Below, piece by piece: positions 1 to 64,000 of a DNA stretch of 64,000 nt. A program made the translations under genes and the position numbers. The stretch spans positions 522,642 through 586,641 of the forward strand of contig NZ_CP011280.1 of the NCBI RefSeq assembly GCF_000973085.1, in the 5' to 3' direction. Under the pieces are notes generated by a model. It saw only the letters and a program-made list of their open reading frames with translations, did not search any database and was not told where the DNA came from. Position 1 is the first letter of the stretch, and the number at the start of each line of letters is the position of its first letter. This DNA comes from Sneathia vaginalis (GTDB lineage Bacteria; Fusobacteriota; Fusobacteriia; Fusobacteriales; Leptotrichiaceae).

Positions 1-748
1 CTAAAAAATTAAAATTAGGCATGAAAAGACAAGAGTTTTCATTGACTTCTTCATTAATGTAAAATTTTAGATTATATATATTGTGATCTATATGTATTTT
101 ATATATCTCATATTTTTTTATAGCAGCATCATTTTCTTTTAGATACTTGAATATATTTTCAACATCTACATTTTTATCGACCTTATAGTCCATTATAAAG
201 TAGGTGTATAAGTCGTCATCTAATATATCAGGTGTATAATTATATGGATTACCAAATTGTAGTAAGTATCTAAGTATAGTTCTTCTAGATAAGTAAAAAT
301 ATGGTACAGTACTATCTAAAGTTAGTTTTATGTAGTAGTAGTTTTTAGACTCATTTTTTTTATTTAGTATATCTTGTATATTTTTTGTAATAGAATGAAT
401 TTCATTTTCTATATTAACTATATTATTCTTTTTTTCATTTACACCAGTTTTTAAGTAGGCGATATATAGATTTTCAAATGCTTTAAAACATTTAAATATA
501 TTATTCTTGTACTCATAATATGTCTTTTTATTTCTATCGATAATAGAAAAAATCTTTTTTAAAAGGCTTATAGTATCAATATCGTAAATATTTTTTAAAA
601 AGAATGTATCATTTTCCAGTTCATTTAATTTTTTAACACAAAATTGAAAGTCTTCTTTTTCAATAGAATTAATATGTAGTAAAAATTCTAAGATTTCTTT
701 TATAATAGACAGATCTTTAGATATAGTATTTGATATTTTGTTATCCAT
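1..748 (-). CDS. Unknown protein, 3' end cut by window edge
   Basis: This leftward reading frame starts with ATG at 748-746, one base after the stop of the upstream CheA-like gene, and stays open to base 1, giving at least 249 residues. I do not recognise a family. The product is soluble, rich in Lys, Asn, Ile and Asp, with helical stretches in its first 150 residues and no signal peptide or membrane segment. It is the fourth gene of the leftward string uppS-cdsA-cheA-like-unknown, and the tight spacing suggests translational coupling to the gene before it. Whether it works with the degenerate CheA-like protein cannot be told from sequence alone. Confidence 0.7.
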   Translation of the reverse strand, partial: MDNKISNTISKDLSIIKEILEFLLHINSIEKEDFQFCVKKLNELENDTFFLKNIYDIDTISLLKKIFSIIDRNKKTYYEYKNNIFKCFKAFENLYIAYLKTGVNEKKNNIVNIENEIHSITKNIQDILNKKNESKNYYYIKLTLDSTVPYFYLSRRTILRYLLQFGNPYNYTPDILDDDLYTYFIMDYKVDKNVDVENIFKYLKENDAAIKKYEIYKIHIDHNIYNLKFYINEEVNENSCLFMPNFNFL

Positions 749-749
749 A

Positions 750-2057
750 TTACCTTCTTTCTAGATATGATGCAAGATTTAATATATACGCTTTTTTAGT
801 ATCTTTTAATAGACATTCACCTATAAAGTTATTATTATCGTTTTCTATAGGTCGTACAAATATCTTTTCTTCATAAAGTACATCGTTAACTAAAAGTATG
901 AAATTTTGCAATTTTATACAAATTTGTATAGCAAATTTTGGGTTAGTAACTGAATTTAAAATTGGCATCTCAAATGAAGAAATTTTAAAATACTTTACGT
1001 TATTTATTGATACAACATTATTCTTATTATATTTAAATACATTTATTACTTTAGTCTTATCTATTGCAAAATATCCTAGAGCTGTTTTTATTATATAGCA
1101 ATTAAGTGTTAAAAAGTTAAGTGGAAGTTTTGTTACTATATTTGAATCTTCATCTATGTATAAACGCCCATCTTTTGATTCTATAATATGCTTATAGTTC
1201 AAAAATGATAATTCTAGTTCATTTTCTTTTATAGAATAGAAGTCATTTTTTGCAATATTAGTATATGCAAGATTGTATTGTATATTAGGATTGTTGATTA
1301 TTATCTTTATCTTGTTAAAATCTTGTATAAAGTTAATAGAGACTATAAATTCCTTTTTTTCTATATTTCTTTGTCTTTTTTCATTTTCTTCATGTATAAA
1401 AGCATAAAGTAGGGATATAAGAGAGGGTTTAATAGCAAAAAATAGTATTTTATCCATAGTAATAGTATTGTTAATATCATAGTTAAGTTGAAAGTCTATT
1501 CCAAAAGTTTTTGCATATTCTACCAAACGACTTTGTATATTTTGTAGTTCATTTGTAACATTAATCATACGTAGATTAAATGTTTCATCTTTTAGATAAT
1601 ACTTTGTTAGTGAAAGGTTTTTAATAAGTCTATAATACTCATCTTTTTTATCTTTACGAATAAATCTACTCATTTCTTGTAAGTCTTTTCTAATGTAGAA
1701 AAGTTTGTCTATATTATTAACCAGATTATTTATCTGTGATGAATTTATTGAAAACTCATCTTTTTTACTTTCAACTTCAGATAATTTTATTAGTATGTAG
1801 TCTAGTATAAAGTCAAAGTCTGATAAAAATTTTTTAATAAGTTCATCAATATTATTACCATCAAATGAAATGATAAACTCTAGAAAACAATTTATTTTAT
1901 CGGGAACATAGTCATTAAATGATACATTATTATCTAAAAAAACATATTCCTTGCTTATAACATTAAAAGACTCCTTTATATTCTTAAAGAAGTCCAATAT
2001 ATTTATTTTTTCTATATCATAATCTTTTTTGAAAGTTATGGTTAATTTGTAAAGCAT
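750..2057 (-). CDS. Degenerate CheA-like protein without an ATP site
   Basis: The 435-residue product has the layout of the back half of a CheA chemotaxis kinase. Residues 1-85 look like a P2-type ferredoxin fold, about 95-190 like the helical dimerisation region, about 190-310 like a GHKL ATPase, and about 310-432 like a CheW/SH3-type domain. The ATPase part keeps the pattern RLVEYAKTFGIDFQL and an N-box-like helix, but the usual RNAvDHGiE is replaced by YAFIHEENEKRQ and no glycine-rich DDG motif remains. No phosphoacceptor HPt domain is present. Catalysis is therefore unlikely and a scaffold role is an inference. I chose ATG at 2057 because GGAGG lies 6 bases upstream; a longer frame from 2069 would overlap that site. 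It overlaps the end of cdsA. Confidence 0.6.
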   Translation of the reverse strand: MLYKLTITFKKDYDIEKINILDFFKNIKESFNVISKEYVFLDNNVSFNDYVPDKINCFLEFIISFDGNNIDELIKKFLSDFDFILDYILIKLSEVESKKDEFSINSSQINNLVNNIDKLFYIRKDLQEMSRFIRKDKKDEYYRLIKNLSLTKYYLKDETFNLRMINVTNELQNIQSRLVEYAKTFGIDFQLNYDINNTITMDKILFFAIKPSLISLLYAFIHEENEKRQRNIEKKEFIVSINFIQDFNKIKIIINNPNIQYNLAYTNIAKNDFYSIKENELELSFLNYKHIIESKDGRLYIDEDSNIVTKLPLNFLTLNCYIIKTALGYFAIDKTKVINVFKYNKNNVVSINNVKYFKISSFEMPILNSVTNPKFAIQICIKLQNFILLVNDVLYEEKIFVRPIENDNNNFIGECLLKDTKKAYILNLASYLERR

Positions 2058-2830
2058 ACTAACCTCCAATAATAGTAAACAAATGGTATTACGAATAGTG
2101 CACTGTCAAATCTATCAAGGAAACCACCATGTCCACCAAGTATAGTACTAGAATCTTTTACATCTAAATCTCTTTTTATTTTTGATTCAAACAAGTCACC
2201 AAAGACAGCAACGATTGTAAGTAGTATTGATAAAATAGCTAAATTAGTTCCAAAAAATATTTTAGGTACAAAATACTTAAATATGTAGCTAATTATTAAA
2301 ACTCCAAAGAATCCCCCTATAACCCCTTCTATAGACTTATTAGGAGATATTTTTGTGAATTTATGCTTTCCTATTCTAGAACCAACTAAGTATGCAAATG
2401 TATCACAAGCCCAAATAGAACAAAAGGCGTATGTAATAATTAAACCACCAAATTTAAATTGTTGTATTTTTAGTGCATAAGAGAATAGTATAGGTATATA
2501 CATTATACCAAAAAAAGTTAATGATAGCTTTTCGGTAAATTTTTTCTCATTATCTATTAGCATACCAGAAACTGCTACAATAAATGCTGAAGCTGTTAAA
2601 CTAACTTTTGTCATAAAATTAAAATACACTAATATTGGGAATATAAAGCAGATTATAAGTCCAGGATAGAAATATACGTTTTTTTGTTTCTTTAAGAACA
2701 TATTATATAATTCATATAAAGCACAACAAACAACAATTTCTGTGAAAATTAGAAATAGTATTTTACTGGAAAGCAGTATATATACTAGCAAAGGTATAAA
2801 AAGAAAAAGTAAAATTCTATTTTTTTTCAT
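2042..2830 (-). CDS. cdsA: Phosphatidate cytidylyltransferase
   Basis: This inner-membrane enzyme makes CDP-diacylglycerol from CTP and phosphatidic acid, the precursor of all bacterial phospholipids. The 262-residue product has about seven or eight hydrophobic segments, a SPNKSIEGVIGG motif near residue 165, and the C-terminal CTP-transferase signature with KIKRDLDVKD and GGHGGFLDRFDS (about 215-245). Both ends overlap neighbours: its start lies inside the end of uppS and its stop lies inside the cheA-like gene, so the three are one operon. The uppS-cdsA pair is a common bacterial arrangement linking isoprenoid carrier and lipid synthesis. Confidence 0.93.
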   Translation of the reverse strand: MKKNRILLFLFIPLLVYILLSSKILFLIFTEIVVCCALYELYNMFLKKQKNVYFYPGLIICFIFPILVYFNFMTKVSLTASAFIVAVSGMLIDNEKKFTEKLSLTFFGIMYIPILFSYALKIQQFKFGGLIITYAFCSIWACDTFAYLVGSRIGKHKFTKISPNKSIEGVIGGFFGVLIISYIFKYFVPKIFFGTNLAILSILLTIVAVFGDLFESKIKRDLDVKDSSTILGGHGGFLDRFDSALFVIPFVYYYWRLVCFTN

Positions 2831-3518
2831 TACTTAAACCTCCAAAACGTCTGTCTCTTTTCTGATAAGAATAAATAGCTTTTAAGAATTCTTCTCTACC
2901 AAAATCAGGCCATAAACAAGGTGTAAAGTAAAGTTCAGAATATGCAATTTGCCAAAGCATAAAATTACTTATTCTAAAATCACCACCAGTTCGTATAACA
3001 AGATCAGGGCTATTTATGTTATTGTACATTCTATTTGATAAATCATCTTCAGTTATTTTTGTATAACCATCGTTTAATAATGAATTAACTGCATCAACTA
3101 TTTCGTGTCTACCACCATAATTAAAGCAAATATTTAGTGTAAGTTTTTCGTTATTTTCTAAATACTTACATGTACTTTCTATGGTTTCTAGTAAATAGCT
3201 AGGGACTTTTTCTTTTGAACCACTAACTAAAAGTTTGATACCTTGTTCATTCAAAGTTTCTTTTTTGTTAACTAAGTAATTTTTAAATAAAAACATTAAT
3301 GTATTAACTTCAAGTTTAGGTCTAGACCAGTTTTCAGTAGAAAAAGCATAGACATTTAAAGTTTTTACACCTAATTCTATACAGATTTTTATAATATTTT
3401 CAAGTGCAATTACACCTTGTTTATGTCCTTCGGTTCTACTATTTTTATGTAGTAACCCCCATCTACCATTACCGTCCATAATTATAGCTATACTAGTTGG
3501 TATTTTTAAATTTTCCAT
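2817..3518 (-). CDS. uppS: Undecaprenyl diphosphate synthase (cis-prenyltransferase)
   Basis: The enzyme condenses farnesyl diphosphate with isopentenyl diphosphate units to make the C55 carrier lipid for cell-wall synthesis. The 233-residue product carries the family motifs in order: IAIIMDGNGRW with the catalytic Asp near residue 14, an AFSTENW motif near 78, the TGGDFRISNFMLWQ region near 178, and a C-terminal RDRRFGG. Length is normal for the family. It is the first gene of the leftward operon and is transcribed away from pnp, so the short gap 3519-3677 must hold divergent promoters. An SD-like GAGGAAGTGAGA precedes the ATG. Confidence 0.95.
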   Translation of the reverse strand: MENLKIPTSIAIIMDGNGRWGLLHKNSRTEGHKQGVIALENIIKICIELGVKTLNVYAFSTENWSRPKLEVNTLMFLFKNYLVNKKETLNEQGIKLLVSGSKEKVPSYLLETIESTCKYLENNEKLTLNICFNYGGRHEIVDAVNSLLNDGYTKITEDDLSNRMYNNINSPDLVIRTGGDFRISNFMLWQIAYSELYFTPCLWPDFGREEFLKAIYSYQKRDRRFGGLSNEKK

Positions 3519-3554
3519 TATCTCACTTCCTCACTGTAGTATAGCAAAAAAATA

Positions 3555-3584
3555 TTGAATTTGCTAGTTGAAATATGATAAAAT
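3555..3584 (+). promoter_or_regulatory. Probable promoter of pnp
   Basis: TTGAAT at 3555-3560 and TAAAAT at 3579-3584 are 18 bp apart, and a TG dinucleotide sits just upstream of the -10 box. Transcription would start near 3591, at the foot of the leader hairpin. Confidence 0.55.
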
Positions 3585-3593
3585 GCAATATAA

Positions 3594-3660
3594 GGGGTTG
3601 TATGTAGTAAGTAATTTTGGAATCCTTTTTCAAGGCTTGCAATGTTATTTACTACGCCCC
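3594..3660 (+). promoter_or_regulatory. Long hairpin in the pnp 5' leader
   Basis: GTAGTAAGTAA (3604-3614) can pair with TTATTTACTAC (3645-3655) with one G-U pair, and GGGG (3594-3597) with CCCC (3657-3660). The structure ends 6 bases before the pnp SD. pnp leaders in enterobacteria form RNase III-cut hairpins used for autoregulation; a similar role here is an inference by analogy. Confidence 0.55.
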
Positions 3661-3677
3661 TGAAAGAAGGAGGAAAA

Positions 3678-5873
3678 ATGTTTGAAAATGAAAAAAATTT
3701 CGAAATTAAATTAGGAAACGAGGTATTAAAAGTTAATACAGGAAGAATTGCAAGACAAGCTGGAGGAGCAGTGCTATTAACTTGTGGTAAGACAACAATA
3801 TTAGCAACTGCAACAAGATCAAAAGATGTAAAACCAGGTCAAGATTTCTTTCCACTAACTGTTGACTACATTGAAAAATTTTATGCATCTGGTAAATTTC
3901 CAGGAGGGTTTGTAAAAAGAGAATCAAAGCCATCAACAGAAGAAATATTAATTTCAAGATTAGTAGATAGACCAATAAGACCACTATTTCCAGAAAGCTT
4001 TTTAAATGCTGTTCATGTAGTTATTAACACTGTTTCATATGATGGAGTAAATATGCCAGAAAATCTAGCAACAATAGGTGCATCACTTGCACTAGGTATT
4101 TCAGATATACCATTTGAAGGACCAGTTGCTGGAGTTACTGTTGGATATATAGATGGAGAATATGTATTAAATCCAAATAAAGAACAACAAGAAGTAAGTA
4201 AAATATATTTATCTGTTGCAGGTACAATGGATGCTATTACCATGGTTGAAGCATGGTCAAATGAAGTTAGTGAAGATGAAATGTTGGATGCTATAATGTT
4301 TGGTCATGAACAAATAAAGCAAATATGTAAGGGACAAAAAGAGATAATAGATGAAATAGGTCAAGAAAAACTTGAAGTTGAAGAAATTAAATTTGATGAA
4401 AAAGTTGTAGAATTTCTTGATGGTTATGAAAAAGAACTAAAAAAAGCTATATTAGTTCCAGGTAAATTAGAAAAACAAGAAGCAGTAGATAATTTAGGTG
4501 AAGAATTGCTAGGAATTTTTAGAGAAAAAATGGCAAGAGAAATTGCAAATGAAAAAATGCAAGAAAAAGAATTATCGGACATAATTGACCAATTGTTAAA
4601 TAAAGACAATGAAAAGAATTTAGAATATTATGAACAAGAATTTGGTAAATATTATCATGAAATGGAAAAAAGAATAGTTAGAAACTTAATAATTTATGAA
4701 AAATATAGACCAGATGGAAGAAAAATAAATGAAATCAGACCTATAAGTGCACAAGTAGATGTTTTACCAGTACCACATGGTTCAGCACTATTTACAAGAG
4801 GTGAAACTCAATCATTAGCTACTGTAACACTAGGTTCAAAAGATGATGAACAAATAGTTGATGGTCTAGATGAAGAAAAGAGAAAGAAATTCATATTACA
4901 CTATAACTTCCCACCATATTCAGTAGGTGAAGCAGGATTTATGAGAGCACCAGGAAGAAGAGAATTAGGACATGGTAATTTAGCTGAAAGAGCATTAAAA
5001 GCTGTTATGCCAACAGAAGATGAATTTCCATATACAGTAAGAGTTGTTTCAGATATTACAGAATCTAATGGTTCATCATCACAAGCATCAATTTGTGGTG
5101 GATGTCTTGCATTAATGGCAGCTGGTGTACCTATTAAAGGAACTGTTGCAGGTATTGCTATGGGACTAATAAAGGAAGAAGATAATTATACAGTATTAAC
5201 TGATATACAAGGATTAGAAGATCACTTAGGAGATATGGACTTTAAGGTTGCAGGTACAAAAAAAGGTATTACAGCAATACAAATGGATATTAAGATTAAG
5301 GGTATAACAAAAGATATAATGAAAATTGCATTAAAACAAGCACATGAAGCAAGATTTAATATTATAGACATAATGGAAGCAGAAATACCTGAACCAAGAA
5401 AACAATTAGCAGAAAATGCACCTAAGATAATTAATTTAAGAATAGATCCTAGTACAATTGCTGTATTAATAGGACCAGCAGGTAAAACTATTAAGGCTAT
5501 TATCGAAGAAACTGGTGTAGATATTAATATAGAAGATGATGGTAGAGTAAGCATATTTGGAAAAGATATGGATATGATGAATAGAGCTCTAGAATTAGTT
5601 AAGAAATATACATTGACTGTTGAGTTAAATAAAGAATATGAAGGTAAAGTTGTTAAACTTGCTAAATTTGGTGCCTTTGTTGAAATAGCACCAGGTAAAG
5701 AAGGACTATTACATATATCAGAAATTTCAGATAAGCACGTAAAAAATGTTGAAGATGTATTAAAAGAAGGACAAATTGTAAATGTTAAGGTTATAAACAT
5801 TGAAAATGATAAATTTAGCTTAAGTATGAAAAAAGTAAATAAGGAGTTGGAAGCTGATGACATTAGCAAATAA
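3678..5873 (+). CDS. pnp: Polynucleotide phosphorylase
   Basis: PNPase degrades RNA 3' to 5' by phosphorolysis and is a core part of RNA turnover. The 731-residue product has two RNase PH-like halves (about 10-220 and 305-530), a helical linker, then KH (about 545-605, with LIGPAGKTIKAI) and S1 (about 610-685, EGKVVKLAKFGAFVEI) RNA-binding domains. The second core carries the conserved FFPLTVDY-like and GGCLALMAAG segments. The start at 3678 is preferred over the open frame from 3642 because AGGAGG lies 5-6 bases upstream and family proteins begin near here. Its end overlaps pgsA. The leader hairpin upstream suggests post-transcriptional control. Confidence 0.96.
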   Translation: MFENEKNFEIKLGNEVLKVNTGRIARQAGGAVLLTCGKTTILATATRSKDVKPGQDFFPLTVDYIEKFYASGKFPGGFVKRESKPSTEEILISRLVDRPIRPLFPESFLNAVHVVINTVSYDGVNMPENLATIGASLALGISDIPFEGPVAGVTVGYIDGEYVLNPNKEQQEVSKIYLSVAGTMDAITMVEAWSNEVSEDEMLDAIMFGHEQIKQICKGQKEIIDEIGQEKLEVEEIKFDEKVVEFLDGYEKELKKAILVPGKLEKQEAVDNLGEELLGIFREKMAREIANEKMQEKELSDIIDQLLNKDNEKNLEYYEQEFGKYYHEMEKRIVRNLIIYEKYRPDGRKINEIRPISAQVDVLPVPHGSALFTRGETQSLATVTLGSKDDEQIVDGLDEEKRKKFILHYNFPPYSVGEAGFMRAPGRRELGHGNLAERALKAVMPTEDEFPYTVRVVSDITESNGSSSQASICGGCLALMAAGVPIKGTVAGIAMGLIKEEDNYTVLTDIQGLEDHLGDMDFKVAGTKKGITAIQMDIKIKGITKDIMKIALKQAHEARFNIIDIMEAEIPEPRKQLAENAPKIINLRIDPSTIAVLIGPAGKTIKAIIEETGVDINIEDDGRVSIFGKDMDMMNRALELVKKYTLTVELNKEYEGKVVKLAKFGAFVEIAPGKEGLLHISEISDKHVKNVEDVLKEGQIVNVKVINIENDKFSLSMKKVNKELEADDISK

Positions 5874-6414
5874 GTTAACATGTCTTAGAATGATTTTAAT
5901 AATACCATTAATTATTAATGCTTCACTAAGATTTAAATTAAATTTTCCTTTTTCAATTATTTTTGCTATACTAACCCTTATAATCTTTGTGGTTGCATGT
6001 ATAACAGACTATTTTGATGGAAAAATTGCAAGAGAAACTGATACAGTTACAGATTTTGGTAAATTAACAGATCCAATAGCTGACAAACTATTAACATTCT
6101 CTTTCTTATTCGTAGCAGTTAAATATGGTAAGTTAAGTTCATTAATTGTTTTAGTTATGTTAATAAGAGAAATAGTAGTAACATATGAAAGATTACAATT
6201 AGCTAAGAATAATTACGGTGTAATGAGTGCATCTATGTTAGGAAAGATTAAAACAGTAGTTGTAATGGTAACTATTGTATTAATAATAATATTACCTGCA
6301 TACAAGGTAGTAAATAATATATTGATGATACCAGCTATGATATTAACTGTAATATCAGGAATAGATTATCATATTAAAGCAACTGAGTATTTAAAAGGAG
6401 AGATAAATGGATAG
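5857..6414 (+). CDS. pgsA: CDP-diacylglycerol--glycerol-3-phosphate phosphatidyltransferase
   Basis: The enzyme makes phosphatidylglycerol phosphate, the first step to phosphatidylglycerol. The 185-residue membrane protein has the CDP-alcohol phosphatidyltransferase signature DG-x2-AR-x8-G-x3-D-x3-D, seen as DGKIAR followed by GKLTDPIAD at about residues 52-75, and five or six hydrophobic helices. The ATG overlaps the 3' end of pnp, and an SD GGAG precedes it inside pnp. The next gene overlaps its end by 8 bp and looks like a diverged copy of it. Confidence 0.92.
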   Translation: MTLANKLTCLRMILIIPLIINASLRFKLNFPFSIIFAILTLIIFVVACITDYFDGKIARETDTVTDFGKLTDPIADKLLTFSFLFVAVKYGKLSSLIVLVMLIREIVVTYERLQLAKNNYGVMSASMLGKIKTVVVMVTIVLIIILPAYKVVNNILMIPAMILTVISGIDYHIKATEYLKGEING

Positions 6415-6931
6415 TAAAATATTTAAATTGATAGATTTAATACTATTACCAGTATTTATAGTAATGTTAGACTTTGTATCAACATATACTATATTCTCAT
6501 CAACAAGAATAATTGTTGGAATTTTTACAATCCTATACTTACTTTATGCTGGTGTTGTATATGTATTAGAAGAAATGAATATTTTACAAAGAAATATTGT
6601 TAATTTCTATGACCAAATGCTATACGACTTATCAGATAAGGTGATTATACTTTGTATATTATTACCTCTAGTTGCTATGAAAAAAGTATGGTTATTTGCA
6701 TATTTTATACTAATTGCAACAATATTATTAAAATTAGGTAAAAAAGTCCTATTAGCCAATAATGGAATAGAAGTAAAAGATGCGTATACTAGAATAAATA
6801 TAGGGTTTGGATATTTAGGAACAATACTAGTACTTTTAACACCATCAGTATTAGGTATAACTACATTTTATATAATTCCATATATTTTAATTAACCTATT
6901 AGAAACAATACAAATTTTTAGAGAAAATTGA
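6407..6931 (+). CDS. Membrane protein, diverged PgsA-like paralogue
   Basis: A 174-residue protein with about five hydrophobic segments. The stretch NFYDQMLYDLSDKVIILCIL (about 66-85) aligns in position with the DPIADKLL part of PgsA next door, but the DG-x2-AR part and most catalytic Asp residues are missing. It is probably a degenerate CDP-alcohol phosphatidyltransferase-like protein that no longer transfers head groups; this is my inference, and it could also be an unrelated small membrane protein. The 8-bp overlap with pgsA indicates co-translation. Confidence 0.6.
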   Translation: MDSKIFKLIDLILLPVFIVMLDFVSTYTIFSSTRIIVGIFTILYLLYAGVVYVLEEMNILQRNIVNFYDQMLYDLSDKVIILCILLPLVAMKKVWLFAYFILIATILLKLGKKVLLANNGIEVKDAYTRINIGFGYLGTILVLLTPSVLGITTFYIIPYILINLLETIQIFREN

Positions 6932-6941
6932 GGAGATATAG

Positions 6942-9557
6942 TTGAAATATTTTAATTTAGATAAGAATAAGTGTTTAGAAGAACTTGTAACTAATGAAAA
7001 TACAGGTTTAACAAGTGATGAAGCCAAGCTTAGATTAGAAAAATATGGGTATAATAAGCTGGAAGAAGAAAAGAAAAAATCTATACTTAAACTTTTATTT
7101 GAACAAATAAATGATGTAATGATTTATGTATTGCTAGTTTCTGCTGTCATTACTGTAGTAGTGAATAAGGAAATAACTGATGCAGTAATTATCCTTATAG
7201 TCGTTTTAATTAATGCTGTAGTAGGTGTAGTGCAAGAGTTAAAAGCAGAAAAGTCATTAAATGCTTTAAAAGAAATGACTAGCCCTAAGGCTGTTGTTTT
7301 AAGAGATTCTAAATTAGTAGAAATTGAGTCAAAGTACTTGGTTAAAGGAGATATAGTATTATTAGAAGCTGGTAGAGTTATACCAGCTGATTTAAGATTA
7401 ATAGAAACTATGAGCTTAAAAATAGATGAAAGTAGTTTTACTGGAGAATCAGTTCCAGCTGAAAAAAATGCTGATGATATTTTAAGTGAAAATACACAAT
7501 TAGCAGATATTACAAATATGGCTTTTATGTCAACATTAGTAAGTTATGGTAGAGCTAAAGGTGTAGTAGTTAAAACAGGTACAGACACACAAATAGGTCA
7601 TATAGCAAAACTGTTACAAGTAAAAGAAGAACAAACACCATTACAGAAAAAAATGAATAAATTAGGTGCATATCTTGGGTATATTGCGATAATAATATGT
7701 ATATTAATATTTGTAATAGGAACAATACAAGGTAGAAATATTGTTGATATGCTAATAACTTCAATAAGTTTAGCAGTAGCTGCTATACCAGAAGGTTTAG
7801 TCGCTATAATCTCAATAGTTTTAGCCCTTGGTGTTACAAGAATGTCTAAGAAAAATGCAATAATTAAAAAGATGCCTGCTGTTGAAACACTAGGTTCTGT
7901 TAACTACATATGTTCAGATAAAACAGGGACATTAACGCAAAATAAGATGACAGTAGTAGATACATTTACTTTTGATAATAGTGAAGACATGTTAATAAAA
8001 TCTATGGTATTATCTTCAGACGCAACTATTATAGACGGTAAAGAACTTGGAGATCCAACAGAAGTAGCATTAATTGCATATGGTATAAAGAATGAAAAGA
8101 TAAAAGAAGAATTAGAAAAAGAAGAAAAAAGAATAGATGAATTTAGCTTTGATTCAGATAGAAAAATGGCTTCTACTTTAAATACTGTAGATAAGGGCTA
8201 TGTTGTATATGTTAAGGGAGCATTAGATAGCTTGCTTAAAGTATCAACTAAAGTTCTAATAAATGGTAGAGAAGAAGAGTTGACAGAAGATATAAAAGAA
8301 AGAATAGTAAATAAGTCAAATGAGATGTCTGACAAGGCATTAAGAGTTCTGGCAAGTGGATACAAAAAGACTGATAAAAAAATACCAGCTTCAGATTTTG
8401 AAAAGGATATAGTATTAGTAGGTATAGTTGGTATGATAGATCCACCAAGATTAGAAGTTAAAGACTCTATAAACAAAGCTAAAAAAGCTGGTATAAATAT
8501 AGTTATGATAACAGGAGATCATAAAAACACAGCTTTTGCAATAGCAAAAGAATTGGGTATAGCAAGTAATATAGATGAATGTATAATGGGTGAAAAATTA
8601 GATGAGTATACAGATGAACAAATGAAAGAAATTGTAAGTAAGTATAAGGTATATTCAAGAGTTTCACCATTACATAAGGTAAGAATTGTAAAAGCACTAA
8701 AATCATTAGGTAATATCGTTTCTATGACAGGTGATGGTGTAAATGATGCACCTTCTTTAAAAATAGCAGATATTGGTGTAAGTATGGGTATAACAGGTAC
8801 TGATGTAGCTAAGGGTGCTAGTGATATGATATTAACTGATGATAATTTTACAACAATAGTAACTGCAATTAGTGAAGGTAGAAATATATACAATAATATT
8901 AAAAAGGCTATAATCTTCCTATTGTCATGTAATTTAGGAGAAGTTACTTCTATTTTTGTAGCGACAATATTAAGATGGCCATTACCACTTATTGCAACAC
9001 AGTTATTGTGGATAAATTTAATTACAGATACGCTTCCAGCATTGGCATTAGGTGTAGACCCAGCATCTACAGATGTTATGTGTGAAAAACCAAGACCACA
9101 AAATGAACACTTTTTCTCACATGGGGCATTACTTAGAACAATAGTAGGTGGTATGTCTATAGGGATATTAACTTTATTAGCCTTTTATATAGGTCTAAAA
9201 GAAAAGGGTATAGACTTAAATACATTATCGGACATTAATTCTATACCATATAGTCACTTAGCGTATGCAAGAACAATGTCGTTTATAGTCCTTACAATTT
9301 CTCAATTATGTTATGCATTTACAATGAGAAGTGATAGAGAAAGTATAATAAAGGTAGGAATATTTAAGAATAAATATTTAAATATTTCGCTAATTGTAGG
9401 GATAGTATTACAAATAGCCTTAACTGAAATACCATTTTTAGCTGAAGCATTTTGTGTTACAAATTTAAACTTCTTTGATTTTGATATTGTAGTCCTATTT
9501 GTAATAATACCATTAATATTAAATGAAATAATAAAAAAGGTTCAAAAAGAAAGATGA
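6942..9557 (+). CDS. P-type cation-transporting ATPase, calcium-pump type
   Basis: An 871-residue ATP-driven cation pump of the inner membrane. It has the N-terminal cation ATPase domain, PEGL in transmembrane helix 4, the phosphorylation motif CSDKTGTLTQNKM near residue 325, the nucleotide-binding KGA motif, the hinge TGDGVNDAPSLK near 600, and NLITDTLPALALG in the sixth helix, which carries the Asn and Asp typical of calcium pumps (type IIA). Calcium is therefore the most likely substrate, but magnesium or sodium cannot be excluded. Translation starts at TTG, with AGGAG upstream. The lipoprotein gene overlaps its last 4 bases. Confidence 0.9.
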   Translation: MKYFNLDKNKCLEELVTNENTGLTSDEAKLRLEKYGYNKLEEEKKKSILKLLFEQINDVMIYVLLVSAVITVVVNKEITDAVIILIVVLINAVVGVVQELKAEKSLNALKEMTSPKAVVLRDSKLVEIESKYLVKGDIVLLEAGRVIPADLRLIETMSLKIDESSFTGESVPAEKNADDILSENTQLADITNMAFMSTLVSYGRAKGVVVKTGTDTQIGHIAKLLQVKEEQTPLQKKMNKLGAYLGYIAIIICILIFVIGTIQGRNIVDMLITSISLAVAAIPEGLVAIISIVLALGVTRMSKKNAIIKKMPAVETLGSVNYICSDKTGTLTQNKMTVVDTFTFDNSEDMLIKSMVLSSDATIIDGKELGDPTEVALIAYGIKNEKIKEELEKEEKRIDEFSFDSDRKMASTLNTVDKGYVVYVKGALDSLLKVSTKVLINGREEELTEDIKERIVNKSNEMSDKALRVLASGYKKTDKKIPASDFEKDIVLVGIVGMIDPPRLEVKDSINKAKKAGINIVMITGDHKNTAFAIAKELGIASNIDECIMGEKLDEYTDEQMKEIVSKYKVYSRVSPLHKVRIVKALKSLGNIVSMTGDGVNDAPSLKIADIGVSMGITGTDVAKGASDMILTDDNFTTIVTAISEGRNIYNNIKKAIIFLLSCNLGEVTSIFVATILRWPLPLIATQLLWINLITDTLPALALGVDPASTDVMCEKPRPQNEHFFSHGALLRTIVGGMSIGILTLLAFYIGLKEKGIDLNTLSDINSIPYSHLAYARTMSFIVLTISQLCYAFTMRSDRESIIKVGIFKNKYLNISLIVGIVLQIALTEIPFLAEAFCVTNLNFFDFDIVVLFVIIPLILNEIIKKVQKER

Positions 9558-10468
9558 GAAAATATATATTTATTGCGTCACTAATATTTTTCATAGTAGG
9601 TTGTAAAAAATATGATGATAAAAGTGATGTACCAAAAGATGATAAAAAAGTTGTTCCAGTTGAAATTTTAAAAAATGGAAATATGGAGTCAAAAGTAGTC
9701 GAAAGTTTAACTAATGACAAAAAAGAAGAAAATGTTGAAAGTAAGAAAACAGAAGAAGTTCCAACAAATGACAAAAAAGTAAACTTTTTAGATCTTGCAA
9801 AAACTGGAAATTCTGAGGCAATACTAATGTCTATTAAATACTATAAGGACAAAAATAATGTCAAGGAAATGGAAAAATATATAGATTTAGGTTTAAAGAA
9901 AAATATAGATGAGGTTTTAAAATTAAAAATAGTAGAGTTATTAAACAAGAATATGCTTGATAAGGCTAAGGTGTATATAGATAAATTAAACGAAAGTCCT
10001 AAGAAAAGAGACTATCTTGCAATTTATTACTACAAACTAGCTGCTAAATTTAGTGAAAAAAACGATCATCAAAAAGCATCATATAATTTTTCAAAGGCAT
10101 ATGAAAATGGTATGAAATCAGCTTCTTTGTATACTGCATATGAATATGTAAAGTTAAGAGATATAAAAAATGCTAGTAAATGGTTTGAAATTGCTAATAG
10201 CAATGGGCAAAAAGAAGCTAATTATGAGCTAGCCGTTATAGCATATAACACTGGGGACTTTCAAAAAGCAATCAAGCACTTAAAAGAACAATATGCTAGA
10301 GGTAATAAGGAAGTCGCTATAAGCATAGGAGTTTGCTATGCAAATATTAAAAATTATGATGAAGCAAATAAATGGCTAAATATTGCAGTAAAAAATGGAG
10401 ATGCTAAAGCAAAAAGATTTATTAAAGAAATAAATAATAATAGAGAAGGAAGTTATAACGTTGAATAA
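9554..10468 (+). CDS. Lipoprotein with Sel1/TPR-like repeats
   Basis: A 304-residue exported lipoprotein. Residues 1-18 are a signal peptide ending in the lipobox IVGC, with Cys near residue 17 as the lipidation site, followed by a charged low-complexity linker to about residue 75. The rest is made of helical repeats; AIYYYKLAAKFSEKNDHQKA, AYENGMKSASLYTAYEY and ANKWLNIAVKNGDAKAKRFI show the Sel1/tetratricopeptide pattern. Such proteins usually scaffold envelope complexes. It overlaps the ATPase and carboxypeptidase genes, so all are in one operon. Its exact partner is unknown. Confidence 0.8.
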   Translation: MRKYIFIASLIFFIVGCKKYDDKSDVPKDDKKVVPVEILKNGNMESKVVESLTNDKKEENVESKKTEEVPTNDKKVNFLDLAKTGNSEAILMSIKYYKDKNNVKEMEKYIDLGLKKNIDEVLKLKIVELLNKNMLDKAKVYIDKLNESPKKRDYLAIYYYKLAAKFSEKNDHQKASYNFSKAYENGMKSASLYTAYEYVKLRDIKNASKWFEIANSNGQKEANYELAVIAYNTGDFQKAIKHLKEQYARGNKEVAISIGVCYANIKNYDEANKWLNIAVKNGDAKAKRFIKEINNNREGSYNVE

Positions 10469-11303
10469 ATGGATATGTTTTTTAGTCATATTGTCTACTA
10501 TTTCATACTCTAAATTGAGATGTGACCTATATGATAAGAATAGCTGTAAATATACTGAAGGCTTATCATATCTAAAAATGGAAAATAATGATATATATTT
10601 TTCATATCTATTAGCAGATAATGATAAAATACTAGTAGGTGATAATATAGATAAAAAAATACCTTTAGCATCATTAACTAAGATGATGACAGCAATAGTT
10701 GTAATGGATAATGTTAAAAATTTAGATGATAAGGTTTGTATTACAAAAGAGGTTTCACAAATACCTTATGGTGTAAAGCTAAAAGAAAATGAAGAATACA
10801 CAGTATATGACTTATTAAGACTAATGCTAATTAGATCAACTAATGCAGCAGCTAAAGCGTTACAAGACTATGTTTCTCCAAACTTTATAGATCTTATGAA
10901 TAAGAAAGCAAAAGAAATTGGTTTAAAAGATACTACATATTTTACATCATATGGTTTGCCACCAAAATATACAAATACGGGTATGGATGTTGGTAGTGCA
11001 AGAGATATGTATGTATTATCAAAATATTTAATAAATAATTATCCGATATTAAAAGATATAGTGTCAAGAAAGTATGATGAAGTAGGAGATAAGAAAATAA
11101 AGAATACCAATAATTTACTAGGTGTAATAGAAAATGTAAAGGGTATAAAAACAGGATTTCATAATGCTTCAAAGTATAATATTTGTATTTACTATAACAA
11201 CAATCAAAAAGAACTATATGAAATAATATTAGGTTCAGATAAACCAAGTCATAGAATAGATTTGACAAGGGCTGTATTTAAAGAATTAGGAGGATTAAAA
11301 TGA
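10461..11303 (+). CDS. dacA: D-alanyl-D-alanine carboxypeptidase (PBP5-like)
   Basis: This penicillin-binding protein trims the terminal D-Ala from peptidoglycan stem peptides. The 280-residue product starts with an export signal (KWICFLVILSTISYS) and carries the three active-site motifs SLTK (Ser near residue 72), STN (near 124) and KTG (near 230). It is shorter than classical PBP5 because it lacks the C-terminal beta domain and membrane anchor; the protein ends soon after the catalytic domain. Start codon is TTG, with AGAAGGAAG upstream, and it overlaps the lipoprotein gene by 8 bp. The specific symbol is family-level. Confidence 0.88.
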   Translation: MNKWICFLVILSTISYSKLRCDLYDKNSCKYTEGLSYLKMENNDIYFSYLLADNDKILVGDNIDKKIPLASLTKMMTAIVVMDNVKNLDDKVCITKEVSQIPYGVKLKENEEYTVYDLLRLMLIRSTNAAAKALQDYVSPNFIDLMNKKAKEIGLKDTTYFTSYGLPPKYTNTGMDVGSARDMYVLSKYLINNYPILKDIVSRKYDEVGDKKIKNTNNLLGVIENVKGIKTGFHNASKYNICIYYNNNQKELYEIILGSDKPSHRIDLTRAVFKELGGLK

Positions 11304-12169
11304 GACCATATCTATTTAGAATAGGAAGTTTTGAATTAAGGATATATAGTCTTATGTATATATTAGCGTTATTCACAGCAATTTTCCTTGCAAAAAGAGA
11401 TGATGTCGCTATAAAAAGAGGAATAGATGATCCAAAATTAGTAGAAGATTTTGCATTTACTGCCCTATTTTCAGGCCTTATAGGTGCTAGAATATACTAT
11501 GTATTACTTAGATTTGAATACTATCGCAATAATCTATTAGATATACCAGCTGTATGGAAAGGTGGACTTGCTATACATGGTGGTATAATAGGTGGATTAA
11601 TAGGTATAATGATATTTAGTAAAATAAAGAAAAAATCTTTTTTTGCACTAACTGATATGTCAGTTTCTCCCCTTATACTTGGGCAAGCATTAGGTAGAAT
11701 AGGAAATTTTGCAAATGGAGAAATACATGGTGTACCTACATTTACACCATTAAAAGTAATATTTACTGGTACTTTTACAAAATGGTGGCAAATGTATAAT
11801 AGCTTACCTTTAAAAGAACAAATGAAGTTTAAACCAGTCGTTCCATGGGGTGTAGTATTTCCTGAAAATACTTCAGCAGGTATGGAATTTCCTACTTGTC
11901 CATTACATCCAGCAATGCTATATGAATTAATCCTTAATCTTATTGCCTTTTTCCTACTATGGTTCTATTTTAGAAAAAAAGGATACAAAAAAGGGATATT
12001 ATCATTCATATACTTAATAATGTACGCAGTAATTAGAATATTTGTAAGTACATTTAGAGCAGAAGATTTAATGCTTTGTGGTATAAAGATGCCATATATT
12101 ATTAGTATAATAATGATAATAGTAGGAATAATAGGAATAAGTGTAATAAATAGAAAAAAATCGGAATAG
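11300..12169 (+). CDS. lgt: Prolipoprotein diacylglyceryl transferase
   Basis: Lgt moves diacylglycerol from phosphatidylglycerol to the lipobox Cys of prolipoproteins, the first step of lipoprotein maturation in the inner membrane. The 289-residue protein has seven hydrophobic segments, the family motif GGLAIHGGIIGG (near 93) and RIGNFANGE (near 133), plus a conserved HPAMLYE (near 204). A long loop between about 150 and 200 carries PVVPWGVVFP. It overlaps the carboxypeptidase by 4 bp and ends the operon, being followed by a strong terminator. Confidence 0.94.
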   Translation: MRPYLFRIGSFELRIYSLMYILALFTAIFLAKRDDVAIKRGIDDPKLVEDFAFTALFSGLIGARIYYVLLRFEYYRNNLLDIPAVWKGGLAIHGGIIGGLIGIMIFSKIKKKSFFALTDMSVSPLILGQALGRIGNFANGEIHGVPTFTPLKVIFTGTFTKWWQMYNSLPLKEQMKFKPVVPWGVVFPENTSAGMEFPTCPLHPAMLYELILNLIAFFLLWFYFRKKGYKKGILSFIYLIMYAVIRIFVSTFRAEDLMLCGIKMPYIISIIMIIVGIIGISVINRKKSE

Positions 12170-12190
12170 TATTAAATATTATAGAAGTAT

Positions 12191-12216
12191 ATAGGAGCTT
12201 TTGCTCCTATTTTTAT
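12191..12216 (+). terminator. Rho-independent terminator after lgt
   Basis: ATAGGAGC (12191-12198) and GCTCCTAT (12203-12210) form an 8-bp stem with a TTTT loop, followed by TTTTATT. Confidence 0.9.
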
Positions 12217-12276
12217 TGCATTTTTAGTCATTTTATGATATTGTAATGGTAAGTAATTCGTTGGAGGGATCACACT

Positions 12277-13023
12277 ATGTCTTCATTACAAAGTTTAGAC
12301 AGAGCATTATGTATACTAGAAGTAGTATCGCAACAAGAAACTATAGGTTTGACTAAGATTAGCATAAAAACAGGGCTTAATAAGGCAACTGTATTTAGAA
12401 TAGTAAAAGCTTTAAAAGAAAATGGATATATAAAACAACTGCCTAACAAACAATATGCACTAACATTTAAAATGTTTAGATTAGGTAATAGAGTTGTACA
12501 AAGATTTGACTTCATAACTCAAGCAAAACGAATAATTACAAAACTTGCAAATGAAATTGAACAAGTTATTCATCTTGTAATACAAGATGGTTCTCAAATT
12601 TTGTATATAGATAAGTATACACCATTAAAAAATGGTGAGGTGATGAGTCAAACAAAAATAGGTAAAAGAGCACCAATGTACTGTACAGCATCAGGTAAAG
12701 CAATACTTGCATATTTACCAGAAGAAAAAATTAGAAAAATTTGGAACGATACTGAGATAATAAAGTACACATCAAGAACAATTACTAATTATGATACATT
12801 GCTACAAGATTTAAAAAGAATTAGAAAGAATGGATATTCTACAGAGTATGAGGAATATAAGCTGGAGGTATATTGTATAGGTGTACCACTACATACATTA
12901 AGTGGCGAAATTGTAGGAGCTATTAGTATATCTATACCATTAGACGATACCAAAGGTAAAGCGTACTATGTTGAAAAATTAAAACAATGTAAGGAAGAAA
13001 TATCAACTATAATAGAAGGATGA
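12277..13023 (+). CDS. IclR-family transcription regulator
   Basis: A 248-residue DNA-binding protein with an N-terminal winged helix (about 5-65, with the recognition region GLNKATVFRIVKALKENGYI) and a C-terminal IclR effector domain (about 75-245) with the motif MYCTASGKAILAYLPEE. Family members bind small carboxylic or aromatic ligands and control nearby catabolic genes, but the neighbours here are the stringent-response gene and tgt, which gives no clear target. GGAGG lies upstream of the ATG. It overlaps the upstream edge of the relA/spoT-type gene's ribosome-binding region, so the two are co-transcribed. Confidence 0.9.
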   Translation: MSSLQSLDRALCILEVVSQQETIGLTKISIKTGLNKATVFRIVKALKENGYIKQLPNKQYALTFKMFRLGNRVVQRFDFITQAKRIITKLANEIEQVIHLVIQDGSQILYIDKYTPLKNGEVMSQTKIGKRAPMYCTASGKAILAYLPEEKIRKIWNDTEIIKYTSRTITNYDTLLQDLKRIRKNGYSTEYEEYKLEVYCIGVPLHTLSGEIVGAISISIPLDDTKGKAYYVEKLKQCKEEISTIIEG

Positions 13024-13028
13024 TCATT

Positions 13029-16332
<3,304 letters not shown>

Positions 16333-16344
16333 TGAGGAGGGAAT

Positions 16345-17649
16345 ATGATAAATAAAGAATTATTAGAAAAATTTGAAGGTAAATACCTTGGAAATGAAGC
16401 AAACTTAGTAATACAAGATGCAATTACTAATGTTGGTATAAATGAAGCGAGTTTAAGAAAAGAAGTTGTAAAAAAACATGAATTTGTCTTTTCAGATGAA
16501 ACTAAAAAAGGTGAAATTACAAATCAAAAAAGATCAGGAAGATGTTGGATGTTCTCAGCATTAAACGTTCTAAGAGTTAATACTATGGAAAAGTTAAATG
16601 TAGAAACATTTGAATTTTCACAAGCATATTTACAATTTTTTGATAAAATTGAAAAGGCTAATACATACTTAGAATATATTATTGAAACAAAAGATTTACC
16701 AGTAAGGGATAGATTAGTTGAACATATTATGAGTATAGGTGTATCTGATGGAGGATATTGGAGCTTTTTTGTAGGATTAGCTACTAAGTATGGTGTAGTA
16801 CCAAAAAGTGTTATGCCAGAAACTTTCCATTCATCAAATACTGATATATTAAATGAAGTATTAGATGTTAGATTAAAAAGAGCAGCTTGTTTAATTAGAA
16901 AAGCAAAAACATCTGAAGAAATATCTAAGATTAAAGATGATACTCTATACCAAGTATATAATATTTGTGTTAAAGCATTAGGAATGCCACCTAAGAAATT
17001 TACATATGAATATAGAGATAAGGACAAGAAATTTGTTAGAATAAAAGATGTTACTCCTAAAGAATTTATGGAACTTTATGCAAAAGATGATTTGTTAAGT
17101 AAGGTTGAATTGGTAGCAGATCCTAGAGAAGAACATTTGAAGGGAAGAATGTATGAATTACCATATAGTTGTTCAGTAATAGAATATGGTCCAAGTAAAT
17201 TCCTAAATGTAACTATAGACGAGCTAAAAAAAGTCACAATAGCATCAATTAAAGATGGTGCACCTGTATGGTTTGGTTGTGATGTTGGACAAAGTTCAGA
17301 TAGAAAATTAGGTATATTAGATAGTGAACTATACAATTATGATAAAACATTAACTCAATTAGGAGAATTTTCTAAGGTAGATAGATTATTAAACTATTCA
17401 GCATATATGACACATGCTATGACTTTTGTTGGTGTAGACTTAGATGATGAAGGTAAGCCATTAATGTGGGAAGTTGAAAATAGCTGGGGAGATGAAGTAG
17501 GTAAAAAAGGTATATTCTCTATGTCAGATAAATGGTTTGATGATCACAATTACTCAGTTGTTGTAGATAAGAAATATATTTCAGATGAATTTAAAGATGG
17601 ATTGGATAAGGAAGTAATAAAATTAGATTACTTTGATCCATTAGGTTAA
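16345..17649 (+). CDS. pepC: Aminopeptidase C / bleomycin hydrolase family
   Basis: A cytoplasmic papain-type cysteine aminopeptidase (peptidase family C1B) that forms a hexamer in known members. The 434-residue product has the catalytic Cys in QKRSGRCWMFSALN (near 67), the His in THAMTFVGV (near 356), and the Asn in WEVENSWGDE (near 378), and ends in a short tail LDYFDPLG, the usual type of autoregulatory C-terminus. An SD GAGGAGG precedes the ATG. It stands in a rightward run between tgt and an M20 peptidase and is followed by a terminator. Confidence 0.93.
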   Translation: MINKELLEKFEGKYLGNEANLVIQDAITNVGINEASLRKEVVKKHEFVFSDETKKGEITNQKRSGRCWMFSALNVLRVNTMEKLNVETFEFSQAYLQFFDKIEKANTYLEYIIETKDLPVRDRLVEHIMSIGVSDGGYWSFFVGLATKYGVVPKSVMPETFHSSNTDILNEVLDVRLKRAACLIRKAKTSEEISKIKDDTLYQVYNICVKALGMPPKKFTYEYRDKDKKFVRIKDVTPKEFMELYAKDDLLSKVELVADPREEHLKGRMYELPYSCSVIEYGPSKFLNVTIDELKKVTIASIKDGAPVWFGCDVGQSSDRKLGILDSELYNYDKTLTQLGEFSKVDRLLNYSAYMTHAMTFVGVDLDDEGKPLMWEVENSWGDEVGKKGIFSMSDKWFDDHNYSVVVDKKYISDEFKDGLDKEVIKLDYFDPLG

Positions 17650-17660
17650 TATATTAAATT

Positions 17661-17695
17661 AGCTAGTAAATGTAAGTTTGCTAGCTTTTTAGCAT
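17661..17695 (+). terminator. Rho-independent terminator after pepC
   Basis: AGCTAGTAAA (17661-17670) pairs with TTTGCTAGCT (17677-17686) apart from one mismatch, followed by TTTT and a second T run. Confidence 0.8.
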
Positions 17696-17711
17696 TTTTT
17701 TGGAGGTAATG

Positions 17712-18800
17712 ATGGATATTAATAAAATAATTGAATTTAGAAAAGAATTACATAAATGTCCTGAGATTGCACATCATGAAGTTAAAACACAAAAATTAAT
17801 TAAGGATTTTTTACGTGCTAATACAAATGTTGAAATTGTAGAAGAAGATGGATGGTTTTATGCCAAAATGAAAGGTTTAAATCCCACTAAGACTATTGCT
17901 TTTAGATCGGACCATGATGCTATTATGAATTCAAAAAATGAAATGTTTCATGGTTGTGGACATGATGGTCATACAGCAATTATGTGTGGAACTATTATGG
18001 CACTAGAAGAAGATAGACCTTTCAATAATGTGATATTTTTGTTTCAACCAGCTGAAGAAAATGGTGGTGGAGCAAAATTATGCGATAAGTTATTCAAAGA
18101 TAATACCATAGATGAAATATATGGTTTACATAATATGCCTAATTTCAAAAAAGGTGTAGCATATTACCGTAAAGGATGTATACAATGTGCATCATTAGGT
18201 CTTAGAATTAAAATAGACGGTATACAAACCCATGCATCAGAACCTGAAAAAGGATTAAATCCCAGCTATGCAATTTCAAAAATTATTGAAAGGGTTAAGC
18301 CTTTATCAAAGTATATTGGATTTAAAAGTAGTAAATTTGAAGATCTAGATTTTGAATCTTTAGTATTAGTTACTATCATTAATTTATCTATGGGTAAACT
18401 TAATTTTGGTGTTTCACCTAAGAGTGGTGAAATATCATTAACTATACGGGCAGCAAGTGATAAAGATATGAAGAAAATAATTAAAAAGATTAAAGAAATG
18501 AAAGAAGATGGCTATAGCTATACATATGAAATATATGATGATTTTCCAGAAACAAATAATGATGTTGACCTATGCAACAAGACTTTAAAAGTATTAGATA
18601 AATATGGTGTAGAGTATATGCAAATGAGTGAGCCTATTAGAGCAAGTGAAGATTTTGGATACTACAAGAAATTTTGTCCATCACTATTTTTCATGTTAGG
18701 AACAGGAGATGGTCCAAGTATACACAATGAAAATTACAAATTTAATGACGATGTAATAGAGGATGGAATAAGGCTATTTAAATGTATTGCAAAAGGATAA
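17712..18800 (+). CDS. M20-family amidohydrolase
   Basis: A 362-residue zinc amidohydrolase of the M20D type (hippurate hydrolase / N-acyl-amino-acid amidohydrolase). Metal-binding patterns are visible: FHGCGHDGHTA near 80, FLFQPAEENGGGA near 115 and GLHNMPN near 140, and a C-terminal SEDFGYY with HNENYKFND near 340. The lid domain lies between about 160 and 270. Substrate cannot be fixed from sequence; N-acetylated amino acids or indole conjugates are family options. Two adjacent ATG codons occur (17709 and 17712); spacing from GGAGG favours the second. A terminator follows. Confidence 0.88.
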   Translation: MDINKIIEFRKELHKCPEIAHHEVKTQKLIKDFLRANTNVEIVEEDGWFYAKMKGLNPTKTIAFRSDHDAIMNSKNEMFHGCGHDGHTAIMCGTIMALEEDRPFNNVIFLFQPAEENGGGAKLCDKLFKDNTIDEIYGLHNMPNFKKGVAYYRKGCIQCASLGLRIKIDGIQTHASEPEKGLNPSYAISKIIERVKPLSKYIGFKSSKFEDLDFESLVLVTIINLSMGKLNFGVSPKSGEISLTIRAASDKDMKKIIKKIKEMKEDGYSYTYEIYDDFPETNNDVDLCNKTLKVLDKYGVEYMQMSEPIRASEDFGYYKKFCPSLFFMLGTGDGPSIHNENYKFNDDVIEDGIRLFKCIAKG

Positions 18801-18805
18801 AAATG

Positions 18806-18842
18806 TGACCTAGAATTTTTTAAGGATTCTAGGTCATTTTAT
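18806..18842 (+). terminator. Rho-independent terminator before cas12a
   Basis: TGACCTAGAAT (18806-18816) and ATTCTAGGTCA (18826-18836) form an 11-bp stem followed by TTTTATTT. It separates cas12a from the upstream metabolic genes. Confidence 0.9.
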
Positions 18843-18894
18843 TTATTATACATTGTAATATTTATTCAAATGTTTACAAAAACACATAAAAGTG

Positions 18895-18922
18895 TTGAAA
18901 TAGGGGGAGAATGGGGTATAAT
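18895..18922 (+). promoter_or_regulatory. Promoter of the cas12a operon
   Basis: TTGAAA (18895-18900) and a perfect TATAAT (18917-18922) are separated by 16 bp; the start would be near 18929. AGGAGG at 18940-18945 lies 5 bases before the cas12a ATG. After phage integration this promoter drives only the truncated front piece. Confidence 0.8.
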
Positions 18923-18950
18923 ATGTGTAAGGAAAAAATAGGAGGAAAAT

Positions 18951-19712
18951 ATGAATAAGAAATTTGAATTAAAAAATATAAAAAATGAATTTCCTTTAAT
19001 GAAGACATTAAGATTTGAATTAAAACCACAAGGAGATACATTAAAAAATTTTATGGAATCTATTTATGACGAAGATAAAGACTTGTATGATAGTAGTTTT
19101 GAAGCAAAAAAAATAATGACTAAATATTATTTAAAAGTTTTAGATGAAATCTTATCAGAAATAAGTGTTGATTGGAAGAAATTATACAATGATTTATTAA
19201 ATAAGGAAAAAAAAGAAATAGATGAATTATTACAAAAAGAAATTGAGAAAAAATTTAAGGATTATCCAGGAATTAAAAATATATTTTCAGGGAAATGTAT
19301 AGAAGATATAAAAGAAAGCCCAGATTTTAATGAAGATGAGAAAAGAAAAGTAGAAAAATTTGATAAAAAAACAACATATTTTACAGCATATTTTAAAAAT
19401 ATAAAAAATATATTTACAGTAAATGGTAAAAGTGCATCAGCAATTTATAGAATAGCAGATAATTTTAAAAAATATTCAAAAAATGTTGAATTATATGAAA
19501 AATTAAAAAAAGATGAAAAAATAATGAAATATTTAAATGAAAATAAATTTGATGAAAAAACTATGGATAATTTATTTGATGTAAGTAAATATAATAGTTA
19601 TTTAAGACAGGTAGATATAGAAAAATATAATACTTTATTATCAGGTTATTCGAAAGAAAACGGTGAAAAAGTTAAAGGATTAAATGAATTAATAAATGAA
19701 ATACATGTTTAA
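18951..19712 (+). pseudogene. cas12a: Front fragment of cas12a, cut by prophage
   Basis: Cas12a (Cpf1) is the RNA-guided nuclease of type V-A CRISPR systems. This piece holds the first 250 residues plus a three-residue tail (I-H-V) read from phage DNA before TAA. It starts like other Cas12a proteins: residues 1-25 form the first wedge strand (PLMKTLRFELKPQGDTLKNF) and about 30-250 are the first half of the REC1 lobe, ending in VKGLNELINE, a segment conserved before the NLYNQ part of Lachnospiraceae and Francisella proteins. Promoter and SD are intact. Alone it lacks REC2, the crRNA-binding wedge parts, RuvC and Nuc, so it cannot cut. Removing 41,126 bp between the two 13-bp cores restores the full gene. 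Confidence 0.95.
19688..19700 (+). other. attL core
   Basis: ATTAATAAATGAA, codons 246-250 of cas12a. The same 13 bases recur at 60814-60826 in the same reading phase. Flanks differ after the core, as expected for a site-specific crossover. Confidence 0.88.
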
Positions 19713-19760
19713 TGCTATAATTCGTTTATTTACTGTATCAAATAGAATTAATCAAAAATA

Positions 19761-19780
19761 AAAGTTCTAAAAAAGTTCTA
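19761..19780. repeat. Left integrase arm-site repeats
   Basis: Two copies of AAAGTTCTA at 19761-19769 and 19772-19780. The same 9-mer occurs four times beside attR. Their placement on both sides of the att cores is what is expected for integrase arm-binding sites; binding is an inference. Confidence 0.65.
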
Positions 19781-20806
19781 TTCTAGTTCGTTTAGCAAAT
19801 CTATTATCTTATCTGTCTTATCGTTATAAAAGTGTGCATAAGTACTTAATGTTATTTGTGAATTCTTATGACCTAATCTCTTACTTATAGCCGTAATTTC
19901 TACGCCTTTTTTTATTAAAAAGCTAGCATGCGAGTGCCTAAATCCATGTAAAGTTATTTTATTTAAGTTATATTTATTTATTTTTCTTGCTAAAAAATAG
20001 TTGTATGGGCTTGAAAGACCAAAAATATATTCTTTTTTTGGATAATTCTTGCTTATCATATCTTTTAATATTTTAATGCAGAATTGTGGAATGGTAACAA
20101 TTCTTATACTAGACTGATTTTTAGGCGAATTTGATTTATTCAAAGAAATTCTTGTCTTATTTATATTGATTGTACATTTATCGAAATCTACATCTTCCAG
20201 TTTTAATCCTGATATTTCACTCGGTCTAGCACCAGAATAGAATAATAAATTAAAGTATGCTCTTTGTAATATTTTGTTTTCTTTTATTAGAATTTCATCA
20301 AACTTCTTAAAATCTTCTAAAGTCCATATTTCTTTTTCTTTTTTTGTCGTCTTAATATATTCGTAGTCAAAATCATTCATAACATTATATTGCAAGTTAT
20401 AGTATGTCTTAGCATATTTGAATAATAGGTTTAATTTTGTTTTAATCATCTTTTGGCTATAGGAATACTTAATTGTATCTAATAACCTTGCAATATCACT
20501 ATTAGTTATTTTGCTTATTGGTTTATTCTCAAATTTTGTCCTAATTACTTTGTTAAATGTCTTATACATATTAAATGTATGGAATTTAACTCTTGTTTTT
20601 TTGTAAGCTAAAAATTCATCAACAACATCAAAGAACATAGTATCAATAGCACCTGTATGCATGTTGATATACCTATTAGAATATTCACTAGCCTCTTTTT
20701 TAGTTTTAAACCCTCTTTTTTTTATTTTTTTGTTCTCTCCGTTATACTGTTTACAGTAAAAACTAACTTCCCAGTTGCCTTTTTCTATCATTTTAAAGCT
20801 TGCCAT
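19778..20806 (-). CDS. int: Tyrosine-recombinase phage integrase
   Basis: The integrase joins attP and the attB inside cas12a. The 342-residue product has an N-terminal arm-binding AP2-like domain (about 1-45, with KKRGFKTKKEASEY), a core-binding SAM-like domain (about 55-150), and a catalytic domain (about 160-340) with Arg in YSGARPSEISGL, the HGFRHSHASFL box (His-x-x-Arg) and the nucleophile Tyr in LSTYAHFY near the C-terminus. It ends 78 bases inside attL. I chose ATG at 20806; an alternative GTG at 20821 adds five residues. It is the last gene of a leftward lysogeny string. Confidence 0.95.
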   Translation of the reverse strand: MASFKMIEKGNWEVSFYCKQYNGENKKIKKRGFKTKKEASEYSNRYINMHTGAIDTMFFDVVDEFLAYKKTRVKFHTFNMYKTFNKVIRTKFENKPISKITNSDIARLLDTIKYSYSQKMIKTKLNLLFKYAKTYYNLQYNVMNDFDYEYIKTTKKEKEIWTLEDFKKFDEILIKENKILQRAYFNLLFYSGARPSEISGLKLEDVDFDKCTININKTRISLNKSNSPKNQSSIRIVTIPQFCIKILKDMISKNYPKKEYIFGLSSPYNYFLARKINKYNLNKITLHGFRHSHASFLIKKGVEITAISKRLGHKNSQITLSTYAHFYNDKTDKIIDLLNELE

Positions 20807-20835
20807 TTTTTTATACCCCACATTCTTTCAAAAAA

Positions 20836-20866
20836 ATGAAACTCCTATACTTATATATATAGGAGC
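20836..20866 (-). terminator. Terminator after the restriction-like gene
   Basis: CTCCTATA (20842-20849) pairs with TATAGGAG (20858-20865). On the leftward transcript the hairpin is followed by TTTCATTTTTTT; it lies between the nuclease-like gene and int. Confidence 0.75.
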
Positions 20867-20874
20867 AATTTTTA

Positions 20875-21984
20875 TTACTTATTTTCTTTTGTTAACTCTT
20901 CAACTATCTTAATTAGTTTATCTTCATAACTGTATATATCTTCAAGTGAATTTAATTGTATTTTTTCTTCGTATTTTTTCTTTTTTTCTTCACTTTCCAA
21001 AGGAAAACTAATATACATCTTAGAACCATCTAAGTATAATCTACATATCCACTTAGTTACTCTATTGTTAAGCAATACACCAAAGTATGAAACAGTATCT
21101 TTATATGTTATCTCATCTGAATTTATGTATTTTCTAAGTATTGACTTGATGATATAAAAAGCTTCTAATTCTTCACTTGTAGTTATAATTTGCTTTTTAT
21201 TTGAGTTTGCCACTTCATCATTGCTTGGTGTTTCATTGCTAGTTGCACTATTTTCGTTGTCTGTTGGTAAGTTAGAGTTTTGCAATGCACTTTCAAATTT
21301 CTTTCTTGCAAAATCGTTTATAAATGTTTTAAAAGTTTTCTTGAAGATTGCTTTCATGCTCTCTACTTTTAATTGTGTCATTTTTTGGTCACATATCTCT
21401 CTGCCCATTAATTTTATAAAGTTATCATCTGGTGACTCTAGTTGACGATTAAGGAAGCTTATCATACTATTTGAATATTTTAGGTTTTCTGCACTATCAA
21501 GTATTGAATCTGTGTTATATGATGTTTTAGTGAACTTTTTAAGTTCTGCTATTTTGTCATCTGTTAGGTCGTTTAAATCTATTATTAAGAACGGTTTGTT
21601 ATCCATAATATTTTTTTCATCTAAATCTGTAAAGAATTTATATATTATACCATTAGTAAGTATACCTATCTTAGCATTTGTAACATTGAAGTATCTTTTA
21701 AGTTGAACATCATGATTTTCTAATGTGTCATTTTTAGCTTTAGCTTCAATTAATATTTCAATGTTCCCATCAATCTTAAGTGCATAGTCAACCTTTTCAC
21801 CTTTTTTAGCTCCTATATCAGCTACATACTCTGCTACTACATCATCAGGATTAAATACATTATAGCCTAATATGTTCAAAAATGGGGCTATAAAGTACAT
21901 TTTAGTTTGTTCTTCGATGTAGTCTTCTTCACTAATCTTTTTCAAATTTTGAATGTGGGCGAACAATAATTCTTTAAATTCCAT
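20875..21984 (-). CDS. Restriction-endonuclease-like protein of the lysogeny module
   Basis: A 369-residue protein with an N-terminal PD-(D/E)xK-type nuclease fold resembling the front domain of type I HsdR subunits: EEQTKMYFIAPFLNILGY, then the Asp of KVDYALKIDGN and the E-x-K of ILIEAKAKN (near 75-80). The middle is helical, and the end (about 285-365) may bind DNA. Such genes are common between integrase and repressor in temperate phages of low-GC bacteria. A defence or superinfection-exclusion role is an inference. It is in the leftward string repressor-ImmA-this-int, so it should be made in the lysogen. Confidence 0.75.
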   Translation of the reverse strand: MEFKELLFAHIQNLKKISEEDYIEEQTKMYFIAPFLNILGYNVFNPDDVVAEYVADIGAKKGEKVDYALKIDGNIEILIEAKAKNDTLENHDVQLKRYFNVTNAKIGILTNGIIYKFFTDLDEKNIMDNKPFLIIDLNDLTDDKIAELKKFTKTSYNTDSILDSAENLKYSNSMISFLNRQLESPDDNFIKLMGREICDQKMTQLKVESMKAIFKKTFKTFINDFARKKFESALQNSNLPTDNENSATSNETPSNDEVANSNKKQIITTSEELEAFYIIKSILRKYINSDEITYKDTVSYFGVLLNNRVTKWICRLYLDGSKMYISFPLESEEKKKKYEEKIQLNSLEDIYSYEDKLIKIVEELTKENK

Positions 21985-22018
21985 ATTTTTTTCTCTCCTT
22001 ATTATATATATATTTCTT

Positions 22019-22462
22019 TTACATTGTTTTAGCTAAATCACAAAACCTAAAATTACAATGAATGTAATTAATAGCTTTCTGAACATCATCATTGTTGTCA
22101 CAGTCCCTATATTCATACCCTAAAAAATATGTGGCAAATAGATTAGCTTGTGTTTCAAGTTTATCTGTCTTAAGCCCTAAGTTACTAAATGTTCGCATGT
22201 TCTCATCATGTAGCAATATATGTGCTAACTCATGAGCAATTACAAAGTCTTTATTGTTTTCGTTCACTACAGACGGATTTAAGAAGATATAAAAGGTATC
22301 ATACATCTTAAAATTGTAAGCATATACACTCTTATTTTCTTTCATATCTTCTATATACTCAATCTTAATATTATGTTCTCCATTATTGATTAATGCATTG
22401 ATATTACTATTATATTCATTTTTAAGTCTTAGTGTGTATTCAATTAATTCTGACATCTGCAT
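22019..22462 (-). CDS. ImmA/IrrE-type metallopeptidase
   Basis: A 147-residue zinc peptidase of the ImmA/IrrE family, with the metal motif in FVIAHELAHILLHD (HExxH, near 78). In ICEBs1 the related ImmA cleaves the element's repressor to cause induction. Here the gene lies 6 bp after the repressor gene, so it probably acts on that protein; this target is an inference from position. The C-terminal part has a short Cys-containing tail (CNFRFCDL). Confidence 0.85.
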   Translation of the reverse strand: MQMSELIEYTLRLKNEYNSNINALINNGEHNIKIEYIEDMKENKSVYAYNFKMYDTFYIFLNPSVVNENNKDFVIAHELAHILLHDENMRTFSNLGLKTDKLETQANLFATYFLGYEYRDCDNNDDVQKAINYIHCNFRFCDLAKTM

Positions 22463-22468
22463 ATTATA

Positions 22469-22876
22469 TCACTTCTTATTCTTCTTGTGGTATTCTTCTC
22501 TTGCTTGCAAGAATGCTTTAGTTATAGCGAGTTTTAATGCTTTTTCATCGTTTTCGCTTAAACCACCATTCTTCATGAACATTATATTATTCATATCAAG
22601 AAGAGATTTTAATTCTTTTTGTTCTTCTGAATTAAGAAAGCTAGTGTCAATAAAATAAGGGTCATTGTTGATTTTAGGCTTATTATCTTCTAGCAAGTCT
22701 GATATGTTAACACCTAAGGCTTGGGCGATAGTTTTTAATTTATCAAAAGGAATGTCGTTGTTTCCTTTTTCAATCTCAGTTATAGTGCTTCCGCTACGAT
22801 AGCCCACTTTTTTTGCAAGTTCTACTTGTGTCATTCCTAAAGATTTTCTAAATTTCTTTATTTTTTCGCCTAACAT
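22469..22876 (-). CDS. CI-type repressor with XRE helix-turn-helix
   Basis: A 135-residue repressor. Residues 4-60 form an XRE-type helix-turn-helix (GMTQVELAKKVGYRSGSTIT is the DNA-reading part), followed by a helical tail without an S24 peptidase domain. The missing self-cleavage domain fits removal by the ImmA-like protease encoded next. It is divergent from the early rightward genes, and a long palindrome that overlaps the early -35 box is the probable operator. Confidence 0.88.
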   Translation of the reverse strand: MLGEKIKKFRKSLGMTQVELAKKVGYRSGSTITEIEKGNNDIPFDKLKTIAQALGVNISDLLEDNKPKINNDPYFIDTSFLNSEEQKELKSLLDMNNIMFMKNGGLSENDEKALKLAITKAFLQAREEYHKKNKK

Positions 22877-22904
22877 AATATCACTCCATTCGTTCTTATA
22901 CTAG

Positions 22905-22933
22905 ATTTTACTATATTTTTAAAAGAAAATCAA
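22905..22933 (-). promoter_or_regulatory. Repressor promoter
   Basis: Read leftward, TTGATT (22933-22928) and TAAAAT (22910-22905) are 17 bp apart, 29 bases before the repressor ATG, in the 137-bp gap between the divergent modules. Confidence 0.55.
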
Positions 22934-22955
22934 AAAAAATAAAAAGAAATATAAA

Positions 22956-22978
22956 AAAACTCATTGACAATGAGTTTT
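22956..22978. promoter_or_regulatory. Palindromic operator of the lysogeny switch
   Basis: CTCATTGACAATGAG (22960-22974) is a perfect palindrome around one central base, and flanking AAAA/TTTT extends the symmetry to 23 bp. It covers the -35 box of the early promoter, so repressor binding would block it. Confidence 0.8.
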
Positions 22979-22992
22979 AAATATGGTATCCT
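22964..22992 (+). promoter_or_regulatory. Early rightward promoter
   Basis: Consensus TTGACA (22964-22969), 17-bp spacer, and TGGTATCCT with an extended -10. The start would be near 22999, just before an AGGGGGGAG SD. Confidence 0.75.
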
Positions 22993-23013
22993 TATATCAG
23001 AAAGGGGGGAGAG

Positions 23014-23163
23014 ATGAAAAAACAAAATAAAAAAGAGATGTCTGAATATGAAAGACAATCTCTTATACAACAAAAAAAATCAAATTATATTCAAATAATA
23101 GCACTAATTATTCATATGCTACTAGTGATATTACAGATTATAATTGCTAACTATAGAGCTTAA
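23014..23163 (+). CDS. Small membrane protein, first early gene
   Basis: A 49-residue product with a charged front (KKQNKKEMSEYERQSL) and one transmembrane helix (IIALIIHMLLVILQIIIA). AGGGGGGAG lies before the ATG. The stop lies within a hairpin (AACTATAGAGCT and AGCTCTGTAGTT) that has no T run. Function unknown; it is the first gene turned on from the early promoter. Confidence 0.65.
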   Translation: MKKQNKKEMSEYERQSLIQQKKSNYIQIIALIIHMLLVILQIIIANYRA

Positions 23164-23222
23164 AGCTCTGTAGTTAGATACATTATATATAATTTTAAAT
23201 GAAAAGTAAAGGAGTGAATAAA

Positions 23223-23330
23223 ATGAAAATATTGATTATATTAGTTGTTATAGTTTTAATTTTAAGTATATGGTGTATATATAAACTTTTAAAAATAAAT
23301 AAAAATATAGATGAATTATTGAAAAAGTAA
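23223..23330 (+). CDS. Tiny single-helix membrane peptide
   Basis: A 35-residue frame, M-K-I-L-I-I-L-V-V-I-V-L-I-L-S-I-W then a basic tail, with AAAGGAG upstream. One transmembrane helix with a cytoplasmic Lys-rich end. Function unknown. Confidence 0.5.
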   Translation: MKILIILVVIVLILSIWCIYKLLKINKNIDELLKK

Positions 23331-23414
23331 TAAATAGAAAGGAAGCTATGAAAAGTTTAATGTTTAATTAATACATCAAATATTTAAAAATGGTAAGAAG
23401 TAAAGGGGTGTAAA

Positions 23415-23519
23415 ATGCTAATAAAATCTATATTAATTATATCACATACAATTCAAATTATATTAGCAATATATGGAATAGTATTAATACATCAAATGTT
23501 TAAAAATATTAAAAAGTAA
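23415..23519 (+). CDS. Tiny single-helix membrane peptide
   Basis: A 34-residue frame with one hydrophobic helix (SILIISHTIQIILAIYGIVL) and the end IHQMFKNIKK. AAAGGGGTG lies upstream. Its last 40 bases are nearly repeated at 23367-23410, where the copy lacks a reading frame, which suggests a duplication in which one gene decayed. Confidence 0.5.
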   Translation: MLIKSILIISHTIQIILAIYGIVLIHQMFKNIKK

Positions 23520-23529
23520 AGGAGTGAAA

Positions 23530-23715
23530 TTGTTGGAAGAAGATATTAATTATAATGAACAATATATAATTGAAAACCATGAAAATATACAGAAAACAAT
23601 AAACGAAACAATGAGGATACTAATTAAAAATAAAGTAGACTTAAACTTTAAGCGTTATTATTTAAGCCTACTAGAGCAAACAATTAATGATTATGAAACT
23701 TGGTTAGTTAAATAG
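23530..23715 (+). CDS. Small helical phage protein
   Basis: A product of about 61 residues, acidic and helical, without membrane segments (for example NYNEQYIIENHENIQKTINE). AAAGGAG precedes it; TTG at 23530 fits the spacing best, with GTG 23524 as an alternative. It ends 12 bp inside the oppositely directed next gene. Function unknown. Confidence 0.5.
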   Translation: MLEEDINYNEQYIIENHENIQKTINETMRILIKNKVDLNFKRYYLSLLEQTINDYETWLVK

Positions 23716-24120
23716 TTTCATAAATTCAACTGTTTCTTTTAAATTTTTACAAAATCTTTTAATTGTTGTATTACTTTCATAAAATAGCATACCATCTAAT
23801 GTTAGACGAGCATATTGATAAAACCTATATTTTTCAAAATATGTTTGATTTAATGCTTTTGAAACTATTATACCTTCAATATAATTAGCTTCAATAAGAT
23901 TATGCAAATATAGACCTAGTTCATGCTCAGTTATGTTTAAAGATTTTAAATCAAAATTAATAGGTTGTTTATTTTTGTAACCATTATCTATGATTTTTAA
24001 AATTTTGTAAATATTCGTGGCATGTCTATCAAAATAAATTTTACTCCATGAATAAAAAATATTAGCAAGTAATACAAAAATAAATGGAGCACAAATATTT
24101 AAAAGTATAAATTGCAACAT
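23704..24120 (-). CDS. Membrane-anchored YjcQ/DUF2513-like protein
   Basis: A 138-residue protein with an N-terminal transmembrane helix (LLNICAPFIFVLLANIFY) and a winged-helix-like domain (about 40-115) with INFDLKSLNITEHELGLYLH and ARLTLDGMLFYES, as in phage YjcQ-type proteins. It is on the leftward strand in the middle of rightward early genes, which suggests expression in the lysogen or capture as an extra gene. Role unknown; phage exclusion at the membrane is a guess. Confidence 0.6.
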   Translation of the reverse strand: MLQFILLNICAPFIFVLLANIFYSWSKIYFDRHATNIYKILKIIDNGYKNKQPINFDLKSLNITEHELGLYLHNLIEANYIEGIIVSKALNQTYFEKYRFYQYARLTLDGMLFYESNTTIKRFCKNLKETVEFMKLFN

Positions 24121-24183
24121 ACTATATTACACCTCCTAACTTGTAAAGTTAGTAAATTATATCATAAAAAGAAAGGAGAAAGA

Positions 24184-24402
24184 ATGAAGTACAAATACCA
24201 AAACCTTAAAGACACTATAAAAGAAAAGGGCTATATGCTTGAATATATAGCAAGAGAATTAGGTATATCGCCTATAACATTAAATTCAAAGATAAAAGGA
24301 ACTTGCCCTTTTAAACTGCCAGAAATGTATAAGATTATAGACACATTAGATTTAAAAAAAGAAGATATTTTAAATATTTTTTTTGAAATTAAATCTCACT
24401 AA
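24184..24402 (+). CDS. Small helix-turn-helix regulator
   Basis: A 72-residue DNA-binding protein of the phage Cro/DUF739 type: LKDTIKEKGYMLEYIARELG then ISPITLNSKIKG as the recognition helix. I start it at ATG 24184, after AAAGGAGAAAG, not at the longer frame from 24112. It is the likely antagonist of the CI-type repressor or a regulator of later early genes. Confidence 0.75.
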   Translation: MKYKYQNLKDTIKEKGYMLEYIARELGISPITLNSKIKGTCPFKLPEMYKIIDTLDLKKEDILNIFFEIKSH

Positions 24403-24423
24403 AAATGAGGAAAGGGAAACTAA

Positions 24424-24666
24424 ATGGAATTAAATATATTTGAAGTTATAGGTTTAATTATAGTAATTCTAATATTATTTATGTTTTTACTGCATGTAGT
24501 AGGTTATTTAAGTGAATTAATATGTAATGCTATAGAAAGAGCATTTAATATATTTCTGGATACTAAATGCTTTTATATGACTTTCGTTTTATTGTTATTA
24601 GCGTTTTGTATATTAATTTTAGTAACATGTGCATTTATAACCGATACTTACACCATTACTTTATAA
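24424..24666 (+). CDS. Two-helix membrane protein
   Basis: An 80-residue hydrophobic protein with two transmembrane segments (IGLIIVILILFMFLLHVVGY and MTFVLLLLAFCILILVTCAF) split by a short charged loop. SD GGAAAGGGAAAC lies upstream. Function unknown. Confidence 0.6.
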   Translation: MELNIFEVIGLIIVILILFMFLLHVVGYLSELICNAIERAFNIFLDTKCFYMTFVLLLLAFCILILVTCAFITDTYTITL

Positions 24667-24722
24667 CTATCTTTTTTTAATTTAATTGTACCATAAAAAA
24701 AGGAAAATAAAGGAGAAGAAAA

Positions 24723-25484
24723 ATGAAAGAAATAATCGAAAAAAGAAACAAAGACGCAATAACAAGCTTAGAACTTGTAGAACAAATTAACTTATTTAGA
24801 AGTAAAGATGGAAGTAAAGCAGTATTAAGACATGATACTTTATTAGACATTATAAGAGATGAGTTTTCAGAAGAAATCTCACTCCAAAAAATTCTGGAGT
24901 CAAAATATAAGAATGAGAGAGGTAGAGAATATCCAATGTTCATTCTAACATTCAGTCAAGCAAAACAAGTGCTAGTAAGAGAAAGTAAAGCAGTTAGAAA
25001 AGCAGTTATTAAATATTTAGAAGAACTAGAAAAACAATTAGAAATAAAAACATATAGCTTGCCACAAAACTACGCAGAAGCATTAAGAGAATTGCTGACA
25101 CAAGTTGAAAGCAACCAAAAATTAATTAACAAAATAGAAGAGGATAAACCAAAAGTAATATTTGCCGAAGCGTTGGAAGTATCAAAAACAAGCATTTTAA
25201 TTGGGGAATTAGCAAAAATAATGAAACAAAACGGTATAAATACAGGTGGAAAAAGGTTATTTGAATGGTTAAGAGAACATTCTTATCTTGGGACTAGAGG
25301 AGAAAACTATAATATGCCTACACAAAAATCAATGGATTTAGAACTCATGGAAATCAAAAAGTCTACATCTGTAAATCCAGATGGGAGCATTAGAACAAAC
25401 ACAACACCTAAAATTACAGGCAAAGGTCAAACATATTTTATAAATAAATTTTTAGATAAAAATAAAGGAGAATTAAAATGCTAA
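24723..25484 (+). CDS. Phage antirepressor with KilAC domain
   Basis: A 253-residue protein: an N-terminal Rha-like region (about 1-110, ending RESKAVRKAVIKYLEELEKQ) and a C-terminal KilAC domain (about 145-250) with KVIFAEALEVSKTSILIGEL and GGKRLFEWLREHSYL. Antirepressors of this kind bind DNA or the repressor and push the phage to lytic growth. AAAGGAG lies upstream. The next gene overlaps its end by 7 bp. Confidence 0.9.
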   Translation: MKEIIEKRNKDAITSLELVEQINLFRSKDGSKAVLRHDTLLDIIRDEFSEEISLQKILESKYKNERGREYPMFILTFSQAKQVLVRESKAVRKAVIKYLEELEKQLEIKTYSLPQNYAEALRELLTQVESNQKLINKIEEDKPKVIFAEALEVSKTSILIGELAKIMKQNGINTGGKRLFEWLREHSYLGTRGENYNMPTQKSMDLELMEIKKSTSVNPDGSIRTNTTPKITGKGQTYFINKFLDKNKGELKC

Positions 25485-25723
25485 GCACAAGAAAAGAAAT
25501 AAAATATAAGGTTGTAGATGGCAAGAAATACCTAGAAGATGAATTTATAAATATTAACTTCATTATGGAAGATTTAGATTGTAGTACAGGTAAAGCATAC
25601 GAGATTATAAAGAAAGCAAACAAACTATTTTTAGAAGAGAATAAAATTAGATTTATTATGAGAGGTAGAACAACCTTAAGATATTATTATAAGTTAAATG
25701 GATTAAGTGGACAATTTATTTAA
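25478..25723 (+). CDS. Small excisionase-like HTH protein
   Basis: An 81-residue basic protein. The second half (MEDLDCSTGKAYEIIKKANK, then a basic FIMRGRTTLRYYY) is like winged-helix excisionase/regulator proteins of low-GC phages. It could direct excision of the prophage and so repair of cas12a, but a regulator role is equally possible. Overlaps the antirepressor gene. Confidence 0.6.
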   Translation: MLSTRKEIKYKVVDGKKYLEDEFININFIMEDLDCSTGKAYEIIKKANKLFLEENKIRFIMRGRTTLRYYYKLNGLSGQFI

Positions 25724-25738
25724 AAAAAGGAGAAAATT

Positions 25739-26191
25739 ATGAAAATGGGTAAAATTATGGAAACATTTAAATTTGAAAATAAAGAAGTAAGAATAAAAAT
25801 ACTAGATAATGAGATTTGGTTTGTTGCTGCAGATATTACAGACATTCTCGGATATGATTTTCCTAGTAAAGCTATCAGAAATCATGTAGATGATGAGGAT
25901 AAAATATTAGACCAAAAAATTGATTTGATAAATGAAAGTGGATTATACAATTTAATTTTCGCAAGTAAGTTAGTGATAGCTATGAAATTCAAAAAATGGA
26001 TAATATCAGAAGTTCTATCAAAATTTAGGAATTACGGGAATGAGGAAACATACAAACAAACCCAAATAGATGGTTTAATTTCTGAGTATTACGCTCACTA
26101 TGTGGAATATTTAAAAAAAGACATAGATGAAAAAAATAAATTAATTAATGAAAGTTATGAAATTATAAAAGGAATTAAAAATACATATTAA
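25739..26191 (+). CDS. BRO-N family antirepressor-like protein
   Basis: A 150-residue protein whose first 95 residues are a BRO-N domain: FKFENKEVRIKILDNEIWFV, then AADITDILGYDFPSKAIRNH. The usual C-terminal antirepressor domain is replaced by a short coiled coil (about 100-145). It may tune the lysogeny decision with the KilAC protein. AAGGAG lies upstream. Confidence 0.75.
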   Translation: MKMGKIMETFKFENKEVRIKILDNEIWFVAADITDILGYDFPSKAIRNHVDDEDKILDQKIDLINESGLYNLIFASKLVIAMKFKKWIISEVLSKFRNYGNEETYKQTQIDGLISEYYAHYVEYLKKDIDEKNKLINESYEIIKGIKNTY

Positions 26192-26231
26192 CAAACCTAG
26201 TTAAAATTTATGTTTTATGGAGGAGAAAATT

Positions 26232-26450
26232 ATGAAAAAAAATAAATGTATAGACATAGATAAATTAATTATTAGAATACTAAGTTTAGCTTTATTTGTA
26301 GCAATAGTAATTTATATGAAGAATGACCCAGAAACTATACCAGCAAACGCTAAAGATTACATAACAGATAGAGGATTTATAGGCTTTGTGGGAATGTCAA
26401 TATTACTATTAATTAACATAACTAAAAGACATCTATATATAGAATTGTAA
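26232..26450 (+). CDS. Two-helix small membrane protein
   Basis: A 72-residue protein with two hydrophobic segments (IIRILSLALFVAIVIYM and GFIGFVGMSILLLINI). GGAGGAG at 26219-26225 fixes ATG 26232. Function unknown; it precedes the recombination genes. Confidence 0.6.
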   Translation: MKKNKCIDIDKLIIRILSLALFVAIVIYMKNDPETIPANAKDYITDRGFIGFVGMSILLLINITKRHLYIEL

Positions 26451-26462
26451 GAGGTGAAAAGA

Positions 26463-27479
26463 ATGATAATAGCATTAGACAAAGAAGAGTTGAAAGAAAT
26501 ATTACCAAATAAAGAAGTTGAAACATTGGACTTTGTTAGCCAAGAAGATTGGCACAAGCTAAGAAGTAAGGGCATTGGTGGTTCGGATATAGGGGCTATT
26601 CTAGGAGTTAACAAGTATAGAAGCTTAGTTGATGTATACCTAGACAAAATAGAAGGCAAAAAAGTTGAAGACAATAACGCTATGTTTTGGGGTAGAGTAC
26701 TAGAACCTATTATAAGAGCAGAGTTTCAAAAAAAACATAGTGAAGAGTATCAAACATATTTAGTACCTTATTCTCTTAAATATGGAGTGCTAAGGGCTAA
26801 TGTTGACGGATTAATATATAACAATCAAACACAAAAATGGGGTGTGTTAGAAATTAAAACGGCTAATCAGTTCACTACTAAAGAATGGGGTGACGGAGTT
26901 GTACCTCAAAGTTATTATGCACAGGTTATGCACTATTTAACAGTTACAGGCTTAGACTATGCGATTATAGTTGTATTAATAGGTAGAAGTGATTATAGGG
27001 AATTTTATATCGAAAGAAACGAAGATGAAGTGAAAGCTATAAAAGAAGTTGCCGAGGATTTCTGGGATACCTATATAATACCTCAAAAAATACCTGCACC
27101 AGATGGTTCAGATAGCTATTCAGAATATCAAAAAGAACTATTAGCTAAGTATGAAACATTTAGCAATAGAGTTGAATTAGACGATGATATGAATAAATTA
27201 TTAGACGAATCAGAAGAGAAAAAGCAACAAATAAAAGAGCTTGAAAAAGAAGTAAAAGAAACAGAACAAAAGATAATGAATATAATTATCGACAACCAAG
27301 CAGACCTTGCAGAGAGTGAAAGATACAAAGTTAAGCTTGTAACTCAAAACAGAACAAAGGTTGACCCAAAGTTCAAAACAGAGCAAAAAGAATTAATAAA
27401 CAAATATAAAGAAATTGAAGAAAAATATAGAATAAAATACAAAACTAATTTCTTAAAAATTTCAATGATAGGAGAATAA
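26463..27479 (+). CDS. YqaJ-type viral recombination exonuclease
   Basis: A 338-residue lambda-exonuclease-fold nuclease that resects double-stranded DNA ends to feed the annealing protein. Residues 20-200 hold the YqaJ domain: SKGIGGSDIGAILGVNKYRS, GRVLEPIIR, the Asp of RANVDGLI and E-x-K in GVLEIKTAN, with the Gln of YYAQVMHYL after it. The C-terminal 110 residues are a coiled coil. I chose ATG 26463, as GAGGTG is close upstream, over GTG 26454. It is paired with RecT next to it. Confidence 0.9.
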   Translation: MIIALDKEELKEILPNKEVETLDFVSQEDWHKLRSKGIGGSDIGAILGVNKYRSLVDVYLDKIEGKKVEDNNAMFWGRVLEPIIRAEFQKKHSEEYQTYLVPYSLKYGVLRANVDGLIYNNQTQKWGVLEIKTANQFTTKEWGDGVVPQSYYAQVMHYLTVTGLDYAIIVVLIGRSDYREFYIERNEDEVKAIKEVAEDFWDTYIIPQKIPAPDGSDSYSEYQKELLAKYETFSNRVELDDDMNKLLDESEEKKQQIKELEKEVKETEQKIMNIIIDNQADLAESERYKVKLVTQNRTKVDPKFKTEQKELINKYKEIEEKYRIKYKTNFLKISMIGE

Positions 27480-27482
27480 AAA

Positions 27483-28343
27483 ATGGAAAAAGCCAAAAAT
27501 AGCTTATTAGCTAAAAAAGAAAACACAGTAGCAACTGCTAAAAAGCCTAGAACAGTTGTAGACCTAGTACAATCAATGCAAAAACAATTTGAGATTGCAT
27601 TGCCTAAACACATAAATTCAGAAAGATTTGTCAGAATTGCTATAACATCAATCAGACAAAATCCAAAATTGGCTAAATGTAGCCAAGAAAGTTTGTTAGG
27701 TGCATTGATGACCTCAGCACAATTAGGTCTTGAACCTGGAATACTAGGTCAAGCATATTTAATACCTTATGGGAACAATGTACAGTTTCAAATTGGGTAT
27801 AAGGGTATGATTGAACTTCTAAGACGAAGTGGACAATTAAGCGACATATATGCGTGTGAAATTCGTAAAAATGATGACTTTCAAATTACTTTAGGACTTC
27901 ACAGAGATATTAAACACAACATTAACTTTAATGAAGACAGAGGAGAGGTAGTAGGTTATTATGCAGTAGCAGTATTAAAAGATGGTGCAAATTCTTTTGA
28001 ATTTATGACTAAAAAGCAAGTAGAAGAGCATAGAAAAAAATTCAGTAAGGCAGGTAATAACTCACCTTGGGAAACTGATTTTGACGAAATGGCTAAAAAA
28101 ACAGTTATCAAGAAGTTACTAAAGTATCTTCCTGTGTCTGTAGAATGGCTAGAGAACGTTTCTAAAGATGAAAAGGTATTAACAGTAGCCACACCATCAC
28201 AAAATTCAAATATGGACGATTTAGAGCCTGTAGAATTAATTTCAGAAGAAACCACAGAAGATAATTCAGATAATATTCAAACTGTAGATTGGTCAACAGG
28301 AGAAGTAATTGAAGATGGAAAAGAGGTGGAAAAGAGTGAATAA
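27483..28343 (+). CDS. recT: RecT-family single-strand annealing protein
   Basis: A 286-residue homologue of Rac-prophage RecT, which coats and anneals single-stranded DNA. Family patterns: VRIAITSIRQNPKLAKCS, GALMTSAQLGLEPGILGQAY and QIGYKGMIELLRRSGQL (about 55-120). The last 60 residues are acidic and variable. It starts 4 bp after the exonuclease stop, and the SSB gene overlaps its end, so the three are one recombination unit. Confidence 0.95.
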   Translation: MEKAKNSLLAKKENTVATAKKPRTVVDLVQSMQKQFEIALPKHINSERFVRIAITSIRQNPKLAKCSQESLLGALMTSAQLGLEPGILGQAYLIPYGNNVQFQIGYKGMIELLRRSGQLSDIYACEIRKNDDFQITLGLHRDIKHNINFNEDRGEVVGYYAVAVLKDGANSFEFMTKKQVEEHRKKFSKAGNNSPWETDFDEMAKKTVIKKLLKYLPVSVEWLENVSKDEKVLTVATPSQNSNMDDLEPVELISEETTEDNSDNIQTVDWSTGEVIEDGKEVEKSE

Positions 28344-28713
28344 TGTAACTTTAATGGGTAGATTAACAAGAGACCCAGAACTAAAAAGAACAAGTAAAGA
28401 TAATTCTTATTGTAACTTCACACTAGCAGTTAACAGACCTAAGGTTAAGGATAATCCACAAGAAGCAGACTTCATACCATGTGTTGCATGGAACAAAACA
28501 GCAGAGATTATTGAATCATGGTTACAAAAAGGCGACAGGTTAATAGTAATGGGTAGGCTTAATGTGACAAAGAATGATGATAAATACTACACGAACGTAA
28601 TCGTAGAAAAAATTAATTTTATTGACACTATAAGAACAAGCAAAGAGAAGAAATCAGAAACATGGACAGAACCAATAGAAGATGATGGGCTTGATGAAGG
28701 CTTTCCATTTTAA
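28336..28713 (+). CDS. ssb: Single-stranded DNA-binding protein
   Basis: A 125-residue OB-fold SSB: NNVTLMGRLTRDPELKRTSK at the front, FIPCVAWNKTAEI near 55, and the acidic tip DDGLDEGFPF, the kind of tail that binds partner proteins. I use GTG at 28336, after GAGGTGG, inside the end of recT; the open frame extends further upstream but lacks family similarity there. Confidence 0.93.
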   Translation: MNNVTLMGRLTRDPELKRTSKDNSYCNFTLAVNRPKVKDNPQEADFIPCVAWNKTAEIIESWLQKGDRLIVMGRLNVTKNDDKYYTNVIVEKINFIDTIRTSKEKKSETWTEPIEDDGLDEGFPF

Positions 28714-28738
28714 CTAACTTGAAAGGAGTTGACTTTAG

Positions 28739-29047
28739 GTGCTTGATAATAATAAGCAAGAACCCTTTTACCAAGTGCCTAAAGCATTTGGGAACTTGTT
28801 AGAAGAAGGCAAAATGTCTTTAATAGATATTTGGATTTATACCATTATGTACGATACATACAAAATAACAACTTTAAGAGATAAACAAGGGAATAAGTAC
28901 ATAAAAATTAGCTATGAAACTTTAATGAAAAAATTAAATATTAATAGCAAAAAAACTATAAGTAGGAGCATTAAAAATTTGGTGAATTTAGGATTTATTA
29001 AAGTCGAAATTAATAAAGGTAAATCCACAAAATATTTTATAAAGTAG
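28739..29047 (+). CDS. Replication initiator-like winged-helix protein
   Basis: A 102-residue protein resembling the N-terminal domain of RepA-type initiators: EPFYQVPKAFGNLLEEGKMS, LIDIWIYTIMYDTYKI and SYETLMKKLNINSKKTISR, which reads as a helix-turn-helix. The stop codon TAG touches the first of three iterons, so this protein is the best candidate to bind them. GTG start; GAAAGGAG lies 10 bases upstream. Confidence 0.75.
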   Translation: MLDNNKQEPFYQVPKAFGNLLEEGKMSLIDIWIYTIMYDTYKITTLRDKQGNKYIKISYETLMKKLNINSKKTISRSIKNLVNLGFIKVEINKGKSTKYFIK

Positions 29048-29107
29048 TTCCTTTAGGGAACAACCGCTAGTTCCTTTAGGGAACAGGTAGTAGTTCCTTT
29101 AGGGAAC
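29047..29107. repeat. Three iterons, 23-bp period
   Basis: GTTCCTTTAGGGAAC occurs exactly three times, at 29047-29061, 29070-29084 and 29093-29107. Starts are 23 bp apart, about two helical turns, so all copies face one side of the helix. Each copy has an inverted core GTTCC/GGAAC. This is the form of an initiator-binding array at an origin. Confidence 0.85.
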
Positions 29108-29280
29108 TATAATAAGAATATAATTAATAATAATATATTTAATAAGAACTAAGACTAAACACATATATATTTTTAAAGGGAGAGAGTAAGTCTATATATA
29201 AGTGTACTTAGTATAGAATATATATATTATATAAGTGCTTAATTATACTTAGAGAATATATTATATAGGGATTTTCCCTC
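29108..29280. other. AT-rich probable unwinding region of the phage origin
   Basis: A gene-free stretch of 173 bp made almost only of A and T, with two imperfect copies of a TACTTAG...GAATATA...TTATATA block (from about 29207 and 29249), ending in a CCCTCCCCCC tract at 29276-29285. Next to the iterons it fits a DNA-unwinding element. I infer function from position and composition. Confidence 0.6.
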
Positions 29281-29310
29281 CCCCCTTAAAAACACAAAAA
29301 GGAGACAAAA

Positions 29311-29970
29311 TTGTTAGAAAGAAAAGACTATGAAGAGTGTATAAAATTCTTAGAAATCAATTTCAATAAAAAATACACAACCCAACAAAAAGATATGATG
29401 TACCTAGTGTTTAGTAAGCTAGATAAAAAAACATTTACAAATTGCATAATTAAGACATTAGAAACACATATATTTAATACACTACCTAATGTAGCAGATA
29501 TATACCAACACACACAAACAACAGAAAGTACTAAAAATTTAATATCACTTAAAGTTCAAAACTACATACAAAAAATGGCAACTAAGAGTTCATACAATGT
29601 AGCTTGTGATATGCCCATAGTTCATGCAGTCATTGAAGAACTAGGAGGACTTGAGTATTTAGGGTGCACCACCTTAGAAAACTTAGATATCATCTTAAAT
29701 ACCAAAGTTGAAAAATTAGTTAAAGCCTTAGCTGATAGTAAGCTATACAACTTAAAGCTGATACTAGGCAAAGGTGAAACAGATGAATTATATATCTATG
29801 GAGACAAGGAGAAAACTAAAAATTGGATAAGTAGCTATTTAGCTAAGAACACAGATTTAATCGAAAGTCAAAAGCAAGTAATTAAATTGCTAAATAAAAA
29901 CAACATGCTAGAAGATAGAGTGCTTCAACTAGAGAACACTATCAAACTTTTAGGAGGTGGTGAAAATTAA
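29311..29970 (+). CDS. Probable replication helper protein
   Basis: A 219-residue helical protein. The first 65 residues (KFLEINFNKKYTTQQKDMMY) resemble phage loader/G39P-type N-terminal domains; the middle has MPIVHAVIEELGGLEYL, seen in phage replication proteins; the end is a leucine-zipper-like coil. A helicase-loader or replisome-organiser role follows from position after the origin and before RusA. TTG start, with AAAAAGGAG upstream. Confidence 0.6.
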   Translation: MLERKDYEECIKFLEINFNKKYTTQQKDMMYLVFSKLDKKTFTNCIIKTLETHIFNTLPNVADIYQHTQTTESTKNLISLKVQNYIQKMATKSSYNVACDMPIVHAVIEELGGLEYLGCTTLENLDIILNTKVEKLVKALADSKLYNLKLILGKGETDELYIYGDKEKTKNWISSYLAKNTDLIESQKQVIKLLNKNNMLEDRVLQLENTIKLLGGGEN

Positions 29971-30352
29971 AATTAGTGAAGATTATATATATATCAGGGG
30001 TAATGTACCGAGTAGCAAAAATTCAAAACAATGGACTGGGAAAACACTTATAATGAGTGAAACAGTACGAAAATATAACAAAAACTATGGCTATCAATAT
30101 GATGACCCAGAGAATATAAAAAAATTTAAAAAGATGATAGAACATGAAATAAAGCCTTTAAAAATTGGATTTTACTTCATCAGAGATAGCCGTAGAAAGT
30201 TCGATTATGTGAATATAGCACAATATCCATTGGATATGATGGTTAAGAATGGTTGGATTGATGATGATAATGCAGAAGAAGTGATTCCGATTTTTCTAGG
30301 ATATAAAGTTGATAAATTGAAAAGTGGAATGATAATCAAAATATGCAAATAG
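29957..30352 (+). CDS. RusA-type Holliday-junction resolvase
   Basis: A 131-residue endonuclease with RusA features: GNVPSSKNSKQW at the front, then RRKFDYVNIAQYPLDMMVKN and GWIDDDNAEEVIP, which supply the Asp residues for metal binding. It would resolve branched DNA in phage recombination and packaging. It begins inside the end of the preceding gene with GTG codons at 29957/29960 next to AGGAGG. Confidence 0.88.
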   Translation: MVKIKISEDYIYIRGNVPSSKNSKQWTGKTLIMSETVRKYNKNYGYQYDDPENIKKFKKMIEHEIKPLKIGFYFIRDSRRKFDYVNIAQYPLDMMVKNGWIDDDNAEEVIPIFLGYKVDKLKSGMIIKICK

Positions 30353-30490
30353 CTAAAATTCAAAAATTCAAACGATAAGGTGCTTTAAATTGAAAATAGG
30401 TATAATGTATAGGCTAGTATGCTAAAAATTAAATGTAGGTATCAAAAAATGAATTTGGTGTGATTTTGGATAAAAATAGAAAGGCAGAAA

Positions 30491-30712
30491 ATGACAGTTA
30501 GAGATTGTGAAGGACGAAAATTTGAATTTGAAGAAAAAAATGTTGAAAGTATAGAACCATATTTTCAACGAAACGATAAAAAAGTAAGATTTTTAAAAAT
30601 AAACTTTTGCAAAAGAATTAATGGAAAAACAAATGTAACTTTAATAGATTACCACAATGAAAATTTAGACGATATTGTTTCGAATTTATTAAAAGAAATG
30701 AATTGTTTATAA
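30491..30712 (+). CDS. Small unknown phage protein
   Basis: A 73-residue protein (MTVRDCEGRKFEFEEKNVES at the front) with predicted beta strands and a C-terminal helix. No family recognised. A 138-bp gap lies before it, holding a TATAAT box near 30402 but no clear -35, so a weak internal promoter is possible. Confidence 0.6.
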   Translation: MTVRDCEGRKFEFEEKNVESIEPYFQRNDKKVRFLKINFCKRINGKTNVTLIDYHNENLDDIVSNLLKEMNCL

Positions 30713-30728
30713 GAAAAGGAGAAAAAAT

Positions 30729-31004
30729 ATGACATATGAGAATTTTAAATATGAAATTAGAAAACTAGGATTATATTTTTGGATTTCAGATGAGATAATC
30801 AAAGTTGGAATTGTTAAAAACACGAATACAGATGTGTGCAATGATGAACTTGAAGAATTATGCAGTATTTGTACAAAAGAAAGATTTAGTTTTTATCAAA
30901 ATCATAGATTTTATAAATTAGATAAAGTTTTACAAGAAGAGTTGTTTGATTTAGTTAATGAATTAGCTAAGACACCTTTAGACCAAAGAGGTGAACTAGA
31001 ATGA
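30729..31004 (+). CDS. First of three tandem paralogous small proteins
   Basis: A 91-residue product starting MTYENFKYEIRKLGL and ending LAKTPLDQRGELE. The two following genes share the MTY(E/K)xF front, the basic IKKLGL segment and the ending T(P/S)xxxRG, so the set arose by duplication. AAAGGAG lies upstream; the stop overlaps the next start (ATGA). Function unknown. Confidence 0.7.
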   Translation: MTYENFKYEIRKLGLYFWISDEIIKVGIVKNTNTDVCNDELEELCSICTKERFSFYQNHRFYKLDKVLQEELFDLVNELAKTPLDQRGELE

Positions 31005-31252
31005 CATATGAAAAATTTAAAAAAGAAATAAAGAAGTTAGGGTTAAAATGTACATACGGAAAATATTCAGTTCAGGTATATTTAACAGAAGATGAAGTTC
31101 AAGCTATTGTTGATAAAGATAAACGATTTGTTGCTACTATATATTTAACTTCATCTTTAATAAGTGATGATGTCAAAGATAAATTATCAGATTTATGTTT
31201 TAAATTAGCTAGAACACCAATTAATGAAAGGGGTAAATGGAGTGACGTATAA
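31001..31252 (+). CDS. Second of three tandem paralogous small proteins
   Basis: An 83-residue product starting MTYEKFKKEIKKLGLKC and ending LARTPINERGKWSDV. The middle part (VQVYLTEDEVQAIV) differs from its neighbours, while both ends are conserved. It overlaps the previous gene by 4 bp and the next by 11 bp. Function unknown. Confidence 0.7.
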   Translation: MTYEKFKKEIKKLGLKCTYGKYSVQVYLTEDEVQAIVDKDKRFVATIYLTSSLISDDVKDKLSDLCFKLARTPINERGKWSDV

Positions 31253-31493
31253 AGAATTTGGAGAAGAAATTAAAGGAATGAAATTAAGGTATAGAGTTTT
31301 TGGTGGTGTGATTGAAGTGCTTTTAAAAACAAACGATACATTAGTAGCCATTGTTTCTATAAAGTACCAATATGAGGGTAGTACATTTTTTGTTTCAACA
31401 CTTAATGAAACCAAAAGAAATAAATTAGCACATGTGTGTTGGGAATTGATAAAAACATCATTAGATGAAAGAGGAATAGTAACTTTAGATTAA
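31242..31493 (+). CDS. Third of three tandem paralogous small proteins
   Basis: An 83-residue product, TYKEFGEEIKGMKLRY at the front and LIKTSLDERGIVTLD at the end. GTG 31242 is chosen because the paralogues begin with the same M-T-Y; the longer frame from 31224 would add six unmatched residues. AAAGGGG is upstream. Function unknown. Confidence 0.7.
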   Translation: MTYKEFGEEIKGMKLRYRVFGGVIEVLLKTNDTLVAIVSIKYQYEGSTFFVSTLNETKRNKLAHVCWELIKTSLDERGIVTLD

Positions 31494-31506
31494 AGGAGAA
31501 GAAGAA

Positions 31507-31938
31507 ATGAAAATAAAAAAATTACATGAAAAAGCAGTAGTGCCACACTATGCGACAGAAGGTAGTGCAGGTTTAGATTTAACAGTTATAAGTGACAATG
31601 ACACTATAGTTATACCATATCAAAGCACTATGCTATGCAGAACTGGACTAGCATTTGAAATACCTAAAGGATATGTAGGACTTGTATATATTAGAAGTTC
31701 AATAGGCTCTAAGCTTGATTTAGTGCTATCTAATCAAGTAGGAGTTATTGATAGTGATTATAGAGGGGAAGTAATGTTACCACTTAGAAACTTAGGTAGA
31801 AGTGCAAGAGTTATCGAAACTGGTACAAGGATTGCCCAAATGGTAATAACACCTATTAATCAAGTAAATATTGAAGTTGCATATGAACTATCAGAAACAA
31901 AAAGAGGAGTTGGTGGCTTTGGAAGTACAGGAAAATAA
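31507..31938 (+). CDS. dut: dUTP diphosphatase
   Basis: A 143-residue trimeric dUTPase, which removes dUTP and supplies dUMP for thymidylate. All five motifs are seen in order: GSAGLDL (near 20), RSSIGSK (near 64), NQVGVIDSDYRGEV (near 78), RIAQMV (near 108) and the C-terminal arm RGVGGFGSTGK. Length is normal. Confidence 0.95.
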   Translation: MKIKKLHEKAVVPHYATEGSAGLDLTVISDNDTIVIPYQSTMLCRTGLAFEIPKGYVGLVYIRSSIGSKLDLVLSNQVGVIDSDYRGEVMLPLRNLGRSARVIETGTRIAQMVITPINQVNIEVAYELSETKRGVGGFGSTGK

Positions 31939-32125
31939 ACATAAAACAAATGGTGAACAATTATATGACAGTGAAAAGTATGCAGAATGGCTACTCAATT
32001 ATATATGGGAAGAGGGGAAGTATAACCTAGATAAGCTAAGCGACAGTGATTATCATAAGCTAGAAGACTTTTTAGCGGATAACATATATAAATTATTAGA
32101 CACCTTAGAAAGAGTTGATGATTGA
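31919..32125 (+). CDS. Small acidic phage protein
   Basis: A product of about 68 residues (QLYDSEKYAEWLLNYIWEEG, then DSDYHKLEDFLADNIYKLLD), acidic and helical. The frame is open from 31871 inside dut; TTG 31919 is my choice because AGAGGAG (31903-31909) lies 9 bases before it. Stop overlaps the next ATG. Function unknown. Confidence 0.5.
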   Translation: MEVQENKHKTNGEQLYDSEKYAEWLLNYIWEEGKYNLDKLSDSDYHKLEDFLADNIYKLLDTLERVDD

Positions 32126-32310
32126 TGTTTTATAAGTTAGGAGAAACAATATATGTTAATAAAGTGTTCTATATCCATTGTTCCCATTGTGATAACTACA
32201 TAGATATGTGTGATAAAGGTATATGGCACAATGCAGACTATATGTGCAATTTCTGTCTTAAATATTTTACCATTAAGCTAGGAATTGAGGTATTAAAATG
32301 CGAAAAGTGA
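32125..32310 (+). CDS. Small zinc-ribbon protein
   Basis: A 61-residue product with two Cys pairs, CSHC (near 19) and CNFC (near 41), spaced as in a zinc ribbon. ATG overlaps the preceding TGA. Function unknown; may bind nucleic acid. Confidence 0.6.
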   Translation: MFYKLGETIYVNKVFYIHCSHCDNYIDMCDKGIWHNADYMCNFCLKYFTIKLGIEVLKCEK

Positions 32311-32909
32311 AGCCACAACAAAATAAAATAAAAGAAAAAATAATTGTCAAAAAAGTTAATGAAAATAAGCCCACATATATATTAGCTAAATGCTTACTAG
32401 AATTACCATTAGCCATCAAGAGAGCATTTAATGTGAGTAGCAAGGAAATATATGATTATGTAAAAGATAATAAGAAAATACCATACAAAAGTGAAGTTTT
32501 AAAGGAAGAATGGTATGCAGGCTTAGAAGTTTGTATGAATAGATGGCTTAAACTCACAGAGAGATTAAAAATAAAACGAGGAATGTTAGAAATTGCTAAT
32601 AGTAGCTATGTAACAGATGAATTTGTGAAATGTGTTAGTGTCAATGTAGCTTACGTTCAAGAACACTTTATAAAAGAACGATTGACAAAGATTGATGATG
32701 ACCCATTAGCCCACGCAGTTACATTAATAGCGTTAATATCAACGATTCAACAAATACTAGAATATAAAAATTTAGAAATGGAGAAAAAAGACTTAAAATA
32801 TATGAGATGGCTGACAAGCACTTATACTGATATGTTATGTGGTGTACTACATGACATAGATAGCTATCACGGATTCTATTTAACCACACAAATCAAAAAA
32901 AGCAGTTAA
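32298..32909 (+). CDS. Helical phage protein of unknown function
   Basis: A 203-residue, mostly helical, basic-fronted protein (KPQQNKIKEKIIVKKVNENK), with no motif that I know. Located between the small zinc-ribbon gene and the late regulator, overlapping the former by 13 bp. It could be a late-control partner, but nothing in the sequence proves that. Confidence 0.65.
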   Translation: MRKVKPQQNKIKEKIIVKKVNENKPTYILAKCLLELPLAIKRAFNVSSKEIYDYVKDNKKIPYKSEVLKEEWYAGLEVCMNRWLKLTERLKIKRGMLEIANSSYVTDEFVKCVSVNVAYVQEHFIKERLTKIDDDPLAHAVTLIALISTIQQILEYKNLEMEKKDLKYMRWLTSTYTDMLCGVLHDIDSYHGFYLTTQIKKSS

Positions 32910-32926
32910 ATACAGGAGGAATAAAC

Positions 32927-33436
32927 TTGACTGAAAAGGACAAAAAAGAATTCGTAAAGCTTATAAATGAAGAGTTTACAAGATTGGAATATGAAAAGAG
33001 AATGAAAAACAATGCACTTACTTTTGAGGATATTGAAGATACAATATCACTATTACCAAAGCTAAAAACAATGTTAAAAAACAATGAGTTGCAATTAGAA
33101 GCAGTTAAATTAGGATTAAATCAAAGTAGTTTAAGTGGAGATATGGAAAGAGTACAAACTTCAATTAATTTAGAAACACCCTTAGAAAAACAAGAAAACA
33201 TAATAGAGAAGTTAAATCTTAGAATCACAAAACAAAAAATATTGATTGAAAGGATTGAAAATGCTTTATCTATTGTGTCTAATGATGAATACTACAGTAT
33301 AATTGAGATGAAGTATTGGAAGAAGTACACAAATAAAAAGATATCTGAAGAATTGCATATAAGTGTCGATACACTTAAAAGACAAAAGAACAGAATGATT
33401 AAAGAGATAAACATTGTTTTTAACAAGAGTTTTTAA
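32927..33436 (+). CDS. Late-gene regulator, sigma-like (ArpU/RinA type)
   Basis: A 169-residue protein, coiled coil at about 45-115 and a C-terminal sigma-region-4-like helix-turn-helix (SIIEMKYWKKYTNKKISEEL, then HISVDTLKRQKNRM). Such proteins control late transcription in temperate phages of low-GC bacteria. It is the last gene before a terminator, a row of phased TTTNNACT repeats and a promoter lacking a -35 box, which would be its target. TTG start, with AGGAGG upstream. Confidence 0.8.
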   Translation: MTEKDKKEFVKLINEEFTRLEYEKRMKNNALTFEDIEDTISLLPKLKTMLKNNELQLEAVKLGLNQSSLSGDMERVQTSINLETPLEKQENIIEKLNLRITKQKILIERIENALSIVSNDEYYSIIEMKYWKKYTNKKISEELHISVDTLKRQKNRMIKEINIVFNKSF

Positions 33437-33440
33437 AAGG

Positions 33441-33466
33441 CTGGAATAAATTTCCAGTTTTTTTTA
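33441..33466 (+). terminator. Terminator of the early operon
   Basis: CTGGAA (33441-33446) and TTCCAG (33452-33457) form a stem followed by eight T. Confidence 0.85.
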
Positions 33467-33509
33467 TACTTTTATACTGATTTTGCACTCTTTTTGCACT
33501 ATTTACACT
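33463..33509 (+). repeat. Phased TTTNNACT repeats upstream of late promoter
   Basis: Five copies: TTTATACT at 33463 and 33471, TTTGCACT at 33482 and 33493, TTTACACT at 33502. The steps are 8, 11, 11 and 9 bp, close to one turn. They lie 25-71 bp upstream of the TATAAT box and look like activator sites. Confidence 0.65.
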
Positions 33510-33533
33510 CTTTTTTTTCTTATTAATATAAGC

Positions 33534-33539
33534 TATAAT
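33534..33539 (+). promoter_or_regulatory. Late promoter -10 box
   Basis: TATAAT at 33534-33539 with only a T run where a -35 box should be. The transcript would start near 33546 and run through a 90-base untranslated stretch to the terminator-like hairpin at 33637, before terS. Activation by the sigma-like protein is inferred. Confidence 0.55.
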
Positions 33540-33636
33540 AGTATCGTGGTAATCAATAGTTCGTGTGATGGACGGACAGTACTTATTTTAACTTTTTTTA
33601 ATTTAAAATTTTATATCATTTTTTAACGTTGTTTTT

Positions 33637-33674
33637 ACTCCCTTAGCCCTCATTCTAGGGGAGTTTTTATTTTA
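33637..33674 (+). terminator. Terminator-like hairpin in the late leader
   Basis: ACTCCCTTAG (33637-33646) pairs with CTAGGGGAGT (33655-33664), with one G-U pair, followed by TTTTATTTT. Late genes start 26 bp later, so readthrough or antitermination may set late expression. Confidence 0.7.
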
Positions 33675-33699
33675 CATTTTTTTGAAAGGTGGTGATAAA

Positions 33700-34119
33700 A
33701 TGCTGAAACTTACTAAAAAACAAAAACTTTTTTGTGAGTATTATAAATCTACTCATAATGCTACTGATAGTGCGATTAAGTCAGGATATAGCAAAAAGAC
33801 AGCATATGCTATAGGCTGTAATTTATTAAAGAAAATTGAAATACAAGAATATCTCAATAGCATTACTGAAAACAGTGATAATACAAGAATAATGAACATG
33901 GAACAAATACAAGAGTTTTGGGCAAGTGTAGTTAATGACAAAAAAGCTAAGTTAACGGATAGACTAAAGGCAAGTGAATACATAGCTAAGAGTAGTGGTG
34001 CTTTTATCACTAAAACAGAAATTAGTGGAAAAGTAAAAACGGAGTCAGAGAACAAAGTAAGTTTGCTATCTACCGAGGACTTAAAAACATTAGTTGATGG
34101 TATCAAGGATAGTGAATAG
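33700..34119 (+). CDS. terS: Terminase small subunit
   Basis: A 139-residue DNA-recognition subunit of the packaging motor. The front has the terminase_2 helix-turn-helix: LTKKQKLFCEYY and NATDSAIKSGYSKKTAYAIG. The middle is helical and the end acidic. ATG 33700 follows AAAGGTGGT; the frame is open from 33682, but the extra residues lack family similarity. Confidence 0.9.
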   Translation: MLKLTKKQKLFCEYYKSTHNATDSAIKSGYSKKTAYAIGCNLLKKIEIQEYLNSITENSDNTRIMNMEQIQEFWASVVNDKKAKLTDRLKASEYIAKSSGAFITKTEISGKVKTESENKVSLLSTEDLKTLVDGIKDSE

Positions 34120-34122
34120 CTT

Positions 34123-35532
34123 ATGACAGTTAAGATAACAAATGAGTTAAAAAAAGAAATAAGAAAGCAAGCTTTTATAGAACTTGCAAGAAGGGACTTT
34201 TGGTACTATTGTAAATTGTTCGATAGTAAGAGAAGTCCTTTTTACTTAGAAGATAGATATTTTTTGAAAGACTTATGTTATAGGTTGCAAAGGTTCGTTG
34301 AAGAAGATGATAGCAAGATATTAGTAGTTAACATGCCACCAAGACATGGTAAGAGTAGAACTGCTACATTGTTTGTACAGTGGTTGCTTGGTAAAGACCA
34401 ACACTATTCAATTATGACAGGTTGTTATAATGAGTTGCTATCTTCACAGTTCGCTAAGCAGGTAAGAGACGTTATAGCTACTGAGGTAACAGAAGGAATT
34501 ATTGTGTATAACAATGTCTTTCCTAATACCAAAATAAAGTACGGTGAAGCTAGTATGAATAAATGGGCTTTAGAAGGGAATACGATACCTAACTACTTAG
34601 CAACAAGTCCAACAGGTACTGCTACAGGGTTTGGTGCGAGGTTAATTATAATAGATGATTTAATTAAAAATTCAGAAGAAGCTTTTAACGTGACAGTTCT
34701 GGATAAACAAATTAGTTGGTTCACTAACACTATGCTATCAAGACTTGAACAAGGTGGAAAGATAGTAATTATAATGACGAGATGGGCAACTAACGATTTA
34801 GCAGGATTTATACTAGATAACTATGAAAATGTTGAACACATCAATTATAAGGCAGTCAATGATGATGGTACTATGCTATGTGATAGCTTACTATCAAGGC
34901 GAGAATACGAATTTAAGGTTAAAAACATGGATAAGGCTATAGTGTATGCTAACTATCAACAAGAACCGATTGATATACAAGGTAGACTTTATAAGGACTT
35001 TAAAACTTATTCTAGGCTACCTGATATGCCTAACAGAGGTATTAAATCTTACTGTGATACGGCAGATACAGGGGAAGACTACTTGTGCAATATCATATAT
35101 ATGGATTATAAGGATAGTGCATATATATTAGATATTATCTACACTAAAGAGCCTATGGAAGTAACAGAACCACTTGTTGCTAAAGCATTAGCTAAATTTA
35201 AAGTCAATGTTGCTATGATTGAATCTAATAATGGTGGTAGGTCGTTTGCGAGAAATGTTGATGTAAAAACGAAGTTGCAAGGTAATATTACAACAGTTGT
35301 TAGATGGTTCCATCAGAGTGCTAACAAGCAATCAAGAATACTGTCAAATAGTGCATGGATTTGTGAGAATGTTTATTTTCCTACTGATTGGGAGAATAGA
35401 TTTCCAGAATTTGCAAAAGACATTAAATCGTACCAAAGAGAAGGTAAGAATAGACACGATGATAGTGCAGACGCATTAACAGGAGTTGCAGAACAATTAA
35501 ACAGAACTGAAAACTACAGTTTTGAAGATTAA
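34123..35532 (+). CDS. terL: Terminase large subunit
   Basis: A 469-residue packaging ATPase-nuclease. Walker A is in VNMPPRHGKSRTA (near 72), Walker B in LIIIDDLIKN (near 178), the coupling motif in VIIMTRWATND (near 218). The C-terminal RNase H-like nuclease has Asp residues in CDTADTGEDYLC (near 310) and DDSADALTGV (near 447). It starts 3 bp after terS stop. Confidence 0.95.
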   Translation: MTVKITNELKKEIRKQAFIELARRDFWYYCKLFDSKRSPFYLEDRYFLKDLCYRLQRFVEEDDSKILVVNMPPRHGKSRTATLFVQWLLGKDQHYSIMTGCYNELLSSQFAKQVRDVIATEVTEGIIVYNNVFPNTKIKYGEASMNKWALEGNTIPNYLATSPTGTATGFGARLIIIDDLIKNSEEAFNVTVLDKQISWFTNTMLSRLEQGGKIVIIMTRWATNDLAGFILDNYENVEHINYKAVNDDGTMLCDSLLSRREYEFKVKNMDKAIVYANYQQEPIDIQGRLYKDFKTYSRLPDMPNRGIKSYCDTADTGEDYLCNIIYMDYKDSAYILDIIYTKEPMEVTEPLVAKALAKFKVNVAMIESNNGGRSFARNVDVKTKLQGNITTVVRWFHQSANKQSRILSNSAWICENVYFPTDWENRFPEFAKDIKSYQREGKNRHDDSADALTGVAEQLNRTENYSFED

Positions 35533-35550
35533 TAATGGAAAGTTGGTATT

Positions 35551-37008
35551 ATGCTAGAATTTATTAAAAATTTTTTTAAAGGAAAAGGAAAAAATGAAAT
35601 GAATAAAACGAAAAATAAAGAAATGCCAAGGAAAGAAATAGAAGTATTAATATCAGATTTTATTAGTGGTAAAACCTTAAGAGATATGAATATAGCATAC
35701 AACTACTACCTAGGCAATCAAGATATATTGAATAGAAAAATATATGGATTTGACAGAAATGGTGACAAAATAGAGATACCTTTTGCACCTAATAACAAGG
35801 TTGTAGATAATCTTTATAGAAGATTTTTAGACCAAAAAGTCAATTACTTATTATCTAAAGAACCTACATTCGTAAGTGAAAACGATGAATATAATAAATT
35901 AATTAAAGAAGTGTTTAACGATGAGTTTTTAAAAACTCTTTTTTTATTAGGTAAAAATGCATATAAATACGGCTTATCTTGGCTATATGTATACTATGAT
36001 AAAGATAGTAAGTTAAACTTTAAGATATTCGATTCAAGGGAAATTATACCTATATGGATTGATAACGACCATAAAGAACTAGATAAGGTAATTAGAATAT
36101 TTAAAACTAAGAAATTCAATGGTAATTCATATGAAGATGTTACGAATGTTGAACTATACACAACAGATGGAATTAAACGATACACATACGATAATGGTAA
36201 GCTAAGTGATGTATTAAGTGATGAGCCTTATATGATACTAGATAACAAGGCTTATAATTGGGCTAAGCTACCCATTATTCCATTCAAAGTAGATGAAACA
36301 GAACAACCACTAATCAACAGAATGAAAACATTACAAGATAATATTAATTTGACTATTTCAGACTTAAGAAATGAATTGTCTAATACAAATTATAACAAGA
36401 TTCTTGTACTTAAGGAGTATGACGGTGAACCAATGTCATTCAGAAGAAACCTTAACACTGCAGGATTTATTAAGGTAGCTAGAGATGGTGGAGTTGAAAC
36501 ATTAGACATGGAGATTAACATTGACAAGTATAAAGGAACATTAGAAGAACTTAGAAACTCACTAATATCTAATGCTAAAGGATTTGACACTAAGAATGAT
36601 AGATTAGGTTCAAATCCTAATACAACCAACATTAAGGTAATGTATACGGACATAGACCTTGATTCTAATGGAATTGAAAGAGAATTTAAAACATCAATTA
36701 AAAAGTTACTTTGGTTCATCAACCAACACTATATGTTGCTAGGAAAGGGGAATTTTGAAGATATATCACTAAATATTGTGTTTAATAAAGATATGCTAAT
36801 CAATGAAAATGAAGCCATAGAAGAATGCATAAAATCATTAGCAGTTCTTTCAAAGAAAACTGTTATATCTCAACACCCTTGGGTAACTGATGTTGACCTA
36901 GAGATTAAGCAAATAAAAGAAGAAATGGAAACTACAGACGATTACGATGATTACATACCAAAGCCAAAGCAAGCAGACAAAGAAAACGAAACAAAAGATG
37001 GTGAATAA
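35551..37008 (+). CDS. Portal protein (SPP1 gp6 type)
   Basis: A 485-residue portal subunit through which DNA enters the capsid. Features of the SPP1-type family: NIAYNYYLGNQDILNRK (near 45), PFAPNNKVVDNLYRRFLDQK (near 75) and a conserved middle region with NNTITISDLRNEL-like helices near 270. The C-terminal tail is acidic and ends KENETKDGE. It sits between terL and MuF as in SPP1. Confidence 0.92.
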   Translation: MLEFIKNFFKGKGKNEMNKTKNKEMPRKEIEVLISDFISGKTLRDMNIAYNYYLGNQDILNRKIYGFDRNGDKIEIPFAPNNKVVDNLYRRFLDQKVNYLLSKEPTFVSENDEYNKLIKEVFNDEFLKTLFLLGKNAYKYGLSWLYVYYDKDSKLNFKIFDSREIIPIWIDNDHKELDKVIRIFKTKKFNGNSYEDVTNVELYTTDGIKRYTYDNGKLSDVLSDEPYMILDNKAYNWAKLPIIPFKVDETEQPLINRMKTLQDNINLTISDLRNELSNTNYNKILVLKEYDGEPMSFRRNLNTAGFIKVARDGGVETLDMEINIDKYKGTLEELRNSLISNAKGFDTKNDRLGSNPNTTNIKVMYTDIDLDSNGIEREFKTSIKKLLWFINQHYMLLGKGNFEDISLNIVFNKDMLINENEAIEECIKSLAVLSKKTVISQHPWVTDVDLEIKQIKEEMETTDDYDDYIPKPKQADKENETKDGE

Positions 37009-37010
37009 CC

Positions 37011-38717
37011 ATGGATATAAAAAAGTTTCAAAAATATTGGCATGATAGAGCAATAGAAGAAGAAAAGAAAGTATATGAAGTAACTAAAAAGCAAATAGAA
37101 TTACAAGAAGAACTGTATACAAATGCTAAAAGGAAGATAGATACAACTATTAATTTTTATACTAATAAGTTCATGAAAAACAATAAAGTTGACTACATAA
37201 AAGCCAAAGAATTATTAAGTAAAGATGAATTGAAAGAGTTTAGATGGACATTATCCAATTATATAAATAATGCTAAAAAGAAAGATTTACCATTACAAGA
37301 GTATGTAAAACTTCAAAAACAACTAACTAATTCAAGTTTAAAACATAGAATAGATAAGTTAGAAGCAATGAAACATGAAATTAATATGCAGTTGAACGAA
37401 CTAGCTAAAACTAAAGAACTTATGGTAGAAGAACACTTATCTAAAGTGTATGAAGAACAATATTATAGGAACTTATACAACAATGCGATTGCAACAAATA
37501 AAAGCAAGTACATATCAAGGCTAAATCCATCACAGATACAGAATGTAGTTAGAAGTAACTGGCTATCTGATGGTTCTAGTTTTAGTAACATCATATGGAA
37601 GAACAAAGAAAAGTTACTAAATGAAATGCAGAAAACAATAACAGTTGGAATAATATCAGGTAAGACACCTTACAGCTTATCAGAAGACTTTGCAAGGGTA
37701 ATGAATGTAGACAAGAGCAGAGCAAGAGTGTTGTTACAGACTGAAAGTGCAAGAGTAAGAAGTATGGCAGAAATTGAAAGCTATAAGCAGATGGGAGTTA
37801 GCAAGTATCAGATAATAGCAACATTAGATGATAGGACTTCCGATATATGTCAAAGTATGGATATGAAGGTATTTGATACCAAAGAATATGAAGTTGGAGT
37901 TACTGCCCCACCTTTCCACCCAAATTGCAGAAGTACCAAAGCCCCATATTACGATGATAGCCTAATTACACAAGATGGAAGAATAGTGAGAGACCCAGAA
38001 ACTGGCAAACAGTATACAGTGGGTAATATAAGTTATTCTGAATGGGTAGAAAAATATGTGAAAAATCCAGAACAATTAAAAGGTTACGGACAGTATGCAA
38101 GATATAAGAAAGTTTTAGGAGATAAAGCACCTAATTCATTTGATAAATTTGTAGATATGAAGTATAATAATAGTAAGAAATACAATAGTTTAAAGGCATT
38201 GTATAAAGACACGAAAGAATACAATTATACTGTTGATTTATTTAAAAATCACGGAGTACCTGATAAGTATATCCCCCAAACATTAAATAAATTTATAGAC
38301 ATTAAAATAAATGACAAATTAGAATATGAAGGTATTAAATTTAGAAAAAAATTATTACTAACAGATTATGCAAATAAATTAAAAGAACAACAACAATTAA
38401 AACATAAATATTTATCAAAGCAATATAATAAGGAATTATTAAAAAATCCACCAGTGAATAAATCATATTTTAAAGATAGTGATAAAATGACTGATAATGA
38501 ATATAAAGATAAAATTAGAGAGTTGCAAAAGGAAATAAGAGGAAAAGGTGAAATATTTGTAAAACACAACAAAAATTCTTATGAATATATTGAAAATTAT
38601 TCTCACAATGGTGATATAGGAGAAACTTGGGATAGAATAAAGTTAAAATATTATAGCACTAAAAAGACTAGAACAATATATTCTAAGAAAGGATATCATG
38701 TGTATCCTGTATATTAA
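37011..38717 (+). CDS. MuF-type minor head protein with toxin-like C-terminal extension
   Basis: A 568-residue protein. Residues 1-230 are a helical front as in SPP1 gp7; about 230-330 is the MuF domain (ARVLLQTESARVRSMAEIES, TLDDRTSDICQSMD, and FHPNCRST with His and Cys). After residue 345 a long lysine-rich extension follows, ending in a compact Tyr-rich domain (GDIGETWDRIKLKYYSTKKT, then KGYHVYPVY). MuF proteins of temperate phages often carry C-terminal polymorphic toxins; I infer such a domain here, of no type I recognise. A 69-residue gene follows it directly, followed by a terminator, as for an immunity gene. Confidence 0.85.
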   Translation: MDIKKFQKYWHDRAIEEEKKVYEVTKKQIELQEELYTNAKRKIDTTINFYTNKFMKNNKVDYIKAKELLSKDELKEFRWTLSNYINNAKKKDLPLQEYVKLQKQLTNSSLKHRIDKLEAMKHEINMQLNELAKTKELMVEEHLSKVYEEQYYRNLYNNAIATNKSKYISRLNPSQIQNVVRSNWLSDGSSFSNIIWKNKEKLLNEMQKTITVGIISGKTPYSLSEDFARVMNVDKSRARVLLQTESARVRSMAEIESYKQMGVSKYQIIATLDDRTSDICQSMDMKVFDTKEYEVGVTAPPFHPNCRSTKAPYYDDSLITQDGRIVRDPETGKQYTVGNISYSEWVEKYVKNPEQLKGYGQYARYKKVLGDKAPNSFDKFVDMKYNNSKKYNSLKALYKDTKEYNYTVDLFKNHGVPDKYIPQTLNKFIDIKINDKLEYEGIKFRKKLLLTDYANKLKEQQQLKHKYLSKQYNKELLKNPPVNKSYFKDSDKMTDNEYKDKIRELQKEIRGKGEIFVKHNKNSYEYIENYSHNGDIGETWDRIKLKYYSTKKTRTIYSKKGYHVYPVY

Positions 38718-38731
38718 AAAAGGAGAAATAT

Positions 38732-38941
38732 ATGTTAAAAGATGAATTATTAAAAAATATAGGTAAAACTATGAATGTAAATACCAAAATAAAAGCAAAA
38801 TATGAATATAAAAACCTTAAATTAGTTAAAGTATATTATGATGAGGATTATTATGAAACATGGTTAGCAAGATTTGATTTAGGCACATGTGGTTTAGAAA
38901 TTGAAGTAGATGATATAGAATCAATAGAAATATTAGATTAG
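38732..38941 (+). CDS. Possible immunity protein for the MuF extension
   Basis: A 69-residue acidic protein (LKLVKVYYDEDYYETWLARF, then LEIEVDDIESIEILD) with an alpha-beta pattern. It lies 14 bp after the MuF gene and before a terminator, a place where immunity genes occur for phage-borne polymorphic toxins. The acidic charge would suit binding the basic extension. The role is inferred from position only. Confidence 0.6.
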   Translation: MLKDELLKNIGKTMNVNTKIKAKYEYKNLKLVKVYYDEDYYETWLARFDLGTCGLEIEVDDIESIEILD

Positions 38942-38969
38942 AGCAACTGTAAAAGGTTGCTTTTTTTTT
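38942..38969 (+). terminator. Terminator inside the late region
   Basis: AGCAAC (38942-38947) and GTTGCT (38956-38961) followed by nine T. It sits after the MuF/immunity pair and may lower readthrough into later head genes. Confidence 0.8.
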
Positions 38970-38989
38970 AGCTAATTAAGGAGGGATAA

Positions 38990-39349
38990 ATGATATTAGA
39001 TAAAGACTTAATAAGGCAAATACTACTGTATGTTGAAGAGAATGGAAACGACAAACTGCCTGTATATAATATTGAAATTGACGGATATACAGATGAAGAG
39101 ATTAAGTACCATTTTAAACGATTATTAGAAGCAGATATTATTAATGGAGAAGTTGTAGGACTTCAAGGCAACAAGATTAGGTTTAATTGTTTAACTTGGT
39201 ATGGTCATGAATACTTAGATAGCATAAGAGATAAAGGATTGTGGGAAAAAGTAAAAAGAGATATAGAGGTTTACGGTGTTAAAAGTGTTACTTTAGATAT
39301 AATAAAGGCATATGCAGAAAAAATAATTAAAGAAAAATTAGGAATATAA
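38990..39349 (+). CDS. DUF2513 protein
   Basis: A 119-residue protein of the DUF2513 family: DLIRQILLYVEENGNDKLP, YTDEEIKYHFKRLLEADIIN and LTWYGHEYLDSIRD; winged-helix-like. Usually found in phages and mobile elements, with no known role. Being between head genes, it may be an extra gene with its own expression. GGAGGG lies upstream. Confidence 0.85.
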   Translation: MILDKDLIRQILLYVEENGNDKLPVYNIEIDGYTDEEIKYHFKRLLEADIINGEVVGLQGNKIRFNCLTWYGHEYLDSIRDKGLWEKVKRDIEVYGVKSVTLDIIKAYAEKIIKEKLGI

Positions 39350-39457
39350 AAATTGTCTTTGTGGCTAGACATTAAAGAAGCCTTTTTTTAGTACATACAA
39401 ATCATAAATAATACTAGAACTCACTAGAATAAAAAAGAAGAAAGGAATGATGAAAGT

Positions 39458-40036
39458 ATGAAAGAAGAAATATTGAAACTAGGAATTGAAGAAAAGGTAG
39501 TAGACGAATTACTAAAAATAATAGGAAAAAATACAGTTCCTAAAAATCAATTTAATGAAGTGAATGAAGTGAAGAAGCAACTAGAAGAAAAGGCAAAAGA
39601 TTATGAAACACAGTTATCTAAGCTAGCTAAAGATAACAAAGGTAATGAAGAATTGCAAAAACAAATAAAAGAACTTCAATCACAAAATGAAGCTAAGGAA
39701 GAAGAATACAAGACTAAATTTAATCAATTAAAACTTGATAATGCACTAGAATTAGCTTTAACCAAAGAAGGAGCAAGAAACAGTAAAGCAGTTAAAAGCT
39801 TATTGAAACTTGACTTGCTAAAAATGGACAATGACAACTTAATAGGCTTATCAGAACAATTAACAAAGTTAAAAGAAACTGATGGCTATCTATTCAAAAC
39901 AGAAGGAAAAGAGGGAAAACAAGCTACACCTCAAGGCTTAGAGCCTAAAGTAGCTAATGGCAAGGACAATTCAACCGTGGACATGAACAAAATGACCTAT
40001 GATGAATTGTGCGAATATTATAATCATAATAAATAA
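39458..40036 (+). CDS. Capsid scaffolding protein
   Basis: A 192-residue coiled-coil protein of the phage GP20 minor-structural/scaffold type: EEKVVDELLKIIGKNTVP near the front, a long coiled coil at about 35-95, KLDNALELALTKEGARNSKA near 100. It directs capsid assembly and is found just before the major capsid gene, as usual. Confidence 0.88.
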   Translation: MKEEILKLGIEEKVVDELLKIIGKNTVPKNQFNEVNEVKKQLEEKAKDYETQLSKLAKDNKGNEELQKQIKELQSQNEAKEEEYKTKFNQLKLDNALELALTKEGARNSKAVKSLLKLDLLKMDNDNLIGLSEQLTKLKETDGYLFKTEGKEGKQATPQGLEPKVANGKDNSTVDMNKMTYDELCEYYNHNK

Positions 40037-40049
40037 AGGAGAGTAGAAA

Positions 40050-41087
40050 ATGGCAGAATTTAATTCAAAAACATTCAATGCAGAAGCATTCGGAAAATAC
40101 ATGGAAAGAATACCAGACACAAAGAAACAAGAATTATTAAGAGCTGGAGTATTCACAGGAGATAAGAATATAAGCGATACATTCGCAACTCAAACAGGAC
40201 AACACTATGCAGTAATACCAATGAAAGGATTGATAGGTGGTACACCATTAAATTATGATGGTAAGACTGATATAACAGCAGAAACAACAAAAACATATAC
40301 ACAAGGTGTAATAGCACTAGGTAGAGCAATGGCTTGGTATGAAGAAGACTTTTCATATGATATAACAGGTGGAGTAGATTTCATGGGAAATGTTGCTTCA
40401 CAAGTTGCAATATACTGGTCTAATGTGTATCAATCAATGTTACTATCAATACTAAAAGGTGTGTTTGCAACTAAAGATAAGGAATTTGCTTCACATACTT
40501 ACGATATATCAGACAAAACAGGTGAAGAAGCTAAGGTAGGTGCAACAACTTTAAACTCAGCAACTGCTCAAGCTTGTGGAGATAACAAGAACAAGTTCGA
40601 TATAGTTATAATGCACTCTGTAGTTGCAACAAACTTAGAAAATTTACAAGTATTAACTAACTTCAAAGTTAATGACGCTAACGGAATGCAAAGAGATGTA
40701 TCACTAGCTTCATGGAACGGAAGAACTGTATTCATTGACGATTCAATGCCAATGGAAAAGGTTGCTGGTGGTTCTACAGGACAAGATACATACAAATACA
40801 CAACTTACATCTTAGGTAGAGGAGCATTTAAGTTCGCAGATTTAGTAGTTAAAGTGCCAAATGAAATGTATAGAAATCCATTAGTACACGGTGGAAAAGA
40901 CCAACTAATAACTAGAAGAAGATTTGTAATAGCACCGTTTGGTTTCTCATTCACTAAGACTGATACAGTTTCTCCATCTGACAAAGAACTAGAAAAAGGT
41001 GATAACTGGGCATTAGTTAAGTCAACTGATGGAGATAAGATAGATGTAAAAGCTATACCTATCGCAAGAATAGTATCTAAAGGATAA
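40050..41087 (+). CDS. Major capsid protein
   Basis: A 345-residue protein with the HK97-like layout: a front segment (FNAEAFGKYMERIPDTKKQE), a beta-rich body (GGTPLNYDGKTDITAE, then GRAMAWYEEDFSYDITGGVD) and an A-domain-like end with FIDDSMPME and ITRRRFVIAPFGFS. Its codons favour A endings as in a highly expressed gene. AAAGGAG lies upstream. Confidence 0.92.
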   Translation: MAEFNSKTFNAEAFGKYMERIPDTKKQELLRAGVFTGDKNISDTFATQTGQHYAVIPMKGLIGGTPLNYDGKTDITAETTKTYTQGVIALGRAMAWYEEDFSYDITGGVDFMGNVASQVAIYWSNVYQSMLLSILKGVFATKDKEFASHTYDISDKTGEEAKVGATTLNSATAQACGDNKNKFDIVIMHSVVATNLENLQVLTNFKVNDANGMQRDVSLASWNGRTVFIDDSMPMEKVAGGSTGQDTYKYTTYILGRGAFKFADLVVKVPNEMYRNPLVHGGKDQLITRRRFVIAPFGFSFTKTDTVSPSDKELEKGDNWALVKSTDGDKIDVKAIPIARIVSKG

Positions 41088-41098
41088 TGTGAACTAAT

Positions 41099-41530
41099 AT
41101 GGATAAGGAAGATATACTAGCTAAAGCTAAGGCAGGGCTAGTAGAATACAATATAAATTATAAAAACGATAATTTTTACTTTGATTTAATTGATAGTGTG
41201 ATTAAAGACATACTAGACTATATAAATCAAGATGAGTTGCCTCCTAACATTATATATATAGTAGTCGAAAGATTGAAAGGGTATATATTAGAAGATACCC
41301 TTTTAAACCTTTCTAAAGACGAAGTAAAAAATATATATGGGATAAAAAAAGAGGATAACAACACAATATCTAGTGTTAAAATAGGTGGAATATCTACAAC
41401 ATTTAGTGATAAGTCTAGTGAATCATCAAAACAAATGCAATACTTCTCTGACTTAAAAAAACAAGTCATAGAATTAAAAGATTATGGAATTAAGCAATTA
41501 TCACGTTATAGAAGAATAAGTTGGTGGTAA
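41099..41530 (+). CDS. Head-tail connector protein
   Basis: A 143-residue helical protein in the position of SPP1 gp15 / HK97 gp6: DFNQ-like helices, EDILAKAKAGLVEYNI, then YIVVERLKGYILEDTLLNL. It probably binds the portal and forms the first connector ring. The next gene overlaps or abuts its end. Confidence 0.75.
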   Translation: MDKEDILAKAKAGLVEYNINYKNDNFYFDLIDSVIKDILDYINQDELPPNIIYIVVERLKGYILEDTLLNLSKDEVKNIYGIKKEDNNTISSVKIGGISTTFSDKSSESSKQMQYFSDLKKQVIELKDYGIKQLSRYRRISWW

Positions 41531-41532
41531 TT

Positions 41533-41898
41533 ATGGATTCAATCACTTTAAGATTAGTAAAAGATACACTTGATAAAAGTTATAAAGATACGGCAGATGT
41601 ATTTGTTACATCTTCACAAGAAATAAATGGCATAACATATGACGATATAGAAACAAAATTAAACCAAGAACCTATTAAGTGTTTGCTTGACTATAACAAT
41701 AATAGAATTGCAAAAGGTGTAGTTTTGACTTCCGAAGTTGAGGCTACACTCTTTTTAAACAACGATATAGATATACCTTTAAATTCTAAGATTGTAATAA
41801 CAAGGCTAAAACAGGTGTATCAATATAGGAGTATAGCTATAGCAAGAAAATACGAAACACACCAAGAGATAGATTTAAAGGCTATTGACATAGCTTAA
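41533..41898 (+). CDS. Head-closure protein (gp16-like)
   Basis: A 121-residue beta-rich protein: ITLRLVKDTLDKSYKDTADV, then a small barrel ending VYQYRSIAIARKYETHQEID. Placement fits an SPP1 gp16-type stopper. ATG 41533 is chosen since GGTGG lies upstream; the frame is open from 41521. Confidence 0.7.
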   Translation: MDSITLRLVKDTLDKSYKDTADVFVTSSQEINGITYDDIETKLNQEPIKCLLDYNNNRIAKGVVLTSEVEATLFLNNDIDIPLNSKIVITRLKQVYQYRSIAIARKYETHQEIDLKAIDIA

Positions 41899-41919
41899 TT
41901 TTAAAAGGGAGGTGTTAAT

Positions 41920-42393
41920 ATAAGCTTCAACATTAATATCAAGGTTGATGAAGAGTTAAAAAAACTGATAGCAAATTCAAGCAAGATTGAAAATAGCCTA
42001 AAACAAGCTAGTATAGGCTTAAATAAAGAATTAACCGCTAGAACATATGCAACAGTCAAGAAAAAAACACCAGTAGGAGTATATAACCCTATACAGGTTA
42101 ATGGCAGAATATACAACGGTGGTAGGGTTGGTGGTACACTGCGTTCAAGTTGGCAAATGTCAACAACACAAACAAGTGGAAGTATAACATCTAAGATATA
42201 CAACAATACAGAATATGCTGAATATGTTGAATATGGACACAGACAACAAATAGGTAGGTTTGTACCCCAAATAGGTGCTAAACTTAAGCAACCGTTCGTT
42301 AAGGGTAGCTATATGCTAACTAAGTCATTAATTGAGATTAAGCCACAAGTTGACACGATAGTTCAAAAATACCTTGATAGAATTAAGTTTTAA
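41920..42393 (+). CDS. HK97 gp10-type tail-joining protein, probable ATA start
   Basis: A product of about 157 residues: FNINIKVDEELKKLIANSSK, TARTYATVKKKTPVGVYNP, LRSSWQMSTTQTS and YAEYVEYGHRQQIGRFVP are typical of the gp10 family, which joins tail tube to head. No ATG, GTG or TTG occurs in frame in the first 236 bases; the first ATG (42157) would lose half of the domain. GGGAGGTG (41908-41915) is 4 bases before ATA at 41920, so ATA is the likely start; CTG 41965 is a weaker option. Confidence 0.75.
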   Translation: MSFNINIKVDEELKKLIANSSKIENSLKQASIGLNKELTARTYATVKKKTPVGVYNPIQVNGRIYNGGRVGGTLRSSWQMSTTQTSGSITSKIYNNTEYAEYVEYGHRQQIGRFVPQIGAKLKQPFVKGSYMLTKSLIEIKPQVDTIVQKYLDRIKF

Positions 42394-42407
42394 AATAAGG
42401 TGAAAAT

Positions 42408-43166
42408 ATGAATTTAATAGAAATAAAAAGTAATCTTGCACAATATATAAAAAGCAAGAATAAGGATATAACAGTATATTCAGAAGATAAAACACAAGGT
42501 ATTAAATACCCTTGTATGTTTATCAATTTAATAGAATCAAGCAATTTGAAGATTGCAAATATAAATTATGGTAAAGTGTATACACTTGATTTAATATATA
42601 TAGAACAGGCTATACCTAGAGATAATTATTCAAGCATTGAAGATATATTGAATAAAATAAAGATAGATAATGATAGTGTATACATTGAACACCAAGAAAG
42701 TACAATAGTTGATAAGGTACTACATCACCAAATAGAAGTTACAGTAGTTAATGACAACTTAAACAACATAGAAACTAGCAATCCAACATATAAGTTAGTA
42801 GTTGATACACTTAAATCATTAGGCGACAATGTATTTTATCAAGTAGGTAACTTAAAAGAATTAAAAAATGGTATATTCGTTGTTGAACCTACAAGTGTTG
42901 AAACAAGCAACACTTCAATCAATGGTAAAAAAGAATATACACGAAACATAACAATCAGATATGCAACAACTAATGAAACAATTATAAATTCTGATGTTGC
43001 TAGTATCTTAGAAGATAAAATTGATATTTTATTGAAAAAGGTATTACAAACAAACAAAATTATCAAGGCTAATTATGAGTTAGAATTGAATAATATCAGT
43101 GGAGAATATAAAGGTATACCAGTTGCTACATATCAAGCAAATTTAGAAATTGTAGAAAGGAAGTAA
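42408..43166 (+). CDS. Tail-completion-like protein with two similar halves
   Basis: A 252-residue protein. Residues 1-115 (IKSNLAQYIKSKNKDITVYS, then YTLDLIYIEQ) and 125-250 (VVDTLKSLGDNVFYQVGNLK, then NITIRYATTNET) share a pattern of helix, two strands and a helix known in phage tail-terminator proteins, so it may be a tandem duplication or fusion. Placement between gp10 and tube fits a tail terminator. Confidence 0.65.
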   Translation: MNLIEIKSNLAQYIKSKNKDITVYSEDKTQGIKYPCMFINLIESSNLKIANINYGKVYTLDLIYIEQAIPRDNYSSIEDILNKIKIDNDSVYIEHQESTIVDKVLHHQIEVTVVNDNLNNIETSNPTYKLVVDTLKSLGDNVFYQVGNLKELKNGIFVVEPTSVETSNTSINGKKEYTRNITIRYATTNETIINSDVASILEDKIDILLKKVLQTNKIIKANYELELNNISGEYKGIPVATYQANLEIVERK

Positions 43167-43174
43167 TAGAAAAT

Positions 43175-44092
43175 ATGGAAACAAAAGTATTATTAGGAAT
43201 ACAAACTGAAAAAGGTAAACCATCTGAAACATTAACAGTGTTACCTTTCACAGACTTTGGAGTTAAACCTGATGTAAATAAGATTGAATCTAAGGTATTA
43301 TCTAGTGGTAGATGGACTAAGGACGCATTCGCAGGTAAGCAATCCGTTGCAGGTGACCTAGGAATTGAACCAACAATAGATTCATTAGAATTATTGCTAC
43401 AAATAGCAGGATTTAAAAAATCTACTGACACATACAAAAGTGGTTCATTCGACAAGTATGCAACAATAGTCAATGACTTTACTAATGACGAAATGCATTT
43501 AAAATTTGAAGATTGTTTAGTTAATACTATAACAATAACTGCACAACAAGAAGCCTTTTTAAATGTAAAAACATCAGTAATAGGAATGAAATCAAGTGCA
43601 AATGATGGTAAATTTAATGGTACATCTGAGGAATTAAAAGATAAGGATTATCCTTTAATCTGTTATGGTGCTAAGCTAATATCAGAAGATAAAGACGAAT
43701 CAGCAACAGTAGAATCAGTTGAAATAACAATCAATAATTCACTTGAAGGTAAAGGTGGATTAAACACTAGATTTAACACTAAGATAGTACAAAATGGTAG
43801 GGGTTCAGTAGAAGCTACTATCAACTTTAATGCATTTGATAAATCTAATTACTTGAAAGCAATGAAAATGTTAACAGACAATTCATCAATTAAGTTACAA
43901 TTAGAATTAAAAGAATCATTGGAAGAATCAAAAGGTAGAAAAATGACAATTGAATTGCCTAGGGTTAAGATGACAAATGTAGAACTAGGAGATTTAGAAG
44001 GGGCAGGAACATTAACAAGAACAATGTCAGCATTACCTGTTAATGGAGATCCTATAACATTCAAAATTGAAGGAACTGAAGTAGCACAATAA
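43175..44092 (+). CDS. Tail tube protein
   Basis: A 305-residue beta-rich protein (SETLTVLPFTDFGVKPDVNK, SVAGDLGIEPTIDSLELLLQ, EITINNSLEGKGGLNTRF-like middle part, ending TMSALPVNGDPITFKIEG), the type of large tube protein in SPP1-like siphoviruses. Its spot before the chaperone pair supports this. No sheath gene lies by it, so the tail is non-contractile. Confidence 0.82.
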   Translation: METKVLLGIQTEKGKPSETLTVLPFTDFGVKPDVNKIESKVLSSGRWTKDAFAGKQSVAGDLGIEPTIDSLELLLQIAGFKKSTDTYKSGSFDKYATIVNDFTNDEMHLKFEDCLVNTITITAQQEAFLNVKTSVIGMKSSANDGKFNGTSEELKDKDYPLICYGAKLISEDKDESATVESVEITINNSLEGKGGLNTRFNTKIVQNGRGSVEATINFNAFDKSNYLKAMKMLTDNSSIKLQLELKESLEESKGRKMTIELPRVKMTNVELGDLEGAGTLTRTMSALPVNGDPITFKIEGTEVAQ

Positions 44093-44096
44093 GTAG

Positions 44097-44519
44097 GTGA
44101 ATAAATTGGAAAGTAAAAAAAATATACCACCATTAAAAGATAAGGCAGTCACAAGCACTGCCTTTTTTGGTGATGAATTAAGCAATGGAATACTAGTTGA
44201 GTGCATAGCTAGTTTTGGGAATATGATGAATTATAGAAATGCACAAGTACAAAAAATAAGAATGGAAGCAAAGGAAGATGGTGTACCATCAACAGTAATT
44301 GAACCATATAATTATGAGTTCACAGAATCAAAAGAATATAAACTGGTATTTGCCCAAACAATGAAAATTATTGTAGATGGCAAAGAAACAGACAAAACAA
44401 AAGAAAACTTTAATAAAGTACTAGACAGAGAAAAGAAAGTGTTTTTAAATGCTTTAACAGAAATATTAGAAAAAAGTGATGATGTGGGTTTTACAATATC
44501 GCAACTTACAACAAATTAA
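44097..44519 (+). CDS. Tail assembly chaperone, short (G-type) form
   Basis: A 140-residue protein (DKAVTSTAFFGDELSNGILV, then TMKIIVDGKETDKTKENFNK), made when ribosomes stay in frame and stop at TAA 44517. As with lambda gpG, a fraction of ribosomes is expected to shift -1 near the end and make a longer form. It lies between tube and tape measure genes as in most long-tailed phages. Start TTG at 44103-44105 may be used in place of the GTG-like opening; the frame is set by GTAGGTGAATAAATTG. Confidence 0.8.
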   Translation: MNKLESKKNIPPLKDKAVTSTAFFGDELSNGILVECIASFGNMMNYRNAQVQKIRMEAKEDGVPSTVIEPYNYEFTESKEYKLVFAQTMKIIVDGKETDKTKENFNKVLDREKKVFLNALTEILEKSDDVGFTISQLTTN

Positions 44520-44779
44520 AAGAAAATTACTATAAAGCATATAAAATAGGCAAGAAAGGGTTAAAGACACCAAACAAAATATATGAATTATACATTGAAG
44601 ATATATCAAGATATATGAGATATTTTAAGTTTGATGGATTCAATGGAAGTTGCAACTTGCAATTTCTACCTTATAGTAGAAGTTATGATGAACACCCTTA
44701 TTGGTTAATAATGAAGTTGGAAATTATACTAGAAACTATAAATAAAGTAAATATGGAAGAGAACAAAAAGGACAAATAG
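44483..44779 (+). CDS. -1 frame extension of tail chaperone (T part)
   Basis: In the -1 frame the DNA is open from 44483 to TAG 44777-44779, with no good start of its own. A shift at GGGTTTT (44486-44492) joins residue 132 of the G form to 95 residues (YNIATYNKLKENYYKAYKIG at the join, then YRSYDEHPYW-like end), giving a 227-residue G-T fusion. The T part usually recruits the tube protein to the tape measure. This fills the otherwise blank 280 bp before the tape-measure gene. Confidence 0.82.
   Translation, partial: CGFYNIATYNKLKENYYKAYKIGKKGLKTPNKIYELYIEDISRYMRYFKFDGFNGSCNLQFLPYSRSYDEHPYWLIMKLEIILETINKVNMEENKKDK
44486..44492 (+). promoter_or_regulatory. Ribosomal -1 frameshift slippery heptamer
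   Basis: G GGT TTT in the zero frame has the X-XXY-YYZ form. It lies 25 bases before the zero-frame stop and within the overlap of both frames, which only begins at 44483. Confidence 0.78.
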
Positions 44780-44799
44780 AAAGGGGGTATACATAATAT

Positions 44800-47700
44800 A
44801 TGGCAGATAAGAATTTTGGTGTTGAATTTAGAACAATGTTCAAAGGTGGGGGTTCAACACAATTCAAAAAAGCATTAGCAGACATTGAAAAGCAATTAAA
44901 AGAGGTTGAAAGCCAAAACAAACAGTTCGCAGAATCATTGGTCGATATTGATAAAAAAATGCTTAAGGTAATATCAACAAATGAAAAACTAGCAAGTAAC
45001 ATGCAAAAAGTAAAACCACCTAAAGAGGCTACAAGTGGTGTAGAGGGTTTAAAGCAATCATTTGATAATTTAAGTAATGCAGTTAAAGGATTTTTAGCTT
45101 TAGAAGTAACAAGAAGAGTGATTGAAATAGGAAAGGCTTGTCTTAAGGCTAGTTCAGATATGACAGAATTACAAAATGTTACTGACCAAGTATTCGGTGA
45201 TATGTCAAAAGAGGTACAACAATTTTCAGAGGATATGGGAAATGCTATGGGTCGTTCAACCTATGCACTTCAAAAGTATACATCGGATATAGGTTCAATA
45301 TTCAAGGGATTAGGTGGAATATCAGAAGAATCAACAAAGAAGATGAGTGAAGATTTGGCAGCCTTAGCAGTCGATATAGGTTCATTCAAGAATATTGCAG
45401 ATGACCGTGTTTTTACAGCTATAACCGCAGGAATAGTCGGAGAAACTGAACCACTTAAGAGATTAGGAATAGTAATTAACGAAAATGTTATGGCAGAATA
45501 TGCACTAACTAAAGGAATAAAAGAAAACTGGGAATCACTAAACCAAGCAACTAAAGCACAATTAAGATACCAAAAAATAATGGAAAGCACCTCATTTATG
45601 CAAGGTGACGCCGCCAGAACAATTAACACATACGCTAACCAACTAAAAGTATTCCAAGCGAACACACAAGAACTATCAAAAGCAATAGGGGATAAGCTTG
45701 TTAAATCATCTAATGGTTGTTTAGGAGCAATTAATGACTTGACGGAAGGATTAACTAGATTCTTTAGTAAGAAGTCAAGTGCAGACTTCGTTAATGAAGC
45801 AATAGGAGAACTTAATGATGTTAAAAGCTTGTTATATGAATATAAAGCACTATCCGAAAGCCAAGTGAAGAACACTAAAGATAGACAAAGAATGCATGCA
45901 ATAGTTGAGCAATTAAAAGCAACCTACCCTCAAGAAATGGCAAATGTTAATGCATTAACAACTAATTATTATGAGTTATCAAGTGCTATAGATAAAGTTA
46001 CAAATTCGATTGAAAAGAAGATGGAAACCGCAGAGCAAGATTATTTCAACACACAAAGGTTAAATAAGCAAAAAGATACAATAAAAGAGTTGGAAAAATC
46101 TGCTAAGCTTGTAAGTGGAGCATTAGATGAAATCACAAAAGAAATTAACACTAGAGTGCCAGAACTAAAAGTTAAGTTTAATGCTGATGATTTCTTGAAA
46201 GAAATTAAGAATGGAACAGTTCATTCACTAGAAGATTACATCAGGAATAAATTCCCAAAAGAAGCAGAAAGGGCGTTAAAGCAACTTGATGGTGGATTAT
46301 TTGGTGGAAATAGAAAATCAGTCCGTGATATTAACTTTAGTGTCATAACTTCTGAATTACTAACACAATCCGAAATCTTAAAAAGATTTAATGGAAATTT
46401 AAAGGAAATTGATTCTAATCAAAAGTTGGTATCAGCTAATAGCAAGAGTATGTATAACTCACTATCTAAGTCACTTAACTTTAGCAATGAGATTGCACAG
46501 CAAAACAACAGAAAGATAATTGAAGAATCAAGAAGGGCAGAGATTGACAGAGCCCAAAAGAGTGGTCAACTTGTAACAACTATACATGACGCAAAGAATA
46601 AGACAATAGATGTAGTGGTTGGTAATGACATAGGGCTATCATCTAAGGAAACCTTAGAAATACTTAAAAACCGTGGATTTATTGAAATGTTTATTAAAGG
46701 TGTTAAAACAACCTTTAAACAATTAAATGACGGAAGAATTGAACAGTCAACAAGTAATGCTAGCAACAAGCTAGGATATAAGGTTGATAGTCACGGAAGA
46801 TATGTAAGAGATGAACAAAAAAAGATTATATCAGAGAAAGATTTTTTAAACGAATTAAAAAACAATCTAAAGAAAGAAACACCAAAACCACCTGTTGGAA
46901 CTAAGGGTTATGGTCGAGGTTCAACTGGTGGTGGTGGACATGGTAAGTCATCATCAGGCAAAGGTGGTGGAAGTGGTAAGGCTAAAGGCAAAGAAAAGGA
47001 AAAAGACAAATGGGAGCAAATGCTTGATAACTTAGAGAAGAGTTTGAAAGATTTATCTACCCCTTTAAATACTAAAATCACACCTAAAATAAAAGAAGTT
47101 GCAGAACAATTAAGAAAAAAGCAAGATGAATTAACAGAATGGCTTGTATCAGTAAGTGAGATTAAAGGCTTTGAAGCGACAAAAGAGAAGATAAAACACC
47201 TTGAAGACCAACTAAAAGTAGCAGTTGAACTTAAAGATTCAAATAATGTCGAAAAAATAAGGGCAGAAATCAACAAGTTAAAAGTTGAAAATGTTTTGCC
47301 TGAACTTTTTGGGTCAATTAATAAGGAACTAGAAGAGAAGATAAGACAGGCTCAAGGTATGAACATGAAAGCCGACACAAAAGATATTGAAACAACAAGA
47401 AACAATATTGAAAAGTATAAAGCAGAGAAGATGAAGTTGTACAAGTCACAACTTGAAAATGGCAATTTAAGTCAGTCAGAATATATAGATAAACAATTAG
47501 AATTGCACAAAGAAATAATTGAAATATACAAAAAATACACAGATAAAGCAGGAGAAATTAAAGAATTTATCGAACAAAAGCAATTAGAAGTGCAACAAGT
47601 TACCGATAATATACAACAAGGTGTATTTATTGCTAACATAGAAAATGCTATCAATAACGGTTCTACAGAGCAGTTAAGAGATGGAATTGTCAAGGTATAT

Positions 47701-49899
47701 GATGAAGTCTTAAACAAGATACAACAAGCAATAATAGAAAGTGCTAAAAACTTAGATACTAAAGAGTATTCAGAAGCACAAAAGCTATTAAGTTCTAAAG
47801 GCGAAGAGTTCAACAAGATAGCTAAAGAAATTAGTGAAACAGGTTCTAAACAATTAAAAGCATTATTAGAATTAGTTAAGAATTTATTTGACTTAAAAGA
47901 AGTTAGAAAAGCTAAAAATTCATTAACAACATCAGAAAAAGCATTGAAAGGGCTTGATGTTGTAGGACAAACAATAAAATCTATATCAAGTTCTATGAAT
48001 GGTAAAGGTAATGAACTGCTTAATGGTGTATCTAAGATGATTGATACTGCAATATCTATATTCAATAACGTGCAAAAGGCAATGCAAGCTAAATCAAGTG
48101 GTGATATGTTTGGAATGTTTGGTTCAATAGGTGGAATAATAGGTTCAGTAGTCGGAGTTATAGGTGGAATATTTGGTTCTATATTTGGTGACAATGGTAC
48201 AACACGTGTTAACGAAGAGAAGAGAAAAGCAATAGATAAGTATAATGAAGACATTATCAAGACTAACAACAACTTAAGAAGTTCTATGGACAACCTAACG
48301 CAAGAAATGAAAACATTCGGTAAGACTTTAATTCAATCATTGTCTAAGAATACATCGAACGAAAACTTAAAATTAAGCCAAGATATAGTATCAGAATTAG
48401 TTAGAACCTATGCTAATAGCTTTAACCCTAACGTAAGCACTACAATATCAAGAGAGAAGTTAACCACTTCATGGTGGGGATTATCTAGTCACAGGGAATA
48501 TTTAGGTACGGAAACTGAACAAAGAAGACTAAGAGAGATATTACATATACCAGAATTTGATAATGCAAGTGATATAATGCGTTGGTACAGAAATAATAGA
48601 AATTCATCATATAGTGGTAATTTCTATGATCCATCAGGTACTAGAACAGGATTATTTGGTTTATTTGGTGGAGATAGTTTTTCACACAGTCTGGTAGGTA
48701 CTAATTTTAATCAAGTTTTAAATATGCTACCTGCATTCGCTAATTCAGTTAATGCATTGCAAAAATTATCGGCTAACATTAAATCTTATGGAGTGCTAGA
48801 AAGCTTTGAAGGTGTATCTGTCACTACTGCAGAAGATAAAAAAGACCAACTAAGAACAATGTTTAGGAAGTTAGCAGAAGCAAGTGGGCAAAATTATCTT
48901 GAAATGGCAGACAAGATAGAACGTAAGCTAGATGAACTAATAAAAACAGATGATGTAATAGTAACTGCGTTTGATGATGTTAGAAATGGGATAACAACAC
49001 AACTAGCCCAAGGTAATAATATAATAGATGGCTTAGCTACTGCATTGCAAGGATACTTCAACAAGATTAGAAACAACATAGCTAAAGTTAAGTATGACCT
49101 AGAATTCAGAGACATGCAAGGCTTTGAATCTAACTTTATTGAAAAATTTAGAAAAGTGTCAGAAGAATTGAAAAAGATAAGACTTGAAAATGGTAAGACA
49201 TTGAAAGACTTAAATCCTAAGGTTCTGGACTTTAGAGACCAATTCAGGCAATTAAACAGAATAAGCAAAGTGTCTACAGATATGCAGAATATCATCAAGG
49301 AATTAAGAAGACAAGCAAAAGAAGAAGGATTGTCAGAAGAGGTAATAGACAAGATATTGCCTTTAGGTAAAATTGCAGATAAGGTTAAGAGTATATCGGA
49401 AATGATTAAAAATGCATTAACAGTAGCAATAGATACTAATTCCTTTGACCAATTCAGTATGAGCCTAGGAGATAGCTTATACAAGAGTGTCAAAGAATCT
49501 ATAATAAAAGCCTTTGTTGAAACTACAAAATTCCAAGAATTGTATAAAAGGTATATGGACACAGAAGAGTATGACAAAGAGATACAAAAAGCTAAAACTA
49601 TGCGTGACGCATATAACAGCATTCAAAAGCAACTAAAGAAAGCAGAATTAATGCTTAAGGCAGAAGGATTAGGATTCAGAGAAACCAATGCTAGTAATGG
49701 TGAATATCTAGGTGGATTAACTGCTAGACAATCACTACCTGCAACAAGCAAGCTTTTAAGTGGTAGTGTTGGAGAGATAAGCACAACAGTTAATATATAT
49801 AACAACGGTTACTTATCAACTGACAGTAACAAGTTCATAGATGATATGACTGACCAAATAATTAAAAAGATTGATGAAAGAAAGAAAAAAGAAGTGTAG
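44800..49899 (+). CDS. Tape measure protein
   Basis: At 1699 residues, the largest gene in the window. It sets tail length by spanning the tube during assembly. Residues 1-80 are coiled coil, about 95-290 is the TMP core (AVKGFLALEVTRRVIEIGKA, then YTSDIGSIFKGLGGISEES), about 710-740 is a Gly/Ser/Lys-rich linker (GRGSTGGGGHGKSSSGKGGG), followed by long helices, and about 1100-1130 is a Gly-rich hydrophobic stretch (GMFGSIGGIIGSVVGVIGG) able to enter membranes. A GGGGG SD is 12 bases upstream. Using about 1.5 angstrom per residue, the known rule for such proteins, the tail would be near 0.25 micrometre. Confidence 0.95.
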   Translation: MADKNFGVEFRTMFKGGGSTQFKKALADIEKQLKEVESQNKQFAESLVDIDKKMLKVISTNEKLASNMQKVKPPKEATSGVEGLKQSFDNLSNAVKGFLALEVTRRVIEIGKACLKASSDMTELQNVTDQVFGDMSKEVQQFSEDMGNAMGRSTYALQKYTSDIGSIFKGLGGISEESTKKMSEDLAALAVDIGSFKNIADDRVFTAITAGIVGETEPLKRLGIVINENVMAEYALTKGIKENWESLNQATKAQLRYQKIMESTSFMQGDAARTINTYANQLKVFQANTQELSKAIGDKLVKSSNGCLGAINDLTEGLTRFFSKKSSADFVNEAIGELNDVKSLLYEYKALSESQVKNTKDRQRMHAIVEQLKATYPQEMANVNALTTNYYELSSAIDKVTNSIEKKMETAEQDYFNTQRLNKQKDTIKELEKSAKLVSGALDEITKEINTRVPELKVKFNADDFLKEIKNGTVHSLEDYIRNKFPKEAERALKQLDGGLFGGNRKSVRDINFSVITSELLTQSEILKRFNGNLKEIDSNQKLVSANSKSMYNSLSKSLNFSNEIAQQNNRKIIEESRRAEIDRAQKSGQLVTTIHDAKNKTIDVVVGNDIGLSSKETLEILKNRGFIEMFIKGVKTTFKQLNDGRIEQSTSNASNKLGYKVDSHGRYVRDEQKKIISEKDFLNELKNNLKKETPKPPVGTKGYGRGSTGGGGHGKSSSGKGGGSGKAKGKEKEKDKWEQMLDNLEKSLKDLSTPLNTKITPKIKEVAEQLRKKQDELTEWLVSVSEIKGFEATKEKIKHLEDQLKVAVELKDSNNVEKIRAEINKLKVENVLPELFGSINKELEEKIRQAQGMNMKADTKDIETTRNNIEKYKAEKMKLYKSQLENGNLSQSEYIDKQLELHKEIIEIYKKYTDKAGEIKEFIEQKQLEVQQVTDNIQQGVFIANIENAINNGSTEQLRDGIVKVYDEVLNKIQQAIIESAKNLDTKEYSEAQKLLSSKGEEFNKIAKEISETGSKQLKALLELVKNLFDLKEVRKAKNSLTTSEKALKGLDVVGQTIKSISSSMNGKGNELLNGVSKMIDTAISIFNNVQKAMQAKSSGDMFGMFGSIGGIIGSVVGVIGGIFGSIFGDNGTTRVNEEKRKAIDKYNEDIIKTNNNLRSSMDNLTQEMKTFGKTLIQSLSKNTSNENLKLSQDIVSELVRTYANSFNPNVSTTISREKLTTSWWGLSSHREYLGTETEQRRLREILHIPEFDNASDIMRWYRNNRNSSYSGNFYDPSGTRTGLFGLFGGDSFSHSLVGTNFNQVLNMLPAFANSVNALQKLSANIKSYGVLESFEGVSVTTAEDKKDQLRTMFRKLAEASGQNYLEMADKIERKLDELIKTDDVIVTAFDDVRNGITTQLAQGNNIIDGLATALQGYFNKIRNNIAKVKYDLEFRDMQGFESNFIEKFRKVSEELKKIRLENGKTLKDLNPKVLDFRDQFRQLNRISKVSTDMQNIIKELRRQAKEEGLSEEVIDKILPLGKIADKVKSISEMIKNALTVAIDTNSFDQFSMSLGDSLYKSVKESIIKAFVETTKFQELYKRYMDTEEYDKEIQKAKTMRDAYNSIQKQLKKAELMLKAEGLGFRETNASNGEYLGGLTARQSLPATSKLLSGSVGEISTTVNIYNNGYLSTDSNKFIDDMTDQIIKKIDERKKKEV

Positions 49900-49931
49900 A
49901 TAGCAGTATTAGATGTTATCTACATTTTTTT
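49895..49931 (+). terminator. Terminator after the tape measure gene
   Basis: TGTAGATA (49895-49902) and TATCTACA (49917-49924) form an 8-bp stem, then seven T. It shows that the open frame from 49913 does not start there. Confidence 0.8.
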
Positions 49932-49960
49932 ACATTTTATATGAAAGGGGGTCATTAGAA

Positions 49961-52642
49961 TTGATAAAAGTAAATGAAGAATATATGCAACTTACTAAAG
50001 ATGAATACAACAATTATCAACATAAGTATAAGATTATTAACTTAACACGTAATAAGATGAACCTAGAACCATTGCTAATAAGCGAAAGTTTGAGAGTTAA
50101 TAGGTTCTTAAGAACTGCAAGAGGAACATTGACACCAAACAATGTTAAGCTACAATTCGAGGGTAAACAAGGTAATCAACAAGACTTTTTAGTTAAGGAT
50201 TTCTTAAATAGATATAAGGACTTTCCAAACATGAGATGGAAAGACATAATAACAGTTGAATTTATAGAAGAATATTTAATAAAAAATCAGGATATTATAG
50301 AAATAATTGATATATTCAATGGAAAAGAAATTACAATATTTAAAGGTCAAGTAAGAGAAGTAACTAGAATAGATACAGATAACAGAAGAACAATAGATAT
50401 AACTATAGAAGATAATACTATAAAAGGTTACGAAAATACATTTTCAGAGGAAAAAGTGTATGAAAACCATTATATATCTAACAACAACGAAAAAGATAGG
50501 TCAATATTGCACATTCTATCAAAAATGATAGGATTCATTGATGATGAATTGCATATAGCAGATGTTAAATTCAAAAATGGTGAATATATCACAATTCCAT
50601 TAATTAAATGTGAAAAAGGTAAAAAGATAATGGAAGAGATTGCAGAGATAGTAAGAGCAATATATGGTAATATATACACACTTCCTAATGGTGAACTTAG
50701 AATAACAAGTGACCTTGATAAGTCTTACATAGAAGATACTAAGATAACAATAGGAAGTAAAGATGGCAATTATCCTGTATTAAGTTTTATTGAAAACACG
50801 GAAATACAACCAAAAGAAAACAAGGTTGAAGTTAAGTATAACAATGTTGTTAAACATGAAAGACAAGCAGTATTCGTGCTTAGTGGTCAAAATGCAGTTG
50901 TAAGTGAAGATGACGCAAAAGTTAAAATTCCTAAGAATAGTGAAGGTAAAGAATGGTGGAAGATTGAACTTAATAATGTAGTCAACATTGAAAGAACACC
51001 ACAAATAGTAGCATACAAAATTGAAAAAATTACTGTTGTAAAAGAATTACCACCCAAACCAAAACCACCAAAAACTGAGAAAAACAAAGTCAAGGAATAC
51101 GTCAAAACACATACATTAGGTGAATTATCACGCAACGAGGAATTACTTGATTATATGTATAATCACAAGAAAGTTTTAAAACCTGCAACACCAGGAAGAG
51201 GTGGCAGTCCTAAAGATACAATAACAGGAGAGTTTATATTCCTTGAAGCTAATCCTAAGTGTTTTATAGCAGATGGTAATAGATATAGAGATGGAACGGA
51301 AATTATAAAGGGATTAGGTAACATAGGTGATTTAGGTAAAAAGTTCGCACTATTTAAGAGTTGTAGAAAAGTATGTAAATCACTAAGAGTTGACCATGAC
51401 GAAGATGATTATATATACTACTTTGATTTAGGAGAAGATGAAATTGTAAACAATGAAGATACAGGAGTGTTAGAGCCACAATTTGAGACTAAGGAAGAAT
51501 ATATAACTAAGGAAGTGGAATATACTGATTATGAATTGTTATGGGAAGATAACGGATTAAATGCTAAGCTAAGATTTAATAATAGGAATGACTATGATAT
51601 ATTCATTAAAGAATTTAAGATATATGGTAACCCTATTACTAATTTTAAGGATAATTCAATATTATATACCGAAATAAAAGGAATAAAAGACTATAACCTT
51701 AAACAAGTAACGAACAAATACATCAATAGCAAAGAATTAGCAACAGAAATAGCTAAGCACACATACTATAATGAGTGCAGAACATATTCAAGAGTTAAGT
51801 TACAAACTAATAATATGCCATTCTTATCACTTGAAGATATAGTACACCTTGATTATAACAAATATAAGGGAGATTATCAGATAATAGCTATCACACAAAC
51901 TGAAAGCTATACAGAATTACTATTGAAGTTATACAGAGAATATCAAGCATACGCAGAGAACTTTATAACAGAGATTATAGCTAAAAACAATAAAGACTTA
52001 CTAGAATCTAAAGTTAATATAACTAAAGAAGAGAAAGAGAAAATATCAGAAAATGATAAGGCTATAAAAGAATTAAAAACAATAATAGAGGATTTAAAAG
52101 CTAGCACTAATACTAAACTTGATAAGATAGCCGAACAGATGAGTGCATTTACAAGTTTTTTAGAAGAGTATAAGAAGATAGAACCTAAACTTAACAAGAT
52201 TGTAGCAAACTTTAAAGAAGTTGACTATATGACTAAGAATGAAGTATTAACAGCACTGCAAAATGTTACAAACAAGAAAGAATTTGATACATTATTTAAT
52301 TCAAAGAGAATTAAAAGAATGATAGTTAATAATCAAGACTTAATGCTTGCGGTATCAAAAAATAACAATATATTAAATGTTATGTACGATAACTATAAAA
52401 AGATAAATAGTGGTGCAAGACAAAGTGTAAGTGGTGGTAAGTATATCATATTAGAAGTATCATCTAACAATGCTTACAGTAGTAGTTATGGAGAAACAAG
52501 AAGAAACGGTTCAACTTTAAGTGATTGGGGTAATTACAAAGGCAAATTCCAGTATTTCAAGAATTATCCAAACTATGTAGATTACATAAGAAACGATACA
52601 GAAAGTGATGACTGGGTATATTATTATGATTTTGAGATTTAA
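49961..52642 (+). CDS. Tail hub / minor structural protein
   Basis: An 893-residue protein just after the tape measure, in the place of a distal-tail or tail-associated lysin hub. The front half is beta-rich (TRNKMNLEPLLISESLRVNR, FNGKEITIFKGQVREVTRID, ILHILSKMIGFIDDELHIAD); residues about 660-740 resemble a hub C-terminus (YSRVKLQTNNMPFLSLEDIV); then comes a coiled coil (about 700-790) and a C-terminal carbohydrate-binding-like end (YIILEVSSNNAYSSSYGETR). TTG 49961 is chosen by AAAGGGGG 9 bases upstream and the terminator before it. Confidence 0.75.
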   Translation: MIKVNEEYMQLTKDEYNNYQHKYKIINLTRNKMNLEPLLISESLRVNRFLRTARGTLTPNNVKLQFEGKQGNQQDFLVKDFLNRYKDFPNMRWKDIITVEFIEEYLIKNQDIIEIIDIFNGKEITIFKGQVREVTRIDTDNRRTIDITIEDNTIKGYENTFSEEKVYENHYISNNNEKDRSILHILSKMIGFIDDELHIADVKFKNGEYITIPLIKCEKGKKIMEEIAEIVRAIYGNIYTLPNGELRITSDLDKSYIEDTKITIGSKDGNYPVLSFIENTEIQPKENKVEVKYNNVVKHERQAVFVLSGQNAVVSEDDAKVKIPKNSEGKEWWKIELNNVVNIERTPQIVAYKIEKITVVKELPPKPKPPKTEKNKVKEYVKTHTLGELSRNEELLDYMYNHKKVLKPATPGRGGSPKDTITGEFIFLEANPKCFIADGNRYRDGTEIIKGLGNIGDLGKKFALFKSCRKVCKSLRVDHDEDDYIYYFDLGEDEIVNNEDTGVLEPQFETKEEYITKEVEYTDYELLWEDNGLNAKLRFNNRNDYDIFIKEFKIYGNPITNFKDNSILYTEIKGIKDYNLKQVTNKYINSKELATEIAKHTYYNECRTYSRVKLQTNNMPFLSLEDIVHLDYNKYKGDYQIIAITQTESYTELLLKLYREYQAYAENFITEIIAKNNKDLLESKVNITKEEKEKISENDKAIKELKTIIEDLKASTNTKLDKIAEQMSAFTSFLEEYKKIEPKLNKIVANFKEVDYMTKNEVLTALQNVTNKKEFDTLFNSKRIKRMIVNNQDLMLAVSKNNNILNVMYDNYKKINSGARQSVSGGKYIILEVSSNNAYSSSYGETRRNGSTLSDWGNYKGKFQYFKNYPNYVDYIRNDTESDDWVYYYDFEI

Positions 52643-52652
52643 GGAGGTATAA

Positions 52653-54722
52653 ATGGAAGAAAATAGACATATATTCAACAACTTGACACAAGTAGAGAAG
52701 ATAAAACCTAAAATTGATAATCCGATAATTGTTGAAGATGTAACATACAATTTTAGTGACTTGATAGAAAATGAATGGATTTCACACTTCCCACAATATT
52801 CTCACAGAATGCGTAGCACATTCGTTAAGGGTGCAGGGATTGTAGATGAACACCTAGCTAATATCAATCAATGCTTGATACAGTTAGAAGATGAATTATA
52901 TAGGGTGTATGACAAACTTAGTGATGATAAGAAAGCAGAAGTAACAGAGTTCATAGAAGCTAGACAAAATGAAGTTAATGAGTTCATACAAGCAAGAAAA
53001 GACGAGGTAGCAACCTTTATTAGTGACAGAAAAACAGAAGTTGCAGACTTTATAAAAGATAGAAAAAACGAAGTTGCAACATTCATAAGTAACAAGCAAC
53101 ACCTTGTTGATGAGTTCGTGCAAGCTAGGCAGAATGAAGTAGCAAACTTTATCCAAAGTAAAACTAACGAAGTATCAAACTATATTAGTCAAAAAGAAGA
53201 ACAAATAACAAGGTTCATAGGAAATAAGGATAATGAAATAAATAAAAGAACTGAAACTTTAGATGATTATACCAAGAACCTAGAAGGTAAGATTGACCAA
53301 TTCAATCTAGTTATACAAGGTGGAGAAGCAACAGAAGACAAGCTAGGACTTATAAGGTTAAGTACAATAAGTGAACAAGTGCAAGTAGCAACAGTTGAGA
53401 ACTTAAAACAAGCACTAATAACACCTAACTTCAAAGATACAACACCAGTAAAATGGAGTGTTAACATTACAGTAAAATATTGTGGAAAAGAAAAGAAAAT
53501 AGTAGCAGATAACCTAGATAAAAATAAATTAGATTATGTGTTTAATAGTTCTAATTATTCTGAATTTGCAAATTATCACCCACAAACTGAAACAATAAAA
53601 AGAGCAGATGAAGAAGTAAAAAATGTAGATAAAGTCATATACTTAAAACTAAAGCAAGTGACTGTAAGATGGCATGTAACAAGTGAAGATGGCAAAATAA
53701 ACAAAACAATAGAAGAAGTAGTACCTACACAAAATAGTCCATTTCAATATAAGTTTGACCCAACAAAATTTACAGAATTAGCAAAATATGAATTGGCAGG
53801 TGGTCTTGATTATGTAAGTATAGATGAAAATAGTGAGAAAAGCGAGAATAACATATACTTAAGGTTGAGAACAGAACACCCAGAACTACACCCAAGCCCA
53901 CAGGATATACCAACACCACCTGTACCAGAACCAGAGCCAGAGCCTGACCCTGAAAATCCATCGGGGGGGGGTATGAGTTCTACGGATAAACCAAAAGAAA
54001 AAACTTTAAAAGAAAAACTACTAGACGAAATTAAAGATGGAATAATAAAATCTTTACCTTTAAATTACAAAGGAAGAAAGTATTCTGTGGGAATACTGGA
54101 AAGTGTCGAATTTCAAAATTTAAATACTGATGATAATATAATAGGTGCTAAATTGAAATTTGTCGGAGATAAAAAAAGTAATATAACTTTATTAAAAAAT
54201 AATGGTAGTAAAATTGCTTATTTAGATGTAGAAGTTCGTGATGATAGAAAAAGATTTGAACTTAATTTTAACACATATAGCACAGCATATGAAACAACAT
54301 TTTTATTAGCTAAAGTTTCTGAATGGTCAAGTATAAATTTATTATTTAATTCGATAGATTGGTGGAAAAAAACTGATGAATTTGCTAGAGTGAAATATCC
54401 TGTTATAGAAAAGATGGAAGATAGAATAATATCAGCGTTTAGCAACCAAGACATTGGAATCAATACTGAATATGGAAAAGTATTGTGTGAATGGTTCTGG
54501 AATTTAGTCGATACAATTGGAGCACGAGGGAAATTTGAAAATTATGGAAATGAAAAAGGAGAATTAAAAGATTTCTTTGATAAAATGGGTGCGTTAATTC
54601 GGAGATTTTCAGATGATTTAGTTGATTTTCCAATATTAAAGTATGTTTCACTTCGCTTATTGCCGTTCCATATATATGAAGAGATAAAAGAACCAGACAC
54701 AGATGACGATGATAGACCATAA
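52653..54722 (+). CDS. Tail fibre with undecad coiled coil and phase-variable G9 tract
   Basis: A 689-residue receptor-binding-type protein. Residues about 88-215 hold roughly eleven 11-residue repeats of the form E-V-x-x-F-I-x-x-(R/K)-(K/Q)-(N/D) (for example EVATFISDRKTEVADFIKDR), a right-handed coiled coil stalk. Beta-rich modules follow (about 265-420), then a Pro/Glu linker (PVPEPEPEPDPENPS), a run of nine G at 53963-53971, and a 250-residue tip of different style (VGILESVEFQNLNTDDNIIG). At G9 the frame is open; loss or gain of one G would remove the tip. The tip probably binds the host surface. Confidence 0.85.
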   Translation: MEENRHIFNNLTQVEKIKPKIDNPIIVEDVTYNFSDLIENEWISHFPQYSHRMRSTFVKGAGIVDEHLANINQCLIQLEDELYRVYDKLSDDKKAEVTEFIEARQNEVNEFIQARKDEVATFISDRKTEVADFIKDRKNEVATFISNKQHLVDEFVQARQNEVANFIQSKTNEVSNYISQKEEQITRFIGNKDNEINKRTETLDDYTKNLEGKIDQFNLVIQGGEATEDKLGLIRLSTISEQVQVATVENLKQALITPNFKDTTPVKWSVNITVKYCGKEKKIVADNLDKNKLDYVFNSSNYSEFANYHPQTETIKRADEEVKNVDKVIYLKLKQVTVRWHVTSEDGKINKTIEEVVPTQNSPFQYKFDPTKFTELAKYELAGGLDYVSIDENSEKSENNIYLRLRTEHPELHPSPQDIPTPPVPEPEPEPDPENPSGGGMSSTDKPKEKTLKEKLLDEIKDGIIKSLPLNYKGRKYSVGILESVEFQNLNTDDNIIGAKLKFVGDKKSNITLLKNNGSKIAYLDVEVRDDRKRFELNFNTYSTAYETTFLLAKVSEWSSINLLFNSIDWWKKTDEFARVKYPVIEKMEDRIISAFSNQDIGINTEYGKVLCEWFWNLVDTIGARGKFENYGNEKGELKDFFDKMGALIRRFSDDLVDFPILKYVSLRLLPFHIYEEIKEPDTDDDDRP
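53963..53971 (+). repeat. Poly-G tract (G9) within the fibre gene
   Basis: Nine G in a row, coding S-G-G-G with the flanking bases, in a genome where such runs are very rare. Slipped-strand changes of one base would switch off the C-terminal 250 residues. Confidence 0.9.
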
Positions 54723-54751
54723 AAATATTATAAAGAAAAGGAGAAAAGAAC

Positions 54752-55039
54752 ATGAGTAAAAAGATAGAATTAGGCTTACTAGCCAAGAGCATAAAGGCAA
54801 TACTAGGGCAAGACAAGAATATTAAGATTTTAAATGGGAAGGATAGCATAAGCATAAAAAGAGATGATATATTAGTGTATGACGATGGAAACCAGTTCTA
54901 CTTTTATAAAGTAATAAGAGATGGTAGCACATCACTCCCAACATCGTATTACTGCGAAAAATTAATATTAGGAGAAGGTGGCTTAAAGTGGGAAGAATTT
55001 AAAAAAAAAATGCAGAAAATTACGAACCTCCTATCATAG
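54752..55039 (+). CDS. Front part of an A10-split tail-region gene
   Basis: A 95-residue frame (KIELGLLAKSIKAILGQDKN, then DDGNQFYFYKVIRDGSTSLP), stopping soon after a run of ten A at 55001-55010. If the ribosome slips -1 there, or RNA polymerase adds one A, reading goes on through the next open frame, giving a single 282-residue protein. It follows the fibre gene; no family was recognised. AAAGGAG lies upstream. Confidence 0.7.
   Translation: MSKKIELGLLAKSIKAILGQDKNIKILNGKDSISIKRDDILVYDDGNQFYFYKVIRDGSTSLPTSYYCEKLILGEGGLKWEEFKKKMQKITNLLS
55001..55010 (+). repeat. Poly-A tract (A10), frameshift site
   Basis: TTT AAA AAA AAA A in the first frame. A -1 shift here joins the frames at 54752 and 55132 without a stop. 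Confidence 0.8.
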
Positions 55040-55596
55040 TTAGTGATACCTTTGATTATATATTATTAAGAATTAATCATGCTACAGTATACGAAAATAA
55101 AATAGAGTTTAAATTCTGCAACGGTAAGGTAGTGACATTTATGACTGACCAAACAGAAGATATTGATTTATTCAGTGGAACAAGGGAAGTAAGAAAATGC
55201 ACCGTGAATAATGACGGTAGTGAAAATGAATGTAGAGTAGAAAATGAAATAAGCCGATGGTCTTATGAATTTGAGGAGCTTTTAAATGCAAGCAACAGTA
55301 GTGCTTATACACATTCAAATTCTCCTGTTGGAAGACTTTTTAAGTGGGGTGGTGGATATACATTATATCAAATATACATTTTATTTAGGGATAAATATTA
55401 TGGCGAATTCCAAAACCCTAGACCATTTATAGAACTACACAGTAAATGTAGATATCTAACAAGTAATGAAGTCACACTCCATACTTATGCAGATAATTGT
55501 GGGTTTAGTTCAACATATATTCCTAATTATATGCCTTTTCCAAAAGGGTTAGTCAATAAGGACAAAGTTTTAGAAGAAATACTAAAAAGAGATTAG
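55012..55596 (+). CDS. Rear part of the A10-split tail-region gene
   Basis: In the -1 frame the DNA is open from 55003 to the TAG at 55594. Directly after the A run it reads AENYEPPIIVSDTFDYILLR, then GKVVTFMTDQTEDIDLFSG; the C-terminal part has GRLFKWGGGYTLYQIYILFR. The first start codon in frame is GTG 55132, but conserved-looking coding continues upstream to the A run, so it is a continuation and not a separate gene. Function unknown; position suggests a tail or receptor accessory protein. Confidence 0.7.
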   Translation, partial: AENYEPPIIVSDTFDYILLRINHATVYENKIEFKFCNGKVVTFMTDQTEDIDLFSGTREVRKCTVNNDGSENECRVENEISRWSYEFEELLNASNSSAYTHSNSPVGRLFKWGGGYTLYQIYILFRDKYYGEFQNPRPFIELHSKCRYLTSNEVTLHTYADNCGFSSTYIPNYMPFPKGLVNKDKVLEEILKRD

Positions 55597-55634
55597 AAAT
55601 AAGTATTAATAATTAAAGAAAGGAGAGAACACAC

Positions 55635-56333
55635 ATGAAATATGTATATAGAAAAGACAAATTGCTAAGTTCAGTGTATGATGAAGTGCCAGACGATGTT
55701 ATAATCAATTCATATTCAAATGAAAAAGACAAAACACCTGTAGTAATAACTAATGTACACTATGATAATCCTGTTGTAGATAAAGACACAGGACAATTAA
55801 GAGAGAAAACAAAGCTAGAATTGTATAATGATGGATTGTACAAGCTAGGATATAATGAATTATTTAAAGATGGAGAAATAAAGACAGTAGATTTAGACCC
55901 TTACCACGTTATAGAAAATAACCAAATTGTATTTAAGAAAACTGAACTTTTGAATAAAATTGAAAATGAAATTCACAGAAAAGAGCAGATGGAGAAAGAG
56001 AAAGAGTTTGAATTTAAGGGATATATGCAACCTAACAGAGAATTACAAGACCAAACAAGCTTGCTTAAGGTTATATCATTACTTAATGCAACACAACAAA
56101 CGGAGTTTAAGGATTGGAAGATGTATGATGATAAAGGCAAAGAACATTATGTAACACTAACAATTCAAGAGATGATGAAGTTAGCATATATAATGCAACA
56201 ACAAACTACAAGAGCAATGAGAATAGCAAGCAAGCTAAGAGAAAAGGTTGAAAATATAACAGACGAAAAAGAATTAATGGAATTTAATGTAGAAAAGGAA
56301 TGGGCAAGCAACAATGAAGATAACAAAAATTAA
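55635..56333 (+). CDS. DUF4376-type tail-region protein
   Basis: A 232-residue protein with the layout of phage DUF4376 proteins: a front part with PVVITNVHYDNPVVDKDTGQ, a repeated basic helix (about 105-130), and a C-terminal helical domain (EFKDWKMYDDKGKEHYVTLT, then TTRAMRIASKLREKVENI). Such proteins lie after fibre genes and may aid their assembly. AAAGGAGAG lies upstream; the next gene overlaps its end by 20 bp. Confidence 0.75.
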   Translation: MKYVYRKDKLLSSVYDEVPDDVIINSYSNEKDKTPVVITNVHYDNPVVDKDTGQLREKTKLELYNDGLYKLGYNELFKDGEIKTVDLDPYHVIENNQIVFKKTELLNKIENEIHRKEQMEKEKEFEFKGYMQPNRELQDQTSLLKVISLLNATQQTEFKDWKMYDDKGKEHYVTLTIQEMMKLAYIMQQQTTRAMRIASKLREKVENITDEKELMEFNVEKEWASNNEDNKN

Positions 56334-56781
56334 AATTGTATTCTACAAAAGTAATTATAGGTGGTGGAGTAGACTTATTAAATGGTGGACTAATTCTAAT
56401 TACTCACATTGCGAATTGTATGTGAACGATAGATACTTACTAGGTATATCAGATGAACAACAAGTGAGAATTAAAAGATATGATTTATCCCCTGAAAAAT
56501 GGGATAGTATAGACTTAAAAATTGATGATAGGCTAGAATGGATAGTTAATGACTTCTTTGAACAGACACAAGGTGCAAAATACGATTGGAAAGCTATAAT
56601 TCTATCTAATATCTTCAATAGAAGAAAGCAAGATAAAACAAAATACACTTGTAGTGAATGGATAAGTGAATTGTTAGACTTGAGGTATAACATTTTTCAA
56701 CCAAAACGATATTATATGCTAACACCACAAGATGTTTATGATGTGTTTAAGAAAATGACTTCACAGAATAAGCGAGGTTGA
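56314..56781 (+). CDS. Permuted papain-fold (YiiX/NlpC-like) protein
   Basis: A 155-residue protein. It has SNYSHCELYVNDRYLLGISD with a His (near 30), GAKYDWKAIILSNIF near 90, and the Cys in KYTCSEWISELL (near 110). This order, His before Cys, is typical of permuted papain-like amidases. It may cleave cell-wall peptides or host lipids; in phages, the family often lies between the tail and lysis genes. Confidence 0.78.
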   Translation: MKITKIKIVFYKSNYRWWSRLIKWWTNSNYSHCELYVNDRYLLGISDEQQVRIKRYDLSPEKWDSIDLKIDDRLEWIVNDFFEQTQGAKYDWKAIILSNIFNRRKQDKTKYTCSEWISELLDLRYNIFQPKRYYMLTPQDVYDVFKKMTSQNKRG

Positions 56782-56788
56782 AAGTTTC

Positions 56789-56820
56789 AAGGTATAGGCG
56801 ATAGTTTATACCTTTTTTTA
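56789..56820 (+). terminator. Terminator before the lysis genes
   Basis: AAGGTATA (56789-56796) and TATACCTT (56807-56814) form an 8-bp stem followed by TTTTTA. Confidence 0.85.
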
Positions 56821-56850
56821 TTAAAAATTAATTATACGTTAATTTTACAC

Positions 56851-56924
56851 TAATCGTGCGTTAATCGTGCTAAATATATTTTAGAACTCAATAAATAAAA
56901 GGATTAATCGTGCATTAATCGTGT
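56851..56924. repeat. Two pairs of TTAATCGTGC repeats before endolysin
   Basis: TAATCGTGC at 56851-56859, 56862-56870 and 56905-56913, and TAATCGTGT at 56916-56924. Within each pair the copies are 11 bp apart; the pairs are 54 bp apart, so all lie on one helix face. CG is rare here, which makes the motif stand out. It may be a regulator site for lysis genes. Confidence 0.7.
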
Positions 56925-56947
56925 GAAAACAAAAAAAGGAGGTAATA

Positions 56948-57523
56948 ATGGACTGGATAATCGAAATAAATGGCAAGAAGTACAAATTAGTACCACTTGA
57001 TAACAAGAAAGACCCTTTTGATAACATTTTTAATTATATTTTAATGGTTGAGGGTAGATATTCTAACAACCCAAATGATAGAGGTGGAGCTACTAAATAT
57101 GGAATAACCGAAAATGTAGCTAATGCATATTATGGATATAAGGTAGCAAGTCTAACTAAAGAACAAGCTAAAGAAATATATTATAAAGAATTTTACCTTA
57201 AGAATAAGCTAGATAAAGTAGCAAGTGATAAGGTAGCATTATCAATATTCGACTGGCTAGTTAATAGTGGTGTGTGGGCAATCAAGAAAGCCCAACTAAC
57301 ATTATGCAATTTAGGATATAAGGTCGATATAGATGGAATTATAGGTAGAGATACACTTAATAGCTTAAATTCAGTTAATGTTAATGATTTTTTAAATGAA
57401 TATCATAGGATTCAAAAATTATTCTATGAAGCAATAGTATACAACAACCCAAGTCAAAAGGTATTTTTGCAAGGTTGGATTAATAGATTAAATAACAAAA
57501 TTAAATATATAAAGGAGATGTAG
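56948..57523 (+). CDS. Endolysin, glycoside hydrolase family 108
   Basis: A 191-residue N-acetylmuramidase. Residues 25-110 carry the GH108 domain: FNYILMVEGRYSNNPNDRGG with the catalytic Glu (near 37; the usual EGGY is EGRY) and TKYGITENVANAYYG; residues 110-185 are the linked peptidoglycan-binding domain (VNSGVWAIKKAQLTLCNLGY, then DGIIGRDTLNSLNSV). It lacks a signal peptide, so it needs the holin encoded 4 bp later. AAAGGAGG lies upstream. Confidence 0.92.
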   Translation: MDWIIEINGKKYKLVPLDNKKDPFDNIFNYILMVEGRYSNNPNDRGGATKYGITENVANAYYGYKVASLTKEQAKEIYYKEFYLKNKLDKVASDKVALSIFDWLVNSGVWAIKKAQLTLCNLGYKVDIDGIIGRDTLNSLNSVNVNDFLNEYHRIQKLFYEAIVYNNPSQKVFLQGWINRLNNKIKYIKEM

Positions 57524-57527
57524 TATT

Positions 57528-57857
57528 ATGAACAAGGGAACAGTATTTGGAATTATTTTTACAGTTTTAGGAGCAATATTTGGAGCATTACTACCTAAGT
57601 TAAGGGAATTAGTTAAAAAAACACCAACTGAGTTAGATGATGTAGCATTAGAAGTCGTGGTGTTTGTTGAAAAACTACTTAATGGAGATAGTGGAGAGTC
57701 TAAAAACCAAAGAGCCAAAGATTTAATTGAGGCTAAACTAGGACAAACAGTTAAAGAAAAAGTCTTAGACAAGGCAGTTGAGAAAGCAGTAACAACTATG
57801 AAGGTAGCAGAAGCACAAAAGAAGTCATTAGATGAAGTTGGTAAGAAGGGGGAGTAG
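57528..57857 (+). CDS. Holin of the LL-H type
   Basis: A 109-residue protein with one N-terminal transmembrane helix (GTVFGIIFTVLGAIFGALLP) followed by a charged helical tail, matching the LLH-family phage holins in layout. It follows the endolysin by 4 bp, in the reverse of the more common order. A terminator overlaps its end. Confidence 0.75.
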   Translation: MNKGTVFGIIFTVLGAIFGALLPKLRELVKKTPTELDDVALEVVVFVEKLLNGDSGESKNQRAKDLIEAKLGQTVKEKVLDKAVEKAVTTMKVAEAQKKSLDEVGKKGE

Positions 57858-57869
57858 TTACCCCTTTTT
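57846..57869 (+). terminator. Terminator of the late operon
   Basis: AAGGGG (57846-57851) and CCCCTT (57861-57866) pair, then TTTA. The holin stop codon lies in the loop. Confidence 0.75.
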
Positions 57870-58009
57870 ATTCTAATGAGTTAATCAAGAATATTCAAAG
57901 GGATTATTCAAAGACAATGATGTATGGTGACTTAGGTATAACTAACACAGGATTTAAAGTTGAAAATACATCAATTAGTGCAAGACTAGGATTTAGCAAA
58001 TATTTTTAA
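57869..58009 (+). pseudogene. Possible remnant of a beta-barrel outer-membrane protein
   Basis: An open frame of 46 codons without SD, ending at TAA 58007. It reads MMYGDLGITNTGFKVENTSI, then SARLGFSKYF as the last ten residues. The alternating pattern and final Phe fit the last strand of a Gram-negative outer-membrane barrel such as an autotransporter. The front of such a gene is missing, so this could be a piece of host DNA picked up by the phage. Assignment is tentative. Confidence 0.4.
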
Positions 58010-58017
58010 AAAAATTT

Positions 58018-58045
58018 TTGACAAATTATAAAAGTATGCTATAAT
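58018..58045 (+). promoter_or_regulatory. Strong promoter of the Cas12a-repeat RNA
   Basis: Perfect TTGACA (58018-58023), 16-bp spacer, and perfect extended -10 TGCTATAAT (58037-58045). It is among the best promoters in the window. Start near 58052, with no SD or reading frame before the terminator. Confidence 0.88.
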
Positions 58046-58051
58046 TATAGT

Positions 58052-58124
58052 GTAAAAGATAAGAAGACCTCATTTTTTATAATTTCTACTATTGTAGATA
58101 CGCTTTCAGGTCTTATATTTTTTT
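58052..58124 (+). ncRNA. Phage small RNA with a single Cas12a crRNA repeat (RNA anti-CRISPR candidate)
   Basis: About 70 nt long. AATTTCTACTATTGTAGAT (58081-58099) has the conserved type V-A repeat handle: TCTAC and GTAGA pair (58085-58089 with 58094-58098) around a TATT loop, as in Francisella and Acidaminococcus repeats, which differ at one loop base. AAGACCT (58064-58070) and AGGTCTT (58108-58114) flank it and pair, and TATTTTTTT follows, so the repeat sits within a terminator-like hairpin. There is no second repeat, and the 15 bases after the handle run into the closing stem, so they are poorly placed to act as a spacer. Phages are known to encode solitary repeat RNAs that trap Cas proteins; a decoy for host Cas12a is the most likely role. 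A mini-guide is the alternative. Confidence 0.85.
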
Positions 58125-58139
58125 AAAAACTATCTTTTG

Positions 58140-58168
58140 GTTAATCCTTAGGGATTAACTTTTTTTTA
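58140..58168 (+). terminator. Second terminator after the small RNA
   Basis: GTTAATCC (58140-58147) and GGATTAAC (58152-58159) form an 8-bp stem followed by eight T. It insulates the small RNA gene from the next gene. Confidence 0.85.
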
Positions 58169-58198
58169 TACTCAAAAAAAAGGAAAGGAGAACACAGA

Positions 58199-58765
58199 TT
58201 GACACCAGAAGCAACAATTACAATCATAGAAAATAAAGGCATAGCAGTTGTTATATGTGGATTAGTGATATTCCTAGCATATAAGTATTTTGCTGGTGTT
58301 TTGGAAAATAGTAATGAAACAAACAAAGAAATATTAGAAACATTAAATAAAATAAACAACTTCTTAGTTAATGGATATTGTAGAGATGAAGATTTAAACC
58401 TATTAATCAAATTAAGGGGTAGGTATGTAATTTTGGAATACAAATGGATAATAGTTAAATATGTTTTGAACAATCATATTAAACAAAATCTTGAAAAAAT
58501 TAAGTTGGAACTTAAGAATTATGCAGACAGTTCAAGTAATAGAACCTTGGAATTATTAAGCAAAAAAGCAAGTTATCAAGAGATAAAAAAAGAAGTCGAA
58601 AGGATTAATGGCATTTTAGATGAAATTAACGAAATTATATTTCCTATTTTTGAGGATATGGCAAAACAATCTTTAACATTTGATGAAAAATTAGATATAA
58701 TAAGAACAATAGAAATACATTTTGATAAGATAGAAAGTTTATTTTTATCAAAATTAGCAATATAA
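58199..58765 (+). CDS. Single-pass membrane protein with coiled coil
   Basis: A 188-residue protein with an N-terminal transmembrane helix (GIAVVICGLVIFLAYKYFAG), then a long helical part (about 40-185). It resembles phage membrane proteins of the XhlA/BhlA type near lysis genes, but is longer. It might be a second holin-like or an exclusion protein. TTG start, with AAAGGAG upstream. Confidence 0.6.
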   Translation: MTPEATITIIENKGIAVVICGLVIFLAYKYFAGVLENSNETNKEILETLNKINNFLVNGYCRDEDLNLLIKLRGRYVILEYKWIIVKYVLNNHIKQNLEKIKLELKNYADSSSNRTLELLSKKASYQEIKKEVERINGILDEINEIIFPIFEDMAKQSLTFDEKLDIIRTIEIHFDKIESLFLSKLAI

Positions 58766-58769
58766 TAAA

Positions 58770-58812
58770 AGCACTCGATACTTTCTTTAAGTAAAGAGTG
58801 CTACTTTTTTTA
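58770..58812. terminator. Bidirectional terminator between converging genes
   Basis: AGCACTC (58770-58776) and GAGTGCT (58796-58802) pair, with TTTTTTT after it on the right. It separates the rightward membrane protein gene and the leftward RHH gene. Confidence 0.8.
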
Positions 58813-58816
58813 TTTA

Positions 58817-59008
58817 TTATATTTTCTTTTCCATTTCTTTAATTCCTGCTAGTAAGATTTCTCTGTTCTTAACCCCTAAATTGTTTCTAATATCTTCTAT
58901 TAATTTTAATTCATTAGCCGTAACCCTAATAGTTATTGACTTAGATAGCTTTTCATCTGGACTTAAATTCTTCCAAATATCCCAAGTCCTTTTACTTCCT
59001 TTTTTCAT
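58817..59008 (-). CDS. Ribbon-helix-helix regulator
   Basis: A 63-residue DNA-binding protein: SKSITIRVTANELKLIEDIR is the strand and first helix of a MetJ/Arc-type ribbon-helix-helix, followed by NNLGVKNREILLAGI. AGGAGG precedes the ATG. It is in the leftward gene set beside attR and near the Cas12a-repeat RNA. Small regulators often control anti-CRISPR units; such a link here is only a possibility. Confidence 0.78.
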   Translation of the reverse strand: MKKGSKRTWDIWKNLSPDEKLSKSITIRVTANELKLIEDIRNNLGVKNREILLAGIKEMEKKI

Positions 59009-59078
59009 TCTTCACCTCCTAATTCATTTATTTCTTTGTGATAAAATAAAAAACGAGCTTAAAGGTGAATCAATGCTC

Positions 59079-59110
59079 AGCCTATAGATTTTACTCTATA
59101 GGCTTTTTTA
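59079..59110. terminator. Terminator between RHH gene and acidic protein gene
   Basis: AGCCTATAGA (59079-59088) and TCTATAGGCT (59095-59104) form a 10-bp stem, with TTTTTA on the right; on the leftward strand the T run is weaker. Confidence 0.8.
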
Positions 59111-59129
59111 TTTTATCTTAATCTTATAA

Positions 59130-59639
59130 TTATAATGCCTTAATATATTCTTCATTGATTTTATCTTTATATACCTTATATATATCATAGCAGTCAACTA
59201 AATCTTCTAATCTATCAGAACTTATATAAGTTGTATAATCATCAATTTTAATATATTTATCACCTAGGTCACACATATCTAAGTCACAATCTGATTTATC
59301 AATTGAACGATACCATAATGGTTCTAATTCTTTAATACTTAGCTTATCTAAGTCATACATATAGTTTTCATCTATTTCACATTCCTTATAAATATCTTGT
59401 ACTGTATCTTCATCCAAGTCATCTTGCAATAATTTAATTTCAGTAGTTAGAAAGTATTTATATTCTTTACCTTTTGTTGTAATTATATAAAACATACAAT
59501 CAAAATCAAAATCGTCATGTAAGTCCATTTCGCCTAGTTTAAGATTTTGTATGTATTGTTTTACAAATCTTAAATAGTTTTCGTCTTTTTCATCTTTCAA
59601 ATAATCTAAATCCTTTAATTCTTCTTTAGTGTATTTCAT
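59130..59639 (-). CDS. Highly acidic small protein next to attR
   Basis: A 169-residue protein rich in Asp and Glu (DYLKDEKDENYLRFVKQYIQ, then DLDEDTVQDIYKECEIDENY), soluble, with no family that I know. DNA-mimic and protein-blocking phage inhibitors are often like this, so it is one candidate for a protein inhibitor of host defence; this is speculation from charge and place. It follows the DUF4116 gene by 17 bp with AGGAGG before the ATG, so both share a promoter. Confidence 0.7.
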   Translation of the reverse strand: MKYTKEELKDLDYLKDEKDENYLRFVKQYIQNLKLGEMDLHDDFDFDCMFYIITTKGKEYKYFLTTEIKLLQDDLDEDTVQDIYKECEIDENYMYDLDKLSIKELEPLWYRSIDKSDCDLDMCDLGDKYIKIDDYTTYISSDRLEDLVDCYDIYKVYKDKINEEYIKAL

Positions 59640-59656
59640 GTGTTTTCCTCCTAATT

Positions 59657-60568
59657 TTATTTATTCAAAACTTTTTTCAATCTATCACTGACATAATTTA
59701 AAGCAAAATCGTTTATCTTCATTGCTTGTAACATAAATTCTTCATTGTCACATAATTTAGAACTTGCATATTGCATTAATAATACATCATGTTTTATCGC
59801 TTCTAGTAGAATGTCTTTGTCACTTTTCATTTGACGGTTTGCATATCTTAATACTAACGGATTGCTTTTAATCGCTTTTAAAACAAATTCTTTATTGTTA
59901 TATAATCTTTCACTAACATATCTTAATGCAAATTCATTTTCGCTTACTGCTTTTAAAGCTATTTCTTCATCATCTTGCAAATCTTTACTAGCATAATTCA
60001 ATGCACCCCCACAATGTTTTATAGCTTTTGAAACTACATCTTTATCATTTTGAAGTTTCTTGTTCAAGTATTCTAGTGCATTACCATTTGTTTTAACTAA
60101 TTCTAAAGCAAAATCTTTATTATCTTTTAATCTATTACTAACATATGTTAGTTGCCAAACATTCTTTTTAGTTGCTAATAAGACTACATCTTTGTCATCT
60201 TTCAATCTATCACTTGCTTCACTTATAATATTATAATTTTCAATTGCTAATAGAACAAAATCTTTGTCATCTTTTAATTCATCACTTGCATACTCAAGGA
60301 CATTATCAATAACTTTAAGTGTTTTCAACATGAAGTCTTTATTACTACGTAATCTTTTACTTGCGTATTTTAGTGCGTCTTCGTAATTTTCCGCTTCTAA
60401 TATAACTTCTTCATCATCTCTTAATCTTTCGCTTACATATTCTAAATTGCTTCCATCAATTTCAACTGCTCTTAGTACAACCTCTTTATCATCTCTTAAT
60501 TTGTCACTTACATATTTTAGACTTAGTCCATCATTTTCAATTTCTTTTAATACTTGTTTTTTAGTCAT
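59657..60568 (-). CDS. DUF4116 repeat protein
   Basis: A 303-residue protein made of about twelve repeats of near 24 residues, pattern (D/N)KDxVLxAIxxxxxxLxYxSxxL, for example LRDDKEVVLRAVEIDGSNLE and LKDDKDFVLLAIENY. DUF4116 repeats form helical arrays and occur in many bacterial and phage genes with no fixed job. ATG 60568 is chosen since GAGGAGG lies just upstream; the frame is open from 60610, inside the promoter. It heads the leftward attR cassette. Confidence 0.85.
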   Translation of the reverse strand: MTKKQVLKEIENDGLSLKYVSDKLRDDKEVVLRAVEIDGSNLEYVSERLRDDEEVILEAENYEDALKYASKRLRSNKDFMLKTLKVIDNVLEYASDELKDDKDFVLLAIENYNIISEASDRLKDDKDVVLLATKKNVWQLTYVSNRLKDNKDFALELVKTNGNALEYLNKKLQNDKDVVSKAIKHCGGALNYASKDLQDDEEIALKAVSENEFALRYVSERLYNNKEFVLKAIKSNPLVLRYANRQMKSDKDILLEAIKHDVLLMQYASSKLCDNEEFMLQAMKINDFALNYVSDRLKKVLNK

Positions 60569-60598
60569 ATATTTTTCCTCCTCATCTTTTATAATCAT

Positions 60599-60627
60599 AT
60601 GATACAACATAAATTATAAAATGTCAA
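60599..60627 (-). promoter_or_regulatory. Promoter of the leftward attR cassette
   Basis: Read leftward: TTGACA (60627-60622), 17-bp spacer, TATCAT (60604-60599). No operator-like palindrome overlaps it, so it may be active in the lysogen. Confidence 0.7.
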
Positions 60628-60693
60628 GCGTTTTTATGAAAATATTTTATTTTATTTTTTTAGCCTTGATTTTACTAGGTTAGAAGACTTAAA

Positions 60694-60752
60694 AAAGTTC
60701 TATTAAAGTTCTATAAAATCAAAGAACTGCTAAAAAGTTCTAAAAAGTTCTA
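60694..60752. repeat. Right integrase arm-site repeats
   Basis: AAAGTTCTA at 60694-60702, 60705-60713, 60734-60742 and 60744-60752, with an inverted AGAACT at 60723. The same 9-mer lies twice beside attL. The clustering on both flanks fits arm-type integrase sites. The remaining gap to attR (60753-60813) is AT-rich with nothing else seen. Confidence 0.7.
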
Positions 60753-60813
60753 AAATAAACAAAAAGAAAAACCAATAAATATCAGTATTTAAAAATATAT
60801 GTTAAATTAATCT

Positions 60814-60826
60814 ATTAATAAATGAA
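60814..60826 (+). other. attR core
   Basis: ATTAATAAATGAA, same as attL. Directly after it the cas12a frame reads V-N-Q-K-Y-K-S-K-L, which continues E250 of the front fragment. Confidence 0.88.
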
Positions 60827-63805
60827 GTAAATCAAAAATATAAATCTAAACTGAATGTATTCAATTCTTTATACAAGCAAATTTTGACTGAAGAAGATAC
60901 AAAATCATTTGTTGATGAAATATTATTAACACCTGAATCTGTAATAAAAACAATTGATAATTTTATAGATAGTATTATTATGAATGATATTGAAGGATTA
61001 AAAGAAGAATTCTTAAAAATTAGTTTAGAAAATTTTGAAGGTATATATATATCAAACAAGAAATTAAACGAGATTAGTAATAGAAAATTTGGGGATTATA
61101 ATTCAATTAATATGATGATTAAACAGTCTATGAATGAAAAAGGTATATTAAGTAAGAAAGAAATTAATGAATTAATTCCAGATTTAGAAAATATAAACAA
61201 ACCAAAAGTTAAAAGTTTTAATTTAAGCTTTATTTTTGAAAATTTAACAAAAGAACATAAAGAACTTATTATAGATTACATAAGAGAAAATATATGTAAT
61301 GTCATAGAAAATGTAAAAATAACTATAGAAAAATATAGAAATATTGATAATAAAATAGAATTTAAAAATAATGCAGAAAAAGTTTCTAAAATAAAAGAAA
61401 TGTTAGAATCAATAAATGAATTGTGTAAACTTATAAAAGAATTTAATACTGATGAAATTGAAAAAAATAATGAATTCTATAATATATTAAATAAAAATTT
61501 TGAAATTTTTGAAAGTTCATATAAAGTTTTAAATAAAGTAAGAAATTTTGTTACAAAAAAAGAAGTTATAGAAAACAAGATGAAATTAAATTTTTCTAAC
61601 TATCAACTTGGAAATGGATGGCATAAAAATAAAGAAAAAGATTGTAGTATTATTTTGTTTAGAAAGAGAAATAATGAGAGATGGATATATTATTTAGGTA
61701 TTTTAAAACATGGAACTAAAATAAAAGAAAATGACTATTTGTCAAGTGTAGATACAGGATTTTATAAAATGGATTATTATGCACAAAATTCATTAAGTAA
61801 AATGATACCTAAATGCAGTATTACCGTAAAAAATGTAAAAAATGCTCCAGAAGATGAAAGTGTTATTTTAAATGATAGCAAAAAATTCAATGAACCTTTA
61901 GAAATAACACCAGAAATAAGAAAGTTGTATGGAAATAATGAACATATAAAAGGAGATAAGTTTAAAAAAGAATCTTTAGTAAAATGGATAGATTTTTGTA
62001 AAGAATTTTTACTTAAATATAAATCATTTGAGAAGGCAAAGAAAGAAATTTTAAAGTTAAAAGAAAGTAATTTGTATGAAAATTTAGAGGAATTTTATTC
62101 TGATGCAGAGGAAAAAGCTTACTTTTTAGAATTTATAAATATAGATGAAGATAAAATAAAAAAACTTGTTAAAGAAAAAAATCTATATCTATTCCAAATA
62201 TATAATAAAGATTTTTCTGCGTACAGTACAGGGAATAAAAATTTACATACTATGTATTTTGAAGAATTATTTACAGATGAAAATTTAAAAAAACCAGTTT
62301 TTAAATTAAATGGAAATACGGAAGTCTTTTATAGAATAGCTTCATCTAAACCTAAAATAGTTCACAATAAAGGAGAAAAATTAGTAAATAAAACATATTT
62401 AGATGATGGCATAATAAAAACTATACCAGATAGTGTATATGAAGAAATTTCTGAAAAAGTAAAAAATAATGAAGATTATTCAAAATTACTAGAAGAAAAT
62501 AATATAAAAAATCTTGAAATAAAAGTAGCTACTCATGAAATAGTAAAGGATAAAAGATATTTTGAAAATAAATTTTTATTTTATCTACCAATAACTTTAA
62601 ATAAAAAAGTATCAAATAAAAATACTAATAAAAATATTAATAAAAATGTTATAGATGAAATAAAGGATTGTAATGAATATAATGTGATAGGTATAGATAG
62701 GGGTGAAAGAAATTTAATAAGTCTTTGTATAATAAATCAAAATGGAGAAATTATACTACAAAAAGAAATGAATATTATTCAGTCATCAGATAAATATAAT
62801 GTCGATTATAATGAAAAATTAGAAATAAAATCTAAAGAAAGAGATAATGCTAAGAAAAATTGGAGTGAAATTGGAAAAATAAAGGATTTGAAATCAGGGT
62901 ATTTATCAGCAGTAGTTCATGAAATAGTAAAGCTCGCTATTGAGTACAATGCCGTCATAATATTAGAAGATTTAAATAATGGCTTTAAAAATTCAAGAAA
63001 AAAAGTTGATAAACAAATATATCAAAAATTTGAAAGAGCTTTAATTGAAAAATTGCAATTCTTAATATTTAAAAATTATGATAAAAATGAAAAGGGAGGA
63101 CTTAGAAATGCATTTCAATTAACACCAGAATTGAAAAATATTACTAAAGTTGCATCTCAACAAGGTATAATAATTTATACTAATCCAGCATATACTTCTA
63201 AAATAGATCCTACTACAGGTTATGCGAATATTATAAAAAAATCAAATAATAACGAAGAATCTATAGTAAAAGCTATTGATAAAATATCTTATGATAAAGA
63301 AAAAGATATGTTCTATTTTGATATTAATTTATCAAATAGTAGTTTTAATTTGACAGTAAAAAATGTTTTAAAGAAAGAATGGAGAATATATACTAATGGT
63401 GAAAGAATAATATATAAAGATAGGAAATATATTACATTAAACATAACTCAAGAAATGAAAGATATTTTAAGTAAATGTGGTATTGATTATTTAAATATTG
63501 ATAATCTAAAACAAGATATATTAAAAAATAAACTACATAAAAAAGTTTATTATATATTTGAATTAGCAAATAAAATGAGAAATGAAAATAAAGATGTTGA
63601 TTATATTATATCTCCAGTATTAAATAAAGATGGAAAATTCTTTATGACACAAGAAATTAATGAGCTAACTCCGAAAGATGCCGATTTAAATGGTGCATAT
63701 AATATTGCACTAAAAGGTAAATTAATGATTGATAATTTAAACAAAAAAGAAAAATTTGTATTTTTAAGTAATGAAGATTGGTTAAACTTTATTCAAGGAA
63801 GATAA
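60827..63805 (+). pseudogene. cas12a: Rear fragment of cas12a, with intact RuvC and Nuc domains
   Basis: This piece supplies residues 251-1242 of the restored protein. NSLYKQILTEED matches the conserved LYKQILSD of Cas12a. The three RuvC residues are present: Asp874 in GIDRGERNL, Glu964 in LEDLNNGFK and Asp1203 in KDADLNGAYN; FQIYNKDFSAYS and the Nuc-domain segment NENKDVDYIISPV are also intact. In the lysogen the frame has no upstream ATG and no SD; TTG 60884 or internal ATG codons would be needed. The in-frame stop before it is TAA 60803. Nothing within the coding part suggests decay, so the disruption looks recent or reversible. Confidence 0.95.
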
Positions 63806-63809
63806 AAAA

Positions 63810-64000
63810 ATGGAAAATACAATAAAAATATCCAATTTAAATGATTATATTTTTTGCCCTATCTCCATATATTTCCATAATTTATATGGAGATATGGACA
63901 CTATAATGTATCAAATGGATTATCAAATTAATGGTAAATTTGCTCATAAAACAATAGATACTAATACATATTCTACAAGAAAGGATGTAATAACATCATT
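63810..64000 (+). CDS. cas4: Cas4 family protein, 3' end outside window
   Basis: The first 63 codons of a gene starting 4 bp after cas12a. ENTIKISNLNDYIFCPISIY, then FHNLYGDMDT match the front of Cas4 proteins linked to type V-A, including the first conserved Cys (C17) of the iron-sulphur site. Cas4 helps select and trim new spacers. In the lysogen it has lost the cas12a promoter unless readthrough occurs from the phage side, so spacer acquisition may also be reduced. Confidence 0.88.
   Translation, partial: MENTIKISNLNDYIFCPISIYFHNLYGDMDTIMYQMDYQINGKFAHKTIDTNTYSTRKDVITS

Follow-up and report, generated by a model that had tools for sequence, protein, structure and literature searches.

The question raised by this locus is why a prophage that has integrated into a cas12a gene should carry, as a stand-alone element, a single Cas12a crRNA handle. 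The 19-mer concerned, AATTTCTACTATTGTAGAT, is exactly the handle of the host type V-A array, and it is found once, with up to two mismatches allowed, in the window (the whole stretch of DNA that was analysed, 64 kb); the same scan returned one unrelated site at 7307, with three mismatches. Genome-wide (1,330,224 bp, one contig), the exact 19-mer occurs 15 times, as the prophage copy and the 14 array repeats, and all the remaining sites have at least three mismatches. By chance, the prophage would be expected to contain ~3e-6 exact occurrences, and the genome ~1e-4. An earlier note on this DNA had described an exact, conserved type V-A handle with no open frame, no second repeat and no cas gene beside it. 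The identity of the handle is confirmed, as are its single copy and the absence of an ORF of at least 60 aa covering it, and there is no second partial repeat within ~400 bp; the statement on cas genes is correct within ~2.8 kb, beyond which lie the 3' part of cas12a, further cas-like ORFs and the array. The comparison with the arrays of this strain and its relatives, which the note had recommended, gave the agreement with the strain's own repeats described above, while the handle was absent from the other 32 genomes of the family examined. Only 4 of the 16 positions 5' of the prophage handle are the same as in the host repeat, against 19/19 in the handle itself, which indicates a copy of the handle and not of the whole repeat.

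Table 1. Coordinates of the features discussed in the text, numbered from the first letter of the window.
Feature	Position	Strand	Details
cas12a 5' part (REC1 side), 253 aa	18951..19712	+	REC1 3.7e-29; Cas12a 9e-46
Prophage, 41,126 bp	19688..60826	.	att core ATTAATAAATGAA at 19688-19700 and 60814-60826; 13-bp core duplicated
Integrase	19778-20821		prophage gene
Promoter TTGACA-16 bp-TATAAT with TG extension (TGCTATAAT)	58018..58045	+	12/12 consensus bases
Predicted small RNA, ~73 nt, inferred start to end of first T run	58052..58124	+	from promoter and T run
Enclosing stem, 5' arm AAGACCT	58064..58070	+	perfect complement of 58108-58114; in MFE and centroid folds
Solitary type V-A repeat handle AATTTCTACTATTGTAGAT	58081..58099	+	exact; same as handle in 14/14 host repeats
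Guide-position sequence ACGCTTTCAGGTCTTATATTTTTTT	58100..58124	+	25 nt directly 3' of handle
Enclosing stem, 3' arm AGGTCTT, then ATATTTTTTT (58115-58124)	58108..58114	+	terminator-like, handle in loop
Second intrinsic terminator GGTTAATCC-TTAG-GGATTAACT, then T run	58139..58168	+	sole consensus terminator in 57500-58700
cas12a 3' part (REC2 to RuvC/Nuc)	60884..63805	+	RuvC_1 1.6e-78; Cas12a 9.9e-244

The promoter of the element, previously described as near-consensus, proves to be fully consensus with an extended -10, and it is the single perfect instance of TTGACA-N15..19-TATAAT in the window. The predicted RNA folds at -14.7 kcal/mol (z -3.2), a value equalled in none of 200 shuffles, and a longer transcript reaches a z of -3.7. 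The two 7-mers that had been proposed to pair around the handle are present and perfectly complementary. When the flanks are shuffled, a perfect stem this long or longer (7 bp, 3 GC) encloses the handle in 0.8% of cases, and 1.3% of prophage positions have one; the stem is thus probably real, though the figures fall short of being compelling. As ATATTTTTTT comes directly after it, we read this stem as an intrinsic terminator holding the handle in its loop, and with the canonical terminator further downstream the proposed pair of terminators is borne out. No Rfam family matched the element at the gathering score, and the sub-threshold matches were chance-like. The idea of a recurring design with the handle in a terminator loop was also considered and rejected, the 8 cases counted (array repeats included) standing against 4.6 +/- 1.9 in shuffles, which is not significant.

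The bases 3' of the handle had been described as tied up by this pairing. The predicted fold supports this for bases 9-15 and contradicts it for bases 1-8, the seed, which are unpaired; averaged over 20 nt, the pairing of the guide (0.53) scarcely differs from that of shuffles (0.50). The enclosing stem does not involve the seed, and a terminator is at least as good a reading of it. A guide locked by structure is not supported as a rule for type V-A solitary repeats either: in a survey of 67 distinct handles from IMG/VR together with the window, the 6 units with a terminator and without a long ORF had a mean pairing of 0.585, against 0.559 in shuffles. By eye, a hairpin occupies the guide position in many of the IMG/VR units. 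The first 20 nt of the guide-position sequence have no further match in the genome at up to three mismatches, and the guide preceded by a PAM has no match in the 2.9 million viral contigs of IMG/VR; it is therefore not a recognisable guide.

The prophage contains genes for an integrase, RecT, a portal protein and capsid-like and holin-like proteins. Its att core is part of cas12a, and the duplication of this core, together with the equal frame phase of cas12a on both sides of the prophage, indicates a clean insertion. The integration into a CRISPR effector gene is itself noteworthy, independently of the RNA. At the right end, a DUF4116 repeat protein with 8 repeats (59657-60610, minus strand) adjoins the att core as an accessory gene. 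The gene at 56948, which is taken from its sequence to encode an endolysin, has relatives throughout the family. Among the neighbours at 57528-60610, no named Acr family was matched in the libraries scanned, which may or may not include the known Acr families. The 160 bp that separate the holin from the RNA promoter contain an open stretch (57863-58009), ending in MYGDLGITNTGFKVENTSISARLGFSKYF before its stop, that resembles the C-terminus of an outer-membrane barrel protein; these 160 bp occur only once in the genome and are possibly the scar of a recombination that introduced the RNA element.

The host array (G000:C1:588446-589278) lies 7.7 kb downstream of the prophage handle on the same strand, and its 35-nt repeat consists, with small variants, of TTTGAAAGCATCTTTT followed by the handle. 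The cas-like ORFs between the 3' part of cas12a and the array are taken to be cas4, cas1 and cas2 from their order, size and sequence. Spacers 1, 2, 4, 5, 8 and 12 (6/13 distinct) agree with prophage sequence at 21-24 of 27 positions, a level reached in 0 of 200 shuffles for each of them, and T-rich PAM-like flanks (TTTTTG, GTTTTT, CGTTTC and AATTTA) accompany the matches of spacers 1, 2, 4 and 5. None of the matches to the prophage is perfect, and several mismatches are close to the PAM. Six imperfect matches beyond all shuffles indicate that the array targeted this phage lineage; most likely, the host acquired its spacers from relatives of the prophage, from which the prophage itself differs. 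An anti-CRISPR would be of advantage to a phage lineage under such attack by a type V-A system. Within the array, spacers 3 and 6 are the same (AGTTGTTTTCACATGTTGGTATATATA), and their unit is duplicated (G000:C1:588572-588590 and 588759-588777); the best match of this spacer in the prophage, at 29523 with the flank ACTTTC, covers 20 of 27 positions and is within the shuffle range. As regards the enzyme, the residues H800, K809 and K860 of AsCas12a, which we take to be those of crRNA processing, align in comparison with a solved Cas12a to H and K residues of the 3' part, in which the RuvC motifs are also readable. The preservation of these residues and motifs points to an enzyme that was probably active until the phage arrived, and an intact host Cas12a would probably be able to process the decoy RNA proposed below.

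We propose, with a probability of roughly 0.7, that the element is a phage-encoded RNA anti-CRISPR, that is, a decoy crRNA similar to the Racrs. The claim that it acts against the very Cas12a whose gene the phage interrupts is thus upheld as a candidate function, in view of the handle shared with the host, the position of the phage in cas12a, the spacers and the absence of a target for the guide in the searches made. Like a Racr, the element is a solitary repeat-like sequence on a mobile element, with no second repeat within 100 bp; it lies outside predicted genes, with a promoter ending 35 bp upstream (the distance sought being at most 250 bp), and its repeat type is that of the host CRISPR-Cas subtype, with the same handle in a V-A array served by Cas12a. 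It covers 19 nt of the 35-nt repeat, where the published finder, SRUFinder, scores a full match only from 41.1 bits upward and with 90% or more of a known repeat covered (PMC10651486); the comparison was made here against the host repeat alone, and the threshold serves detection and does not define function. The 19-nt match is probably below this threshold, so the element is likely to have been missed by the published search. In an array with its crRNAs, two or more repeats would be expected, as well as a protospacer for the spacer; here there is one repeat, and no protospacer was found in the searches described. The element is therefore filed as a probable Racr-type unit, and it most likely works like one.

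The mechanism that we infer can be outlined as follows. The strong promoter of the prophage would give a short RNA bearing the same handle as the host crRNAs. In a cell that has just been infected or induced, this handle would be bound by intact Cas12a, which would probably trim the RNA on its 5' side. The enzyme would then be occupied by an RNA whose partly paired guide matches nothing, leaving less Cas12a for the crRNAs whose spacers recognise the phage lineage. Transcription, binding, trimming, inhibition and timing are all predicted steps. Some observations argue against the decoy: a lysogen has its cas12a disrupted beforehand, so that the decoy would be redundant there; the element is a single instance, no homologous one having been found in a related phage; no known acr gene was recognised beside it in the libraries scanned; and the 3' handle alone has been copied, whereas the published candidates were detected through a match to at least 90% of the repeat. 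Because cas12a is split once the phage has integrated, the decoy would count chiefly while integration has yet to occur, once the phage has excised, or in other hosts. It may be needed despite the split gene, since the enzyme would be intact before integration and the gene whole again upon excision; alternatively, it may be redundant baggage or serve in other hosts. Only tentatively do we suggest a disarming in two steps, in which the decoy jams Cas12a on entry, the integrase then uses cas12a as the attachment site so that the enzyme is inactive throughout lysogeny, and excision restores the gene, whereupon the decoy is needed again; as a full sequence of events it is possible but doubtful.

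Among the other explanations, a regulator comparable to CreR, or another crRNA-like RNA, would with Cas12a repress a partly complementary promoter (that of cas12a, the array leader or a phage promoter) without cutting. According to PMC12737573 and PMC13131331, which relate the work of Liu et al. 2023, the type V-A CreR RNAs act with Cas12a by partial complementarity to the promoter of the cognate cas operon, and the unpaired guide bases 1-8 would suit such a role. However, the 77 kb covering the prophage, the cas locus and the array, with the cas12a promoter and the leader included, contain no TTTV followed by a seed match of at least 8 bases other than the element itself; the single 8-base seed site has the flank ATTA and is outside the locus, and an exact TTN with a 10-base seed occurs nowhere in the genome. 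The partial complementarity and PAM at the cognate cas promoter that characterise CreR are consequently lacking for ungapped seeds of at least 8 bases, and we consider this explanation unlikely. Of the same low probability is a non-functional relic of a mini-array once carried by the phage, or a host repeat captured by chance. The handle is indeed solitary, with the 3' half of the repeat alone remaining, and the upstream 160 bp resemble a truncated end of an open frame, which suggests that the site may have been rearranged. Yet a perfect handle stands between flanks that share nothing with the host repeat, and it is framed by a perfect promoter and terminators with no further partial repeat nearby.

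It is very improbable that the element is a Cas12a-sensing leader of the gene at 58199-58765, in which the binding or cutting of the RNA by Cas12a would remove the 5' arm of the terminator and allow transcription to go on. A terminator-like stem does enclose the handle in its loop, and the interval 58168-58199 leaves little room for a promoter, so that the nearest one upstream of the ORF is that at 58018; but the independent canonical terminator would still end transcription, transcripts of the late operon can cover the ORF, and among other handles the arrangement is no more frequent than chance allows. Least credible of all is an ordinary guide, a single-spacer crRNA with which the phage would turn the host Cas12a on a competing phage or plasmid, for although promoter, handle and 25 nt downstream are the minimum that a crRNA gene needs, this guide lacks a match in either search and runs into its own terminator.

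Both Cas12a and the combination of handle and promoter were found in this genome alone among the 96 Fusobacteriales genomes examined, so that the phage handle matches the subtype of an unusual host. No homologous element was found in a related phage, and this one is a single instance. The handle is absent from six phage records with a 68-69% identical terminase (L157-L162), and the stretches examined from five of these contain no homologue of the 58199 ORF. Searches by way of the neighbouring proteins, the portal and the integrase yielded no relative of the element, and a DNA search of phages and plasmids gave chance-level matches only. A pattern scan of genome contigs gave four loci, of which L163, L164 and L166 are ordinary CRISPR arrays. 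In IMG/VR, solitary V-A handles occur with 67 distinct flanks, several of them with a promoter and a terminator; some, lying inside long ORFs, may be due to chance. Such handles are not rare, and the kind is already known. In two further viral contigs, L012 (4705 and 4747, minus strand) and L085 (4628 and 4668), two V-A handles are 40-42 nt apart, which makes these mini-arrays with one short spacer and not solitary units.

If the decoy works, it would extend the RNA anti-CRISPRs to a form reduced to the handle, probably unlisted by searches that match repeats, and would provide an example from a bacterial order in which Cas12a is rare. The presence in one genome of the decoy RNA, of spacers against the phage lineage and of a destroyed effector gene makes the order of events in this arms race testable. 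For future searches of V-A Racrs, it suggests the 19-nt handle with promoter and terminator as the query in place of whole repeats.

It remains to situate the element among known systems. Phage-borne solitary repeat units function as RNA anti-CRISPRs, and 2,103 of them have been found in viral sequences (Camara-Wilpert et al. 2023, PMC10651486); acr genes often lie less than 1 kb from Racrs, a supporting feature and not a required one, and three V-A Racrs, RacrVA1-3, inhibit the M. bovoculi system (PMC10651486). The earlier note had assigned the element to this known class, which is right in that V-A Racrs do inhibit a Cas12a system and needs amending in that the known ones are near full-length repeats. 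With RacrVA1-3 and the other Racrs, the element shares a solitary repeat-like sequence on a prophage, its own promoter, no link to a phage array and agreement with the host subtype; it differs in having the 19-nt 3' handle alone, a terminator-like loop, a predicted activity and a phage lodged inside the gene of the target. With CreR, as those sources describe it, it has in common a crRNA-like RNA with a Cas12a handle, and differs in that no such promoter complementarity was found here. Closer in layout is the viral contig IMGVR_UViG_2847060657_000004 (L016), in which a promoter-like -10, a solitary handle and, around it, a 10-bp stem GCGGTTAAGT/ACTTAGCCGT with a T run are combined, but with an apparently whole repeat (GTCTAACGACCTTATTT and the handle) and on a separate viral contig, no relation being shown. 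At 7716 in L016, and also in L019, the handle in a terminator loop with T-rich sequence after the stem appears to be an independent occurrence of this layout. Varble and colleagues are said to have described in 2021 prophages of Streptococcus pyogenes that integrate into CRISPR arrays. In both cases a phage in the CRISPR locus would evade immunity, through the arrays in S. pyogenes and through the effector gene cas12a here; viral integration into CRISPR arrays is also mentioned in PMC10651486. As Racrs, those of type V-A included, are already published, it is the association of a decoy with integration into cas12a that constitutes the less usual part of this system.
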